Assembly: GCA_021018995.1 (NCBI GenBank)
Contig: CM037584.1
Coordinates: 44,901,811-44,965,810, forward strand
Direction of reading: 5' to 3'
Source of the DNA: Chloranthus sessilifolius
Taxonomy: Eukaryota > Streptophyta > Magnoliopsida > Chloranthales > Chloranthaceae
DNA: 64,000 bases
Shown here: positions 1 to 64,000 of the stretch, in pieces
How the letters are laid out: every line of letters begins with the position of its first letter
Numbering within the stretch: position 1 is the first letter of the stretch
Position numbers and translations under genes: made by a program
Notes under the pieces: generated by a model
What the model was told of the DNA's origin: nothing
The model's input: only the letters and a program-made list of their open reading frames with translations
Databases searched by the model: none

Positions 1-1256
1 GGTTCTTAGTGGGTGAAACTATACTTCTCCCTCAGCTGCACATTGAATTATAAATCTTTTTGAGCATTGACCGTCCCTTTATTTGTGGTCAACCACAAAA
101 CCAACTATGGTTAACCACGAACACCAATGTGGTCAACCATCAATATTTTGGTAGTTAACCACGAAATGAAACGTCGTAAACCATCAAAAGGATTAAAATT
201 TTTATAAATGGTTCTCGTAGAACAGAAACACTTAGGAAAAAGTATTACCCAAAAACACTTGTGCCTCCTGGGATTCATCCTCGAGTTCGAGCACAAGAAA
301 TCTGAGGCCCATTTCAAAACCCACTAGCCTAACCAGCCTATCGTGCAATACCAGTGCAACACCTACTGCGGGTAATTCGACCACTGGGGCTCGCGACGAA
401 CAAAGTGCTTCTCAGTTCAGACTCAGAGGTCGATACTTTCAATTGTATGATAGAGTCGGAGGATGAGCTGGACTCTTATTGGGAGCTTCGCTTATAGCAT
501 GTTCACGACTATAATTGGGACGATCATATTGCTTCTCTCAGACATACGATGACTACATCATACTCTTCCCAGGATGAGAATGACGATAACGCTATCTCAT
601 AGTCATTTTCGGGGTTATATGTCACTCGTCCTAAGTACTTAATTACTTTGTATTTTTGCTTTTCAATTAAACCAATTTTGAATGTATTGGGCTAATGAAT
701 TTCATCATTTGACACTAACGATATAAGGCCCGAACACTTTCATGAGTTTATAATTTTAAGTATATCTCGAGAAATTATATTCAAAAATAAATCCGTCACA
801 TAAGTCCCACCTTGCATGGATTGGTCGCCTAAAATTTTTTAACCAAATTCGAATACGACAAGTAGTCCGATGATTAATATTTGTACAATAGTAGCATAAC
901 TACAAATTCATTTAATTCTGAGCTTTTCAGAGAATAACTTAGGCCTCGTTCATTTGCAAAGAAGGCTCACAAAGCCTCAAAAAGAAGAAGACGCCTCAAA
1001 AAGCATCCAAATTTAGAGCATTTACGAGTGTTTCCGCCGTTCGTGAGTTGTTGTGGGCCCCACTAAAACGAAGCCACTTTCCTTGTGAAAGTGATAGTTC
1101 AATTTCGGAGGGTTTTCCATAGGAAAGCTCTGAATATGAGCTCGTTTGTGTATACTCCCAACAGAGATATACAATTGATGGGTTCTTCTTTCCAACGGCT
1201 ACTTCTTCTAGTAGTTTGATTATGGTGTTTTATGTATACACTTTTGCAAGGTATAC
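1..1256. other. Left flank: old repeat sequence, no gene seen
   Basis: No open reading frame here resembles a known protein. Positions 85-165 hold four near-palindromic words of the type GTGGTTAACCAC (85, 109, 131, 154). The stretch at about 565-940 recurs at about 17796-18030 on the other side of element A. The stretch 1163-1213 resembles 16868-16914, directly right of element A. These duplications suggest older dispersed repeats. Part of 1-320 may be the edge of another LTR cut by the window, but I cannot show that. Confidence 0.5.
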
Positions 1257-2755
1257 TGTGACAGCCCGGATTTCGACACCTCGAAACCCGTACCATCAGC
1301 ACGAACCTCCAGACTGTGCCCCGAACATTGGTATAACAAGCACCACATAATAAATAAAGCAATTAACCTCATTAAAGCGGAAAATATTAATATGCCCAAC
1401 TGACATATTTAAAAGACAGTTCTACCCTCATGCCACTGCATGAATAGAAAACCGACCCGAACCATCGATGATACACAGATCACCCCAGATGGTTCGCCAA
1501 AAGAATATCTAGTTTAATTACATTGTTTCAACAAAAATAAAGGCTTGACATACCAAGCCGCACTAATCTCTCAAAACTACTCTCCGTCAAAGTACGTAGC
1601 AGAGTCACCTTGAAGAAGTCCTTGGGTGGAGGCTCCAACTCGTCTCCCGACGCGTAATCCGAATCACCCGGATCTACGCCCCCTGAAGCCTCAACTGCTG
1701 CTATCAAAGGACCTGCAACGTATAGTCTAAAAGGGTGAGTTACATCCTAGCTCAATAGAGAACAAACACAATGAACATATAAATTAAAATTCACATAGAT
1801 TCCATGATACTCTAAGCATGATGTGTCTATGCTTTTGAAAGAAAACAGTTCAAATATGATGAATTTACATTCAAGTTTACTGGTTGTTAGCATGTCTTAC
1901 TTTACTATTGATTTATCTTGAATGACACTGAACTGGCCTAAAGCAAAACTTAAATCTTCAACTTAAGTAATCCTCGAGCAATATAGCATCGAGCCCCGAT
2001 GAGATACCCTTCATTGTCATCTAATTAGATAGTTATAAAAAAAAATGTATTCCCTGAGAATACGACCCAAGCCCCTTTCTCACTAGGCGGCAGGGTTAAA
2101 TATCACACAACATCCCTGGGATGTACTTACGGTCACGGATAAACCTCTGTGTTGGTGTACGGATTCGCGTCGATCGGTCCGCGGATATCTCCGCCGATCA
2201 GGTATCCCCAAACCTCAAATAACAAAAATATCATATGTACTACATATAGTTGTTCACCGTGTAAGTGTGCTATCTTATATCAGTTAGGCCTCAATAGTAA
2301 TTATTCAATCACATGTATATATCCCTGAGATGTATACATACCCGCATCACACCTGATGCCTTTATTACTTTCTCATCCCCTGGGGATGTCTCAATCTCAT
2401 TAGATTACTGGTTCTTAATCACTTGCATCACACAAATGCCCTTATCACATTCTTGGTGTCACACACGCACCCATTTTCATAAAGCTTTTCACGATTTAAA
2501 ACGACTTCAATTTGATAATTATATCACTACATACATGCTCTTGAAATTAAAGTATATGTTCAAGGTGTTCCCTACCTCAAGTGTTTGAAACTCCTAGCAT
2601 CAAGGTCTCACGCGGCTTCTTATGCTCATAATCATACGTACCACCTATGGTACAACATAACACATGTAACTCATCACTAAAGATGTAACAAAGAAGGTCC
2701 AAGACCCTCCCTGAATCTCAAAGTCAACTATAAAGTCTAAGCAAAACTGTCAAAG

Positions 2756-3215
2756 TCGATTAATCGATTCTCAAAATCGATTAATCGAAATGCAATTTGA
2801 TTAATTGATTCTCAAAATCAATTAATCGAAACCAAAATCGATTAATCGATTCTCAAAATCAATTAATCGAGATTCAAATTCGATTAATCGATCCCAAATC
2901 GATTAATCGAGGTCTCCAACATAAGGCAGTCGATTCTTAAATCGAGTAATCAAGATCTCAAAATCGATTAATCAAAATCCCAAATCGATTAATTGAAATT
3001 CCAATTCGATTAGTCGATTTCCCCAAATTTCATTTCTCCAGTGGCTGGAGCTTCTCAGTCGATTAGTCGATTTCCAAATCGACTAATCAAAATCCAAATC
3101 GATTAATCAAAATTCATTTCGATTAATCAAAATCGGGCTTCCATGACTTTTCAACTTCTGGGCCAAAATCGATTAATCGAAATCCAATTTCGATTAATCA
3201 ATTTGGCCAGATTCA
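2756..3215. repeat. Array of TCGATTAATCGA palindromes in the 3' LTR of A
   Basis: About twenty exact or one-mismatch copies of the 12-bp palindrome TCGATTAATCGA are separated by 8-10 bp of variable spacer, so the period is about 20-22 bp. It lies 580-1040 bp from the sense start of the LTR, downstream of the TATA box and so in the part expected to be transcribed. Variants TCGATTAGTCGA and TCGACTAATCGA sit next to each other at 3059-3089 as a 13-bp inverted repeat with a 2-bp gap. Confidence 0.9.
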
Positions 3216-3577
3216 GCCCCCTTTCGGGCTGATCTTCCAAATCATTCTCAAACAATTTTTCCTTTTTTTTCTAAGCCTTCTTCCTATGAGTTTAAATATT
3301 CTTAACCACCATTTAAACTCCTACAATCTATGCATTTAATTCAACAAAATTTACCTCAATCAAATCCCAATTTGATTGAATCTCAAAGTTGGAATGGCTA
3401 GGGTTCCAGCTTTAGCTCCAAAGGATCCTTCGCGTTGAATTTGACTTTAAATACTTGAATCCCCTCTTGGCTTACATTCACTCCTTGCACAACAACCCCT
3501 CTTTACTTTTCTCCCTCTCTCTCTCTCTTCTTAACTCTTTCAACAATCAAACAAGAGTAAGTTCGGGTTCTTTAACC

Positions 3578-3585
3578 CTTTTATA
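3578..3585 (-). promoter_or_regulatory. TATA box in the 3' LTR of A
   Basis: On the minus strand the LTR reads GAGTATAAAAGGG about 210 bp from its start. It is followed by a GA-rich leader, as expected for an LTR core promoter. The identical site in the 5' LTR is at 16651-16658. Confidence 0.7.
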
Positions 3586-3793
3586 CTCATTTTCTATGTG
3601 TTGAGCACATACACCCCAGATGGTGTATGTGGTTCCAGATCTCACCTCACACTCCACACATTTGCTTTAATTTCACATCGCATCCGTTCATCACTCCTCG
3701 AGTCAACTAGTGAACTCCTACTTGGTCAAACTTATGACCAGTCGGGCACGGATCCCGAGGTCATCGTTTAATGCAATTTTTTGGGTTATTACA

Positions 3794-3806
3794 TCCTCCC
3801 CACCTT
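3794..3806 (-). other. Polypurine tract of A
   Basis: The minus strand reads AAGGTGGGGAGGA directly next to the start of the 3' LTR. This is the expected place for the plus-strand priming site of reverse transcription. It also confirms the minus orientation of the element. Confidence 0.85.
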
Positions 3807-4387
3807 GGGAATTTTCATCCTCGAAAATAACCCAAGGGTGTTCGGTTTGGGTAACCCCGCACCCTGGGTGTTGTGTACCCACACACAATAAGGACGAACA
3901 CATTTCACAATTATACAAGCAAACAAATGACATACACATCAGATGCTGAAGAAAACGGATCTATATTTCATAAATTTCTAAAATTTACAACTTGTTTATT
4001 TACATCTTTTTAATTACATGAAAACTCTCAAAGTCTGTCATACAAAAACATCCTCGTCGTGGTCTCACGTCGTCCCCTCCCCTGGCTGGTCTGATGCAGG
4101 GGCGGGCTGCTCCGACTGAACTGGCTGAGGTATGGGGGCTGGCTGGGCTGCTGGAGCTGGCTGGCTGGTCTGTGGTGGCGGCGGCTGTGAAGTCTGGGCT
4201 GGCTGCTCTGGCGGCTGTGGTGCCGAGCCGGATGCGTTGGTAGCCGCAGTGGTCGGATGGAAGACTGGACCCCTATGGAAGGCAGTCCGGCCTGCTGTCC
4301 ACTCCTCCTCCTGAGTCAGGCACCGCTGGTAGTCCAATGGATAGAGTTAGCGGAGCGTATGAAACATAAGGAAGTCCATCCTTCGGT

Positions 4388-5617
4388 TCATCCGTTCGTT
4401 GTTGGCCTCCATGCGTGCCAACACGTCCTCAATCGTAGGACCGAATGAGGTGCTCGGCGGTGATAGAATGAAGTAGGCGTAGCTGCCGCGGACTGTGCTG
4501 GCGGCGTAGGTGAAGCGGTGGTATGGGAGGGTGCCCCCTCCACTAGTGGCTCCACTGGGTGTACCCCACCCACGGGTGGGTCCTGATGTGGTGGTGGTGG
4601 TAGTGCTACTGCTGCCGCTAAAACTGGACCAGGAGCCGGTAGGGTCCGCTTCAGTAAATTGTAGCTACGGCGCCATGAAGCAATATAGAATTGCTTCACG
4701 CAATCCATAGCCCTCACCTCGTGAGGTGATATGGTATAGTCGGGGGCGTCGAAGTAACACTCCAACATGCTCGATATGAGCCGAGCATACGGCATCCTCT
4801 CCTTGGGCCTTAGGTTGCCCTTCATCAATTTGCCCTTAATGTACCTCATCCCCTCTAGGATGAGCATGGCCGCGTCAAACCAACGGTCACAGAAGGCCGC
4901 GTAAAGTGCTTGTTGCACTTTCTCTACGCGCTCAGTGTCGTGGCGCATTGGGTAAAGGTTGCACTTGATTATTGAATCAAGCATCCACATATAGTGGGGA
5001 AGGTCGACCCTCCTAATGGAGGATCCCGACCCCGTCTTCCCGTTGGTCATACGGGCGACGATCTCCTCAAACTTAACCTCTTCCTCGAAGGGCGGAAAGA
5101 GGGTGGTCTCGGGTGTAAAATCGAGGTAACACTCGAGTACCTCGTGTATGTGGCGACGGGTGATCGTGTATGCCCGACCCTTAATGGTAGTCTTAACCAC
5201 GTCGTCGGTAGGGCCATCCACGAGCCCTTGGTAGAAGAGTCTAACCAACCTAGGGTAGTAGGAACCCCGGAATGGTTTCAGAAGGTTGCTGAGGCCGACA
5301 TTTTGAAGGTAATTGTGAGCCCATTGGGTCTCGCACGGTACCTCGGGGTTGGTGAATAGGGTTTGGTCAATGACGTAGTCGGTCTCGAAGGTTTTAGCCT
5401 CCCACCACTCATTGGGTTGAAGCACATTGGTGGGTGGTGGCGGCATGAGTGTCGATTCGCGTGAAGACGCGCTCGTCGAATCGGAGGTGGTCTCCGATGC
5501 CGACGGTGATGGAGTCCTCACCGGTGATGGGGTAGGTGGTGGCGATGCAGCGTTCTTACGCCGGATCGGAAGTTTAGTGGTTGCCTTCTTCGAAGACAAC
5601 CGAGTTTTGGGTGGCAT
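4388..5617 (-). CDS. Extra ORF (aORF) of element A, plant-transposon-protein type
   Basis: This is a 409-residue ORF downstream of pol and upstream of the 3' LTR, sense to the element. Residues 1-65 are basic and Pro/Ser-rich. A conserved domain starts near residue 70 with WWEAK and DQTL, continues with YPRLVRLFYQ (121-130) and KGR near 146, then DRWFDAAMLILEG near 244 and MPYARLISSMLE near 275. The C-terminal third is Pro/Ala-rich. The same landmarks occur in the aORF of element B. From memory the domain resembles the family named putative plant transposon protein (PF20167); no search was run. A frameshift near 4465 is likely, because another minus frame continues with a helical stretch (VLARMEANNERMNRRMDFLM) down to about 4346. 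The function is unknown. A palindrome array ends about 250 bp upstream of the start and a TATA-like TATATATAAA (around 5850-5860) lies between them. Confidence 0.75.
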   Translation of the reverse strand: MPPKTRLSSKKATTKLPIRRKNAASPPPTPSPVRTPSPSASETTSDSTSASSRESTLMPPPPTNVLQPNEWWEAKTFETDYVIDQTLFTNPEVPCETQWAHNYLQNVGLSNLLKPFRGSYYPRLVRLFYQGLVDGPTDDVVKTTIKGRAYTITRRHIHEVLECYLDFTPETTLFPPFEEEVKFEEIVARMTNGKTGSGSSIRRVDLPHYMWMLDSIIKCNLYPMRHDTERVEKVQQALYAAFCDRWFDAAMLILEGMRYIKGKLMKGNLRPKERMPYARLISSMLECYFDAPDYTISPHEVRAMDCVKQFYIASWRRSYNLLKRTLPAPGPVLAAAVALPPPPHQDPPVGGVHPVEPLVEGAPSHTTASPTPPAQSAAATPTSFYHRRAPHSVLRLRTCWHAWRPTTNG

Positions 5618-5848
5618 TTTGGTGAAAATCTAACAAAAATTAGGGTTTCTATAGCTTGAATTGGAAAGAAAACGAAATCTAGGGTTTTACCTTAGGCGTT
5701 TGATCCGATTGCAATTGTTTTCGATCCTAAATCAATCTGAAAAGCCCAAACCCTAGGTAGCTCAGATGGTTGAAGGAAGAAGAAGAAGAAGAAGGCACGC
5801 AAATACAAAAAGTTCAAATGATTTCGAATGAAATGAAAAACCCATCGA

Positions 5849-5860
5849 TTTATATATATA
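5849..5860 (-). promoter_or_regulatory. TATA-like box upstream of aORF A
   Basis: The minus strand reads CCTATATATATAAATCG directly after the palindrome array and about 235 bp before the aORF ATG. It is followed by a leader containing AAACCCTA (telo-box-like) words at about 5641-5650 and 5682-5690. This arrangement suggests that aORF has its own promoter inside the element. Confidence 0.5.
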
Positions 5861-5867
5861 GGCTCCG

Positions 5868-6395
5868 ACTCGATTAATCGAAATCCAAAGTCGATTAATC
5901 GAGATTCAAAACTAGGTTAAGCCGCGCGAAATCGATTAGTCGAAAGTCAAAATCGATTAATCGAAACCATTTCGATTAATCGAAATCGTATCCGTTAAAA
6001 TTTTTAAGTTTTGAAGCTCACTGTTGTGAGTCAGTCGATTAGTTGAAATTAATTTCGATTAATCGTAATTCCAAAATCGATTAATCGAATTTTACTTCGA
6101 TTAATCGAAATCGTGCAGTCCTTCCAAAATTTTCAAAATTCGTTAAGTTACTCGATTAGTTGAACTCCAGTTCGATTAATCGAAATTCCAAATCGATTAA
6201 TCGAAATCACACAAAATTCTTCAATTTCTTCAAAATTTCCTAAGTTCGATTAATCGAACCCCCAGATTGATTAATCGAAATTTCCTTTCTTTCATTTCTT
6301 GAATCCTCATCAAATTTCCAGTCACTGGCACATGCCAGCCGACTAATCGAACAAAATTGATTAATCGAATTTCCAAATCGATTAATCGATTTTGA
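5868..6395. repeat. Second TCGATTAATCGA array, upstream of aORF A
   Basis: About seventeen copies of the same palindrome as in the LTR lie between integrase and aORF. Local spacings are 19-21 bp (for example starts at 5871, 5892, 5933, 5954, 5973). It was not copied from the LTR as a block: spacer sequences differ and no other LTR sequence is nearby. So the motif itself, not a larger unit, is what recurs. Confidence 0.9.
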
Positions 6396-6723
6396 TAAGA
6401 TTTTTCCAGATTATCAAAATTCTCTGTCAATTTGATTCCTCTTGGTAATTCATGATCAGTTGTGTAACAACCTTGAAATCTAGAACATGAAACTAACTGT
6501 TTCGATCTACGTGCCCGGCACGGAAATCGAGACCGATTTAAAAATTAAGAAGTAATATTAGTTGAGATAAGGTTATACCGCAGTTAGATTAGTTCACATT
6601 TGAATTTTTGTTTAAGTCTGAGTTGGGTAAAGGGTTAGCGTAGCACTTCGCGTCGTAGCGACCGTGTTAGTGCTCCACACCGGAACAAAAATAAGGGGAA
6701 AACAGAAATATCTGTTTTCTTAG

Positions 6724-6731
6724 CTTATAAG
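6724..6731 (+). promoter_or_regulatory. TATA-like box of S1
   Basis: CTTATAAG lies about 260 bp from the LTR start and is followed by a GA-rich then CT-rich leader. The layout parallels the LTR promoter of element A. Confidence 0.45.
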
Positions 6732-7199
6732 AGAAGGAAGGGAGACCTAGAGGGAGTTCTTCTTCTTCTTCTCCCTCTTTCCCTTGCTTTAGAAGCTGAG
6801 AAGTCTGTATCTAGGTTGGTCTGTGAGGGTGTTCCTTGAGAAACGGAGTTAGCGGTACCCGGGGATCCCACATTATCCGAGATAGAGGATTGAGAGATGA
6901 GCTAGGACACTCCACACTAGCTTAAGAGTGTGTATGGTCTAGAGGGTTGAAAGGAAACTGGGCATCGACTTATCCAAGCCGTAGCGACGACAAACTCCGG
7001 AAACTAGATCCGAAGCCCTCATTCGAATCGATTTGCCGAAACCCCGTGAGGGCCCTAACAAAGGTAAGATTATGTGTTTTAATAGGGGCAAATGAGATGC
7101 CCAGGTGTGGGCATTGATGTCATGATAATGGTAGTTGAGAACCATTAATGAAAAATAGGGTTGGAGATGAACTCCATTAATGACAGAGTTTCTGTCATT

Positions 7200-7825
7200 A
7201 TTGATCGATCAACACAAGTGGTGATCGATCAATAGCAGTGGTGATCGATCAATGAAGCCCGTTGATCGATCAATCTATATAGGACAGAATAGGGGAACAG
7301 AGACCCAAAATGTTAGAAGTTCAATGCCCGAAGGGCATTGATCGATCAATTTAGGCATTGATCGATCAATGAGGGCATTGATCGATCAACAGGAGATTGA
7401 ACGACCAATGAAGGTTGGTGATCGATCAACAGAAGTATTGATCGATCACTGTAGGGTGTTGATCGATCAATGAGGTCAGTGATCGATCAATCTGTATAAA
7501 AAGAGAATGTGAACAGAAAGGTGAATTTTTGAAAAAGGGTTGGTGATCGATCAATGAGAGGTATTGATCGATCAACAGGAGGCATTGATCGATCAACCCA
7601 AGTGGTGATCGATCAATTTAAGCTATGTTAAAATGAGTAGAAGAGGTTATTGATCGATCAATGAGTGTATTGATCGATCAATGATAGTAGGTGATCGATC
7701 AATAAGGTGTATTGATCGATCAATTGTTGTAGAGTGGAGACTAAAAGAGTGGTGATCGATCAATGAGAGGTATTGATCGATCAACAAGGAGCATTGACCG
7801 ATCAACGTGAGTAGTGATCGATCAA
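7200..7825. repeat. Array of TTGATCGATCAA palindromes in S1
   Basis: About 22 exact TGATCGATCA cores plus two degenerate ones (near 7400 and 7795) lie in 626 bp. The starts are strikingly regular: 7203, 7223, 7243, 7264; then 7340, 7360, 7380, (7399), 7420, 7440, 7461, 7481. That gives a period of 20-21 bp with variable spacer sequence. The array sits about 740-1360 bp into the LTR, downstream of the TATA-like box. Confidence 0.93.
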
Positions 7826-9329
7826 TAACCCTGCTTTTGGTTCTGCTTTTGGTTTTGTGGATTAAACACCAGCCGGACATTGTGCAAGTATTAGCTGACA
7901 CCCCTAACATTTAAAGTACTATGTTTATGGTCTAGGAATAAAACCACGACAGTGAAAAGGCTTTGGATTTGCTTAGAAGATAGATTGACCTGAGGTAGGG
8001 GAAAACCAACCTAAACTGTTTTTGAGTATGATTCCATGTTTATCTTATATCTATGCCCTGATTTCTGCTTTTACCAAATATGTATGCATATCTTGATTCC
8101 TGCTATTTTGATTTCTGTTTCCTGATTCGCATTCTGAAAACTTGCTTCTGATTCTGTTATCTGATCTATGAGGTGTATACGTATGTGATTTGATGATTTA
8201 AACCAGATGATCCCTACCGACCCGGCGGTATATCCGATGCCTGGCACACTTGTGCACCTGCTTGTAATCCTCGGCACAATTGCACTCCATAGATGAGGCA
8301 TTGTTGCACTTTCACAATTGTTCATGTGAACGACGATTGGTTGGGGTTTCCTATCGGACATTCCTGTTTACTCCGTGCTATATAGTCACGGGAGTTTCTT
8401 AAGTTAAATATACACAATTTAAGCTCTCTGATAATATACTTACATGACATCTGATTTCTTGTCTAAAAGATCAGTATTTGATTTGATTCGTCACGATTGT
8501 ACATTTCTGATTTGATTTTTGTTATGAGATAGCATGATCTGCATATTCAATTCGTTTTGTTGGAAAATTCTCCTATTGAGCTAGGATGTAGCTCACCCTG
8601 TGTTCTAAATTAAATTTAGGTTCGAGTAGTTAAAGATCGAGAGTGATCCGGACTACCGGCTGATCCGAGTAGAAGACGAGGAGACACGTTGATAGACGAG
8701 TTCTATCCGTAACGGGTACTAGTGTATGCATTATCGTATTCTGGTTCTTTTGGATTATGGTGTGCCCGGTGGCCACTTCTGTGTACATTTCATTAGGATT
8801 ACTTATTGTATAGTTACGCATTCTATTCGGAACCACTATTGGGAACCATTGTTTGGGTGATGGATGTCCATCACCAATGGTTCTTCTTGGTTCCTTTTTG
8901 GAGAATGCATTTTCGTTGTTTAATATAGAATTAATTGTCTTAATATTGTTGTTCTTTATTATTAAATGCGTTGATAAGTGACTGGCTCGATCTACCACTG
9001 CTGGGTGGTGTCTGCTTGGCTTCCGCTTTACAAGCAGACACATATGATTTGTCCCGGGGATCATCCAGAGTATGATCCTGATGGCACGGATTTCTGGGTG
9101 CAGAAATTCGGGCTGTCACAAGTTGATTAGTGGTTCTACAACATACATCATCACGGCATTCAACTTAGGATCGCTATGTGGATAAGTTATCCTTTGAAGT
9201 AAAATGATCACATGGTCGATATTAATTTACAACACATGATTTAAATCCACAAACATGCTTGCGGGGTATAATCTACTCTCAAGTTGTCGGAAACAAGGCC
9301 GGATATTATTTTTTTACATCTGCCTCTCA

Positions 9330-10442
9330 TTCCCATGTAGCTTCCTTGGCCGGATGATGCTTCCATAGGACAAGTACTAAAGGAATCACTTTTGTTCGCA
9401 ACACTTATTCTTTTCGATCCAAAATCTCCACCGACTCTTCAATCATCGTCATGTCCTCATGCATCTCAAATGATTGACCGCTCAACACGTGATCAGGGTC
9501 ATTAAGATACTTCCTGAGCATAGATACGTGGAAGACATTATGTACTGGATCGAATAACTGTGGCAATCCAATGCGGTAAGTAACTTCCCCTACTCGACCC
9601 AAAACTTCAAACGGTCCAAGATAGCGGGGACTTAGCTTCCCTCTCTTTCCAAACCTCATCACCCCCTTCATAGGTGACACTTTCACAAACACGTGTTCAC
9701 CCACTTTGAAGTATACACTCGTCCGCTTGATATCGGCGTTGCTTTTCTGTCTGCTCTGCGCCGCTTTGAGTTTTGCCCTTATCATCCGAACATAGGTGGC
9801 ATTGTCTTCAAGTATTTCGGATCCCAAAACAAACTTCTCACCCGTTTCTTCCCAATTGATGGGCGATCTACATCGCCGTCTATAAAGAGCTTCATATGGT
9901 GCCATCCCAATGCTCGTCTGAAAACTATTGTTATATGCAAACTCAATTAAGGGTAGGTGCTGATCCCATGATCCTTGTAACTCTAACATACATGCCCTAA
10001 GCATGTCCTCGATGATTTGATTGACCCTCTCAGTCTGTCCGTCAGTTTGCGGATGGAATGCCGTACTGAAATCTAGTCGCGTTTCCATTCCTTCTTGAAA
10101 TTTCTTCTAAAACTTTGATGTATACAATGGGTCACGGTCTGAAACAATGCTACTCGAAATTTCATGCAAACGGACAATCTCTTTCATATAAAGCTCTGCC
10201 AGTTTCCCTGCCGTGTACATTGTGTTGTAAGGCAAGAAGTGTGCTGACTTGGTCAATCGATCGACCACGACCCAAATGGCATTGTATCTCTTTGCTATGC
10301 GCGGAAGTCCAACGATGAAGTCCATAGAGATCGATTCCCACTTCCATTCCGGTATAGGTAGAGGCTGTAATAGACCTGCGGGGTGTCTATGATCGATCTT
10401 CACTTGTTGGCATGTCAAATACCGCGACACGTACTCTGCCAC
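9330..10442 (-). pseudogene. Integrase and chromodomain of A
   Basis: The segment carries the DDE core of a Ty3/gypsy integrase: SMDFIVGLPR, SDRDPLYTSKF, and FHPQTDGQTERVNQ. It continues with the GPFEVLGRVGEVTYR and NVFHVSMLRKYL region, then a chromodomain-like tail (VIPLVLVLWKHH, EATWE) at 9335-9404. The HHCC zinc-binding part lies just upstream in the RNase H segment. In-frame stops occur after TSKF (about 10104), after ILDRKE (9402-9404) and inside the tail. All are in the same frame as the rest of pol. Confidence 0.9.
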
Positions 10443-10445
10443 ATC

Positions 10446-12023
10446 TTATTTCAAGCCTCTCCACCAGTAATTCTTTCTCAAGTCTTGATACATCTTTGTG
10501 CTTCCCGGGTGGATAGCATAGCTTGACTTGTGTGATTCATCAAGAATTGTTCGTTGTAGATCGGCGTTATCCGGAATACAGAGGCGGCCCTTGAACAATA
10601 AGGAACCATCCTCCTTGATTGAAAACTCAGATGTAATGCCTTCAGTTACATCTTGACGAATCTTTGTTAGCGTCGGGCCTTTCATTTGTAGCTCATGGAT
10701 ATGCTCAAATATCATCGGTCTCATTGAGATATTAGCCAAGAAGGCTCCTGTAGCTTGTGACTCGATGTTTGCATCATATAGGGCCAGATCTTCGAACAGC
10801 TTCCATCTGTGCATACCCAAAATTAAACTAGCTAACTGAGCTGAACTCTTCCGACTCAAGGCGTCAGCTACCACATTAGCTTTGCCTGGATGGTACTGTA
10901 TAGAACAGTCATGGTCCTTAAGAAACTCCATCCATCTACGCTGCCTCATGTTTAGTTCCTTCTGTGTAAACAAATACCTGAGGCTCTTATGGTCGGTGAA
11001 GATCTCAAACGTCTCACCGTACAAATAATGTCTCCAAATCTTAAGCGCGAAAATGACCGCTGCTAATTCTAGGTCATGTGTCGGATAATTCTTCTCATGC
11101 TCTTTCAACTGTCTCGACCCATACGCTATCACCTATTTGTGCTGATTAAGCACACATCCCAAACCAGTATACGAAGCATCGCTATACACTGCAAACCCTC
11201 CACTGCCTGAAGGTATAGCTAACACTGGAGCTGAAGTGAGTCTCTTCTTAAGTTCTTGAAAACTCTTCTCGCATGCCTCACTCCATTCAAACCTTGCGTC
11301 CTTTCGTGTGAGTCTCGTGAGTGGTCTTAATATTTTTGAAAAACCCTCAACGAAACGCCAGTAGTAACCTGCTAATCCTAGGAAACTGCGGATGTCTGTC
11401 ACTGTCTTTGGTTGCTCTCAATTCACTACCGCTTCGATATTTGCTGGATCTACAGTGACACCAAGCTTTGAGACGACATGTCCCAAAAAGCTAACTTCTT
11501 CTAACTAAAACTCACATTTGCTGAGTTTGGCATATAGTTGGTGTTCACATAGAGTCTGTAGGGCTAATCTCAAGTGTTTCTCATGCTCTTCTTCTGACTT
11601 TGAATAGATCAGGATGTCGTCAACAAACACTACGACACAAGTATATAGGTGTGGTTTAAACACCCTATTCATCAGATTCATGAATGACGCCGAGGCATTT
11701 GTCAACTCAAACGGTATCACCAGAAACTCATAGTGTCCGTATCGAGTCTTGAATGCAGTCTTCTGAATATCCTCTGCCTTGACTCTCAACTGATGATATC
11801 CTGATCTCAGATCGATCTTTGAGAAATGCTTCGCTCCTTACAGCAGATCAAACAAGTCATCTATCTTAGGCAAAGGGTATCGGTTCTTAATAGTGAGTTT
11901 GTTTAATTATCGATAGTCAATGCACAGACGCATTGACCCATCTTTCTTCTTTACAAACAAGACCGGTGCTCCCCATTGAGACACGCTCAGTCTAACAAAA
12001 CCCTTGTCCATTAACTCTTGTAG
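10446..12023 (-). pseudogene. Reverse transcriptase and RNase H of A
   Basis: RT landmarks are [18 protein letters not shown] and the catalytic [10 protein letters not shown] (intact). RNase H follows with [30 protein letters not shown] and [13 protein letters not shown], then the integrase zinc module ([11 protein letters not shown]). Stops lie at 12021-12023, about 11907, 11838, 11502-11504, near 11415, 11130-11132 and near 10443. No frameshift is needed to read the whole segment. Most stops fit one transition in a Gln, Trp or Arg codon. Confidence 0.9.
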
Positions 12024-12694
12024 CTACTTTTTCAACTCCTTCAACTCAGCAGGAGCCATTCTATATGGTGCTTTAGAAACAGGCTCCTTTCCTGGTGCTA
12101 AGTCGATGGCGAATTCTATTTCTCTCTCTAGAGGTAATCCAGGTAACTCCTCTAAAAATACATCGGCGAAGTCTCGCACAACTGCTATCTCTGAGATTAC
12201 ATTCTTCTCCTCTTTGTGCTCCTTCAGGAATGCTAAGTATCCGCTACACCCCTTTCTGATCAACCGCTCGGCCCTGACTGCTGAGATAAGTGGTAGGTGC
12301 GTCGACCTTTCTCCTCGAAATCGAAACGATCTCCTTGTATTCGATCTAAACATGACGACTTTGTTCTTACAATCTACCGTCGCACAGTGAGTCGATAGCC
12401 AATCCATGCCAAGGATCACGTCGAATCCTTGCATGTCTAACAGAATTAGGTTCGCGGGTAGCTCAAAATCGCCTCCATCCATGACCTTCACGATCACGGA
12501 GTTGCAACCCTTCTCGGTATCAACCGCTTTCCCAGTAGGAACCGTCACAGTTAAAACGAAGTCTAACTCCTCTGGGTCAACTTTCATCTTCTTTGTGAAG
12601 CGAGGTGTAACAAATGAGTGGGTAGACCCCGGGTCTATCAACACTCGAGCTTCGTATGACACGTCACTTCCCTTCTTCTAGATGTGTAATTCAC
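12024..12694 (-). pseudogene. Aspartic protease of A (start of pol after the gag-pro intron)
   Basis: The active-site motif reads LIDPGSTHSFV instead of the usual D-S/T-G. The flap and second conserved region read GFDVILGMDWL. The part upstream of the listed ORF, down to the candidate splice acceptor at 12694/12695, has one in-frame stop (about 12678). After the protease, the linker to RT runs through FADVFLEELPGLP and the [11 protein letters not shown] motif, then meets the stop at 12021. Confidence 0.85.
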
Positions 12695-12846
12695 CTAATT
12701 ATAGATACATATATATATATATTGTTTATCATCATTACACTAGAATTTATCACATGCAAGTTCCTCTTATATTTTTCTAAATATAGATGCACCTTCTTTA
12801 TCTAAAATTTCATGAATTGAAATTCTTTATTTAAAAGAAAGCTCAC
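12695..12846 (-). other. Candidate spliceosomal intron between gag and protease in A
   Basis: On the minus strand the gag frame reaches Asn-Asp-Val-Ile-Gln, then AAG|GTGAGC (donor), a 152-bp AT-rich stretch with stops, and TAATTAG|GT (acceptor). Removing it would place the split glycine codon (phase 1) exactly where elements B and D split theirs. The stretch includes a TA run (about 12709-12722). Confidence 0.6.
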
Positions 12847-14257
12847 CTTGAATGACATCGTTTGTATTCTGAGCCTCTTGAGCTATGACTGCGTAGGCTC
12901 TTCCTTGGACGATCGGCTTCCTTGCTTGAATCGGTCGCGAAATAGGTACTGAAGCCGTCTTCCCTTTGTTCACCTCGAGGCATTCCCTGATCAAGTGGCC
13001 CACCTTACCACATCGGAAGCAACCCCGAGTGCCTACCCTACAGTTCGATGTCTTGTGAGGCTTGCCACACTTGGCACTAGTCTCACGTGGCGTGGAAGAA
13101 GCTGCTCGAGAAGCCCCCTGTGTGACTATAGCACTTGTAGTAGTCGCAGGGCTCTCGTAGCGTATCGGTCTCCCCGACACGAGCAATGGAAATCTCTGCT
13201 GGTTGCTCTGCTGCGTCGGTCTCCCATAGCCTCCTTGAAATGGTGGCTTCTGATTGTTTGGTATGAACCTAGGCTTTTTGTTCACCGGTTCGTAATTCCC
13301 CGTTCTGCTCCGATCAGAGTTCCACCTTCCCTGTTGCTCCCTCTGGCGGTATTTGTTGTTATTTTCTTCCTCTACCACCAAGGCCTTACTCATGACCTCT
13401 CCATAGGTCCTCAGCTGGAATGGTGCTACTCCTCCCCTCACGTCTGATCTCAACCCTTGCTGAAACCTTTTTGCTCTCATCATCTCTGTGATGATGTAGT
13501 CAGGCGCAAAGCGAGCGAGTCGCATGAACTCCACTCCATAGTCTCTCACTGTCATCTTCCCCTGAGTAAGCTGTAGAAATTGAATTTCCATTTGGTTCCT
13601 CACTACCTCAGGGAAGTACTGTTTATTGAATTCTTCAACGAATTCATCCCAAGTCCATGGCATGTCTGGGGTCTCCTGAGCCCTAGTCCGTGAAACGGAC
13701 TTCCACCAAGGCCCAGCCTCCCCATCCAACATATAGGCTGCCCAACGGACGCTCTCGTCCTCAGTACACGTGAGCACACTGAACACCTTCTCCATCTCAC
13801 TCAACCAAAGGCTTTCGCCACTATGGGCTCTCCTGTCCAAAGAAAGCTAGAGGTCTCATCCTCCCAAACTCGAAAAGCAGATGATGGTGACCGTGTTTGA
13901 GCCACTCTGGAGGTGTCTGGTACACGTCAGCTTATTTGTCGTATGAGCTGCCAGAGATGCTGCCTGTTGAGCCATAGCAGCTGCCATGGTCTCCATGGTG
14001 TGTATCATTCTCTGACGCTCTTCTCTATCTTCATTTTTTTCTCTAATTCTCTCTTGCTCTCTTTGATCTTGATCCTAACAATCTCGATCACGACCCTCTT
14101 CCTGGTCTTGGCTTCCCTGGCCACCACTACCAGAAGCCCCTCCATCTCCTATAGGTACTCTATTTGTAGGAGAGATGTACCCATCTCCACTATGTAAACT
14201 TCTATTATGGCCGCCCCTGGGTCGGCTCCTTCCTCTAGGTAACATCACGATCTGCAC
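12847..14257 (-). pseudogene. Gag of A
   Basis: The main open part (12827-13840, running into the intron) holds the retrotransposon gag domain (GPWWKSV, WDEFVEEFNKQYFP, FAPDYIITEMMRAKRF). Two zinc-knuckle regions follow; the second is intact (CFRCGKVGHLIREC) and the first has lost its first cysteine. The N-terminal part (14075-14257, starting MLPRGRSRPRGG) is in another frame or separated by stops between 13840 and 14075. The capsid/nucleocapsid layout is normal for chromoviruses. Confidence 0.85.
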
Positions 14258-14333
14258 GTGAAAACAAAGTTTTCCTTAGCAGAAGTCCCTATGCTCTGAC
14301 AAAATAATGATTGTCAAAGCTTCTAAAAGAAAA

Positions 14334-14346
14334 TGCTTTGATACCA
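14334..14346 (-). other. Primer-binding site of A (initiator tRNA-Met type)
   Basis: The minus strand reads TGGTATCAAAGCA just inside the 5' LTR. It matches the complement of the 3' end of plant initiator Met-tRNA (TGGTATCAGAGC) with one or two differences. Elements B and D have the same variant TGGTATCAAA. Confidence 0.85.
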
Positions 14347-15871
14347 ACTATGATGACCAATTTGACTCAAACTGCCATCGACTATCAAAGACGATCCTCC
14401 GTGCCCCAAAGCTTAGAACGAAACATTGGTATAACAAGCACCACATAATAAATAAAGCAATTAACCTCATTAAAGCATAAAATATTAATATGCCCAACTG
14501 GCATATTCAAAAGACAGTTCTACCCTCATGCCACTGCATGAATAGAGAACCGACCCAAACCATTGATGGTACACAGATCACCCCAGATGGTTCGCCAAAA
14601 GAATATTTAGTTTAATTACATTGTTTCAACAAAAATAAAGGCTTGACATACCAAGCCGCACTAATCTCTCAAAACTACTCTCCGTCAAAGTACGTAGCAG
14701 AGTCACCTAGAAGAAGTCCTTGGGTGGAGGCTCCAACTCGTCTCCCGACGCGTAATCCGAATCACCCGGATCTACGCCCCCCGAAGCCTCAACTGCTGCT
14801 ATCAAAGGACCTGCGACGTATAGTCTAAAAGGGTGAGCTACATCGTAGCTTAATAGAGAACAAACACAATGAACATATAAATTAAAACTCACATAGATTC
14901 CATGATACTCTAAGCATGATGTGTCTATGCTTTTGAAAGAAAACAGTTCAAATATGATGAATTTACATTCAAGTTTACTGGTTGTTAGCATGTCTTACTT
15001 TACTATTGATTTATCATGAATGACACTGAACAGGCCTAAAGTAAAACTTAAATCTTTAACTTAAGTAATCCTCGAGCAATATAGCATCGAGCCCCGATGA
15101 GATACCCTTCATCGTCATCTAATTAGATAGTTGTAAAAAAAAATGTATTCCCTGGGAATACGACCCAAGCCCCTTTCTCACTAGGCGACGGGGTTAAATA
15201 TCACACAACATCCCTGGGATATACTTACGGTCACGGATAAACCTCCGTGCTGGTGTACGGATTCGCCGTCGTATTGATCACGAATATCCTGCCGCGTCAG
15301 TCGTGGGTATCCCGCCACGTCGGTGGGGTATCCTCCAAACCTCAAATAAAAAAAATATCATATGCACTACATATAGTTATTCACCGTGTAAGTGTGCTAT
15401 CTTATATCAGTTAGGCCTTAACAGTAATTATTCAATCACATGTATACATCCCTGGGATGTATATATACCCGCATCACACCTGATGTCTTTATTACTTTCT
15501 CATCCCCTGGGGATGTCTCAATCTCATTAGATTACTGGTTCTTAATTACTTGCATCACACAGATGCCCTTATCACATTCACACGCACCCATTTTCATAAA
15601 GCTTTTCACGATTTAAAACGACTTCAATTTGATAATTATATCACTACATACATGCTCTTGAAATTAAAGTATATGTTCAAGGTGTTCCTTACCTCAAGTG
15701 TTTGAAACTCCTAGCATCAAGGTCCCACGCGGCTCCTTGTGCTCATGATCATACGTACCACCTATGGTATAATATAACATATGTAACTCATCACTAAAGA
15801 TGTAACAAAGAAGGTCCAAGACCCTCCCTGAATCTCAAAGTTAACTATAAAGTTTAAGCAAAACTGTCAAA

Positions 15872-16275
15872 GTTGATTAATCGATTCCCAAAATCGATTA
15901 ATCGAAATGCAATTCGATTAATCGATTCTCAAAATCGATTAGTCGAGATTCAATTTCGATTAATCGATCCCAAATCGATTAATCGAGGTCTCCAACATAA
16001 GGTGGTCGATTCTTAAATCGAGTAGTCAAGATCTCAAAATTGATTAATCGATCCCAAATCGATTAATCGAAATCCCAATTCGATTAGTCGATTTCCCCAG
16101 GTTTCATTTCTCCAGTGGCTGGAGCTTCTCAGTCGATTAGTCGATTTCCAAATCGACTAATCAAATCCAAATCGATTAATCAAAATTCATTTCGATTAAT
16201 CGAAATCGGGCTTCCATGACTTTTCAACTTTTGGGCCAAAATCGATTAATGGAAATCTAATTTCGATTAATTGAT
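15872..16275. repeat. TCGATTAATCGA array in the 5' LTR of A
   Basis: About seventeen copies occur; the first starts are at 15874, 15896, 15916, 15937, 15958 and 15977, giving spacings of 19-22 bp. Relative to the 3' LTR array some units have been gained or lost, which shows that the array length changes after insertion. Confidence 0.9.
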
Positions 16276-16650
16276 TTGGCCAGATTCAGCCCCCTTTCGC
16301 GCTGATCTTCCAAATCATTCTCAAACAATTTTTCCTTCTTTTTCTAAGGCTTCTTCCTATGATTTTAAATGTTCTTGACCACCATTTAAACTCCTACAAT
16401 CTATGCATTTAATTCAACAAAATTTACCTCAATCAAATCCCAATTTGATTGGATCTCAAAGTTGGAATGGCTAGGGTTCCAGCTTTAGCTCCAAAGGATT
16501 CTTCGCGTTGAATTCGGCTTTAAATACTCGAATCCCCTCTTGGCTTGCATTCACTCCTTGCACAACAACCCCTCTTTACTTTTCTCCCTCTCTCTCTCTC
16601 TTCTTAACTCTTTCAACAATCAAACAAGAGTAAGTTAGGGTTCTTTAACC

Positions 16651-16658
16651 CTTTTATA
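16651..16658 (-). promoter_or_regulatory. TATA box of the 5' LTR of A
   Basis: TATAAAAG on the minus strand lies about 210 bp into the LTR. Transcription would start near 16620, ahead of a GAGAGAGA-rich leader at 16588-16605. Confidence 0.65.
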
Positions 16659-16917
16659 CTCATTTTCTATGTGTTGAGCATAAACACCCCAGATGATGTA
16701 TGTAGTTTCAGATCTCACCTCACACTCTACACGTTTGCTTTAATTTCATATCGCATCCGTTCATCACTCCTCGAGTCAACTAGTGAACTCCTACTTGGTC
16801 AAACTTATGACCAATCGGGCACGGATCCCGAGGTCACCGTTTAATGCAATTTTTTCGGGTTATTACATATACAGTTGACGATGACACTTTTCCAACGCCT
16901 ACTTCTTCTGATAGAAC

Positions 16918-17156
16918 ATGGATAATATGCCGAGGGAGGAGATTAGGGTTTTAAGGTTGGATATGTCTGTGAATCGAAGGAGATCGTCATGGGTTTTGGA
17001 AAGGAGGAGGCTTTGATTGGTGGAGAGGATTTGGTTTGCGATGGAGACGTTGAGTTGGGTTTAGATTAGGGTCTTGAGGTTGGAAACGGTGGTGCTGGGA
17101 GGGTTTGAGAGTGTTACTCGCTTTGATCCATCTCTGCTACGGACTCGGATCATCAT
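16918..17156 (-). pseudogene. Fragment of an NPL4-like protein gene (N-terminus)
   Basis: On the minus strand from ATGATG at 17156 the translation runs MMIRVRSRDGSKRV, then STTVSNLKTLI, LSTNQSLLLS, LLRFTDIS and ISSLG. This matches, from memory, the N-terminal ubiquitin-like part of plant NPL4-like proteins, partners of the CDC48 segregase. One in-frame stop follows LKTLI (a Gln codon in the family). Similarity ends near 16918, just right of element A, and no downstream coding part is seen on the other side of A. I take it as a truncated gene copy. Confidence 0.6.
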
Positions 17157-17224
17157 CTTTGGTGATTTTGGAAGGATTCGATCTCTGTCTCTGCAGAACT
17201 TAGGGGGTTGGCGGGTTTTGGTTC

Positions 17225-17230
<6 letters not shown>

Positions 17231-17264
<34 letters not shown>
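17231..17264. repeat. (GA)17 microsatellite
   Basis: A pure GA run of 34 bp lies upstream of the NPL4-like fragment, at the position of its 5' leader. Confidence 0.95.
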
Positions 17265-17268
<4 letters not shown>

Positions 17269-17473
17269 TGGTAACTGGATTTAGAGGAGGTTTATGGTTT
17301 TGGATTTTTCAAAGCGGAGAAGAGAGAATCCAAGATATTATTAGTAACTGGCCCCAACCACTAGAATTGGTGCTCCAATGGGTTATAACTATATGACCAA
17401 AGGATTTTTTATTTTGAGCAGCCACACCCATTTTTGTTATTGTCACACCCCTTAAACAAAGGAAATAGTATTG

Positions 17474-17750
17474 ACTGCTTTGAACCATATGATAGCAGTC
17501 ATTTTTTGTTCTAGCCTTCCACGCAATAGATCTTGAGATCATGGGCCTACCATAAGACGATCATATATTGATTTCATGAGGCACATATCCTAAAATTAGA
17601 TGATCACAACATGCCATAAAAAGTGATTCATGTTCATTTTTTGAGATGTGTACCGTATGGAATAACAAATGTGACTGTCTGACGGTAGGCCTATGATCTC
17701 AAGATTTATTGTGTTGAAGATTGGGACAAAAAACAATAGTCAACGTCTGA
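17474..17750. mobile_element. Fold-back (MITE-like) element
   Basis: The left arm (17490-17568, with TTTTTTGTTC, AATAGATCTTGAGATCAT and GGCCTACC) is the imperfect inverse of the right arm (17672-17748, with GGTAGGCC, ATGATCTCAAGATTTATT and ACAAAAAACAA). The arms are 75-95 bp. Similar but more decayed words recur at 18300-18640 and 18840-19080, so several old copies of the family may be present. No clear target duplication was found. Confidence 0.6.
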
Positions 17751-19425
17751 TTGGTTATTGTATAGTTTAGAGCTGCCAAGGTTATGAATGGGTTGGACTG
17801 CCTCATACTCTTCCGAGGATGAGGATAACGACAACGCTACCTCATAGTATGTCTCGAGAAATTATATTGAAAAATAAATCTGTCATATAACTCCAACCTC
17901 TCATGGATTGATCGCCTGAAAATTTTTAGTCAAATCCAAGCACGACAAGTAGTCCGATGATTAACATTCGTATGACGGCAACACAACCACAGATTTAATT
18001 GATCCTGAGCTTTTCGGAGAATAACTTAAGAACGATTGATAAGTTAGCTTTTTTGAGAAAAGCCAAAAATCAGGGCAACTTAAGAATAGTTATGAGAAAA
18101 GACAGGAATTAGAGTCTGCTAAGAATAACAAAAATCTGAGTTGTCAAGATTCAAAGCTTTTCTTGGAAAAGCCAGGAAACACCGAGGCAAACATCTAAGA
18201 TTAATTAAAGGTGTTAGTATTTGTAACTGAAGATTCAATATATGCAAATGAGGGTTTTCACACAAAAGCCATTGGTTGCTTTGAATCTAAATTTGAGATC
18301 ATTTTTTCGCCTCAATCTTTCATATAAAGGAGCTTTAAATCGTAGTTCACATATTGAAGGGTCAGATGTTTAGCCTACATGGCAGACATCCCCAAAAATG
18401 AAAGTGATGATTATATCAGTATCATGAGAAGGGATTCTCAAGTCATTTTCTCGTGGAATCAACATATGACCATGTGATAGGTGAGCCATGATATAAAGAT
18501 CCGTTTTATAAAAGATTAGGCCAAAAAGTTATCTCCATCCTTTGATTTAATGCATTCAATAGTTTTGGCATGAAAAAATCCTAGTGGAGACAAAATCTTT
18601 GGTTGCCAATAATAACACCCTTAATTAAGAGCCTCACTTACGTCAATAGATGCAATGAGACTTGTTTTACAGCGTGGCACATTATCTTCAATCTATCCAC
18701 GCAATCGAAGTTGTTAAATCATCTGCGCTAATAGCAGCCTTACATTGGTATGAATGGGACGGAAGAATCTCTCTGAAAGTGATAGTTTTACTATTAATAC
18801 TGTTGAGAGCCTTGAATTAGATGATGGAGAACATTTTTAGTCCTAATTTTTTTCTCCATTAAATTCGGAGATCATGGCCTCCTATCCAACTATAAGATGT
18901 TCATTTCACTTGACACACATCCTTGATCATAATGTATGATGAGAAGTATTTTTTGGGTCACTTTCAAGGATGTGGTTAATGTGGAATCATCATATGACTA
19001 TCTAATATGTGAAAGATTGAGACGAAAAATGATTTTTGTTATTAGATTCAATGCAGTCAAAAGTCTTAATGGTGAAAACGTCTGGCTGCAGAAACTAAAA
19101 CTCCAATTGCAGATGTTGGAACCCTCTAAATTTTAGGCTACGGGCATGAAATGTGCGACAAATGTATGCCGGTGACGTATGCTTTCTATGATGCAAGTGA
19201 GCAGAATTAAATCTCGATTATTAAACTCCCAGACGGTCGGTCCTCTTCCACAGCCCATCGAGCCAAACTAACTCCCAGAGCGGATGACAAGAATACAGCT
19301 AAGACACCACGTTGCCAATTTCTTACTTCTCGTCTCGTTGATATATATCTGATCTCTAACATCACACCAGTCTTTTCCACAGCCTCGACCACAACAGAGC
19401 CCTCGCAGATCATGAACCCATAGCT

Positions 19426-19428
<3 letters not shown>
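17751..19428. other. Intergenic region upstream of the sugar-transporter gene
   Basis: No gene was recognised. The first part (17796-18030) is the second copy of the repeat at 565-940. The middle holds decayed inverted-repeat fragments. The last 200-300 bp should include the promoter of the transporter gene, but I see no convincing TATA box. Confidence 0.5.

Positions 19429-19466
<38 letters not shown>
19429..19466. promoter_or_regulatory. (GA)19 run in the 5' leader of the transporter gene
   Basis: A 38-bp GA run ends four bases before the start codon (GACGCCATG). GA/CT runs are frequent in plant 5' leaders and bind GAGA-type factors. Here the run would be in the mRNA immediately upstream of the ATG. 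Confidence 0.7.
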
Positions 19467-19467
<1 letters not shown>

Positions 19468-19470
19468 GCC

Positions 19471-20689
19471 ATGAGTTTCAGAGACGACACGGAGGACGGC
19501 AGGGACCTGAGGAAGCCATTCCTCCACACAGGGAGCTGGTATAGGATGGGGTCCAGACAATCGAGCATGATGGAGAAACTTGGTTCATCTGCTCAGGTCA
19601 TAAGGGAGACCGCCGTTTCGGTCGTCGCTTGCACCCTCATCGTCGCCTTAGGCCCAATTCAATTCGGTTTCACCGTAAGATAAAAACCCCCTCTCAATTC
19701 CCATATCTTCCCCGATCTGTTTCCTGATCTCTGCTTTTGACTTCCATTCACAGACGGGCTACTCTTCGCCTACTCAATCCGAGATCATCAACGATCTCGG
19801 TCTTTCAATCTCTGAGGTGACTTTTTTTTGTCGCTTATGTTCTTAGGTTTGATTAAATTATGGATAAAGCGAGTTTCTTTTTATAATTCTAAATTGTTGT
19901 GAGTTGATTGGATCAGTTTTCTATATTTGGTTCTCTTTCTAATGTTGGAGCTATGGTTGGTGCGATAGCTAGTGGTCAGATCGCTGAGTACATTGGGCGA
20001 AAAGGGGTACGAAATTTTCAATTTATTGTTTAAGCTTCTTACAGTTTTAAAATTACAGAAACTGTTGCTTCTCAAAATTTTGCAGTCGCTTATGATTGCT
20101 GCTATTCCCAATATAATCGGATGGCTCGCCATATCGTTTGCTAAAGTGCGTGATTCCACGACCAATCTTTCGCAGTTTTATTGTAAATTTTCTTCTTGTT
20201 ATTAGTAATTTTATTATTTATGTGATTGTGCCCTTCTGTTTATACTGCTTTCATGTAGGATTCTTCGTTTCTTTATATGGGTAGGCTATTGGAAGGTTTC
20301 GGAGTAGGAATAATTTCCTATACAGTAAGCTTCATTGGTTTTCTCTATGCTCTTTATTTACTTCTTTTCGTATAATATGTGTGATCTTCTTGTCGGAATT
20401 TGATATGATGCTTGTTAAATTTGGTAGGTGCCCGTGTATATAGCGGAGATAGCTCCTCAGAACATGAGAGGATCGCTTGGTTCAGTGAATCAGGTCAGGG
20501 GGTTGTTGCTAACCAACTCCTTTATGTTCGAGATTGCACTATAGTTATTTACAACTACTGTAATAATTTGTATCTATCCACATTAAATCGACTGAGGGGT
20601 CTTTTTGCTGTAGCTCTCTGTCACGATTGGAATAATGCTGGTTTATCTTTTGGGATTGTGCTTTCATTGGAGAGTCCTCGCGGTTATGG
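19471..20689 (+). CDS. ERDL6: ERD6-like sugar transporter, exons 1-7
   Basis: Exons are 19471-19674, 19754-19816, 19917-20006, 20086-20145, 20259-20324, 20428-20493 and 20614-20689, all with GT-AG borders and a continuous frame. The protein starts [13 protein letters not shown] and includes the N-terminal [55 protein letters not shown] with the GRKG loop, [30 protein letters not shown] and LGSVNQ. These are hallmarks of the monosaccharide-transporter ERD6-like 6 group (12 membrane segments). Arabidopsis ERDL6 exports glucose from the vacuole. These exons cover the N-terminus to about TM6. There are no stops or frameshifts. Exon 7 ends in phase 1 and continues 17 kb downstream at 37820. Confidence 0.93.
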
Positions 20690-22015
20690 GTAAGGATGCG
20701 GAAAATTGCATTTGGGTTCTTTATACATGTAGAAGTGAAAGCAAAAGGAGGGAAGATGTTGAAATATATTTGATGCAGTACGGAATATAAAAATTGATTA
20801 AGGTGGTGGAATCATTCACATCGGGCGGAATTGCTCACGCCAAAGCTAGGGACTCGCTCACCTAGGTTAGGGAATCGCTCACCTAACAATGATGAATCAG
20901 TCACTCTATAATGGAGGCTTCAAGCTCTCAACATAAAAATTCAAATATTCTTCTTTTTTTCTACACTTCTTTGGATATATATTGTGACGACCCGACTTTT
21001 CCCCCTACACTAGCGGGGAAAGGTCGCGCCGTCGGATCACGTAAGGTGATCCTCTGACAAGTGCTTCGTACACAAAGTATTATAATTGCGAAAGCCAGTA
21101 ATAAACTCTGATAAGGAGAAAATATGGCAACAACTGATATCTATAGTAAAACAGAATGAAATATAAAATAGGAACTATGTATAGCTTTTTACTGATGACG
21201 GCTATTCGTCATCTAAACAATGGAAAGAAAACCTATATATGTATAGAACTAAATATCTCATCAAAACATTGTAATGCTGTTTTATACTAGTTTTCTTTCA
21301 AGTATTCTTTTTCTCTCTAACCTATCAAGGAAAGAAGTCCTCTGCAGAATCTTCTTCCTCTTCCTCTTTGTCCTCCTCCTCAGGCTGGTAGGTAGTGTAG
21401 CGACCCGAGGTCTCACAACCTCTTAATTGTAAGATCTTAGACCGTACCTTCGTATCGTGAACCATAGAAACATAATAAGGCGATAAAAGCACCTTAAACA
21501 GCGGAAGATAAAATTTCTTTAAAATATTAATTAATCTAAATAAAACCCATGATAATGTTCTTATTCCAATAACAAGTCCAACATGATTAAAGCTTAAACA
21601 GTTTTGATAAAATACTAACTGATCAATGCCCCATTTATTTAAAATTACTAATAACTAGAAAGGAAAATAGCTAATTAGGCCACGAAGCCATCATCGCCAT
21701 TCAGTCCAGTTTCCTGAGCACCACGTGCCGTCTCATCGCCATAGACCCATACATTGTCCTTGGCAATACCTGTCTCATCTGGTCACCTACATCAACAAGG
21801 GGTGTAAGTATACACTTATATGGACCAGACATGCAATCCATTGAAGTATAAAATATCAGTTATAGCCATATAAACATTTCGGTATATTTCATGTGTGTGT
21901 GCATGTGGCATGCATAATCTCAATAAGCTGAAATGTATTGAACATAAACATATATATCAATAATACATGAATGCATCATTTCTTTTAATTTTATTCTTGT
22001 CATTTAATGCATGTT

Positions 22016-22360
22016 AGACTCCGTCCCGCTCAAGACGTTGGGTCTTAATCATGCTTCTCACTTGTTTAGTTAGACTCCGTCATGTTCAAGACGTTGGGTC
22101 TAATGAATCATATCATTTATTACATGTCAAACTCCGTCTCGCTCAAGACGTTGGGCTTAATCATGCTCATCATACTCTTGTTTAGTTAGACTCCATCTTA
22201 CACAAGACGTTGGGTCTAATATCTTCTTAGACTCCATCATGTACAAGATGTTGGGTCTAATGCTCCTTAATTGTGTTTAGTTAGACTCCATCAAGCACAA
22301 GATGTTGGGTCTAATACCTTCTTAGACTCCATCATGTACAAGATGTTGGGTTTAATGCTC
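22016..22360. repeat. Seven hairpin units TAGACTCC...GGGTCTA in S2
   Basis: Seven units read TTAGACTCCRTC, 7-8 variable bases, then CAAGAYGTTGGGTCTAA. Each unit can fold: TAGAC pairs with GTCTA and RTC pairs with GAY. The variable R/Y pair changes together: GTC with GAC in the first three units, ATC with GAT in the last three. Only the fourth (ATC with GAC) is mismatched. They lie in the expected transcribed part of the LTR. Confidence 0.8.
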
Positions 22361-22589
22361 GTTGATCATGGTTTGGCATTTCATCATATTTTATGTCTTA
22401 GTTGTGCATTATATAGATCATCATGGAACATGTAAAGTACATAAGAGTGACATCATAATATATAAGCATTTAAGTGCATTTAATCATGGTACATGAATAT
22501 TAAAGTGTACACAGTCATGGTGCATAAACATTAACATTTAATGACACTGTTGTGAGAAGAACTTGAATATAGAACTTAATTATTCATAC

Positions 22590-23170
22590 TCAATCTATTG
22601 AATTCATGCTTAGGCTCAATCTATTGATTCTAACTCAATCTATTGAACTCTATTCATGCTCAATGGATTGATTTCTTAATCCATTGACATAAATCCATGC
22701 TCAGGCTCAATCTATTGAGCTTTACTCAATCCATTGAGTTTTGTCTGTTACCATTTAATTTTCATCCTCAATCGATTGACATCCAATCGTCAATCGATTG
22801 ACATAATTATGTGTACTTTTCCAAAGCAATATCATTTATTAGTATTTACTTTAATATTCCTTCTTAATCGATTGACATACAATCCTCAATCGATTGACAT
22901 AATTCTGTGTATTTTTCCAAAATAATATCATTTAATCCTCAATCGATTGACATCCAATCGTCAATCGATTGACATAATTATGTGTACTTTTCCAAAATAA
23001 TATTATTTATTAGTATTTACTTTAATATTCCTCTTCAATCGATTGACATACAATCCTCAATCGATTGACATAATTCTGTGTTATCTTCCAAAATAATATC
23101 ATTTAATATTATCTGCCCCACTGTCCATCCTCAATCGATTGACATACAATCGTCAATCGATTGGCGTGCT
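22590..23170. repeat. TCAATCGATTGA palindrome array in S2
   Basis: At 22764-23165 exact TCAATCGATTGA words occur in pairs 20-22 bp apart (for example 22772 and 22794), and the pairs recur about every 100 bp with the spacer ACATAATTNTGTG. Before this, at 22600-22740, degenerate words of the form CTCAATCTATTGA occur with irregular spacing. The array is 780-1360 bp from the sense LTR start, the same place as in A and S1. Confidence 0.88.
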
Positions 23171-24302
23171 TCTGTGAGCACATATCAAAATGCATCAAAT
23201 CACATGGTGGGATTTCAACCGTCTTCTTTTTAATCTAAGTAATCCACATTAATAATCACTAACCCTAGCATGCATCTCATTTAATCATACCATCATTATT
23301 TATAAAATAAATACACTAATTTACATAAAAATCTATTTAAAAATTCATATTTTAAGTTCAATGGAAAGCATGATTTCTCCATACCTAGATCGATCGTACC
23401 ACCACGATTATATTAAGATCCCAACAATGATGATGATTCTAGAAGGAGGTGAAGGCTGCTTGAGAATATACGCCAACGTCTCGCCGCACTTCCAAAAGAA
23501 GGGTTCTAGGAAGATAGATCTAGAATTTCTTCTCTAAGGTTTCTAGGGTCTCTGACGGCTTTATTCTTAAGAAGAACTCTCAATGAGTTTATAATTTAGG
23601 GTTCTCCGTAAGACGCTTATTTATTATATTTTGGGGATTATCCGGTGTTAAGCTAACAGAACAAGGAAGAGTGTATAGACTTTTACCTCAAAGTTCAAAA
23701 TAGAGGTTTAGAGCACACATAGCAAGGTTTGATCCTTAGACTTCTTATCTAGAACTTAAAGTCTTTAACCAGTAGGCTATTACACAACTTATGTTCATTA
23801 ATGACGAAAATAAATATAAGAGCTTGAAAAACTAAAACATGCATTTTTCGATAAAACGTTTTAAAAAGTCAAGGCATGCGGGGAATACGATATTAAACAC
23901 ATACACATATTTTAGGTGTATCAAAGACATAAAATTCAGATCATGACAGGTAGGATCCCCTTCGTGTTCTAGGTCCCGATCAAGGCCTGCAGCTAAGACA
24001 CGAGGCCGTGAAATGAGCTACCAATAAAGCTTAATAGAAATCTCACATTTAATACTTACAGGTTAACCAGAGATTTCTAGTACTTCAGCATAACTACATC
24101 ATTTAAAACATCTCATTTATAGGTAATGTTAATATCAAATAAACATGTATTTCATTTACATCATCATGCCTAATCAGGAATTATATTTACAGGAAAACAT
24201 GCTTGAACAGGAGTACTATTTACGAAATTAAACTTGAACATAATCTAGAAAGAACCAACGAAATTCAAGAACACACGCATGTACAAGAATCAAGAATATC
24301 AA

Positions 24303-24480
24303 ACTCCCGAGTTAGCGGGATCATTTGTCAAGCTCCCGAGTTAGCGAGATCACTTGTACCGAGACATCAAGCTCTCGAGTTAGCGAGATCACTTGGACCG
24401 AGACATCAAGCTCTCGAATTAGCGAGATCACTTGTGCTTATGAACAAGAAGTCAAGCTCCTGAGTTAGCGGGATCACTTG
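24303..24480. repeat. Hairpin units CTCCCGAGTTAGCGGGATCACTTG in the 3' LTR of B
   Basis: Five units share the loop AGTTAG or AATTAG and the tail ATCACTTG. The stems vary in a paired way: TCCCG with CGGGA (first unit), TCTCG with CGAGA (third and fourth), TCCTG with CGGGA (fifth, G-U type pair). The second unit is mismatched at one base. Confidence 0.8.
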
Positions 24481-24921
24481 AAACAAAACTCAATAACATG
24501 TACGACAATACAAGAATTTTTCAAAGGCGTAAATCGAGTATCCTAGCATAACATGATACAACATGAGACAGGATATAACAAGTTGATAAAATCCCGGAAA
24601 TACTAAATGTGAGGGCATGCAATTTACATATAAATATTTATCATATGAGTTTATCAAGCCTTAAGTATATTTACATCTATCTTGCTTTCAACACTACAAA
24701 TCAAAAGTAACGTGTAAGGGTGCAAGGTAAAATTCCTACCTTGGGTGAACGTTGATGACTTTAACTTATACGACTCCAAGCCATCTCCCTTCACGGTTTC
24801 CTTGTGAATACCTATAATACATATAATTACGTTTTCATATATACATGCCGGCTCACCATCATGTGACTGCCATGTGTCTGAATAATGTACAAAACACTAC
24901 CCATATACACAGACACACAGG

Positions 24922-25005
24922 GTTGCTGCGGCAAGGTACAAAGTTGCTGCGACAAGTCTCTCAGGTAGACTCTTGCCGCAACAAGCCTGATGTTGCCGCG
25001 GCAAG
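24922..25005. repeat. TTGCCGCGGCAA palindromes in the 3' LTR of B
   Basis: Four words of the TTGCCGCGGCAA type start at 24923, 24944, 24973 and 24992; the last is exact and the others have one or two changes. Spacings are 21, 29 and 19 bp. They lie about 920-1000 bp from the sense LTR start. Confidence 0.8.
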
Positions 25006-25924
25006 CCTGACAGCTTTGGCTTACTGCGTATTTTCTTCTCTCTTTTCGGTTTTCGTAATTCTTTGAGCTTTCTACTCTATGCTCTTATGCCTTTCACATT
25101 ATTCTTAGTTTAAAATTTTACAGAGAGTTCATTGGTATCTTTTAATTTGGTGTGCGAGATTTTGGATCTTTGGACATCGAAGATTTCGGCGCCGAACCCT
25201 CGCATACATTATTCACTTATAATTTATGGCAAAGAGACTCATCTAACTTGTGGGTTTCGTTATGGAGTACCTTTTTGGTGGATTCTTGGGTTGCGATGAC
25301 GTCGGAATGGTATAGATGTAGAAATTGTGACGTTGATTTCGAAGATCTTGATAGCAAGGATGTGAGGAATTTCCAAAGATCAGATGGTTGCTTCCTGCAT
25401 ATTCTCCCAGCCGAATCATAGGGTCACCATGTGATCCACTGGTTGCAAGGATTAGTTTGAGATTCTCCCCATAGCGAGAAGTGAGATTGAGAGGTGAAGA
25501 AGGGCTTTTGTCTCTGTGAGGGTTTACTGGTTTTGCATTTTGAAGTGGGAGAGATGAGAGGGATAGCGGGAGGCTTTATTTGCATTTTGCACTTGACGTG
25601 CATGGGGTTTAAATGTGACTCATGCCAACGTGGAGTCAGCTAGCGGATAACATGTTACAAAGCCTTAAAAGGCTTTGTTCCTTTGTAGTGATGCTACACT
25701 AGTTATGGGTGTATGGGCTGGGCCAAGGTTCAGGTGTATATGTGATACAGTTTTAATAAATATATGGGTCAACTTAGTAACTGTACTAGGCCACTAAGGC
25801 CCCAAAATTTATCAGCTGTCCTTATCTAATCCAATCATTTCTTTGTGTCCTGTGATAAGTACAAACCCGAACCTACCCGAGTCTGTACCCGGTATTATCA
25901 GATTAAAGTTTGGCAGCTGATACA

Positions 25925-25937
25925 CCCTACCCTCCTT
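25925..25937 (-). other. Polypurine tract of B
   Basis: The minus strand reads AAGGAGGGTAGGG directly before the 3' LTR. Confidence 0.8.
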
Positions 25938-26053
25938 AAGGAATTTTCATCCTCGAAAATGAATGAACAACTATCGAACAATTAACCAAAGCGTAGTAAA
26001 TATAAACATTTTGGTCGAAAAGAAAGACATGTGTGAAGCAGAAATAATAACAG

Positions 26054-26054
<1 letters not shown>

Positions 26055-26128
<74 letters not shown>
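26055..26128. repeat. (TA)37 microsatellite
   Basis: A pure TA run of 74 bp lies between the polypurine tract and the end of the aORF of B. Length is likely to be unstable or mis-assembled. Confidence 0.95.
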
Positions 26129-26130
<2 letters not shown>

Positions 26131-26206
26131 AGAATAAATAGCATGAAAGATTTAATATGCTAAATAGAATCAAGTCATAACAGATTCACATATATGTCAA
26201 TATACA

Positions 26207-27589
26207 TTATAAAAAACGACTATGTAATGTAAGCAGTGAGAGTGTTGTACTCACCAGGCTGTTGGTTACTTTGGCACCTACCAGCTCAAGATGGGCCGGT
26301 ACCCGTCTGAGCGGCCTCCGGCACCAAGGTGGCTGCGTTGCGAGTGTATGCATCCGTGCCCGACCAACATAAGGGGAGGCGGCTGTCTTAAAGGTATGCT
26401 CCATCAAAATGGTGGTGGCCTCGTCAAGGTAATCAATGCATTGGTGGAGCATGTAGTTATTTCGGTGAAGGTTCTCAAACTGTGGAAGGTTTTGTTGGTG
26501 GTTCTCCATCATTTGACGAGCAAGGTCGGAGAGTGTAAAGGTCTCTCCTTGAGAAGGTATTGGCCCTGGGGTTGCGGTTCTTGGTTGTTGCGGTGTAGCA
26601 TGTGGTGGAATATTTTGTTCAGCATGAACAGGTGGTTGGAGAGTTTGCCAGGGTTTATTAGCAAACTGACACCGTTGATAAATATTCTTCCATTTGGCTG
26701 GGGTAAATAAGCGAATATGATCGGTTTGCTGTTCCTCCCCAGGCGGTATCTGATATGGGTTTGCATTGTTGGTGTCTTTATGACCCTCAAGGAGTCGGGA
26801 GATGATACACGCATAAGGTAGAGAAGTCATAGGGGCGGGAACATTGCTGAGGTGGTGAATGCTTGCGTAATTAATACCCTCCCAGACTAGTTTCGTGGCA
26901 TTGAGCCACCGGTTTTCCGTGGACTGCAAAGAGGGCTTACAAAAGAGCGTGACATCTCTCACGCTCATGTTGCATTGGGTATAGGTTGTGTCTAAACACA
27001 ACATCTAAAAACCACATATCTTGTGATTATTGACTTCTACAAACCCCTAGACCAAGAATAATTTGTCCTCCGATCATTTTAGTGGTGATGTGGGTAAATT
27101 TCACATCTTTGAATTGAGGGTTAGGAGACCTTGACTGGCATCGTATGTCGCACTACAATCCATAGTTTCTGCTATGTCGCGAAGTTCGAAGTGAAATTTA
27201 CGTCCATCGATCTCGGTGTCTAATTCACCGTCGAACTCGACGACTTTTAAATTTTGGTAAAACAACCGTACGAGTTGTGGGTAGAAATGTGGATGTACGG
27301 GTTGAAATAGGGCTTCTAGACCCGCTTGTTTGAAGTAAGTTAAAGACCATGCGGTCAAGTCGGTAGGGGCGAGCAAGGTCTGGTCAAAAAGCCAATCAGG
27401 TTCAATCGCCTTTGCGTTCCACCATGGAACGGGTTCTTCATGATCCATGGGTGGTTCATAATGAGATTGGGAGGTTGATGGGGCTTTGCCTTTGGATTTT
27501 GCCGACGCTTTTGGGCATACGGGCGTAAGTTTGGAAGCGGTGGTCTTCCTAGGAGGCATTTGAATAAACAGTAACAAAATAAATAACAA
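26207..27589 (-). pseudogene. Extra ORF (aORF) of element B
   Basis: The N-terminal part is open over 162 residues (27101-27589, start MPPRKTTASK, like MPPKTRLSSK in A). It has WWNAKAIEPD, DQTLLAP, YPQLVRLFYQNL and IDGRKFHF in the same order as in A. After a break near 27005-27100, a second open part of 265 residues (26207-27004) carries NRWLNATKLVWEGINYA and LPYACIISRLLEG, which match the second half of the A domain. A Pro/Gln-rich region and a C-terminal helical stretch follow. It has the same place and orientation as in A, so it is an ancestral component, now broken. The function is unknown. Confidence 0.8.
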
Positions 27590-27859
27590 AGAGAGGAAAA
27601 ACTAGGGTTTTACCTAAATTTCGTGCCCAATTTCAGAGAATAACGCAGAAAAGGGAATTGGAGAAGGTACGCCAAATGCGATTCTCAAACTCACGAAGAA
27701 TTTGGCGCGAGAATGGTTGAGATTTGAACTAAAAATGGAGTTTGTTCTTCACGGGAGGAAACCTAAAGAGACCCCACGCTGAAAATGATAGGGATTTGGG
27801 GCTTTTTGGCCCCACTTAACTGCTTCTCAATTGCCGCGGCAACCCTTAATGCTTGCCGC

Positions 27860-27981
27860 CAAGGATCAAAATTTCGGGTTTCGTTTCAGTTTTGGAGGGG
27901 ACTGAAACCGAAAATTTGAACCGAAATATCGGCCGATAATATCAATACCATACAAAATTTTGACCGAAATTTTGATCCTTG
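27860..27981. mobile_element. 122-bp hAT-type MITE with 8-bp target duplication
   Basis: Terminal inverted repeats CAAGGATCAAAATTTCGG (18 bp, perfect) enclose 86 bp of AT-rich sequence. The 8-bp duplication cttgccgc is exact (27852-27859 and 27982-27989). Eight-base duplications are typical of the hAT superfamily. It cut one of the TTGCCGCGGCAA palindromes. Confidence 0.9.
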
Positions 27982-28291
27982 CTTGCCGCGACAAACAGCT
28001 TGCGGCGGCCAATTTCGCGCCCAATTGAATAAACAGTAACAAAATAAATAACAGAGGAAAAACTAGGGTTTTACCTAAATTTTGCACCCAATTTCAGAGA
28101 TAACGCAGAAAATGGAGTTGGAGAAGGTACGCCAAATGCGATTCTCAAACTCACGAAGAATTTGGCGCGAGAATGGTTGAGATTTGAACTAAAAATGGAG
28201 TTTGTTCTTCACGGGAGGAAACCCTAAAGAGACCCCACGCTGAAAATGATAGGGATTTGGGGCTTTTTGGCCCCACTTAACTGCTTCTCAG

Positions 28292-28347
28292 TTGCCACGG
28301 CAACCCTTAATGCTTGCCGCGGCAAGCCTGGTCCTTGCCGCGGCAAG
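28292..28347. repeat. TTGCCGCGGCAA palindromes upstream of aORF B
   Basis: Words start at 28292 (one change), 28314 (exact) and 28335 (exact), spaced 22 and 21 bp. The closer copy at 27831 is 242 bp upstream of the aORF start, compared with about 253 bp between array and aORF start in element A. Confidence 0.85.
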
Positions 28348-28764
28348 GCCATCAGGCCTTGGCTTGGTGATATCCATGTAGGTTGTTGGTTTTGGGTCAA
28401 AACATTAACACTTCTCTATGTGTAGCATCTCTATAGATCATCAAAAATTGTTTTTAGAATAAATTGTCTGCTCAGGAGGCTCGAAACATTTTAATTTCTA
28501 CCAAATATATGCCAAAGGTTGCGGAACCAAATCATGTAGTTAACTGTGACGCGCATGTTTGGTTATAGTTTGCCTGTTTTGAGTTGAATGTTTTCATTTA
28601 GTTATATGAGTAAATCATATGTGAATCATGTACAATTGTTTCATACTTATTTCTCGATCGTTAAGACCGCAATTAAACAAATATTTCTATGATAATGCAG
28701 ACAAGAAAATTTATATCAGAAAGTAGTAAATCAGTTGAACTGATGCAATAATTGGCTTACCCTA

Positions 28765-29961
28765 GGTAAACAGTTGGGGATACTGAGCGCAAATGTCAGC
28801 TTCGCATTCCCAAGTAGCTTCATTTGCACCGTGATTACGCCATTGAACCAGGACGAGTGGAATACACTTGGTTCTCAGAATTTGGTCTCGGCGATCCAAT
28901 ATCTAGACTGGTTCTTCAGTTACCGTCAAATCTTCCTGGACGTCGAGTGGTTGATAATCCAACACGTGGGTTGGATCTCTGGTATACTTCCTTAGCATAG
29001 ACACGTGGAAGACGTCGTGTATGCTGGCTAAGTGTGGAGGTAACACAACCCGATATGCAACCTCACCAACTCTACCCAATATTTGAAATGGTCCAATGTA
29101 GCGAGGACTTAACTTGCCTAGTTTCCCAAATCGCATCACACCCTTCGTCGGTGAAATTTTGATAAAGACATGATCACCAATCTATATGATAGATGTTAGA
29201 AGTTCTATAAACGTAATTAGATTCAACATGACAAATATACATATAAGTATTCTAGTTACCTGAAAATCAATACTGGTTCGTTTGAGATCTGCATAACTCT
29301 TCTACCGACTCTGAGCAATTTTCAGCCTCTCATGAATGACTCGTACAACTTCATTCATACTTTCAATCAAATTGGGGCCTAAAATGATACGTTCTCCAGC
29401 CTCTTCCCAGTTGATCGGGGATTTACATCGGCGTCCATATAGTGCTTCGAATGGTGCCATGCCGATGCTTGATTGAAAATTGTTGTTGTATGCGAATTCG
29501 ATTAGGGGTAAGTGCTTATCCCATGATCCTTGGAAATCCAGCATACATGCCTGTAACATGTCTTCTATCGCCCTATTCACCCTCTCCATCTGCCCGTCGG
29601 TCTGAGGATGAAATGCAAAACTAAATTTTAACTTGGAACCCATTCCTTCTTGGAAACTTTGCCAGAATCGTGAGGTATATAACGGATTGCGATCTGACAC
29701 GATACTCACTGGTATTCCATGTAGTCGGACTATCTCTTTTAGGTAGACTTTGGCTAATTTAGAAGCTCTATATCGCGTACTGTAGGGTAAGAAATGTGCT
29801 GATTTGGTGAAATGATCAACGATCACCCAAATCGCATTATAACCCTTCTGCGTACGGGGCAATCCAAGGATAAAATCCATGGAAATGCTTTCCCATTTCT
29901 ACTCTGGGATAGGCAATGGCTGTAACAGGCCGGCAGGATGTTTGTGCTTAACCTTCACTTA
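28765..29961 (-). pseudogene. Integrase core and chromodomain of B
   Basis: An open part (29302-29880) has MDFILGLPRTQKGYNAIWV, SDRNPLYTSRF, and FHPQTDGQMERVN (DDE core). After a 78-bp candidate intron the GKLSPRYIGPFQIL and HDVFHVSMLRKY region follows (28903-29139). A chromodomain-type tail (RTKCIPLVLVQWRNHG, NEATWECEADI) reaches about 28765. One stop interrupts the tail after TEEPV (28900-28902) and another lies near 29305. Confidence 0.88.
29182..29259 (-). other. Candidate 78-bp intron inside the integrase gene of B
   Basis: Minus strand: TTTTCAG|GTAACT at the donor side, CATATAG|ATTGG at the acceptor side, and a CTAAC branch-type word about 15 bp before the acceptor. The insert is AT-rich, has a stop, and falls exactly between the residues that are contiguous in A and D (DFQ and VGDHVF-type motif). 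The length is a multiple of three, so it could also be a small insertion. Confidence 0.5.
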
Positions 29962-31518
29962 TTAGCAGATCAGACATTTGACAATATATTCTGCCACTTC
30001 TCGTTTCAATCCATTCCACCAAAACGTCTTCTTCAAATCCTGATATAATTTTGTGCTACCAGGATGAATAACATAGGCCAACTTATGAGCCTCTTCTAGA
30101 ATTTCGTGGCGCAATGCACTATTATCTGGTACACATACTTGACCTCGATTTACTAAGGACCCATCGTCCTTAATAGAAAAGTCTAGTTGAAGTCCACTGA
30201 GTACTCCCTGTCTAATGGCAATAAGCTCTGCATCATGCATCTGGAGTTCTCGGATCCTATCGAAAAGTGTGGATCGTATCATAATAGTTGCAAGTAAACC
30301 TCCAGTTGAATTCACCACAAGGGTGGCACTGGATGGAACTAATTCATTAAGCAACTTCCATCTCTGTAGTCGTGTCACAAGATGGGATAGCTGAGTAGAT
30401 GACTTCCGACTCAGTGCATCGACAACTACATTGACTTTGCCGGGATGGTATTGGATAGAACAGTCATAGTTCATCAAGAATTCCATCCATCTTCTCTGCC
30501 TCAAATTCAGCTCTTTCTGCGTAAAGAGATACTTGGGACTTTTGTGATCGGTGAAAATTTCGAAGGTTTCACCATAAAGGTTGTGTCTCCAGATTTTTAA
30601 TGCAAAGATGATCGCTGCTAGTTCTAGGTCATGAGTGGGATAGTTCTTCTCGTGATCTTTCAATTGTCGGGAACCATAAGCAATCACACGCTCCCTTTGA
30701 TTCAATACACAACCTAAACCACTATACGGGGCATCGCTGAATACGACAAACCCTCCACTGCCTGATGGTATTGCTAGCACGGGTGCGGAGGTGAGTTTCC
30801 TTTTCAACTCTTGGAAACTCTGCTCACACAACTCATTCCACTCGAATTTGACATTCTTACGGGTGAGCTGCGTGAGTGGTCCAACAAGTTTTGAAAATCC
30901 CTCTACAAAACGTCGGTAATATCCTGCTAAACCCAAAAAACTTCGGATCTTGGTTACGGTTTGTGGCCGCTCCCTTAGCACTACAAACTCTATCTTTGCA
31001 AGGTCTACAGTAATACCAGCTTCGGAGATGATATGGCCCAGAAAGCTGACTTGATTCAACCAGAAGTCACATTTACTGAATTTGGCATACAACTGAGAAT
31101 CTCTCAATGTCTGCAAAGCCAGGCGCAGATGATCTTCATGTTCCGCTTTCGCTTTTGAGTAAATAAGAATATCGTTTATGAAAACTATGATACACTGATC
31201 TAAGTAGGGCTTGAATACCTGATTCATCAAGTCCATAAATGATGCAGGCGCATTAGTCAACCTGAAGGGCATGACGAGAAATTCGTAGTGACCATATCGT
31301 GTCCGGAAAGCTGTCTTCGAAATATCTTTAGTTTTCACCTTCATCTGGTGATACCCAGATCGTAGGTCAATTTTCGAAAAGAACCGTTCTCCTTGTAACT
31401 GATCAAAGAGATCATCGATTCTGGGGAGCGGGTAACGATTCTTGATCGTCAGCTTATTTAATTGGCGATAGTCGATGTAAAGGTGCATCGAACCATCTTT
31501 CTTCTTCACAAATAACAC
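29962..31518 (-). CDS. Reverse transcriptase, RNase H and integrase zinc module of B
   Basis: This is the longest ORF in the window, 518 residues. RT motifs: [56 protein letters not shown] and the catalytic box, which reads [10 protein letters not shown] where FVDD/FIDD is usual, so one catalytic Asp is Asn. RNase [46 protein letters not shown]. The end carries the integrase zinc module ([28 protein letters not shown]). The start is only the first Met after a frameshift; the real frame continues from protease. Confidence 0.9.
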
Positions 31519-32254
31519 TGGTGCTCCCTACGGAGACACATTCGGTCTGATAAACCTTTGTCAAGAAGCTCTTGCAATTGCTTCTTGAGTTCTTTTAATT
31601 CAGCTGGTGCCATTCGATACGGCGCCTATGATACCGGCTCGGTACCCGGGGCTAAGTCAATAGTAAACTCTACTTCCTTGTCAGGTGGTAATCCTGGTAA
31701 CTCATAAGGGAAAACGTTAGGAAATTCACGGGCAATCGACACATCTGCAAGTGAAATTTTCTTTTCCTCCTGATCTTGGCTTTGAATGAACGCGATATAC
31801 CCTTGAGCACCATTGTTGAGTAATCGCCGTGCTCGTATTGCTGAGATGAAGGGGAGTATAGTTGATTGCATGCTGAAAAATTTAGCTGATTTCCTCCCTT
31901 GGGGGCGGAAAGTAACAATCTTCCTTCGACAGTCGACGCTCACATGGTGGTTGGATAACCAATCCATGCCAAGGATTACGTCGAATCCTTATATCTCAAG
32001 TAAGATCAAGTCGGCGACTGCTTCGTATTCCCAGTAATCTTGGATCAGGACGATAATTGATCGATACACAATGTCAGTAATGACAGATTGTCCGGTCGGG
32101 ACTGACACAACCAAAATAAATTTGAGAGGTTCTGGGGTAGCTCCCAACCTTTCAACAAACTGAGGTGTGACAAACGAGTGTGTAGATCCAAGATCTATCA
32201 AGACTTATGCCTCATAACACAAGTAATCACCCTCCGAATACATTTGTAATGTAC
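31519..32254 (-). pseudogene. Aspartic protease of B
   Basis: Parts 31989-32201 (LGSTHSFVTPQFVERLG) and 31626-31967 (MDWLSNHHVSVDC, then the FPYELPGLPPDKEVEF linker) are in one frame, split by a single stop. RT (31518 and below) is in another frame, so one frameshift lies in 31519-31625. The active-site word is LGS in place of D-S/T-G, so the copy would be inactive. Confidence 0.82.
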
Positions 32255-32444
32255 CTATTGCACATGTATAAGATAGTTAGCTAGTTTAAGTTACTAACAG
32301 GGTATAAATTATAGAATTCTAAGACTAGTGTAAAGAATACAGTGTACTAAATGCACATATATCTAATATTTAAATCGATGCACCTTCTTCATCTAAAAGA
32401 CAAGTAGATAAACTTACGATTTAGAAAGTAATTAACACACATAC
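32255..32444 (-). other. Candidate gag-protease intron of B
   Basis: Donor AAG|GTATGT (consensus) and acceptor GCAATAG|G, with a GCTAAC branch-type word about 25 bases upstream of the acceptor; 190 bp. It splits the glycine codon after the Asn-Asp-Ile-Ile motif of gag in phase 1, at the same codon as in A and D. Downstream residues up to the protease active site align with A without a gap. Confidence 0.7.
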
Positions 32445-33767
32445 CTTAAATAATATCATTGCTAGTTTGTGCACTTTGTGCTGATACAATATAAGCTCGG
32501 GCTTGTACCGTAGGCCGCGCAGATCGTAAAGCTGGTCCTGTCTTTGATATAGTTTCCACCATCTCTGGGCACTCCTTAATCCTATGTCCCATCTTACCAC
32601 AACGAAAGCACACACTAGATGTCTTTCGACATTCGTCCGTCTTGTGTGCCTTCCCACACTTCCCACAGATATCGGCTGAAGCTGCTGACGAAGCTGTATA
32701 TGAACCCGTGCGGGAAACTTTCGGTCGTGCTTGTGAAACTCTAGATACAGACTGGACGGGCTGGTTCAAAGTATGTGGAACCCGAGGTGGTAATGGTGGT
32801 AGAGTTGTTGGGTTGTAGGGTCGTGTGTAGGCCACTGCAGTAGGTTGGAATGCGGGCTGCATGGGGTATCGCGGTCGCTTACTTGCTTGGCGGGAACTAA
32901 AAGACTGAGCCTGAGCTTTTTTGCTTCTATTTTGGTCCCGTCTCCTCTTGAACATATTTTCGACATTAGTCTCTGCTATAAGGGCCAACTTTATTACATG
33001 TGCGTATGTCGTTGCTTGAAACAACGAAATTCTCTCCTTGATAAGGGGCTTCAAACCACGCTCAAACTTCTGTGTTTTTATGAGCTCAGTGGCTACTAGC
33101 AATGGTGCAAATTGGGAAAGGTGAGTAAATTCTGCCTCATACTCCCTGACAGTCATCTGGCCCTGCACTAGGTTTGCAAACTGGACCTCCATCCGGTATC
33201 TTTTAGGTGCCGGAAAATACTTTTCATTGAAGGCTTCGGTGAACTCTGCCCAAGTCCAGTGTACTCCAAGTACTCTCGCCCGTTCCACGGATTGCCACCA
33301 GGGATTTGCTTCACCCTCCAGTTTGTATGCTGCCCAACTGACCTTCTCGACCTCGGTGCATCTAACCCTTTGAAGCACCTTTTCGATCTGTGTTAGCCAA
33401 TTTTCAGCCTCCAATGGGTAGTGTTGGCCGTAGAAACTCGGCGGTCGAAGCCGTACAAACTCCTGAAAGCCCTTTGGGGGTCTTCTCTCAGCTAGCATTG
33501 CCATGGTGTTTACCATGGTTTCTATCAGTTGCGGATTCTGTCCCGCATTCTGCTCGACTCTGGGAGCAAGCCCCATCTGATTAACACCCACTCGGGAGGA
33601 GTATGCTCAGGAACATTTTCCATCGTAGTCTGGCTCTCTTCCATTTTCATGTTTTCTCCACTTCCCGAGGCAGTGTCGTGCTCATAATCTGCGACTGGAA
33701 TCATATTTGGACCAATGCGATAGGGTAACGGTGGTCGACCCCTTCCTCTCTCTCGTCGTGGAGGCAT
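32445..33767 (-). pseudogene. Gag of B
   Basis: The main part (32446-33591, 381 residues) contains the gag capsid region (ANPWWQSVERARV, WAEFTEAFNEKYFP, FAPLLVATELIKTQKFERG). Two zinc knuckles, CGKCGKAHKTDEC and CFRCGKMGHRIKEC, are both complete. The N-terminus (33525-33767, start MPPRRERGRGRPPLPYR) is in another frame, so a frameshift lies in about 33525-33591. Confidence 0.88.
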
Positions 33768-33912
33768 CGTAACCTGTTATGATCAAGCAACAACTTGATC
33801 ATATGAACCATAGACTTCAACCTGACTCATCCTAGACCCTAACACCGAACAAACATCATGAGACTTGCCATATGTCCGTGCCAGAGTTAAGTCGCCAAAA
33901 ACTTAACGCCGG

Positions 33913-33924
33913 GCTTTGATACCA
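33913..33924 (-). other. Primer-binding site of B
   Basis: Minus TGGTATCAAAGC, two bases from the 5' LTR; initiator Met-tRNA type, same variant as in A. Confidence 0.85.
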
Positions 33925-33926
33925 CC

Positions 33927-36260
33927 TTTGACGACCCGACTTTCCCCCTACACTAGCCGGGAAAGGTCGCGCCGTCGGATCACGTAAGACGATCCTCTGA
34001 CAAGTGCTTTGTACACAAAGTATTACAATTATGAAAGTGAGTAATAAACTCTGATAAGGAGAAAATATGGCAACAACTGATATCTATAGTAAAACAGAAT
34101 GAAATATAAAACAAGAACTATGTATAGCTTTTTACCGATGACGGCCATTCGTCATTTAAACAATGGAAAGGAAACCTATACATGTATAGAACTAAGTATC
34201 TCATCAAAACATTGTAATGTTGTTTTATACAAGTTTTCTCTCAAGTATTATTTTTCTCTCTAACCTATCAAGGAAAGAAGACCTCTGCAGAATCTTCTTC
34301 CTCTTCCTCCTCGTCCTCCTCCTCCTCAGGCTGGTAGGTAGGATCCCCTTCGTGTTCTGGGTCCCAATCAAGGCCTGCAGCTAAGACACGAGGCCATGGA
34401 ATGAACTACCAATAACGCTCAGTAGAAATATCACATTTAATACTTACAGGTTAACCAGAGATTTCTAGTACTTCAACATAAATAAATCATTTAAAACATC
34501 TCATTTATAGGTAATGTTAATATCAAATAAACATGTATTTCATTTACATCATCATGCCTAATCAAGAATTATATTTACAGGAAAACATGCTTGAACAGGA
34601 GTACTATTTACGAAATTAAACTTGAACATAATCTGGAAAGAACCAAGGATATTCAAGAACACACGCATGTACAAGAATCAAGAATATTAAGCTCCCGAGT
34701 TAGCGGGATCACTTGTCAAGCTTCCGAGTTAGCGAGATCACTTGGACCAAGACATCAAGCTCTCGAGTTAGCGAGATCACTTGTGCTCATGAACAAGAAG
34801 TCATGCTCCCGAGTTAGCGGGATCACTTGAAACAAAACTCAACAACATGTACGACAATACAAGAATTTTTCAAAGGCGTGAATCGAGTATCCTAGCATAA
34901 CATGATACAACATGAGACAAGACATAACAAGTTGATAAAATCCTGGAAATACTAAATGTGAGGGCATGCAATTTACATATAAATATTTACCATCTGAGTT
35001 TATCAAGTCTAAGTATATTTACATCTATCTTGCTTTCAACACTACAAATCAAAAGAACATGTAAGGGTGCAAGGTAAAATTCCTACCTTAGGTGAGCGTT
35101 GATGACTTTAACTTATATGGCTCCAAGTCATCTCCCTTCACGGTTTCCTTGTGAATACCTATAATACATATAAATACGATTTCATATATATATATATATA
35201 TATACCGGGTCACCATCATGTGACTGCCATGTGCCTGAATAATGTACAGAACACAACCCATAGACACAGACAGGCAGGGTTGCTGCGGCAACGTACAGGG
35301 TTGCCGCGACAAGCCTCTCAGGTTGACTCTTGCCGCGGCAAGCCTGACAGCTTTGGCTTGCTGCGTATTTTTTTCTCTGTTTTCGGTTTTCGTAATTCTT
35401 TGAGCTTTCTACTCTATGTTCTTATGCCTTTCACATTATTCTTAGTTTAAAATTTTACAGAGAGTTCATTGGTATCTTTTAATTTGGTGTGTGAGATTTC
35501 AGATCTTTGGACATCGAAGATTTCGGCTCCGAACCCTCGCATACATTATTAACTTATAATTTATGGCAAAGAGACTCATCTAACCTGTGGATTTCGTTAT
35601 GGAGTACCTTTTTGGTGGATTCTTGGGTTGCAACGACGTCGGAATGGTATAGATGTCGAAATCGTGATACTGATTTCGAAGATCTTGATAGCAAGGATGT
35701 GAGGAATTTCCAAAGGTCAGATGGTTGCTTCCTGCCTATTCTCCCGGCCGAATCATAGGGTCACCATGTGATCCACTGGTTGCAAGGATTAGTTTGAGAT
35801 TCTCCCCATAGCGAGAAGTGAGATTGAGAGGTGAAGAAGGGCTTCTGTCTCTGTGAGGGTTTACTGGTTTTGCATTTTGAAGTGGGACAGATGAGAGGGA
35901 TAGCGGGAGGCTTTATTTGCATTTTGCACTTGACGTGCATGGGTTTTAAATGTGACTCATGCCAACGTGGAGTCAGCTAGCGGATAACATGTTACAAAGC
36001 CTTAAAAGGCTTTGTTCCTTTGTAGTGATGCTACACTAGTTATGGGTGTATGGGTTGGGCCAAGGTTCGAGTGTATATGTGATACACTTTTAATAAAACT
36101 TGGGTCAGCTTAGTAACTGTACTAGGCCACTAAGGCCCCAAAATTTATCAGCTGTCCTTATCTAATCCAATCATTTCTTTGTGTCCTGTTATAGGTACAA
36201 GCCCGAACCTACCCGAGTCCGTACCCGGTATTGTCAGATTAAAGTTTGGCAGCTGTTACA
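33927..36260 (-). repeat. 5' LTR of B
   Basis: A 2334-bp LTR without S2. It contains the 10-bp inverted repeat at 35994-36015, TTGCCGCGGCAA-type words at 35280, 35301 and 35330 (spacing 21 and 29), a TA run at 35187-35204 and hairpin units at 34690-34830. The antisense ORF 35507-35758 (and its twin 25152-25421) has no recognisable motif. The first three bases are TTT instead of TGT. Confidence 0.93.
34690..34830. repeat. Hairpin units in the 5' LTR of B
   Basis: Four units of the CTCCCGAGTTAGCGGGATCACTTG type. Stems: TCCCG/CGGGA (first and fourth), TCTCG/CGAGA (third), one decayed (second). The matched change of the middle base pair from C-G to T-A seen in the other LTR is present here too. 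Confidence 0.8.
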
Positions 36261-36265
36261 TATAT

Positions 36266-36530
36266 AGATGATTACATGACCTTTAAGTTTTCAAAGCTAA
36301 GAAATGCCTAGTTCCTATGATAAAAATTAAAACAAACAAGTTTCTAGACTATCATTTCCTAAGACAAATAATTAACCCTAGTCCCAACACTAGCCACTAA
36401 TTAAGAGGATATAACTACTAAGACTAAAAATAACAAAATATTAAATATGTGCCGCAAATCAAAATGTGCCACATCGGCTAATTAAATCGTGCCACATGGA
36501 CAAGCCACATGGACAAAGCAAGTTGCATCA
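36266..36530 (-). repeat. Second part of the left LTR of E
   Basis: Continues the LTR begun at 20771-20982 after the B insertion and ends TTGCATCA. It matches 37326-37590. Confidence 0.92.
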
Positions 36531-37113
36531 TTCTCCTCTCCATTGAAAGAACTTGTCCTTGAGTTCCCATTAAGTCAGCACATTTTGTTTGGCGTACTTT
36601 TCGCTTCTTCGGCAATTGATGATGAAGGCCCACCTTTCATTCATGGCTTACTTCCTTACAAACCCATCTTGAAATGTATCGTATTTCTATATATTCCTTA
36701 ATGAGCACTTTTGATATAAAAGAAAATAAATCTATTGAAAATCCTTCTAAAAATGGATCGACATAATCATATTTCCTTTGGTATTTATTGGAGCTGCACG
36801 ATTCTTGATTCATACACTAAATTTGACGTTGTTCCATTCCTCAATCCAATGATTCATAGAAGAACCAAAGCTGCTTTCATTCGATGAGACGTCTGTTTTA
36901 TTTTCTTGATCAATAAGTCATTGAAGATTATTATCACGTTCGAGATCGTATATGACATCTCCATGTAAAGTGTCCATGGTGATGATTTGAACATCTTCTT
37001 CATCTTCGTATTCATCGTAGATTGGTGGCCCGTAGTAGAGACCCCCAATGTCTTCAACTCGATCAACTTTCATCTCTTGTATCGCCATCACACGAACCTG
37101 CTCTGATACCACT
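36531..37113 (-). pseudogene. Internal region of E with an acidic ORF remnant
   Basis: Only 583 bp. A minus-strand ORF (to 36918) includes YYGPPIYDEYEDEED and LHGDVIYDLERDN, an acidic stretch of the kind found in internal regions of some plant LTR elements. No protease, RT or integrase motif is present. It may be what is left of a gag-region coding sequence. Confidence 0.5.
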
Positions 37114-37590
37114 TGATCGCAGTACGAAATATAAAAATTGATGAAGGTGGTGGAATCACTCACACCGGGCGCAATCGCTCACGCTAAACTAGAGACTCGC
37201 TCACCTAGGTTAGGGAATCACTCACGTGACAAAGAGGAATCACTCACTCTATAATGGAGGCTTCAAGTTCTCAACATAAAAATTCAATTATTCTTCTTTT
37301 TTTTCTACACTTCTTTGGATATATATAGATGATACATGACCTTTAAATTTTCAAAGCTAAGAAATGTCTAGTTTCTATGCTAAAAATTAAAACAAAATTT
37401 TTTCTTGACTACCATTTCCTAAGACAAATAATTAACCCTAGTTCCAACACTAGCTACTAATTAAGACTCCATAACTAATAAAACTAAAAATAACAAAATA
37501 TTAAATATATGCCACAAATCAAAATGTGCCACATTGGCTAATTAGATTGTGCCACATGAACGAGCCACATGGACAAAGCAGGCTGCATCA
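37114..37590 (-). repeat. Right LTR of E
   Basis: 477 bp, exactly the length of the left LTR once B is removed. TGATCGCAG start and CTGCATCA end, followed by the atatt duplication. Confidence 0.92.
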
Positions 37591-37819
37591 ATATTTAAGA
37601 ATCCTACGTATCATATAGATACTTTGTATGTATATGTATGAACATAAACTGGTAGTTCATTGTATATAAACTTTTCATGTTTTGGTAACATTCATTTGGC
37701 GGTCAAAGATCACAGAAATGAATTCATTGTATATAAACTTTTCTCATGTTTTGGTAACTTTAATTTGGCGGTCAAAGATCACATTAAAATGTATATGAAA
37801 GTTTCCTTTTGTTTGGCAG

Positions 37820-38542
37820 GAATCTTGCCCTGTACCATTTTGATACCCGGTCTATTTTTCATCCCTGAATCACCCCGGTGGCTGGTGAGACTCATGAAGT
37901 AAATGTCTTCTTTACAGGGGTTGAAGATGGTGTTCTGGATTCTGATGCCTTGTTTCCTTTGTCCAGGCCAAAATGGGTATGATGGAAGATTTTGAAGCAT
38001 CTTTGCAAGTTCTAAGGGGATTTGATACTGACATTTCTACTGAAGTGAATGAAATCAAGGTTCAGAATTGAATTTCTTCTCATTTATTGCTGTCATATTA
38101 ATTCGTACTAGTTTCTTTCTTCCAATTTCCATATGCCTTGTTAACTTATTGGAGCTATTGGCTTCTTCATGAGGTACATATAATTTTCCAAATGAAACAC
38201 GTATGAAGGATATGATTCCTTATTAGCTGTTCCCTGGAAAGCTACAATAAATTGTTCTGAGAAAATTGCTTCCTGCAGAGGTCTCTAGCTACATCAACAA
38301 ACAGAAGAACTACTGCAATCCGATTTTCAGATCTCAAGCGGAGAAGATATTGGTTTCCTTTGATGGTATTGTAGCTCATCTGATGATTCTAATTGTTTAT
38401 GCCGGTAGTTGTTTTATTTTTTATACTGGAAGTGTGAAATCATCATATATTCTGCAGGTTGGGATTGGCTTACTCGTACTTCAGCAGCTAAGTGGAGTCA
38501 ATGGCATCCTATTCTATTCCAGTAATATTTTTACAGCTGCCG
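37820..38542 (+). CDS. ERDL6: ERD6-like sugar transporter, exons 8-11
   Basis: Exons are 37820-37884, 37967-38059, 38279-38365 and 38458-38542, all GT-AG and in frame with exon 7. They encode [21 protein letters not shown] (PESPRW signature after TM6), [23 protein letters not shown], the central-loop part ending [11 protein letters not shown], and [20 protein letters not shown] (TM7 signature), then SSNIFTAAG. Exon 11 ends in phase 1 with donor GTAAGT. The remaining part (about TM8-12, including the PETKG motif) is not found up to 64000, so either intron 11 is longer than 25 kb or the gene is truncated. Confidence 0.93.
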
Positions 38543-38984
38543 GTAAGTTAAGCATTTATTTAATTTTGATCTAGTTTCCTAGCTAATAGTGTGGCAGTGT
38601 GTAGTGAGTAATGAGTTCATGTTGCATGAATAACACACTGAATAATGAGTTCATGTTGCACACTTATTATTCGACTTAGATAGATATGCGTTAGGATAAT
38701 GGAAAATGATGCCATCATATTCAGGAAAAAATCTCCATCTTATTTTATGGCAAGGAATAAGTTTAAGTTTCATATTCATTATCTGTTTCGATAGCTGGGG
38801 GTTAAGATGATGGAAAATGTAGCCACAACAACATCCAATTGAAGTGAGTAGGGAAGGCGCTAGGGCGTTCCCAGCAAGCCTACGACTGAGGTCGGTTTAG
38901 TGGAGAAATAGGCAAGTATTGGCTAGGGCGTTCTTTGTAAGTGACAATCAACAATGATGTCAAATTATTGCGGATAGTAGCATG

Positions 38985-39845
38985 GTTGTCAATCTCTTAC
39001 GATACAAGATACTATAGAAAACGATATGTATCTATGAAGTGTATCTCTTTTTAACCGTATCTTACGATACACGTTACGATACACAATACAAACGATACAT
39101 GTGATTTCAATTATAACTAGTTTTTTATTTAAAAAAAATTATCACTTATCCCAACTCTGATCTCAAAAATTTATATATAAAAAAAAAGAACAACCAAAAT
39201 AAAGAAAGAAGAGGAAGTTGTCTACAAGGAGGAGGAGAAATAAGAAAAATATGATAAGTTAGTTGCTAATGAAGATGATGGTGGTGATAGAGATGAAAAA
39301 TGAAGAATTGAGATTTTTTTTTTTAAAGTTGGAATTACAAAAAGGTAATGTCAAGAAACAAGTATATGATTTTTTTTAAAGTAGAAGTTGAGACTTGAAA
39401 GACACATATCATATAAATATATAATATAAGTATACAATACGCACTTACACAGTTACACCACACTTGCGCAGCTATAGGGCTTCTTTTTATACAGTGGAAA
39501 ATATGAAAGTTTATGATTTTATGTGAGTGGATTTTAATCTCTACTTTATAAATCATTCCAATGGATGTTTTGTTTTGTTCAATTTATTTGATTTAAATTC
39601 TAATTTCTAATGTGAAAGATAATGGAATGAGTGACTTTGACACTTAATATTAAAAAATGATCATAGATTGTTTTTTATATATATATACATGTTTGTATTT
39701 ATCATTTTCTTTTTTTAAAAAGATTTTTTGTATATATTTATATATTTTTATATATTATAAAAATCTAAGTGTATCTTACGATACTCGGTACAATACAACA
39801 CACGATATAAAAATTCTTGATTACGATACACGATTTGACAACCTT
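38985..39845. mobile_element. MITE-like element inside the LINE leader
   Basis: Ends are inverted copies of GGTTGTCAA...(A)TC followed by runs of the word TACGATACA, many times on both arms (39000-39110 and 39765-39840). About 860 bp, AT-rich centre. A degenerate 9-bp duplication (gtagcatgg / cttgaatgg) would fit a Mutator-like element. The flanks join into continuous LINE leader. Confidence 0.6.
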
Positions 39846-40282
39846 GAATGGTAGGTTAGGGCTCTGACATCAACATAGATGGGTGTGGGCAAAGAAGGTC
39901 TATGAGCTATGTATGACTTCTCGGAATGTAGGTTCATCAATTGGGAAGAGTGTTGAGTTGGTAGATGTCACAAGAGGAAGGAAATATTAGCGTAATGTTC
40001 TTGCAAGAGACAAACTGTAAAGGAGAGAAGGCTAAGGACCTGGAGATGAGTTCAAGCTTTACTACTCAGGGAAGAGTGACTCACAATGGAGTAGGCATTG
40101 TAGTGGATAGAGATTCAAAGGATAAGATTATGGAGGTCAAGAGAATGAATGATAGTTAAAATCATTTTATATAAGAAAGTATTAAATGATATTAGTGTCT
40201 ATGTATCCCAAGTGAAAACGTGAAATGAGAATTTTGGAAATCGATGGATGAATTAATACAAGGTCAATTGATCATATACACA

Positions 40283-41250
40283 TGAATAACGTGGGAAGAC
40301 CCAATTTGGGAAGGGATGCACAGAAAGTCAAAGAAAAGAGCACAAAATGGAGTTTATGCCCAAACTCGATCGATCAAATTCGCTCAGAAGGTTCGTTGTC
40401 AAAACGTAGAATAAACTCGATCGATCGAGTTTCAACTTCACGCAAAAAATTTACGGAGTATTTCTGAAGGAACTAGATCGATCGAATTCCAATATCGATC
40501 GATCGAATTTGTGCATGGATATTTTGTTTAGATGTAAATTTTAGGTTTTAGTTTCCTTTTTAGATTAAGACTTTCTATTTTCGTTTCTTAAGCTTAGTTA
40601 GAGTTTCTTAGCCTATATAAAGGCATTGTAAACACAATATTAGATGATGAATGATTAATGAAACTTATGAGTTTTGCTTTGTGCGAATCCTAGACAACTT
40701 GTGAACAGTTCTCAACTGAAAGAGTGATTCTTTTTTCCGCGTGCGGTTTGGTGTGAAGCCAATTATCTTCCTTGGAGCGATTCCTTGGTTCTTCTACCTT
40801 TTCTATCTAATTTTCTTGTTGTCAGGTAATTGAATATAATTTGTTTCTCCTATTGAAAACCCATAAAAGTCAATATCTTTTCTTCTAGTATTGTTGTTGG
40901 GATTTTGATTTCTAATTCCCAACATTAATTCAGGGATTCCCTTTGAAAATTAAAACCCTTCTTGGCTTAAATTATTCAAACCCTAGTGCAAGGAGTTAAG
41001 AGATAACATCGAGATTGTCATTTGGTGCCCTAAACTAGATCGAAATTGAAGTCCAATTTTTAACATAGTTTCCAGATTGGGAAAGCTCATATGCTAACAG
41101 ACGCTAAATCGGAGTAATCAAATTGCACTAGTAAAATTATTGAATATTTTTGTGTTTTTGAAGGATTTTCTTGAATTTCCACTGCTCAATAAAATTTATA
41201 ATTGATTTCACATTGCATAATTAGGGTTTAGCATTTGTCTTGCATCACAT
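40283..41250 (+). mobile_element. Insertion in the LINE, probable solo LTR (plus strand)
   Basis: It interrupts the LINE endonuclease reading between about residue motifs DELIQ and the GGxFxGHIG-type motif. It has a TATA box CTATATAAAG (40612-40621) followed by a short leader. Upstream lie four TCGATCGATCGA-type palindromes (40365-40504), two of them about 21 bp apart. The exact borders and a target duplication (acaca/tcaca) are unsure by a few bases. Confidence 0.55.
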
Positions 41251-42475
41251 ACCCAATAGTGAAAGCAGAGTGATTGGAGGTGCCTTTAGTGGACACATTG
41301 GGATGATGAAAAACAAATATGAAAGGATAAGGATATATGTGAGGGGTACGATATTTGTGAAAGAATGAGATGAGGGAGTTATCTTTGAGTTTGCAGTAGT
41401 TTTTGACTTGGCAATAGGGATTCTTTTTTCAAGAAGAGAGGCAAGCATCTTGTAACTTTCAAGAGTGGAGCAAATAGAACTCAAATTAATTATTTCTCAT
41501 TAAGGCGTAGAGAGTGCAGACTGCAAGGATTATAAGGTCATCCCACGAGAGAGTATTACAACGCAACATAGATTAATAGTTTGGGACTTTCTAATCAAGA
41601 GCCATTTGGCTAAACAGATAACAAAAGGATCACCCAAATATAAAATGGTGAGAGTTAAAAGGAAACAAAATAACAGCCTTTAAAGGGAAAGTAGTGACCA
41701 TGAAGTATGGTGGTGAGAACATGATCCAAATGAGATGTGAGAACAAATGGCACAATGCCTTAAACGAGTTGTTAAAGAGGTGCTCAGGGAATCTAAAAAA
41801 GAAAAGGTGTACAAAAAGAAAGATGGTGAAATGCAGACATTCAGAAGTCAATTGTCGAGAAGAATTTATTAAAAAAATGGCAAAGAATAAAAATTGCAAA
41901 TGATGTTGAAAGATATACACCCATTAAAAGATAAGGTATCGAAACCATGAGTAAAGTATGAAGTGTGCCAATTTATACACTATGCTAAAAGTAGAGAAAA
42001 TATTCTTTAAACTAGCCAATGTTTGAGAAAAGTAAACTAGAGATTTGACCAGGTAAGGTGTGTTAGAGACGAAGATAAAAGGGCCTTTGTTAGAAAAGAA
42101 TGAAATAAAAAATAGATGACAAAAATACTTTAAAGATTTATTAAACAAGGAATATAGGAAGGAAGTAGATTAAGGGATAATCAATCAAATATCAAAAGAT
42201 GAAGTAAAAGCAGCCTTAGCAAAGATGAAGAAAAGAAAAACATTAGGCCCAAATGAAATACGTATAGCAGTTTGGATTGAGTTGGGGGATAATGAACTGA
42301 ATTGATTGACTAAGTTACTCAATAAGAAACTAAAAACGAAGAAAATGCTTGTGGGTTAGAGAAAAATCATTGTGATATCTTTCTATAAGAACAAAGGAGA
42401 CATCTAAAACCGTGCCAACTATCGAGGCATTAAACTATTGAGCCATACTATGAAACTTTGGGTGAGAATAGTTGA

Positions 42476-43575
42476 TGTGGGACGACCACACTAAAACCCT
42501 AAAATAATGTTAATCTCGCACGATAGGTTTAGGGTTTCGATTTCATGATTGGTGCATGATAATCGGGGAATAAATTAAAATAATAAAAAAAAGATAAAGA
42601 AAATCCCTAAACTTTCACTTGCGAAATTATTGGCACCAAACCCTATACTTGGGAAATCAAAGAATCACTCTTCAAGTTGAGGAATCACTCTTTCTCAAGC
42701 ACAAATTTTCATAAATTTTCATTCTTCATAATCTCCTCTAAAATGAAGGTCTTTACAAGTATTTATATTGGTAAAGAAACTGAAGGAAGAGTACTAAAAT
42801 TAGAACTCCTAAATTAACCATTAAAACTTCTAATCTAATGGTCACAATTAATTCAACCAATAATCTCCTTTTTTCATACGCAACCACTTTTGAAGCATCA
42901 AATGATGCCCAATTAATCTGAAACTGGTCTTATTTGAAAGCTTATCGAAGTAGCTTTCCAACAAGACATGAATCACACAATTTTGACGAGGATTGAAAGA
43001 ATTATGACCATTTTTCGAGGGCTGCGTAAAAGTCACGAAATTGATGATCACATATCACATATTTATGTTTGACCCCTAAGACCTAACATAAAACATTAAA
43101 ATAAAACAAACGCAACCTATAAAAACTAATGGACTAAAATCAAAGTCCACCACATGATCAAATCAACATGCGTCTAATAATGATCCTTCACAGGGTCAAT
43201 GATCCAACAATGTGAATCACGAACGGGCAAGATCCAATGGTAAAAAAAAATACTGGTGGAGATCCAATGATGGAAACAGTTAATTCAATAGTCCAAATAA
43301 TCGCAGTTCTGAAACTTTGATCTACCCGATCTCGCAGGGGCGAGAATTGGAACTCGCGCGTGAGATTGTGCAGTGCAGAATTCTTCCGTTCCTCTTCTCC
43401 CATGTGCGCATCTTCCCAAAGTGGGGTCTTCTCGCATGGCACACACGTGCACATGGGTCTTCAACTAGTCGTTAATAAGTTTTTAAAAGCCCAATTGCAG
43501 GTCTATTTTTTAGTTAGTTTCTTCCTCTTGATCAGTCCACAATTCCAACGTCCAGGCTTTGATTTGACATCAATT
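42476..43575 (-). mobile_element. Insertion in the LINE RT, probable solo LTR (minus strand)
   Basis: About 1.1 kb between the RT words KLWVRIV and EQQLR, which are adjacent in intact RTE elements. Starts TGTGGGACGACC. On the minus strand there is a TATA-type word ATATAAATACTTG near 42760. No coding content. Borders are approximate; a degenerate duplication gttga/gtaga is possible. Confidence 0.55.
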
Positions 43576-44813
43576 GTAGAACAACAACTAAGGCAAAAAT
43601 AAAATGTATCAAAAAACCAATTTGGATTTATGCCGGGAAGATCAACAATGGAAGTTGTTTTCCTATTGAAGCAACTTATGGAGAAATTCAGAGAGAGAAG
43701 GAAAAACCTACATATGGTCTTTATTGATTTGGAGAAGGCTTATGAATTTATAATAGAGTGTTGAGACAAAAAATTTGGATGGCACCGAGGAAGAAACACA
43801 TCCTGAGCTTATATATGAGCTTATCCAAGACATGTATGAGACGACTCTAACGAGTGTGAGAACATGTGCAGAGACGAGTGAGCACCCTGTCAGAGTTGGG
43901 CTGCATGAAGGATCTGCCTTGATCCCTTATTCTTTTGTGCTGGTCATGGATGCGTTGACCATACATACAAGAAGAGATTCCAGAGTGCATGTTATTTGCG
44001 GGGGACGTAGTATCAATTGCCCAAATAAGGAAAGAAATAAATGATAAGATGGGATTATGGAGAAAAGCTTTGGAGTCAAGGCGCTTGAAAATTAGCAGAC
44101 CAAAGATAAAATACATTTAGTGCAAATTTAGTGAACATGATACCCTAGAAAAGGATTCAATTAAAATAGGAAATCATTTAACATCACATTGCCATAGATG
44201 TTAGTATTTAGGCTCTACTTCACAATCAAATGGTAGATTCAAAGAAGACATCTTAAATAGAATTAATGCAGGTTGGATAGAAATGTAGGCAAGAAGGTGG
44301 AGTATTGTGCGATCCAAGAGTTCCACTTAGATTGAAAGGACATTTTATTAGATGGCAACTAGTCATATTAGATGCGAAATGTTGGGCTATGGAAAGCGAC
44401 AAAAAGATAAAGTAGATGTGGGCGAGATGCTTTACGTTGAGATGGATGCATGGAGTAACAAGAAGGGAGAGAATTCAGAATGAGTTTATAAGAAGAAATT
44501 TGAGAGTGATATCTATAGAGAAAAAAAACTACTGAATGTCGCTTGAGGTGGTTTGGACATGTTCATCGGAGGTCAGAAGTGGGCCTTGTACGAAGGATTG
44601 AGACACTTCAAACACAAGGAAGTTTTAGAAGAGGAAGACCGGTGAAGACCTAGAGGAAAGCCGTGCGAAGGCACATGAATGATTACTAAGTTACAGAGTG
44701 CTAATCGCTGATAAGAAACGATTGGATAAATGGGACACGCAAAGCTGATACCAAATAGATGGGATAATACTGAGATGATGATGATGATGATGGTTTATCT
44801 ATATCCATTGAAG

Positions 44814-45399
44814 GGGATTTGAATGACGCCGCCTTATTTTCTGAGACATCATATACTCTGAAATTACACACTAACCAAACTATGGCTTTGCATGACATAT
44901 GATGATGGTATATGCTTGGTGTTCCATAGGTTTTATTTTAATTCAGAAAAAGAAATTATTATTATTTTTTTCTAGCTAATCAAAGAGAGGGTCTTTCCCC
45001 TTCCTCTCAAACATGACCAACTCAACATGGTCTGAGGCCCTAGCAAAAGTCTCCAATGAGGCCCTTGTAAATTTTTTAACATTTTTTGTACTTGTGCTAA
45101 ATAAATATTATACATAAATATACTTATGAAGGGGTTGTGCCTTTTTTTCTCTATTAAATTTCTTCACTCATCCATCTTAAAAAAGTTTGCTACATATCCT
45201 CTTAAAGAGAGATCAAACCCCACGTAGTTCTTATTGATTTTAATATATTATATCAATTGATACACAAAGAATATTAATGTCACGGTTCAATGACTACGAT
45301 CTCATCCGCATCATCCACAAAATCCTAAGCATAAAACACTTGTAAATTCAAAAATAGACAATAACTCAACTGCAAAACATAAAAATAGTTTAAAAAATA
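44814..45399. other. Region between LINE and hAT coding remnant
   Basis: AT-rich; no gene seen. The part 45000-45399 is probably the 3' non-coding end of the hAT element, as it directly follows the transposase C-terminus in sense direction. I could not define a terminal inverted repeat or an 8-bp duplication. Confidence 0.4.
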
Positions 45400-47477
45400 T
45401 TATTTGAAATCTACACTTCTCGCTTTTAAAGATGCAAATGCATTGATTAAATCTTTATAGCCAAAATTTATCAAAATATATTTTTCTATAGATAACGTGG
45501 CTAATCCACTTAACCTTTCTTGTGACATGGTTGTTCGCTGGTATGATTTTATCAATTTTAATTTTGAAAAACTTCTTTCTGCAGAAGCAACTATAATAGG
45601 TATAGTCAAGAGGATCCTATAACCAATGTATGCATTTGGAAAAGAATTTGATCTCTTTATGGAAGTTAATGTGTCAATTGGAGTCTTTATCTCTTCTTCT
45701 AGAACTTCTCTTAAAACTTTTAATTCTAAAAACAAGTCCTAGTCATCTATATCAGAATATATATCAAATTTTTAAAAAAACATGCAAGATTAACACAAAA
45801 GGCTTTTAAAATATCATCATCTAATGGTCTTAATTTTTTTAAGTCAAACAGAAAACAAAAGTTACTATTATATTTCTGAAATTGTTCAAACCTACTGTTA
45901 ATGAAGGAAATGGCCTGACCAATAATAGATAAAAATAATTAATTATAAAAGATTCCTCCTCAGAATATATGAACTCATCACCAATATTCTCATCAAAATA
46001 TTTTTTCTAAGAATTTTACGTTTTTATGCGAAAAATAGGTTCTATGTTCATATCATTTGCAATCTCTTTAGCACGAATCAAAGATGTAAATTCATTTTCT
46101 CTAAAATTTTCAAAAAATATAATGAGACCTTTTAGTTGACTTATGGTAACATCAATATGCATGTCTGTAGATTGCAAATTCTTACTAATTATATTAACCA
46201 CCAACAACATTTCATACCAAATGATCATGCCCAATAAAAATTCAAATCTTCCATCTCATGTGTTGCTAAACTTTCAGCCTCACTCCTTATTTTAGCATCT
46301 TTACTAGTTTCCGCTGATTTAAATAATGCGTCTTTTACGTATGGTGCTTGATGTACTATTGCCTTAACACTCTCAACCTGACTTTCCCACTGTGTTGTGG
46401 ACAACGGTTTAAGAGTTAGTAATGGAAGAGTGTTTTTTTTTAAAATTTTCATCGTTTTGTAGAAGAAGAAAATAATGAAAAGCTACGTTATATAACTCCA
46501 AAAAAGGACATAGCTTTGAAAAAGAGTTAGCCATCTCACTAAGTATTAAGTTAAGATTGTGACAACCACAGGGTATGCAAAATGCCCTAGGATTTAAATC
46601 TAATACTCGTTTTTGTACACCTTGATTTTTTCCCTTCATGTTTAAATCCATTGTCATAACTTTGTCCTCTTACATCACTAATATCAAGTCCAAGTGTTTT
46701 TATTGTATTTGTCAATTCATTAACAAGACCTTGTCCAGATGTGTCATTCACAACTAAAAAGTCTAAAAAAAACTCTTCTATTTCTACCGGAATAGTGGAA
46801 GCATCAACATAGCGTATAATAAGGGTCATCTCTTCTTAATGGCTCGCATCAGGTGTACAATCAAGTATTATTGACAAATATTTTGTTTCTTTACTTTTTA
46901 AAATGATCACTTTTCTAATCTCATTAGCTAACAACAATATCAATTCATCTTGTATATTATGTCCAAGATAATGATTATGTATTTCACCATTTTTATATGC
47001 CGAATATGTTCTTTCATCGTTGAATCAAATTTTGCAATCTTTTTCAATAAGACCTAAAAAATTTGCATTGCTATCTTGATAGATTTTTTCATTTCTTCCA
47101 CGAAATGCCAAGTTAATTTTTGCAAGAGTTTTAATGACAACAATAATCCTTAACAAAACTTTTTTTCAATGGTCCTTTTCTCTGTGAATTTGTTCCTAAA
47201 CACTTTTGTCAATTGTCGTTCTTTCTAATAATCTTTTTTCTAAATCAATTCAAGCATTCATGTTGTTAATATGTTCATGTGACGGTTCATGACTTTCAAT
47301 TTACTACTAAGGTTCTTCCAATCTCTACTTCATTAGCTAACAGGACTTTACTAGGTTTCACCGTAAACAATTTGCAACCAAAATAATATACTCGATCAAA
47401 ATCTTTGGAATACACTAACTATTTCCTATCATTTTTCTTCATTTAGTAATGTACGAACGTAGTGTTGCATTGAGAAC
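45400..47477 (-). pseudogene. hAT transposase (zinc-finger MYM-type 1-like), middle and C-terminal part
   Basis: Read on the minus strand from 47477: a region with RKWLVYSK-like words (47380-47450), then [14 protein letters not shown] (first catalytic Asp, about 46835-46880), RGQSYDNG (second Asp, near 46660), PCGCHNLNLILSEMA (near 46560), and the hAT dimerisation domain IVASAERSFSKLKLIKSY with MSQERLSGLATLSIEKYI (45400-45610). Many frameshifts and stops. It continues from 56510-56617 across element D. Confidence 0.85.
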
Positions 47478-49666
47478 TGTGACGTCCCCAATTTCACATA
47501 CCGGATCAATGCGCTCACTTGGAGACGTCACACTACATCATATCTCCATGATCTTATATAAATCAATTTATTTCATAAAGATCCGCATATAAACGTAACG
47601 GAAGGATAACTATTAAAAGTGCACGCATAAATTTTTTTTTAATTTTTTATATCATCATGAGAACAATACTAAATTATGAGATAACAACTTATTATACCAT
47701 ATTGTATGCTTACTCCTTATATTAAATAAAACTGAAATCAAGCATAATCCATGATTAACATGAACTTGTTCATAAAAATAATCTGAAATAAACATCTTAA
47801 GATCTTTCCTAATGCATGAAGAAAAACCTATAAACTAAACTTCAAATCCTTCTTCACTCAAATCTGGATTTCCATCAATCATTGACGCATCTACTTTATC
47901 CTCTCCATGTATAGCTGTACTCCCTGAAATCTCAAACAATGGGCCAGTTTACCAAGTAAACTGGTATGACCAGACATGATGAGACTAATAGAAAAGGTCC
48001 ATAACTCAAATCATCTCATAAAATCAAACAATAACAGAAATATAACACGTGACATAAAGAATAAGTAAAGCAATAGAATGAAACTGAAACATAGGATTAA
48101 ATCTAAATAAACATTATTGCTTGGGTCTCTACCCTAATATCATGTGTGGTTATTTTTAATTGTGCATTTAATGCTCATGTATCGGCATACATAATGGACA
48201 TGGTTATCTCTCTCTTAATCATTATCCTAATCTTCTATGATCCTTCGATTAGTATCTACGTTAACCTTCACATAACTTCTCTTCAGTTAAGTAGTAAGCT
48301 TAAAATAAAAGACCTTCTCCATCTCTTCAGTCTTATCATTAATGCATGGATGCATAACTTTTATTACTTGTCATTCTTATTCATATTAATTTCTCTAGCA
48401 TAAGCCCATAAGAATTCTATCATATCATAGAAATACTTTGTTTTTGTGTCATATCGTAAACGTATCTTTTCACTTTTATGAATGCGATAAATGTACATGC
48501 AAGAAAAACTGAAAATCAATCGATCATGCAATAGCTTTTTCATTGTTTAGGCTTAACACATCATAAATATATAATCTCTATCGATTCCTACTTGTTTCAT
48601 GTTGTGTAAATCAAACATCCTAGCTTGCATGGATTCTAAGCAATAAAACAATAATGAACACAAATAAACCTTTAAGCATGATGATTAAACATAGAAATTC
48701 ATTGCTTGCATCTTAGACAATTATGAAATTCCTAACAAATTCTGAATTCTGGACAGATTCTGGATTCTGAACAGATTCTAGATTCTAGACAGATTCTGAA
48801 TTCTGCACAGAATTTCGTGATCAATCACGAAACCCCGTGTACCATTGAAAACTCACGATTAAGCATAAAAATTTAATAATCTAATATGTAGAATATTAAT
48901 TAAATGAAATAAACCCTAATTCCTATTTTATTTTTGTGTTATCTACGTTTCCGATTAATCTCAACATGATTTCTCCATACCTCTAGTCTTCACATAAAAT
49001 TGACGTAATTCCTCTCCCTAATTCAATCCGAAGCTCTAATCCGAAATTCGGCTGCGTCGTAAACTCCTCTCATGTTCTTCTTAAGCCTTCAAACCGAAAA
49101 CTCTAGGGTTCATTTTCTAATTCTCCTTCTCTGAAATTTTCTTTCTCTCTCTCTAAGGTTATTAGGTAATAAGAGTTACATAAAAATTTCTGTAATTTAA
49201 TCTCTATATTTATAATACTTTATGATTTCCTATTTTATTTTTAAGTCTATTTAGAATGCTTTAAGGTTTCCTATTTAATATCTAACTCTATTTAGAATAC
49301 TTTAAGGTTTCCTATTTAAGATCTAACTCTATTTAGAATTTCCTACATGGGTCTTAAGTGATTCTATGAGCCTTTAATTACTTAATAGGTATTTAATTAG
49401 TTATTGGGTCTTTAATTAATTTACTAACATATTTTGAAAGTTCATTAAACATTACTAAATGCACCCCAATTATTACTAACACATATTAAAGGCTTTTAGG
49501 GTAATATAAATTGGAACAATTAATTATCATGGGTCATTATTAAATAAAGTAAGCATTACATTCATGTGTAACAATTAATCACATCCATCAAATTAATCAA
49601 ACTACTCATAATTACAAATCTAGCAAATAATTAAGGACTAAATAACAAAAAATCTCAGTCGTTACA
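47478..49666 (-). repeat. 3' LTR of D
   Basis: Starts TGTGACGTCCCC on the plus strand and ends GTCGTTACA. It contains about four units of the 18-bp repeat ACAGATTCTGGATTCTGA at 48735-48800 and a palindrome-like TTTCGTGATCAATCACGAAA at 48813-48832. ORFs inside it (48146-48403) have no support as genes. Confidence 0.93.
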
Positions 49667-49676
49667 TTTTTCCCTT
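49667..49676 (-). other. Polypurine tract of D
   Basis: Minus AAGGGAAAAA next to the 3' LTR. Confidence 0.7.
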
Positions 49677-49704
49677 ATTGAAAATTTTGTCATCGAAATT
49701 AGAT

Positions 49705-50800
49705 CATACCTGAAGTAAAAAGGTGTGGATATTGCTTCCTCATATCATCCTCGCGCTCTCAAGTAGATTCTTCTCGTGAGTAGTGCTTCCAATTAACCAA
49801 GACCAATGGAATCTCCTTATTACGTAGTGTCCTCTCATTTTTTTTTAGAATTGAAATTGGTTCCTCAATGATAGTCATGTCCTCAATTTCTAATGGCTCC
49901 AAATCGATTACATGTGAAGAGTCTTTGATATACTTCTTCAACATTGATATGTGAAAAATATTGTGCATCCTGGCTAACTTTGGTGGCAACTGAATCCGAT
50001 AAGCCGTCTCTCCAATCTTCTTCAATATTTTAAAAGGTCCAATATACCTCGGACTTAGTTTTCCTCTCTTTTCAAATCTCATCACGCCCTTGATAAGTGA
50101 GATTTTGATAAAAACTAAACCCCCCTTAGCAAATTCTGCATCTCTCCTTTCTTTATCCGCGTAACTTTTCTGTCTGCTTTGAGCCGTCTTCATACATTCT
50201 CTAATTAGTTGCACTTGTGTCACCATGTCTTCAACAATCTGCGGTCCAAGTAGGTTTCTTACTCCAACCTCATCCCAGCATAACGGTGTTCTGTGGCTCC
50301 TTCCGTAAAGTGCTTCATATGGTGCCATTTGAATCGTTGCTTGATAACTGTTGTTGTACGAAAACTTTGCTAATGCTAAGTGATCATCCCAACTTCCCTT
50401 AAAATCTAACGCACACGCTCTTAACATGTCCTTTAAAATTTGATTCAACCTCTTAGTCTGACCATCTGTCTGAGGGTGAAAAGCTGAACTATACTCCAAT
50501 CTTGATCCCATACCATCCTAAACACTCTGCCACATACGTAAGGTAAACCTGGAGCTCTATCGGAAATAATACTCGCTAGCACTCTATGTAAACGTACAAT
50601 TTCCCTTATGTAGATATCTGCCAGTTGCGTAGATGAAAAAGTAGTCCTGACTGGAATAAAGTGTGCTGATTTTGTCAGTCGGTCTACTACCACTCAAACC
50701 GAATCGTTCCTTCTCTTCGTCCTCGGCAATCCCGTGATAAAATCCATACCAATGCTCTCCCATTTCCATCCTGGTACATGTAACGGCTACAATAATCCTG
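49705..50800 (-). pseudogene. Integrase core and chromodomain of D
   Basis: Parts 50445-50693 (VVDRLTKSAHFIPV, SDRAPG) and 49759-50511 (YSSAFHPQTDGQTKRLNQ, GKLSPRYIGPFKILKKIG, HNIFHISMLKKYI) show the Ty3/gypsy integrase with frameshifts near 50500. The chromodomain tail reads LRNKEIPLVLVNWKHYSREE and ends near 49705. One stop lies within the tail. Confidence 0.87.
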
Positions 50801-52632
50801 GTGGTTTCTTGTGCTCAGCCTTCACTTGCTGACAAGTAAGGCATCTTGACACATAATTTGCAATCTCCCTCGTCATATCTGGCCGCCAATATTCCTCTTT
50901 ATATCTTGATACATCTTTGTACTTCTAGGGTGTATCGCGAATTTTGATCTGTGAGCATCATAGAGAAGTTACTGCTTCATTTCCACATCATCTGGTACGC
51001 AATATCTTCCCTTGAATAATATTATTCCATCATCTCTACATGTTACTTTTGCGTTCTTACTCTCCTTCAGATGAACTAAAACTGGATCTTCTAACTGCTT
51101 CCCTCTAATTTGATCCAATAGTACTGACTTAATATCGATGTAGGATAACGAAGCCCTTGGTCTAAGAATCTTCTCTGGAACATTCCTACTCAGCGCATCA
51201 GCTACTATGTTAGCCTTCCCTGGGTGATGCCTAATCTCAGGGTTGAAGTCTATCAGAGTCTCCATCCATCTCCTCTGCCTCAAGTTCAGATCCTTCTGTG
51301 TAAACAAATACTTTAAACTCTGATGGTCCGTTGATACGATGAACTTCTCCCCGTAAAGGTAATGTTTCCAAACTACAACACGAAAATAATTGCTGCGAGC
51401 TCTAAGTCATGTGTCGGGCAGTTCCTCTCATGATCTTTCAATTGCCTTGAAGCATAGGCGATAACTTTCTCATTCTGCATCAACACACCACCCAAACCCT
51501 TATTTGACGCATCTGTATAAATAAGAAAACCTCCACTACCTGATGGTGTCGTCAAAATTGGTGCGGTTGTCAATCTTCTTTTTAGCTCTTGAAAATTCTG
51601 CTTGCATTCATCGGACCAAACAAATTTTATCTTCTTCCTTATCAAATTTGTAAGCGGTCCAGAAATCTTTGAAAAACCTTCTACAAATCTTCTATAATAC
51701 CTTGCTAAACCAAGAAAACTTCGAATCTCGGTCACGCTCTTCGGTTGTACCCACTAAACAATTGCCTCGATCTTCGCAGGATCAACAGTGATTCCTTTAT
51801 CAGAAACCCGATGTCCTAGAAAAGCCACCTCCGTCATCCAAAACTCACACTTGCTCAACTTGGCAAAAAGTTTGTGCTCCAAAAGTGTCCAAAGCACTAT
51901 CCGTAGGTGAGTAGCATGATCCTCCTCTGATTTTGAATAGACTAAAGTGTTGTCCACAAAGACTACTACAAATTGGTCCAAAAAGGGTCTGAATACCCTT
52001 TTCATCAAGTCCATAAATACTGCAGGTGCATTCGTCAAACTAAAAGGCATCATTAAAAACTTGAACTGTTCATACCCTGTCTTAAAAGCTGTCTTTTGTA
52101 TATCCTCTTCTCGTACTCGCACCTGATGGTAACCAGACCTTAAATCAATCTTCGAAAAGCATCGAGCATCTCCTAACTAGTCAAACAAATCATTAATCCT
52201 CGGTAACGAGTATTTATTCTTCACTGTCACTTGATTTAATTGTCTATAATCGATGCACAGTCTCATTGAGCCATCCTTCTTCTTCACAAACAAAACCGGG
52301 GCTCCCCATGGTGAGTGACTCAAACGTATGAAACCCTTCCCTTGTAACTCTTCCAGTTGCTTCTTCAATTCAGACATCTCGAGTGGTGCCATCTTGTAGG
52401 GTGTCTTCGAAATCGGTGCCGTACCGAGTAATAAATCGATTCGAAACTCCACTTCTCTAATAGGCGGTAAACTAGGAAGTTCCTTGGGAAATACATCAGC
52501 AAACTCTCTAACTATAGGTATCTTCGAAACATCGACACTCTTCTCATCTAAATTAGTCATCGCACATAATGTTGGCACGGTTCCTTTTCTCAAGCCCTTG
52601 AATTTTAAAAATCGATCCGTTGCTTTTCGCAA
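50801..52632 (-). pseudogene. Reverse transcriptase and RNase H of D
   Basis: [21 protein letters not shown] (52177-52632), [14 protein letters not shown] and the catalytic box [10 protein letters not shown] (51754-52122), where one catalytic Asp has become Asn. RNase [32 protein letters not shown] (51373-51735), [17 protein letters not shown] (50969-51307). Frames change near 51340 and at other points, so unlike A this copy carries frameshifts. Confidence 0.87.
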
Positions 52633-52950
52633 AGATCGCCTTTTTCTCGTAACAATCCAAAACAGCTCGTGACTCAGCTAACCAATCCATCCCAAGAATA
52701 ACGTCAAAATCTTCAAAGTCTAGAACAATCAAATCGGCCTTCAGGTCGTTCTCTCCAATTCGAACAATGCAATCTGGGTAGTGCCGATCAGCAATGACAG
52801 TATTTCCCAAAGGTGTTGCGACAACCAAGGTAAAGCTCATTATGCTAGGTTCCCTCTCCAATCGTGGAGCAAAACTCAAAGAAACAAATGAATGTGAAGC
52901 TCCCGAATCCATAAGTACGTGGGTGAAACATCCGTCAATCAACAAAGGGC
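52553..52950 (-). pseudogene. Aspartic protease of D
   Basis: LMDSGASHSFVSLSF is a complete active-site motif; [18 protein letters not shown] follows. It starts at the candidate splice acceptor 52950/52951 and ends by frameshift into the RT linker near 52600. Confidence 0.82.
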
Positions 52951-53158
52951 CTAAAACAAAGACACATTCATCATTGCTAAGCGATCTTAATTAAGAAAAT
53001 TTCTAACTTTAAATTTCTCTTGGATTCTTAAGTGTCTTAATTAACGTCTCATATTTGCGTGATTTATAAAGCTAAGGTAGATAAATATGCACATTAAATA
53101 TAACAATTCGAATAGCTCCTATATGCAATAAAAGGAAGATAAACTATCTAAAACGTAC
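52951..53158 (-). other. Candidate gag-protease intron of D
   Basis: Donor CACG|GTACGT and acceptor TGTCTTTGTTTTAG|G, with a pyrimidine-rich run before the acceptor; 208 bp. The split codon is the glycine after Asn-Asp-Val-Ile-His in phase 1, the same place as in A and B. The unspliced frame meets a stop within a few codons. Confidence 0.7.
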
Positions 53159-54152
53159 CGTGAATCACATCATTGGAGGCTCTAGCATCCATCTCAGATA
53201 AGGTATAAACTCGTCCATGAGTCGTTATCGTCAATGGTGCTTTCTGATTCTTCTCGGCTCTTTGCAATCCGCCGCTCTATGCCCTTCTTTCCCGCAGTTA
53301 TAACATGCTGTCGTTCCTCGTAAACATTTACCATAGTGTTGTTTCCCGCATGTGTTGCACATTGGTTTCGACTTCGTCGTTGTATGAGTTGTCATAGCTA
53401 TGGCTGCCCCTTCTGCTGAATCTGTTGGGGTTTACCATATGGGGTGAACTTCCTCCCCTGTTGATTGTTGTGCCTGCCCATGACCTGATCTCGTCCATTA
53501 AACTGATTACTACTCTGAGTCAATTGACCAAAATTCTTCCCTTGATTTGTCTGGCTAACATCTCTCTCTACAGCATAACATAATCTCTGAAGGTGGTACT
53601 CTTATGCCCCACTACACGAGACCTGATATGTGGCCTAAGTCCGTGCTCAAACTTCTTAATACGGAAGGTCTCATCAGCTATCATGTTCGGCACAAATCTT
53701 CCAAGTTCAGTAAATGCCCTATCGTAGGCATCGATTGTCATGTTCCCTTGTTCTAACTTCAAAAATTCAGTAATCTTACCCTCACGAACACTCTGCGGAT
53801 AATATTTATCATTAAAGGTTCTTACAAATTATGCCCAAGTCCAAACATGTTCTGGGTTTGCTGCAATTGTAGTATCGTTGACTTGACTCCACCAGTGGTA
53901 TGCGGCGTCTTCCAATTTGTAAGTTGCTAGTCTCACCTTACAAGCATCGGGGCACTGCATTATTCCAAATATTTTTTCTAAGTGCTTAATCCACCTTTGT
54001 GCCTCCATAACATCGCCAGTTCCATTGAAAGTCCTAGGGTGGTTCTTTCTAAACTCATCAACATCCGATCTAGGCACGGGTGCTCTCGCCTCATTGATCG
54101 CCCTCGTAATAGCATCTGCTAACCTATCACCTTGTCTCTGAAAATTGGCCAT
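53159..54152 (-). pseudogene. Gag of D
   Basis: Starts MANFQRQGDRLADAI at 54152. Capsid parts: AAYHWWSQVND (53829-54152), KLEQGNMTIDAYDRAF and IRSRVVGHKSTTF (53568-53762). Two zinc knuckles follow near 53270-53380, CNTCGKQHYGKC and CYNCGKEGHRAADC. Stops near 53828 and 53567. Confidence 0.85.
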
Positions 54153-54215
54153 CTGAAATCAATACCATTCCTACATTAGTTTCAATCTCCACAAATTCAG
54201 ATCGCAAAACTTCAC

Positions 54216-54225
54216 TTTGATACCA
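54216..54225 (-). other. Primer-binding site of D
   Basis: Minus TGGTATCAAA, two bases from the 5' LTR; Met-tRNA type. Confidence 0.8.
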
Positions 54226-54227
54226 AC

Positions 54228-56509
54228 TGACGTCCCCAATTTCATACACCGGATCAATGCGCTCACTTGGAGACATCACACTACATCATATCTCCATGAT
54301 CTTATATAAATCAATTATTCCATAAAGATCCGCATATAAACGTAACGGAAAAATAACTATTAAAAGTGCACGCATATATATATATATATTTTTTTATATC
54401 ATTATGAGAACAATACTAAATTATGAGATAACAACCTATTATACCATATAATTTGTATGCTTAATCCTTAAATTAAATAAAACTGAAATCAAGTATAATT
54501 CATCATTAACATGAACTTGTTCATAAAAATAATATGAAATAAACATCTTAAGATATTTCCTAATGCATGAAGAAAAACCTATAAACTAAACTTCAAATCC
54601 TTCTTTGCTCAAATCTGAATTTCCATTAATCATTGATACATCTACTTTATCCTCTCCATGTACAGCTGTACTCCCTAAAATCCCAAACAATGGGTCAGTT
54701 TACCAAGTAAACTGGTATGGACCGGACATGATGAGACTAATAGAAAATGTCCATAACTCAAATCATCTCATAAAATCAAATAATAACAGAAATATAACAT
54801 GTGACATAAAGAATAAGTAAAGCAAGAGAATGAAACCGAAACATAGCATTAAATCTAAATAAACATTATGGCTTGGGTCTCTACCCTAATATCATGTGTG
54901 GTTATTTTTAATTGTGCATTTAATGCTCATGAATCGGCATACATAATGGACATGGTTTTCTCTCTCTTAATCATTATCCTAATCTTCTCTGATCCTTCGA
55001 TTAGTATCTACGTTAACCTTCACATAACTTCTCTTCAGTTAAGTAGTAAGCTTAAAATTAAAGACCTTCTCCATCTCTTCAGTCTTATCATTAATGCATG
55101 GATGCATAACTTTTATTACTTGTCATTCTTATTCATGTTAATTCCTCTAGCATAAGCCCATAAGAATTCTATCATAATCATAAAAATATTTTGTTTTTAT
55201 GTGTCATATCGTAAATGTATCTTTTCACTTTTATGAATGCGATGAATGTACATGCATAGAAAAGCTGGAAATCAATCGATCATGCAATAGGTTTTTCACT
55301 TGTTTAGGCTTAATACATCATAAATATGTAATCTCTATCGATTCCTACTTGTTTCATGTTGTGTAAATCAAACATCCTAGCTTGCATGGATTCTAAGCAA
55401 TAAAATAATAATGAACACAAATAAACCTTTAAGCATGATGATTAAACATAGAAATTCATTGCTTGCATCTTAGACAATTATGAAATTCCTAACAAATTCT
55501 GAATTCTGGACAGATTCTGGATTCTGAACAGATTCTAGATTCTAGACAGATTCTGGATTCTGAACAGATTCTAGATTCTAGACAGATTCTGGATTCTGAA
55601 CAGATTCTGGATTCTGGACAGATTCTGGATTCTGCATGGATTCTGCACAGAATTTCGTGATCAATCACGAAACCCCGTGCACCATCGAAAACCCGCGGCA
55701 AAGCATAAAAATTTAACAATCTAATATGAAGAATATTAATTAAATGAAATAAACCCTAATTCCTATTTTATTTTTATGTTATCTACGTTTCCGATTAATC
55801 TCAACATGATTTCTCCATACCTCTAGTCTTCACATAAAATTGACGTAATTCCTCTCCCTAATTCAATCCGAAGCTCTAATCCGAAATTTGGCTGCGTCGT
55901 AAACTCCTCTCATGTTCTTCTTAAGCCTTCAAACCGAAAACTCTAGGGTTCATTTTCTAATTCTCCTTCTCTGGAATTTTCTTTCTCTCTCTCTAAGGTT
56001 ATTAGGTAATAAGAGTTATATAAAAATTTCTGTAATTTAATCTCTATATTTATAATACTTTATGATTTCCTATTTTATTTTTAAGTCTATTTAGAATGCT
56101 TTAAGGTTTCCTATTTAATATCTAACTCTATTTAGAATACTTTGAAGTTTCCTATTTAAGTTCTAACTCTATTTATAATACTTTAAGGTTTCCAATTTAA
56201 GATCTAACTCTATTTAGAATCTCTTATATGGGTCTTTAATTAGTTATTGGGTCTTTAATTAGTTTACTAACATATTTTAAAAGTTCATTAAACATTACTA
56301 AACGCACCCCAATTATTACTAACACATATTAAAGGCTTTTAGGGTAATATTAATTGGAACAATTAATTATCATGGGTCATTATTAAATAAAGTAAGCATT
56401 ACATTCATGTGTAATAATTAATCACATCCATCAAATTAATCAAACTATTCATAATTACAAATCTAGCAAATAATTAAGGACTAAATAATGAAAAATCTCA
56501 GTCGTTACA
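54228..56509 (-). repeat. 5' LTR of D
   Basis: A 2282-bp LTR. The 18-bp ATTCTGGATTCTG repeat is expanded to about eight units (55500-55640) compared with about four in the other LTR. The ORF over it (55489-55719) is only a translation of the repeat. A second AT-rich tandem part (TCTAACTCTATTTAGAATACTTTAAGGTTTCC, about 40-bp units) lies at 56085-56225. Confidence 0.93.
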
Positions 56510-56917
56510 AGAAGTGTCTAGAATATATTCATCAAAAGGAAATTTTAATTTTTTTTTATCTCTAATTGGACCTCTTTCAACTAATAAATCTCTTAGCATT
56601 GTATCTATAATTGTCCATCATCCCAGATTATAAATGTTGATGGAATCAACTATTTTTTGTGGTTCTCCTTCAAAACGTTCTTGATATTCCTCGAATATTT
56701 TCTTTAGTTCTTTCACTAGTTCTTCAGGTATTTTTCTTGGTTCTAAATTTTCTAAAATCTCTTCACTTTCTTTTCTCATCTCGCTTGAACAATTTATATT
56801 TTTCTTATTAGTAATAAATTTATCAAGAGCACCTTTTTGAGAAGCAATTAAAATTTCCAAATTTCTTTTTTTTTTTTCACGCTTTTGAAGTCCATATTCA
56901 AATTTTTGAGAAGACAT
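56510..56917 (-). pseudogene. hAT transposase, N-terminal part
   Basis: Starts MSSQKFEYGLQKREKKKR at 56917 and contains LIASQKGALDKFITNKK and later RDKKKLKFPFDEY-like residues (about 56530-56570) that lead into the region now at 47477 beyond element D. Basic start and SQKGALDKF words are typical of zinc-finger MYM-type 1-like hAT proteins of plants. D has cut the gene here. Confidence 0.82.
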
Positions 56918-57571
56918 TTAGTTTTAACAAATAGAGGAACTGGATCAAAGAATGAAACAAATGACAACTAAAATAAAATTGGTAAAAATAAATGAATGAA
57001 ATTAGTGGTAGATGATTTGATTAAGATTAAGTGAACTAATATATTTATAACCACTAATCAAAATGATATGAACCAATAGTAAACTAATGAATAAATAATT
57101 ATTCTTAATGAATAGAGGATAAGAAACGTCCTTGATCGAAGTCGAACTGGGAAGCAAAGTTGATGATGTCACGAGCGCTTAATTGATGCTGAAAGCCCTT
57201 TGCGAAGATCGACGAATCAATTGCCTTAGAAATAGTAAAATAAATATTAAAAGGAAATAATAATAATAGTAATAATAATATTTTAATGATTAATTTAAGA
57301 GAAAAAAATGAGATCAGATTTTTGAAAGAGATTGAGGGCTTGAAGTTTAGTGGTTTGTAGAAGAAGGAGAAGCAGCTTGTAACAGAAGATGATGGGAGAG
57401 ATAAAGATTTCGTAGTTCGTAACTTTTCTTGGGAAAGAGTAAAAGTCAGAAAATTGAGCCAAGAGGAGAGAGAATAAAAAGTAAAGGTTTATTTTTCGTA
57501 GGATAAAAAAAGTAAAGATTTGTTGGGGCCCCCAATTGGGCTTGGCAAGACGTATTGTTTCGGGGTGACTT

Positions 57572-57573
<2 letters not shown>

Positions 57574-57614
<41 letters not shown>
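57574..57614. repeat. (GA)n microsatellite
   Basis: About 41 bp of GA in the upstream region of the first hAT copy; the duplicate copy has its own at 58957-58989 next to a G run. Confidence 0.95.
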
Positions 57615-57619
<5 letters not shown>

Positions 57620-57797
57620 AAAAATTAGAAATTAAAGATTTGGTGGACCCCAACGAGATAGGTATTCTCTTAAAATAGTAAAAAGATAAAATTAGGTATC
57701 TAAGAAGGAGGTGCAAGTGGAGTTTGATAATCTTAAATCTTAAATGATGGGTACTATTATTTGCAACTGTAGATTCTAACTTCATAACTATGGTTGC

Positions 57798-57972
57798 TGT
57801 AACCTAATAGCTCAGTTGGCCAGGCCTTGGGTTTGCTCCCCAATGGTCACCAGTTCGAGTCTCCCCTCACAGGCCAGTGGAGTATTACCAGGTTGTTAGC
57901 TCCAGGGTCCCGTGGGATTAGTCGAGGTGCATGCAAGCTGGCCCGGACACCCACGGTTATCAAAAAAAAAAA
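57798..57972 (+). mobile_element. tRNA-derived SINE
   Basis: A 175-bp SINE with pol III A box TAGCTCAGTTGG (57808-57819) and B box AGTTCGAGTCT (57852-57862), then a tRNA-unrelated body ending GGTTATC and an A-run. An exact 12-bp target duplication aactatggttgc flanks it (57786-57797, 57973-57984). The empty site is visible in the neighbouring duplicate at about 59153. Resembles the Au-type angiosperm SINEs from memory; family not verified. Confidence 0.9.
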
Positions 57973-58029
57973 AACTATGGTTGCAAATATAGATGTCACT
58001 TAATTAAATTATGAGATTATAAAAAATGC

Positions 58030-58955
58030 AGACAAACATAATATGGCATTATAAAAAGGAGGCCCTAGACAACCGCCTAACTTCAGGTATTTTTCTTGGT
58101 TTGAAATTCTCTAAAATTTCTTCACTTTCTTTTCTCATCTCGCCCGAACAATTTATATTTTTCTTATTAGTAATAAATTTATCAAGAGCACTTTTTTGAG
58201 AAGCAATTAAATTTTCCATTTTTCTGTTTTTTTCACACTTTTGATGTCCAGATTCAAATTTTGGAGAAGACATTTATTTTTAACCAATAGATGAACTGGG
58301 TCAAAGAATGAAATAATTGACAACTAAAATAAAATTGATAAACATAAAAAAATAAATAAAACTGGTGGTAGATGATCAATTTGATTAAGATTAAGTGAAC
58401 TAATATATTTATAACCACTAATCAATGGTATGAACCAATAGTAAATTAATGAATAAATAAATATTATTAATAAAGAGAGACTAAGAAACGTCCCTGATCG
58501 AAGTTGAATTGGGAAGCAGAGTTGACTATGTCGCGATCGCTTAATTGATGCTGAAAGCCTTTTGCGAAGATCGACGGATGACCTCTAATTAACTGCCCAA
58601 GAAATACTTAAATAAATATAAAAAAGGAATAATAATAATAATATTTTCAATATTAATTTAAGAGAGAAAAAATGAGAGATCGGAGTTTTGAAAGAGATTG
58701 AGGGCTTGAAGTTTAGTAGAAGAAGAAAGAGAAGAAGCAACTTGTAAAAGAAGATGATGGGGGAGACGAAGATTTCGTAGTTTGTAACTTTTCTTCTTGG
58801 GAAAGAGTAAGAGTTAGTTAGAAAATTGAGCCAAGAGGAGAGAAAATAAAAAAGTAAAGATTTTTTTTTAGGATAATAAAAAGGAAAGATTTTGTGGTGC
58901 CCCCAATTGGGCCTGGCAAGTAGTGTTGTGGGATATTATGGCCTTAAGGGGGGGG

Positions 58956-58993
<38 letters not shown>

Positions 58994-59240
58994 AAAAATT
59001 AGAAGTTAAAGATTTGGTGGGCCCCAATGAGATAGGTATTCTCTTAAAATAGTAAAAAAAATAAAATTAGGTAGCTAAGAAAGAGGCGTAAGTGGAGTTT
59101 GATAATCTTAAAGGATGGGCAGTATCATTTGCAACCATAGATTTTAACTTCATAACTATGGTTGCAATTATAGATGTCACTTAATTAAATTATGAGATTT
59201 TACAAAATGCAAACACAATACGGCTTTATAATAGGCATTA
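58030..59240 (-). pseudogene. Tandem duplicate of the hAT 5' region
   Basis: About 58080-59240 repeats 56760-58055 without the SINE. It includes the N-terminal coding part (58088-58273, MSSPKFESGHQKCEKNRK, LIASQKSALDKFITNKK) and the upstream region with its GA run. The coding part stops abruptly after KIPE near 58085 where the sequence changes to GGAGGCCCTAG. So this is a partial tandem duplication of the hAT promoter plus first coding part. Confidence 0.78.
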
Positions 59241-59953
59241 TAATAGGAAATATATTTTTATACATATTTTTGAGCCGTGATGGTTTTGACATTAATGACC
59301 TTGTTACTTGCTCGTTCTCATTAAAATTTTGCTTGGGATTCTGTTGCCCCACCCTGTCCATGTCGTCGAAATGTTCGGACAACTTGGAATCTGAGGAGTT
59401 TCTCTTGGGTGGCAATCTGTCTTTAAACATTGTTTCATCTTGAAGTAAAGGACGTCACTGTTCAGTGAGAGTCAAATGAAATGCATGGGTCATACAGGTC
59501 ATACAAAAGATATATACTAATCTCGAAGTACTTCGAGGGCATGCGTAGATTAATTTTCTTAACTGGTCGAATGTTAAACCCTCATAACAACACACTTTTA
59601 GATTTTTTTTCCGTGATTAGGTACTGGTTGTAGACCAGCTAATTTATCTATGAGCTCCTGAGGTAGTATTCGTCCTGGGGTCTCTTTCCATTGGAATTGC
59701 AATTATAACAAAAAGCCAGAATAAAACGGGATAGATCCTTCACAAATTGCCCATTAGAATTTGACTCTTTCTGAATGATACGATATCCTATCAGGGTTTG
59801 TGCAGATAACATCCTTGAATTGTGTACAAAGGTGTTAAAATCGATAGGAGCATGGTGAAATCTTATGAGATCATGAAACAAGAACCTTAATACTGTGTTG
59901 CTAATTCCAAAAGAGTCGATCACTAAGAAAGTTTCCATGACTGCATTTGGCAT
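59200..59953 (-). pseudogene. Unidentified coding fragment
   Basis: Two minus-strand open parts, 59648-59941 (METFLVIDSFGISNTVLRFL, ILAFCYNCNSNGKRPQDEYY) and 59200-59430 (MFKDRLPPKRNSSDSKLSEH, DDMDRVGQQNPKQNFN), have the composition of real protein, unlike nearby random ORFs. I do not recognise the family. They may be two exons of a host gene piece, with a poor GT-AG region between, or a captured fragment. The first five residues MPNAV come from the neighbouring fold-back element. Confidence 0.35.
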
Positions 59954-60280
59954 AGCTCTTTGTCAGTTCCCTGCCAGAGCCGGATGTACTTGGTTTAGCA
60001 GGCCCTTCTTCTCCTTGCTAATTCCCTCCAAAGCAGGATTACCTGCTCTAGCAGCTAGCTCACTGCTCTCTGCTAACTCCCTGCCAAAGCAAATAAAACC
60101 TGCTCTGGCAAGGAGCAGAGAGCAGGGGAGAACTGCTGGAGCAGGTAAATCCTGCTATGCAGGGAGTTAGCAAGGAGAAGGGGGACCTGGTAAAGCAGGT
60201 AGCAGGGATTTAGCAAAGAAAAAGGGAACCTGCTAAAGCAGACTCTGGCAGGGAGGTAGCAGAGAGCTATGCCAAACGCA
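59942..60280. mobile_element. Fold-back element with long inverted arms
   Basis: Ends are inverse copies (TGCATTTGGCATAGCTCT against AGAGCTATGCCAAACGCA) and the arms continue with CCTGCCAGAG / CTCTGGCAGG. Inside are further palindromic words such as CCTGCTCTAGCAG, CTGCTGGAGCAG and CCTGCTAAAGCAG. About 340 bp, GC-richer than its surroundings. No target duplication was found. Confidence 0.75.
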
Positions 60281-61351
60281 GCCTATATCACCAACGTTTC
60301 TAAGGGATTTGGGAGGCTACAATTTGGCATATAAGATTAAATTACTTCACCTCATTCATGAATTGGCGCTAGTGCCTAGTTTGGAGAGTTGCCAAAATAC
60401 AATTGAAATGGTCCTTTTACCATTAGTTCTGTCCCAAAATGCGGTTATGAAGAACTCTCATGAGACATTTTAATCATTTTTTGGATAAGACACATTTTGC
60501 TTGTACACCAAAAGAGGCCCTTAATCAGAAAATTAGTTTGGGATCTTTCTATTTTGAAGAATTTTCTATAGTAGTAATGTTCCTATTTTAAGAAACTTTA
60601 TATTTGGAGAATTTACTATATCAAAATAGCTTTGGATCTACTCATGGACAGATCTCAGTCTACATTGAGAGATCTGGATCTGGATCTGTCTAGTTAAGAA
60701 GAAAGGGATGGAAATCTATGCAAGAAGGAAAATAAATACGCATAACGAGGGCGTTTTTTCCCCTACGTGAAAGTCAAGTCCCATTTACCTTGCCTTGAAA
60801 TTTCTGTAAAACAAGCTCTATCCTACCTCAGTATTTGATTTGAGGCTCGAGGGCTCCTTCAGCTTGAGGCCATATTAAATTTTAATTTTTAAATCAGTTT
60901 CAAGTCCATATTACACATACACAAATGCACACTCTCTCAAACACCTTAGAATAAATTCCTCTGAAATAATTATCAGTACTGAAATGACTGAATTTATGTT
61001 TACGAAGTACAAATTATGCATAAACGTAGTATCTCTAATTTAGCCTTCATTATTATGGCCTGTGACCAATGTAGAACTCGAATCAAACAGGTATGGGTTG
61101 TTTATCTGGAGGTGGATGGCTTGAAACAGCTCTTCTTCAAAAAATCTGTTTAAACTTCAGAAGAAAAAGTAATTTTATGGATAATCATAAATTAAAAATG
61201 TTGGTTTAAAGCTTGTTTTAACAGTTAGATGCATAGGAAAGCGTTTTTTGCTGATGGTTTGAAAATATCAGCAAAATACCACTTTGTGCAATAGAAAAAA
61301 TGAAACAAGTAAGGTTTATTTTTTTGATCTGTGAAACAGTAAGGTTTATTG
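60281..61351. other. No feature seen
   Basis: AT-rich, no gene, exon of the transporter, or repeat structure that I can support. Confidence 0.5.
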
Positions 61352-61797
61352 AAGGCAGTTTTTTGCCGATAGTTTAAAAATGGGAGCTACAACTTGCACA
61401 TGAGATGTGTACCGTGGCACATGGGTTAAAAAGAAAGACGTGGTCTTTTTGAAACCTGTGCCACGTGAAACACCATCTAAGCCGTTTGATTTGAAGTTCA
61501 TGATGTTCGTCTTTGATGCCAAAGATCGGTACGAAATACGATTTTATCATCTGATTCAATACAATCAATGTCTATCATCTGTTTAAATGGCTGACTATGT
61601 TTAATCTGACGATAGAGATTGTGTGTCCTATCAATCTTTTGCATCAAAGATCTTTACATCATGGCCTTCAGATTGGATGACTTAGATGGTGTTCCACGTG
61701 GCACTAGTTTCAAAATACCAAGTCTTTCTTTTTAATCTATGGGCCATGATACACATCTCGTGTGCAAGATGTAGCTTCCTTAAAACTACCAGCAAAA
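61352..61797. mobile_element. MITE with ~130-bp inverted arms
   Basis: The left arm (61352-61484: GGGAGCTACAACTTGCACATG, GTGCCACGTGAAACACCATC) and the right arm (61650-61797: GATGGTGTTCCACGTGGCAC, GTGTGCAAGATGTAGCTTCC) are inverse copies with about 85% match by eye. The middle (about 165 bp) is unpaired. A degenerate extra end copy may lie at 61250-61275. Confidence 0.75.
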
Positions 61798-61984
61798 TAG
61801 TGTATTATTATTATTTATATATGTATTAATGCATTTTGTTTCCTTTCTATTCAACTATGAGCATAACATGCCAATGCTACTGATCAACCATTCCTCTTCA
61901 TATCGCATGCATAGTTGATATGCCAATACAATTGATATATCATTACAGTTCAAAGATAGCTGCAAGAAGATAGAGGTCATATGC

Positions 61985-62345
61985 CTGCGATGCGTATGTT
62001 AAGATGGATGTGTGGAGGGATAAGAAAGGCTAAAATTAGGAACTAAAGAGAAAATTTGATAGTGGCACCTATAAAGGAAATAATTATGGAATGTCGTTTG
62101 AGGTGGTTTGAACATGTCCATCGGAGTCCAGAAACTGACCTGTATGAAGGGTTGAGATGCTACAAGCCCAAGGAAATAGGAGAAGAGGACGATTAATAAA
62201 GACTTGGAGGTAGGCAGTGAGAAGGGACATGAAGGATTGTGAAGTTTCAAAGAGTTTAGGGTTCATATGAAACAAGTGGAGAAATAAGACTCGCAAAGCC
62301 GACCCCAAATAGATGGGATAGGGTTATCATGACGACGATGAGTTA
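61985..62345 (+). mobile_element. 3' fragment of a second RTE LINE
   Basis: Starts within the C-terminal coding region (MRMLRWMCGGIRKAK, MECRLRWFEHVHRS) and ends with the typical tail AAAGCCGACCCCAAATAGATGGGATAGG and a GAYGAYGAT-type end (62325-62340). 5'-truncated, as usual for LINEs. It is similar to the end of the LINE at 44520-44792. Confidence 0.8.
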
Positions 62346-62984
62346 AATGAGTTCTTATCATTAAGGAAAAAAAAGTGGCCTTTATTGTTGGGATGAAGAC
62401 ATTATGATGTGATTTGTCTCCATGAGTTTCAACCTAGTTAAGTAGTTGTAAATAACAAATTTGCGTAGGATATAAATCATAACAAATTTTCCCTCGCTAG
62501 GAGAGGGTTTTATTAAAATGACGGACCTTACACTTCCGGGTATCGCAATTGATTCCCCGTTAATTACATTAAAATTGAATACTTTTGATTAAAAGCTATT
62601 CTAATGGAAAAAAAAACATAATTACATCTCTGAAATAAACAAAACTAAAATTCTAATTCTAAGTCTTCATTGACATCTTCAATCCGTCATGAGATAAATG
62701 CATAGCAGATTATCTTCATCGGAGATTTGCGAAATATGAAATAGGGGACGACGGATGGGAGAACCCCTCCTCCAAAAGTCAGTTCTATTTGCTCGAAAAG
62801 TACGAGTCATTACTGGAGCAAGAAACTCGTGGACGAGTCTTAAAATGAATTCTTGTTCTCTGGTCTCAACGATGAGTTCGAATATCAAATCCATTCTTCG
62901 GGCAACTGATTATCAAAAGAGTTATCACTTTCAGTGATAGTGTCTAATTATAAGTTAGATATCGTCAAATTTCATAAAATTTGA
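62346..62984. other. No gene recognised
   Basis: A minus ORF (62679-62894) shows no known motif. No repeat structure seen. Confidence 0.4.
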
Positions 62985-63770
62985 TGGTCAGATGATTTTA
63001 TAATGATTTCACCGTTGGATTTGACCAAATTCATAAGATCTGGTCAATACGTAATAAATCCATCGTTGGATCTCGTTACGATCTTGTATTATGACCAATT
63101 GACCAAAATTCAATGATTCCACCATTAGATTTGACCAGATTTATAAGATCTAGTCAATATATAATAAATCTACCGTTGGATCTCCTTACAATCTCACGTT
63201 ATGATCGTTTGATCAAAAGTCAACGATTCTACGTTTGGATTTGATCAAATTAATAAAATTTGATCAATATATAATAAATTGACTGTTGGCTCTCGTTACG
63301 ATCTCACATTATGATCGTTTGACCAAAAGTCAATGATTTCACCGTTAGATTTCACCAGATTCATAAGATATGGTCAATACATAATAAATCTACCGTTAGA
63401 TCTCGTTATGATCTTTTGACCAAAAGTCAATGATTCTACTATTGGATTTGATCTAATTCATAAAATCTGATCAATATGTAATAAATCCACCGTTGGATCT
63501 CGTTACGATCTCACATTATAATCGTTTGACCAAAAGTCAATAATTCTACTATTGGATTTGATCAAATTCATAAGATCTGGTCAATACGTAATAAATCCAC
63601 CATTGGATCTCGTTATGATCTCACATTATGATCGTTTGATCAAAAGTCAACGATTCTACCATTAGATTTGACCAAATTCATAAGATCTGGTCAATACGTA
63701 ATAAATCCATTGTTGGATCTCGTTACAATCTCACATTATGATCGTTTGACCAAAAGTCAACGATTCTATC
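62985..63770. repeat. 109-bp tandem repeat, seven units
   Basis: Units begin with the word ATTCTACCRTTGGATTTGA or its variants at about 63006, 63115, 63224, 63334, 63432, 63541 and 63650. The period is 109-110 bp; the fourth unit lacks about 12 bp. Conserved words inside are CATAAGATCTGGTCAATACG, AATAAATCCACCGTTGGATC and ATGATCGTTTGACCAAAAGTC. Each unit holds two diverged copies of a half-unit beginning with CCGTTGGAT. Confidence 0.9.
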
Positions 63771-64000
63771 TAAGAATTTTCGATCTCGAGGTTAAGGTCC
63801 AAACCCTCATTTGAGGGAGTGATGATCTGAACCGCGAGGAAAACTCTAATTATCATAGATGAATATTTTATATATCATAGTCCGAAATCATTCTTCTGGT
63901 GCGTGATTGCAACCCGTATGAGCATCAAATTCGTGGTTGCAATCCGAGTGTACTAGGAGTTATGCCCAGGGTCGTACCCACGTGGCTTAACTATTTTTAA
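63771..64000. other. Right edge, nothing assigned
   Basis: May belong to the repeat-bearing element that continues beyond the window; no coding content seen. Confidence 0.35.

Follow-up and report, generated by a model that had tools for sequence, protein, structure and literature searches.

Two retrotransposons with an extra gene and palindrome arrays

The window, i.e. the whole 64,000-nucleotide stretch of DNA analysed here, contains two minus-strand LTR retrotransposons, A and B, each of which carries an extra gene (the aORF) in sense orientation 3′ of pol, together with two solo LTRs (S1 and S2) and a further element, D (47480–56509). Features are listed in Table 1. The domains of A follow the Ty3/gypsy order (gag, protease, RT–RNaseH, integrase) and not that of a Ty1/copia pol. 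A tRNA-Met primer site is one of the marks of a chromovirus, and A has such a site (TTGGTATCAAAGC) inside its 5′ LTR. Furthermore, the integrase of an A-family copy (L025) ends in a chromodomain (PF00385, E = 6.2e-6, 26.5 bits against a cut-off of 25.1), a domain not seen in the partial integrase frame of another copy (L026). In B, the gag and RT–RNaseH–integrase frames were present in the scan in broken form.

The aORF of A is a single open frame (4388–5629, minus strand, ATG at 5617) whose C-terminus is unlike that of its relatives, while that of B (26207–27559) is interrupted, in the frame shown, by four in-frame stops. As the earlier note had claimed, a 12-bp palindrome occupies both LTRs of A and the region upstream of its aORF: with up to two mismatches allowed, TCGATTAATCGA occurs 54 times in the window where 4.15 matches are expected; none of 100 shuffles reaches 54, and 50 of these matches fall in the three arrays, with four elsewhere. 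The same was claimed for B with a palindrome of its own, and this too was borne out, as TTGCCGCGGCAA has 14 matches in the window against 0.78 expected; with one exception, a stray at 4867, these lie in its two LTRs and ahead of its aORF. The B arrays are short (about three to four sites per place), and the promoter region is duplicated, 27557–27859 resembling 28022–28320 with an inverted-repeat insertion between them. In A, 252 bp separate the ATG of the aORF from the end of the nearest palindrome, in keeping with the earlier figure of about 253 bp; the 242 bp given for B counts from 27589, and the distance from the ATG to the nearest perfect palindrome is 271 bp. Element D had been described as lacking both gene and array, which agrees with our finding that its integrase frame ends about 90 bp from the 3′ LTR, leaving no space for an aORF there, and that it shows no palindrome array within the window.

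Table 1. Features of elements A and B and of the nested solo LTRs (window coordinates).
Feature	Position	Strand	Basis or remark
3′ LTR of A	1257..3793	-	self-alignment with 14422-16868; flanking TSD TATAC
A palindrome array in 3′ LTR, 18 sites (up to 2 mismatches)	2756..3201
aORF of A, 409 codons open from ATG	4388..5617	-	PF20167 Transposase_32, E=5.1e-10, 40 bits
TATA box of predicted internal aORF promoter, A	5851..5860	-	9 bp past last palindrome
A palindrome array upstream of aORF, 17 sites	5870..6389
Solo LTR S1	6463..9120	+	TSD AGTTG; nested in A between aORF array and pol; read from sequence
S1 palindrome array TTGATCGATCAA, 24 sites	7201..7828
gag-pol remains of A (gag, RVP_2, RT/RNaseH, integrase with SH3_Tf2-1)	9405..13846	-
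5′ LTR of A	14345..16867	-	tRNA-Met-like PBS just inside
A palindrome array in 5′ LTR, 15-16 sites	15873..16274
3′ LTR of B, split by S2	20985..25924 (20985-21395 + 23949-25924)	-
Solo LTR S2	21396..23948	-	TSD GGTAG; nested in 3′ LTR of B
S2 palindrome array TCAATCGATTGA	22768..23164		degenerate copies from 22590
B palindrome array in 3′ LTR, 4 sites	24923..25004
aORF of B, broken by in-frame stops	26207..27559	-	N-terminal piece: weak PF20167 match, 14.8 bits
B palindromes upstream of aORF, within duplicated promoter region	27831..28346
5′ LTR of B	33929..36260	-
B palindrome array in 5′ LTR, 3 sites	35280..35341

The aORF protein

PF20167 was the sole meaningful match in domain scans of the A and B aORFs, reaching 40 bits in A and 14.8 bits in the N-terminal piece of B against a curated cut-off of 45 bits, and the scans returned no known DNA-binding fold. 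DUF1985, the domain found in VANC, gave no match in these proteins up to E = 1 or 5. The A-family aORF is under purifying selection (dN/dS 0.15–0.36 among 15 pairs), and most of the nine aORF proteins or pieces have a lysine/arginine-rich N-terminus. AlphaFold produced a poor model from the A aORF and two B pieces (mean pLDDT 36.6). Among 5.8 billion proteins, no homologue of the whole aORF was found in the 8000 best candidates scored, nor one of its core in 620 candidates, and viral contigs yielded no relatives of the aORF or of pol and no array. Two other identities were rejected: an env-like 3′ ORF, as none of the nine aORFs or pieces has a transmembrane-like stretch (maximum 19-residue hydropathy 0.42–1.34), and fetuin, suggested by three solved-structure matches (E 0.08–0.09, residues 17–104).

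Geometry of the arrays

Palindromes recur at a pitch of 20.6 ± 0.9 bp (49 gaps from four arrays of three palindrome types, one S2 gap in a duplicated block being counted three times), and the B and CGG types likewise show a pitch of 20–22 bp. Among the longer gaps, multiples of 10.5 bp are preferred (41 gaps in 10 hand-chosen arrays, duplicated S2 gaps removed; mean cosine 0.374, p = 0.0001, or p = 0.0013 once the choice of period is allowed for), with no signal at 20.5–21 bp and with A-type gaps of 55–56 bp out of phase. In the host genome (2.17 Gb), the exact pair TCGATTAATCGA-N9-TCGATTAATCGA, i.e. a 21-bp pitch, occurs 55,556 times against 0 for the reversed pattern.

The position of the arrays is also regular. 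The last palindrome stands 7–9 bp before TATATA in every A-type locus that has an array (eight loci). The corresponding distance is 7 bp for the E type, 9 bp for L014 and 10–11 bp for those two CGG-type loci whose TATA is recognizable; among the 21 B-type loci, 15 have a TATA-like box 10–12 bp past the last palindrome. The automated pick was a decoy box for S2_L014, B_L030, B_L034, B_L039, B_L048 and B_win, and the L014 distance was measured separately. In the L056/L058 clade the TATA-like box is 40–41 bp from the array, and no recognizable TATA box adjoins the array in L050, L053 or L055. LTR arrays do not adjoin the LTR TATA box, those of A lying about 380–820 bp beyond the predicted one. 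Since the last palindrome is 7–12 bp before a TATA-like box at most of the aORFs examined, the upstream array has the look of a control region for an internal promoter of the aORF. We lean, with modest conviction, towards reading the aORF as the gene for a regulator that would act on its own element, binding DNA as a dimer and recognizing the family-specific 12-bp palindrome.

It might instead be the transcript in which the palindromes act, pairing for genome dimerization, packaging or hairpins, and it is true that RNA of the S1 array folds much better than shuffled versions of it (z −10.4) and that in A the predicted LTR TATA box comes before the LTR arrays. Such folding is, however, expected of any repeated palindromes, and the aORF array, being upstream of its own TATA box, is outside that mRNA; as the phasing at 10.5 bp and the nearly constant distance to the TATA box point to double-stranded DNA, we consider an RNA-level role quite improbable.

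Neutral tandem-repeat growth without function is a further explanation, as arrays do expand by duplication: L029 holds 34 sites in 117–118 bp super-repeats. We regard it as highly improbable, because pitch and position are common to different palindromes and because palindromes persist while spacers vary in loci chosen blind to palindromes. In 21 B-type loci, of which 20 had been picked for their protein identity, conservation stands at 88% in the palindrome columns and at 65% in spacers and flank, a contrast reached in 0 of 10,000 permutations. The B palindrome ranked first in 11 of these loci (one tied) and tied second in two more; only eight of the 21 upstream regions individually beat all 20 shuffles, which we count against the regulator reading.

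Palindrome class and aORF clade in the host genome

Relatives were surveyed in the window's own host genome, where the A protein gave 51,008 first-look candidates (101 scored, all matching) and PF20167 gave 13,856 (150 scored, all above the 45-bit cut-off). Ten aORFs were chosen by PF20167 score before their upstream DNA was seen, from a shortlist of about 22 loci among the 150, the criterion being unlike match offsets and frame lengths. A significant palindrome array, beating all 100 shuffles, was present upstream of nine of the ten, and these nine arrays represent four palindrome classes. By way of comparison, 46 of 207 control segments, taken partly from the window and partly from the stretches retrieved because of their A-type arrays, reach a score of 5, of which 37 contain known array words and nine other palindromes. 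The expectation that an aORF predicts an array was thus upheld with two exceptions, namely the blind locus L059, where an aORF is present and no array was found, and L006, an A-type aORF with its 5′ end missing and no palindrome upstream.

Eight or nine palindrome words, some alike, have been met so far, and they are distributed largely by aORF clade. Identity between aORFs is 49–89% inside a palindrome class (A versus L056/L058 apart) as against 24–41% across classes (over at least 50 aa), and a label permutation of class and clade gave 1 in 10,000 (13 aORFs). The proposal that the motif tracks the aORF clade holds to this extent, and fails for TCGATTAATCGA, which is common to A and to the distant L056/L058 clade although their aORFs are only 34–38% identical.

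Such sharing would be understandable if the palindromes were sites for host transcription factors, with the aORF merely driven by them and serving some other function. An array at a TATA box does resemble an ordinary upstream activating sequence, and for Sirevirus repeats a motif database returned mostly stress-factor sites, according to the sections consulted (Bousios et al. 2010, PMC2829016). Nevertheless, eight or nine words would need several host factor families, and the pitch, like the TATA spacing in most classes, stays constant while the sequence follows the aORF clade, so that we think host factors a rather unlikely explanation. We also consider it improbable that another element protein (the integrase/chromodomain tail or Gag) is the binder and that the aORF is linked by co-travel. 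The integrase genes of the A and B types lie just upstream and have likewise diverged; yet A and B integrases are 49–60% identical (short C-terminal stretches) where the aORFs are only 27–38% identical, the arrays mark the aORF promoter, and element D has an integrase and no array.

A second array in proven LTRs was seen in A and B only. Three more families have a second cluster, weak in two: in E it is upstream of gag, in the L056 family downstream of the aORF with both palindrome variants present, and in L013/L014 it consists of the locus's own palindrome elsewhere in the locus, the LTR position being putative in each case. At L013/L014 the S2 palindrome stands directly upstream of an aORF; no stretch of at least 120 bp there aligns to the LTR of S2, so the clusters at that locus are in putative LTRs at most. 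A downstream search in three blind families gave one clear second cluster, one single site and one set of three near-matches. In the CGGACGTCCG family, one perfect palindrome occurs in 6.4 kb downstream, making an LTR array there a candidate only.

Among 20 stretches holding or adjoining A-type array pairs, six aORF matches represent five distinct aORFs, two of which belong to other families (L010, L014), and A's LTR was matched in 18 of the 19 stretches aligned (L024 left out; L023 without a match of 120 bp). A-type LTRs without a nearby aORF are thus common, and these are probably solo LTRs. L025–L029 are A-protein matches without stops.

Comparison with known systems

Both the anatomy and the logic described here have published precedents, the former being much the same in Sireviruses and the latter the same in VANC, as far as the consulted sections of those papers go. 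In the Ty1/copia Sireviruses, element-specific palindromes are in the LTRs and upstream of a 3′ ‘ENV’ gene, as in A and B; among 13 motif-bearing elements, linker copies occur in the nine with ENV and in none of the four without, motif clusters are near the LTR TATA box, and 12 of 13 motifs have a CGG-CCG core (PMC2829016). Six ENV-bearing Sireviruses lack palindromes, and host factors, rather than the product of the extra gene, were proposed as binders (PMC2829016). In contrast, the elements here are Ty3/gypsy with a chromodomain and a PF20167 gene, their palindromes track the clade of that gene, and they have a helical pitch of which we found no report in the sections consulted (PMC2829016).

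VANC of the VANDAL transposons is likewise an extra gene paired with a short family-specific motif in non-coding parts, the two diverging together; binding and hypomethylation have been demonstrated there, and the motif is 9 bp long, in one orientation and not a palindrome (PMC5735166, PMC10398659). The parallel that the earlier note drew with VANC is apt for the logic, as a short family-specific motif is arrayed in non-coding parts here too, and breaks down for the protein, with no DUF1985 match, and for the element, VANDAL being a DNA transposon whereas A and B have gag-pol and LTRs and binding is inferred from sequence. VANC-like roles for the extra ORFs of LTR retrotransposons have already been raised as an open question (PMC12844716).

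Plant retrotransposons often have additional genes, of unknown function, in the interval from pol to the 3′ LTR (PMC7264820, PMC11728184). A sunflower Athila aORF has been reported to carry PF20167 (PMC11728184), and the Retand TRP28 antisense ORFs occur with tandem repeats, DNA binding being predicted for TRP28 (PMC11963269). These share with A and B the site 3′ of pol; unlike them, the A/B-type PF20167 genes are in chromoviruses and sense oriented. We found no link between such genes and family-specific palindromes in the consulted parts of these papers (PMC11728184, PMC11963269, PMC7264820). For Ty3/gypsy elements, we found no published report of a gene/palindrome pairing in the literature searched.

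Looking further afield, the internal promoter of foamy viruses drives tas, and Tas resembles the proposed aORF product, in the source excerpts consulted, as an accessory product of a retroelement acting on an internal promoter and the LTR. Foamy viruses differ in being vertebrate retroviruses, and we know of no palindrome arrays or family-specific code in them. TnpA of maize Spm binds a repeated 12-bp motif and activates a methylated promoter, but Spm is a DNA transposon and TnpA is of a different protein family.

A possible family of self-activating regulators

Our preferred reading, that the aORF encodes a regulator of its own element, would work as follows. The PF20167-like product would bind as a symmetric dimer to the palindrome of its family, and sites every two helical turns would line up many dimers along a single face of the double helix. 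One array, immediately before the TATA box predicted to drive the aORF, would make the internal promoter autoregulatory, while the second would be in the LTRs of the same element. Binding would keep the aORF and LTR promoters active, either by transactivation or by the exclusion of silencing, and protein and palindrome would change together as families diverge. An internal promoter is no less compatible with a transactivator loop than with anti-silencing. Against this reading we count the sharing of TCGATTAATCGA by two clades, the loci without an array (L059, L006), the absence of a known DNA-binding fold from the domain scans, the poor pLDDT, the three loci without a recognizable TATA box (L050/L053/L055), the LTR arrays set off from the LTR TATA box, the weak second clusters and the six published Sireviruses that have ENV but no palindromes.

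More broadly, the PF20167 aORFs of plant Ty3/gypsy elements might be a radiating family of palindrome-reading regulators with clade-specific 12-bp codes, sites on one helix face and a self-activating internal promoter, a generalization that we see as almost evenly poised between true and false. If it is true, these regulators would be to retrotransposons what VANC is to VANDAL elements and Tas to foamy viruses, the long-unexplained 3′ aORFs would gain a function, and the pairing of palindromes with ENV in Sireviruses would be explained as well. The gene/palindrome pairing is abundant in one genome, which makes aORF function a direct question of binding. If the reading is right, LTR retrotransposons also produce sequence-specific regulators of themselves, and they would offer a natural series of proteins and palindromes from which a DNA-recognition code could be deciphered.

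Elements carrying the aORF and palindromes

The earlier note's observation of an aORF (an extra sense gene 3' of pol) and palindrome arrays in the LTR retrotransposons A and B is confirmed, and both palindrome words occur in the window at frequencies far above chance. Element A has LTRs about 93-95% identical to each other, a tRNA-Met-like primer site and a gag-pol split over several frames, and its aORF resembles PF20167 ('Transposase_32') at E 5.1e-10 and 40 bits, below the curated cut-off of 45. Element B is organised likewise, though its aORF is broken, while element D, also in the window, has neither aORF nor palindrome array.

Features of the window and of two host-genome loci (L numbers; positions are those of the window unless a locus is named)
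Feature	Position	Strand	Palindrome or repeat	Remarks
Element A, LTRs	1257-3793 and about 14345-16867	minus	TCGATTAATCGA	Target duplication TATAC
Element B			TTGCCGCGGCAA	
S1, solo LTR			TTGATCGATCAA	Nested inside A
S2, solo LTR			TCAATCGATTGA	Nested inside 3' LTR of B
Element D, LTR repeats	48714-48811 and 55491-55645		AACAGATTCTGGATTCTG	18-bp tandem repeat, non-palindromic; element without aORF
Promoter region upstream of B's aORF	27557-28320			Tandem duplication (95%); MITE-like inverted-repeat insertion splits one palindrome
22-bp repeat	86-139		TGGTTAACCA type	Palindrome and pitch match those upstream of L054 aORF; likely to belong to the array of another family
110-bp tandem repeat	63002-63768		TTTGATCAAA	Top-scoring control segment without known array
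Host-like exons	19470-20760			Candidate exons of an ERD6-like sugar transporter of the host; disrupted close to where B inserted
A-type array	L029 704-1680			34 palindromes upstream of aORF; enlarged through super-repeats of 117-118 bp, each with four sites
E-type cluster	L009 8834-9021			Upstream of gag; presumed LTR

Across the same 2.17-Gb genome, there are 55,556 copies of the A palindrome pair spaced at 21-bp pitch and none of the reversed pattern. For the aORF protein of A, 51,008 first-look candidates were counted; among the 101 that were scored, identity to it is 78-91% (the window itself excepted), and 52 match without a stop. An upstream array was seen in eight of nine A-type loci, the exception (L006) missing the aORF 5' end, and five loci taken from the stop-free matches each have 17-34 upstream sites. 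Six A-type aORFs give dN/dS values of 0.15-0.36 in 15/15 pairs. The integrase of one A-family copy contains a chromodomain, which identifies these elements as chromoviruses. Among 20 stretches fetched for A-type arrays there are only five distinct aORFs, and most contain A-like LTR sequence without a gene nearby, as expected of solo LTRs.

Conservation and prediction of the arrays

When B was aligned with 20 B-type loci selected on the identity of their protein (from 89% to 60%), the three palindromes aligned across all 21, with column majority identities of 88% in palindromes vs 65% in spacers and flank (0/10,000 permutations); the palindromes are thus what B-type upstream regions keep. Taken singly, 8/21 loci exceed all 20 shuffles and 11/21 have the B palindrome as first-listed word, and among the other loci several have copies that the alignment reveals as decayed.

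The presence of an aORF also predicted an array. A genome search with PF20167 (150 copies scored of 13,856 candidates) supplied a shortlist of about 22, from which ten loci differing in match offset and frame length were chosen before their upstream DNA (1.15 kb) was fetched and scanned de novo for palindromic 10-mers. Nine of these ten blind loci exceed all 100 dinucleotide shuffles, with CGGACGTCCG in five (the CGG type), CGATTAATCG with CGATGCATCG in two, and CCTCGCGAGG and TGGTTAACCA in one each; the tenth, L059, has no array in that 1.15 kb. The weakest margins are those of the TGGTTAACCA locus (5 vs a shuffle maximum of 3) and L055 (6 vs 4), and 9/207 control segments reach a score of 5 on words foreign to the known array types; these nine include the E-type cluster and a TGGTTAACCA cluster of the window. 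The coupling of aORF and palindrome reaches beyond what the window shows.

A predicted promoter and its phasing

All eight array-bearing A-type loci have a TATATA 7-9 bp after the end of the last palindrome, followed by an untranslated leader (start sites predicted) and the aORF. The distance to the TATA box is 7 bp in the E type, 9 bp in L014, 10 and 11 bp in two CGG-type loci and 10-12 bp (to a TATA-like box) in 15/21 B-type loci; L056 and L058 (40-41 bp) and L057 (35 bp) are outlying, and L050, L053 and L055 have no recognisable TATA box at the array. Given this position close upstream of TATA, the array looks like the activating region of the predicted aORF promoter. The LTR array does not adjoin the LTR TATA box, lying in A about 380-820 bp beyond the predicted TATA. 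Action by RNA pairing is possible, as S1 array RNA folds with a z of -10.4, but such folding is general to repeated palindromes, and the aORF message does not include the array upstream of it.

Consecutive sites are spaced at 20.6 +/- 0.9 bp, as measured over 49 gaps from four arrays that represent the A, S1 and S2 types. Longer gaps at array interruptions favour multiples of 10.5 bp (mean cosine 0.374, 41 gaps from 10 arrays; p 0.0001, or 0.0013 after allowing for period choice), an effect we treat as supporting evidence because it is moderate and the arrays were hand-chosen. Array growth by duplication of a 21-bp unit alone predicts gaps at multiples of 20.5 or 21, which are not favoured among these 41, and so finds no support in the phasing.

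Sharing of the palindrome between LTR and gene is established in A and B, as the window delimits the LTRs of both. The palindrome of the E-type aORF promoter (L010) clusters again upstream of the element's gag (L009), in what is presumed to be its LTR, with 11 overlapping matches vs 21 in 215 kb elsewhere. S2-type palindromes stand upstream of the aORF of L013/L014 and form further clusters at that locus, no part of which aligns with S2's LTR. Downstream of the aORF, a second cluster is clear in one of three blind families tested: in the L056 family its two palindromes are the two top words, the CGG family has one perfect site in 6.4 kb, and L057 has three near-matches about 4-5 kb off.

Divergence of aORF and palindrome

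The earlier note had further proposed that the aORF encodes a sequence-specific factor with the array as its site, both diverging together between families. This parallel divergence mostly holds, since aORFs are 49-89% identical inside a palindrome class vs 24-41% between classes (alignments of at least 50 residues), a contrast matched in 1/10,000 label shufflings of 13 aORFs, to which the five CGG aORFs contribute much. It fails for TCGATTAATCGA, common to A and the L056/L058 clade although their aORFs are only 34-38% identical; the shared word may go back to an ancestral motif, to recombination or to convergence. That clade also has TCGATGCATCGA, and its aORF is about equally close to that of L014 (32-38%). 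Upstream of the aORF in L056 and L058 the two palindromes are mixed, and both recur downstream in L061 (the locus of L056), a mix that may represent an intermediate stage in switching between motifs.

A putative element-encoded regulator

A similar anatomy is found in Sireviruses, which are Ty1/copia whereas the present elements are Ty3/gypsy. According to the portions of Bousios et al. (2010; PMC2829016) drawn on here, Sirevirus palindromes are specific to the element and lie both in its LTRs and upstream of ENV, and among 13 motif-bearing elements linker copies occur in nine of nine with ENV and zero of four without; six further ENV-bearing Sireviruses lack the motifs, and those portions do not put ENV forward as the palindrome binder. 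The co-evolution logic applied here comes from VANC proteins, in which, in the excerpts used, protein and motif evolve together (PMC5735166, PMC10398659), and a VANC-like role for extra ORFs of LTR retrotransposons is raised as an open question in part of PMC12844716. Under the domain name or accession, the sole relevant report found was of PF20167 in a sunflower Athila aORF (PMC11728184, in part). Titles or abstract openings, a scope with most subscription papers outside it, held no Ty3/gypsy aORF tied to a family-specific palindrome.

The aORF protein has in most cases a basic N-terminus, and shows no transmembrane-like stretch and no recognised DNA-binding fold; its structure model is too poor for use. 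Host factors might instead bind the palindromes, but this would call for several unrelated ones even though the pitch does not change and the TATA distance mostly does not, so that a co-evolving binder encoded by the element would be simpler. Judged from sequence, the best explanation, which we somewhat favour, is that the aORF encodes a regulator: a dimeric DNA-binding protein that would read its own family's palindrome and load cooperatively on one helix face. Once bound, it would activate, or keep unsilenced, its own promoter and LTR, with transactivation and VANC-like anti-silencing as the two options.
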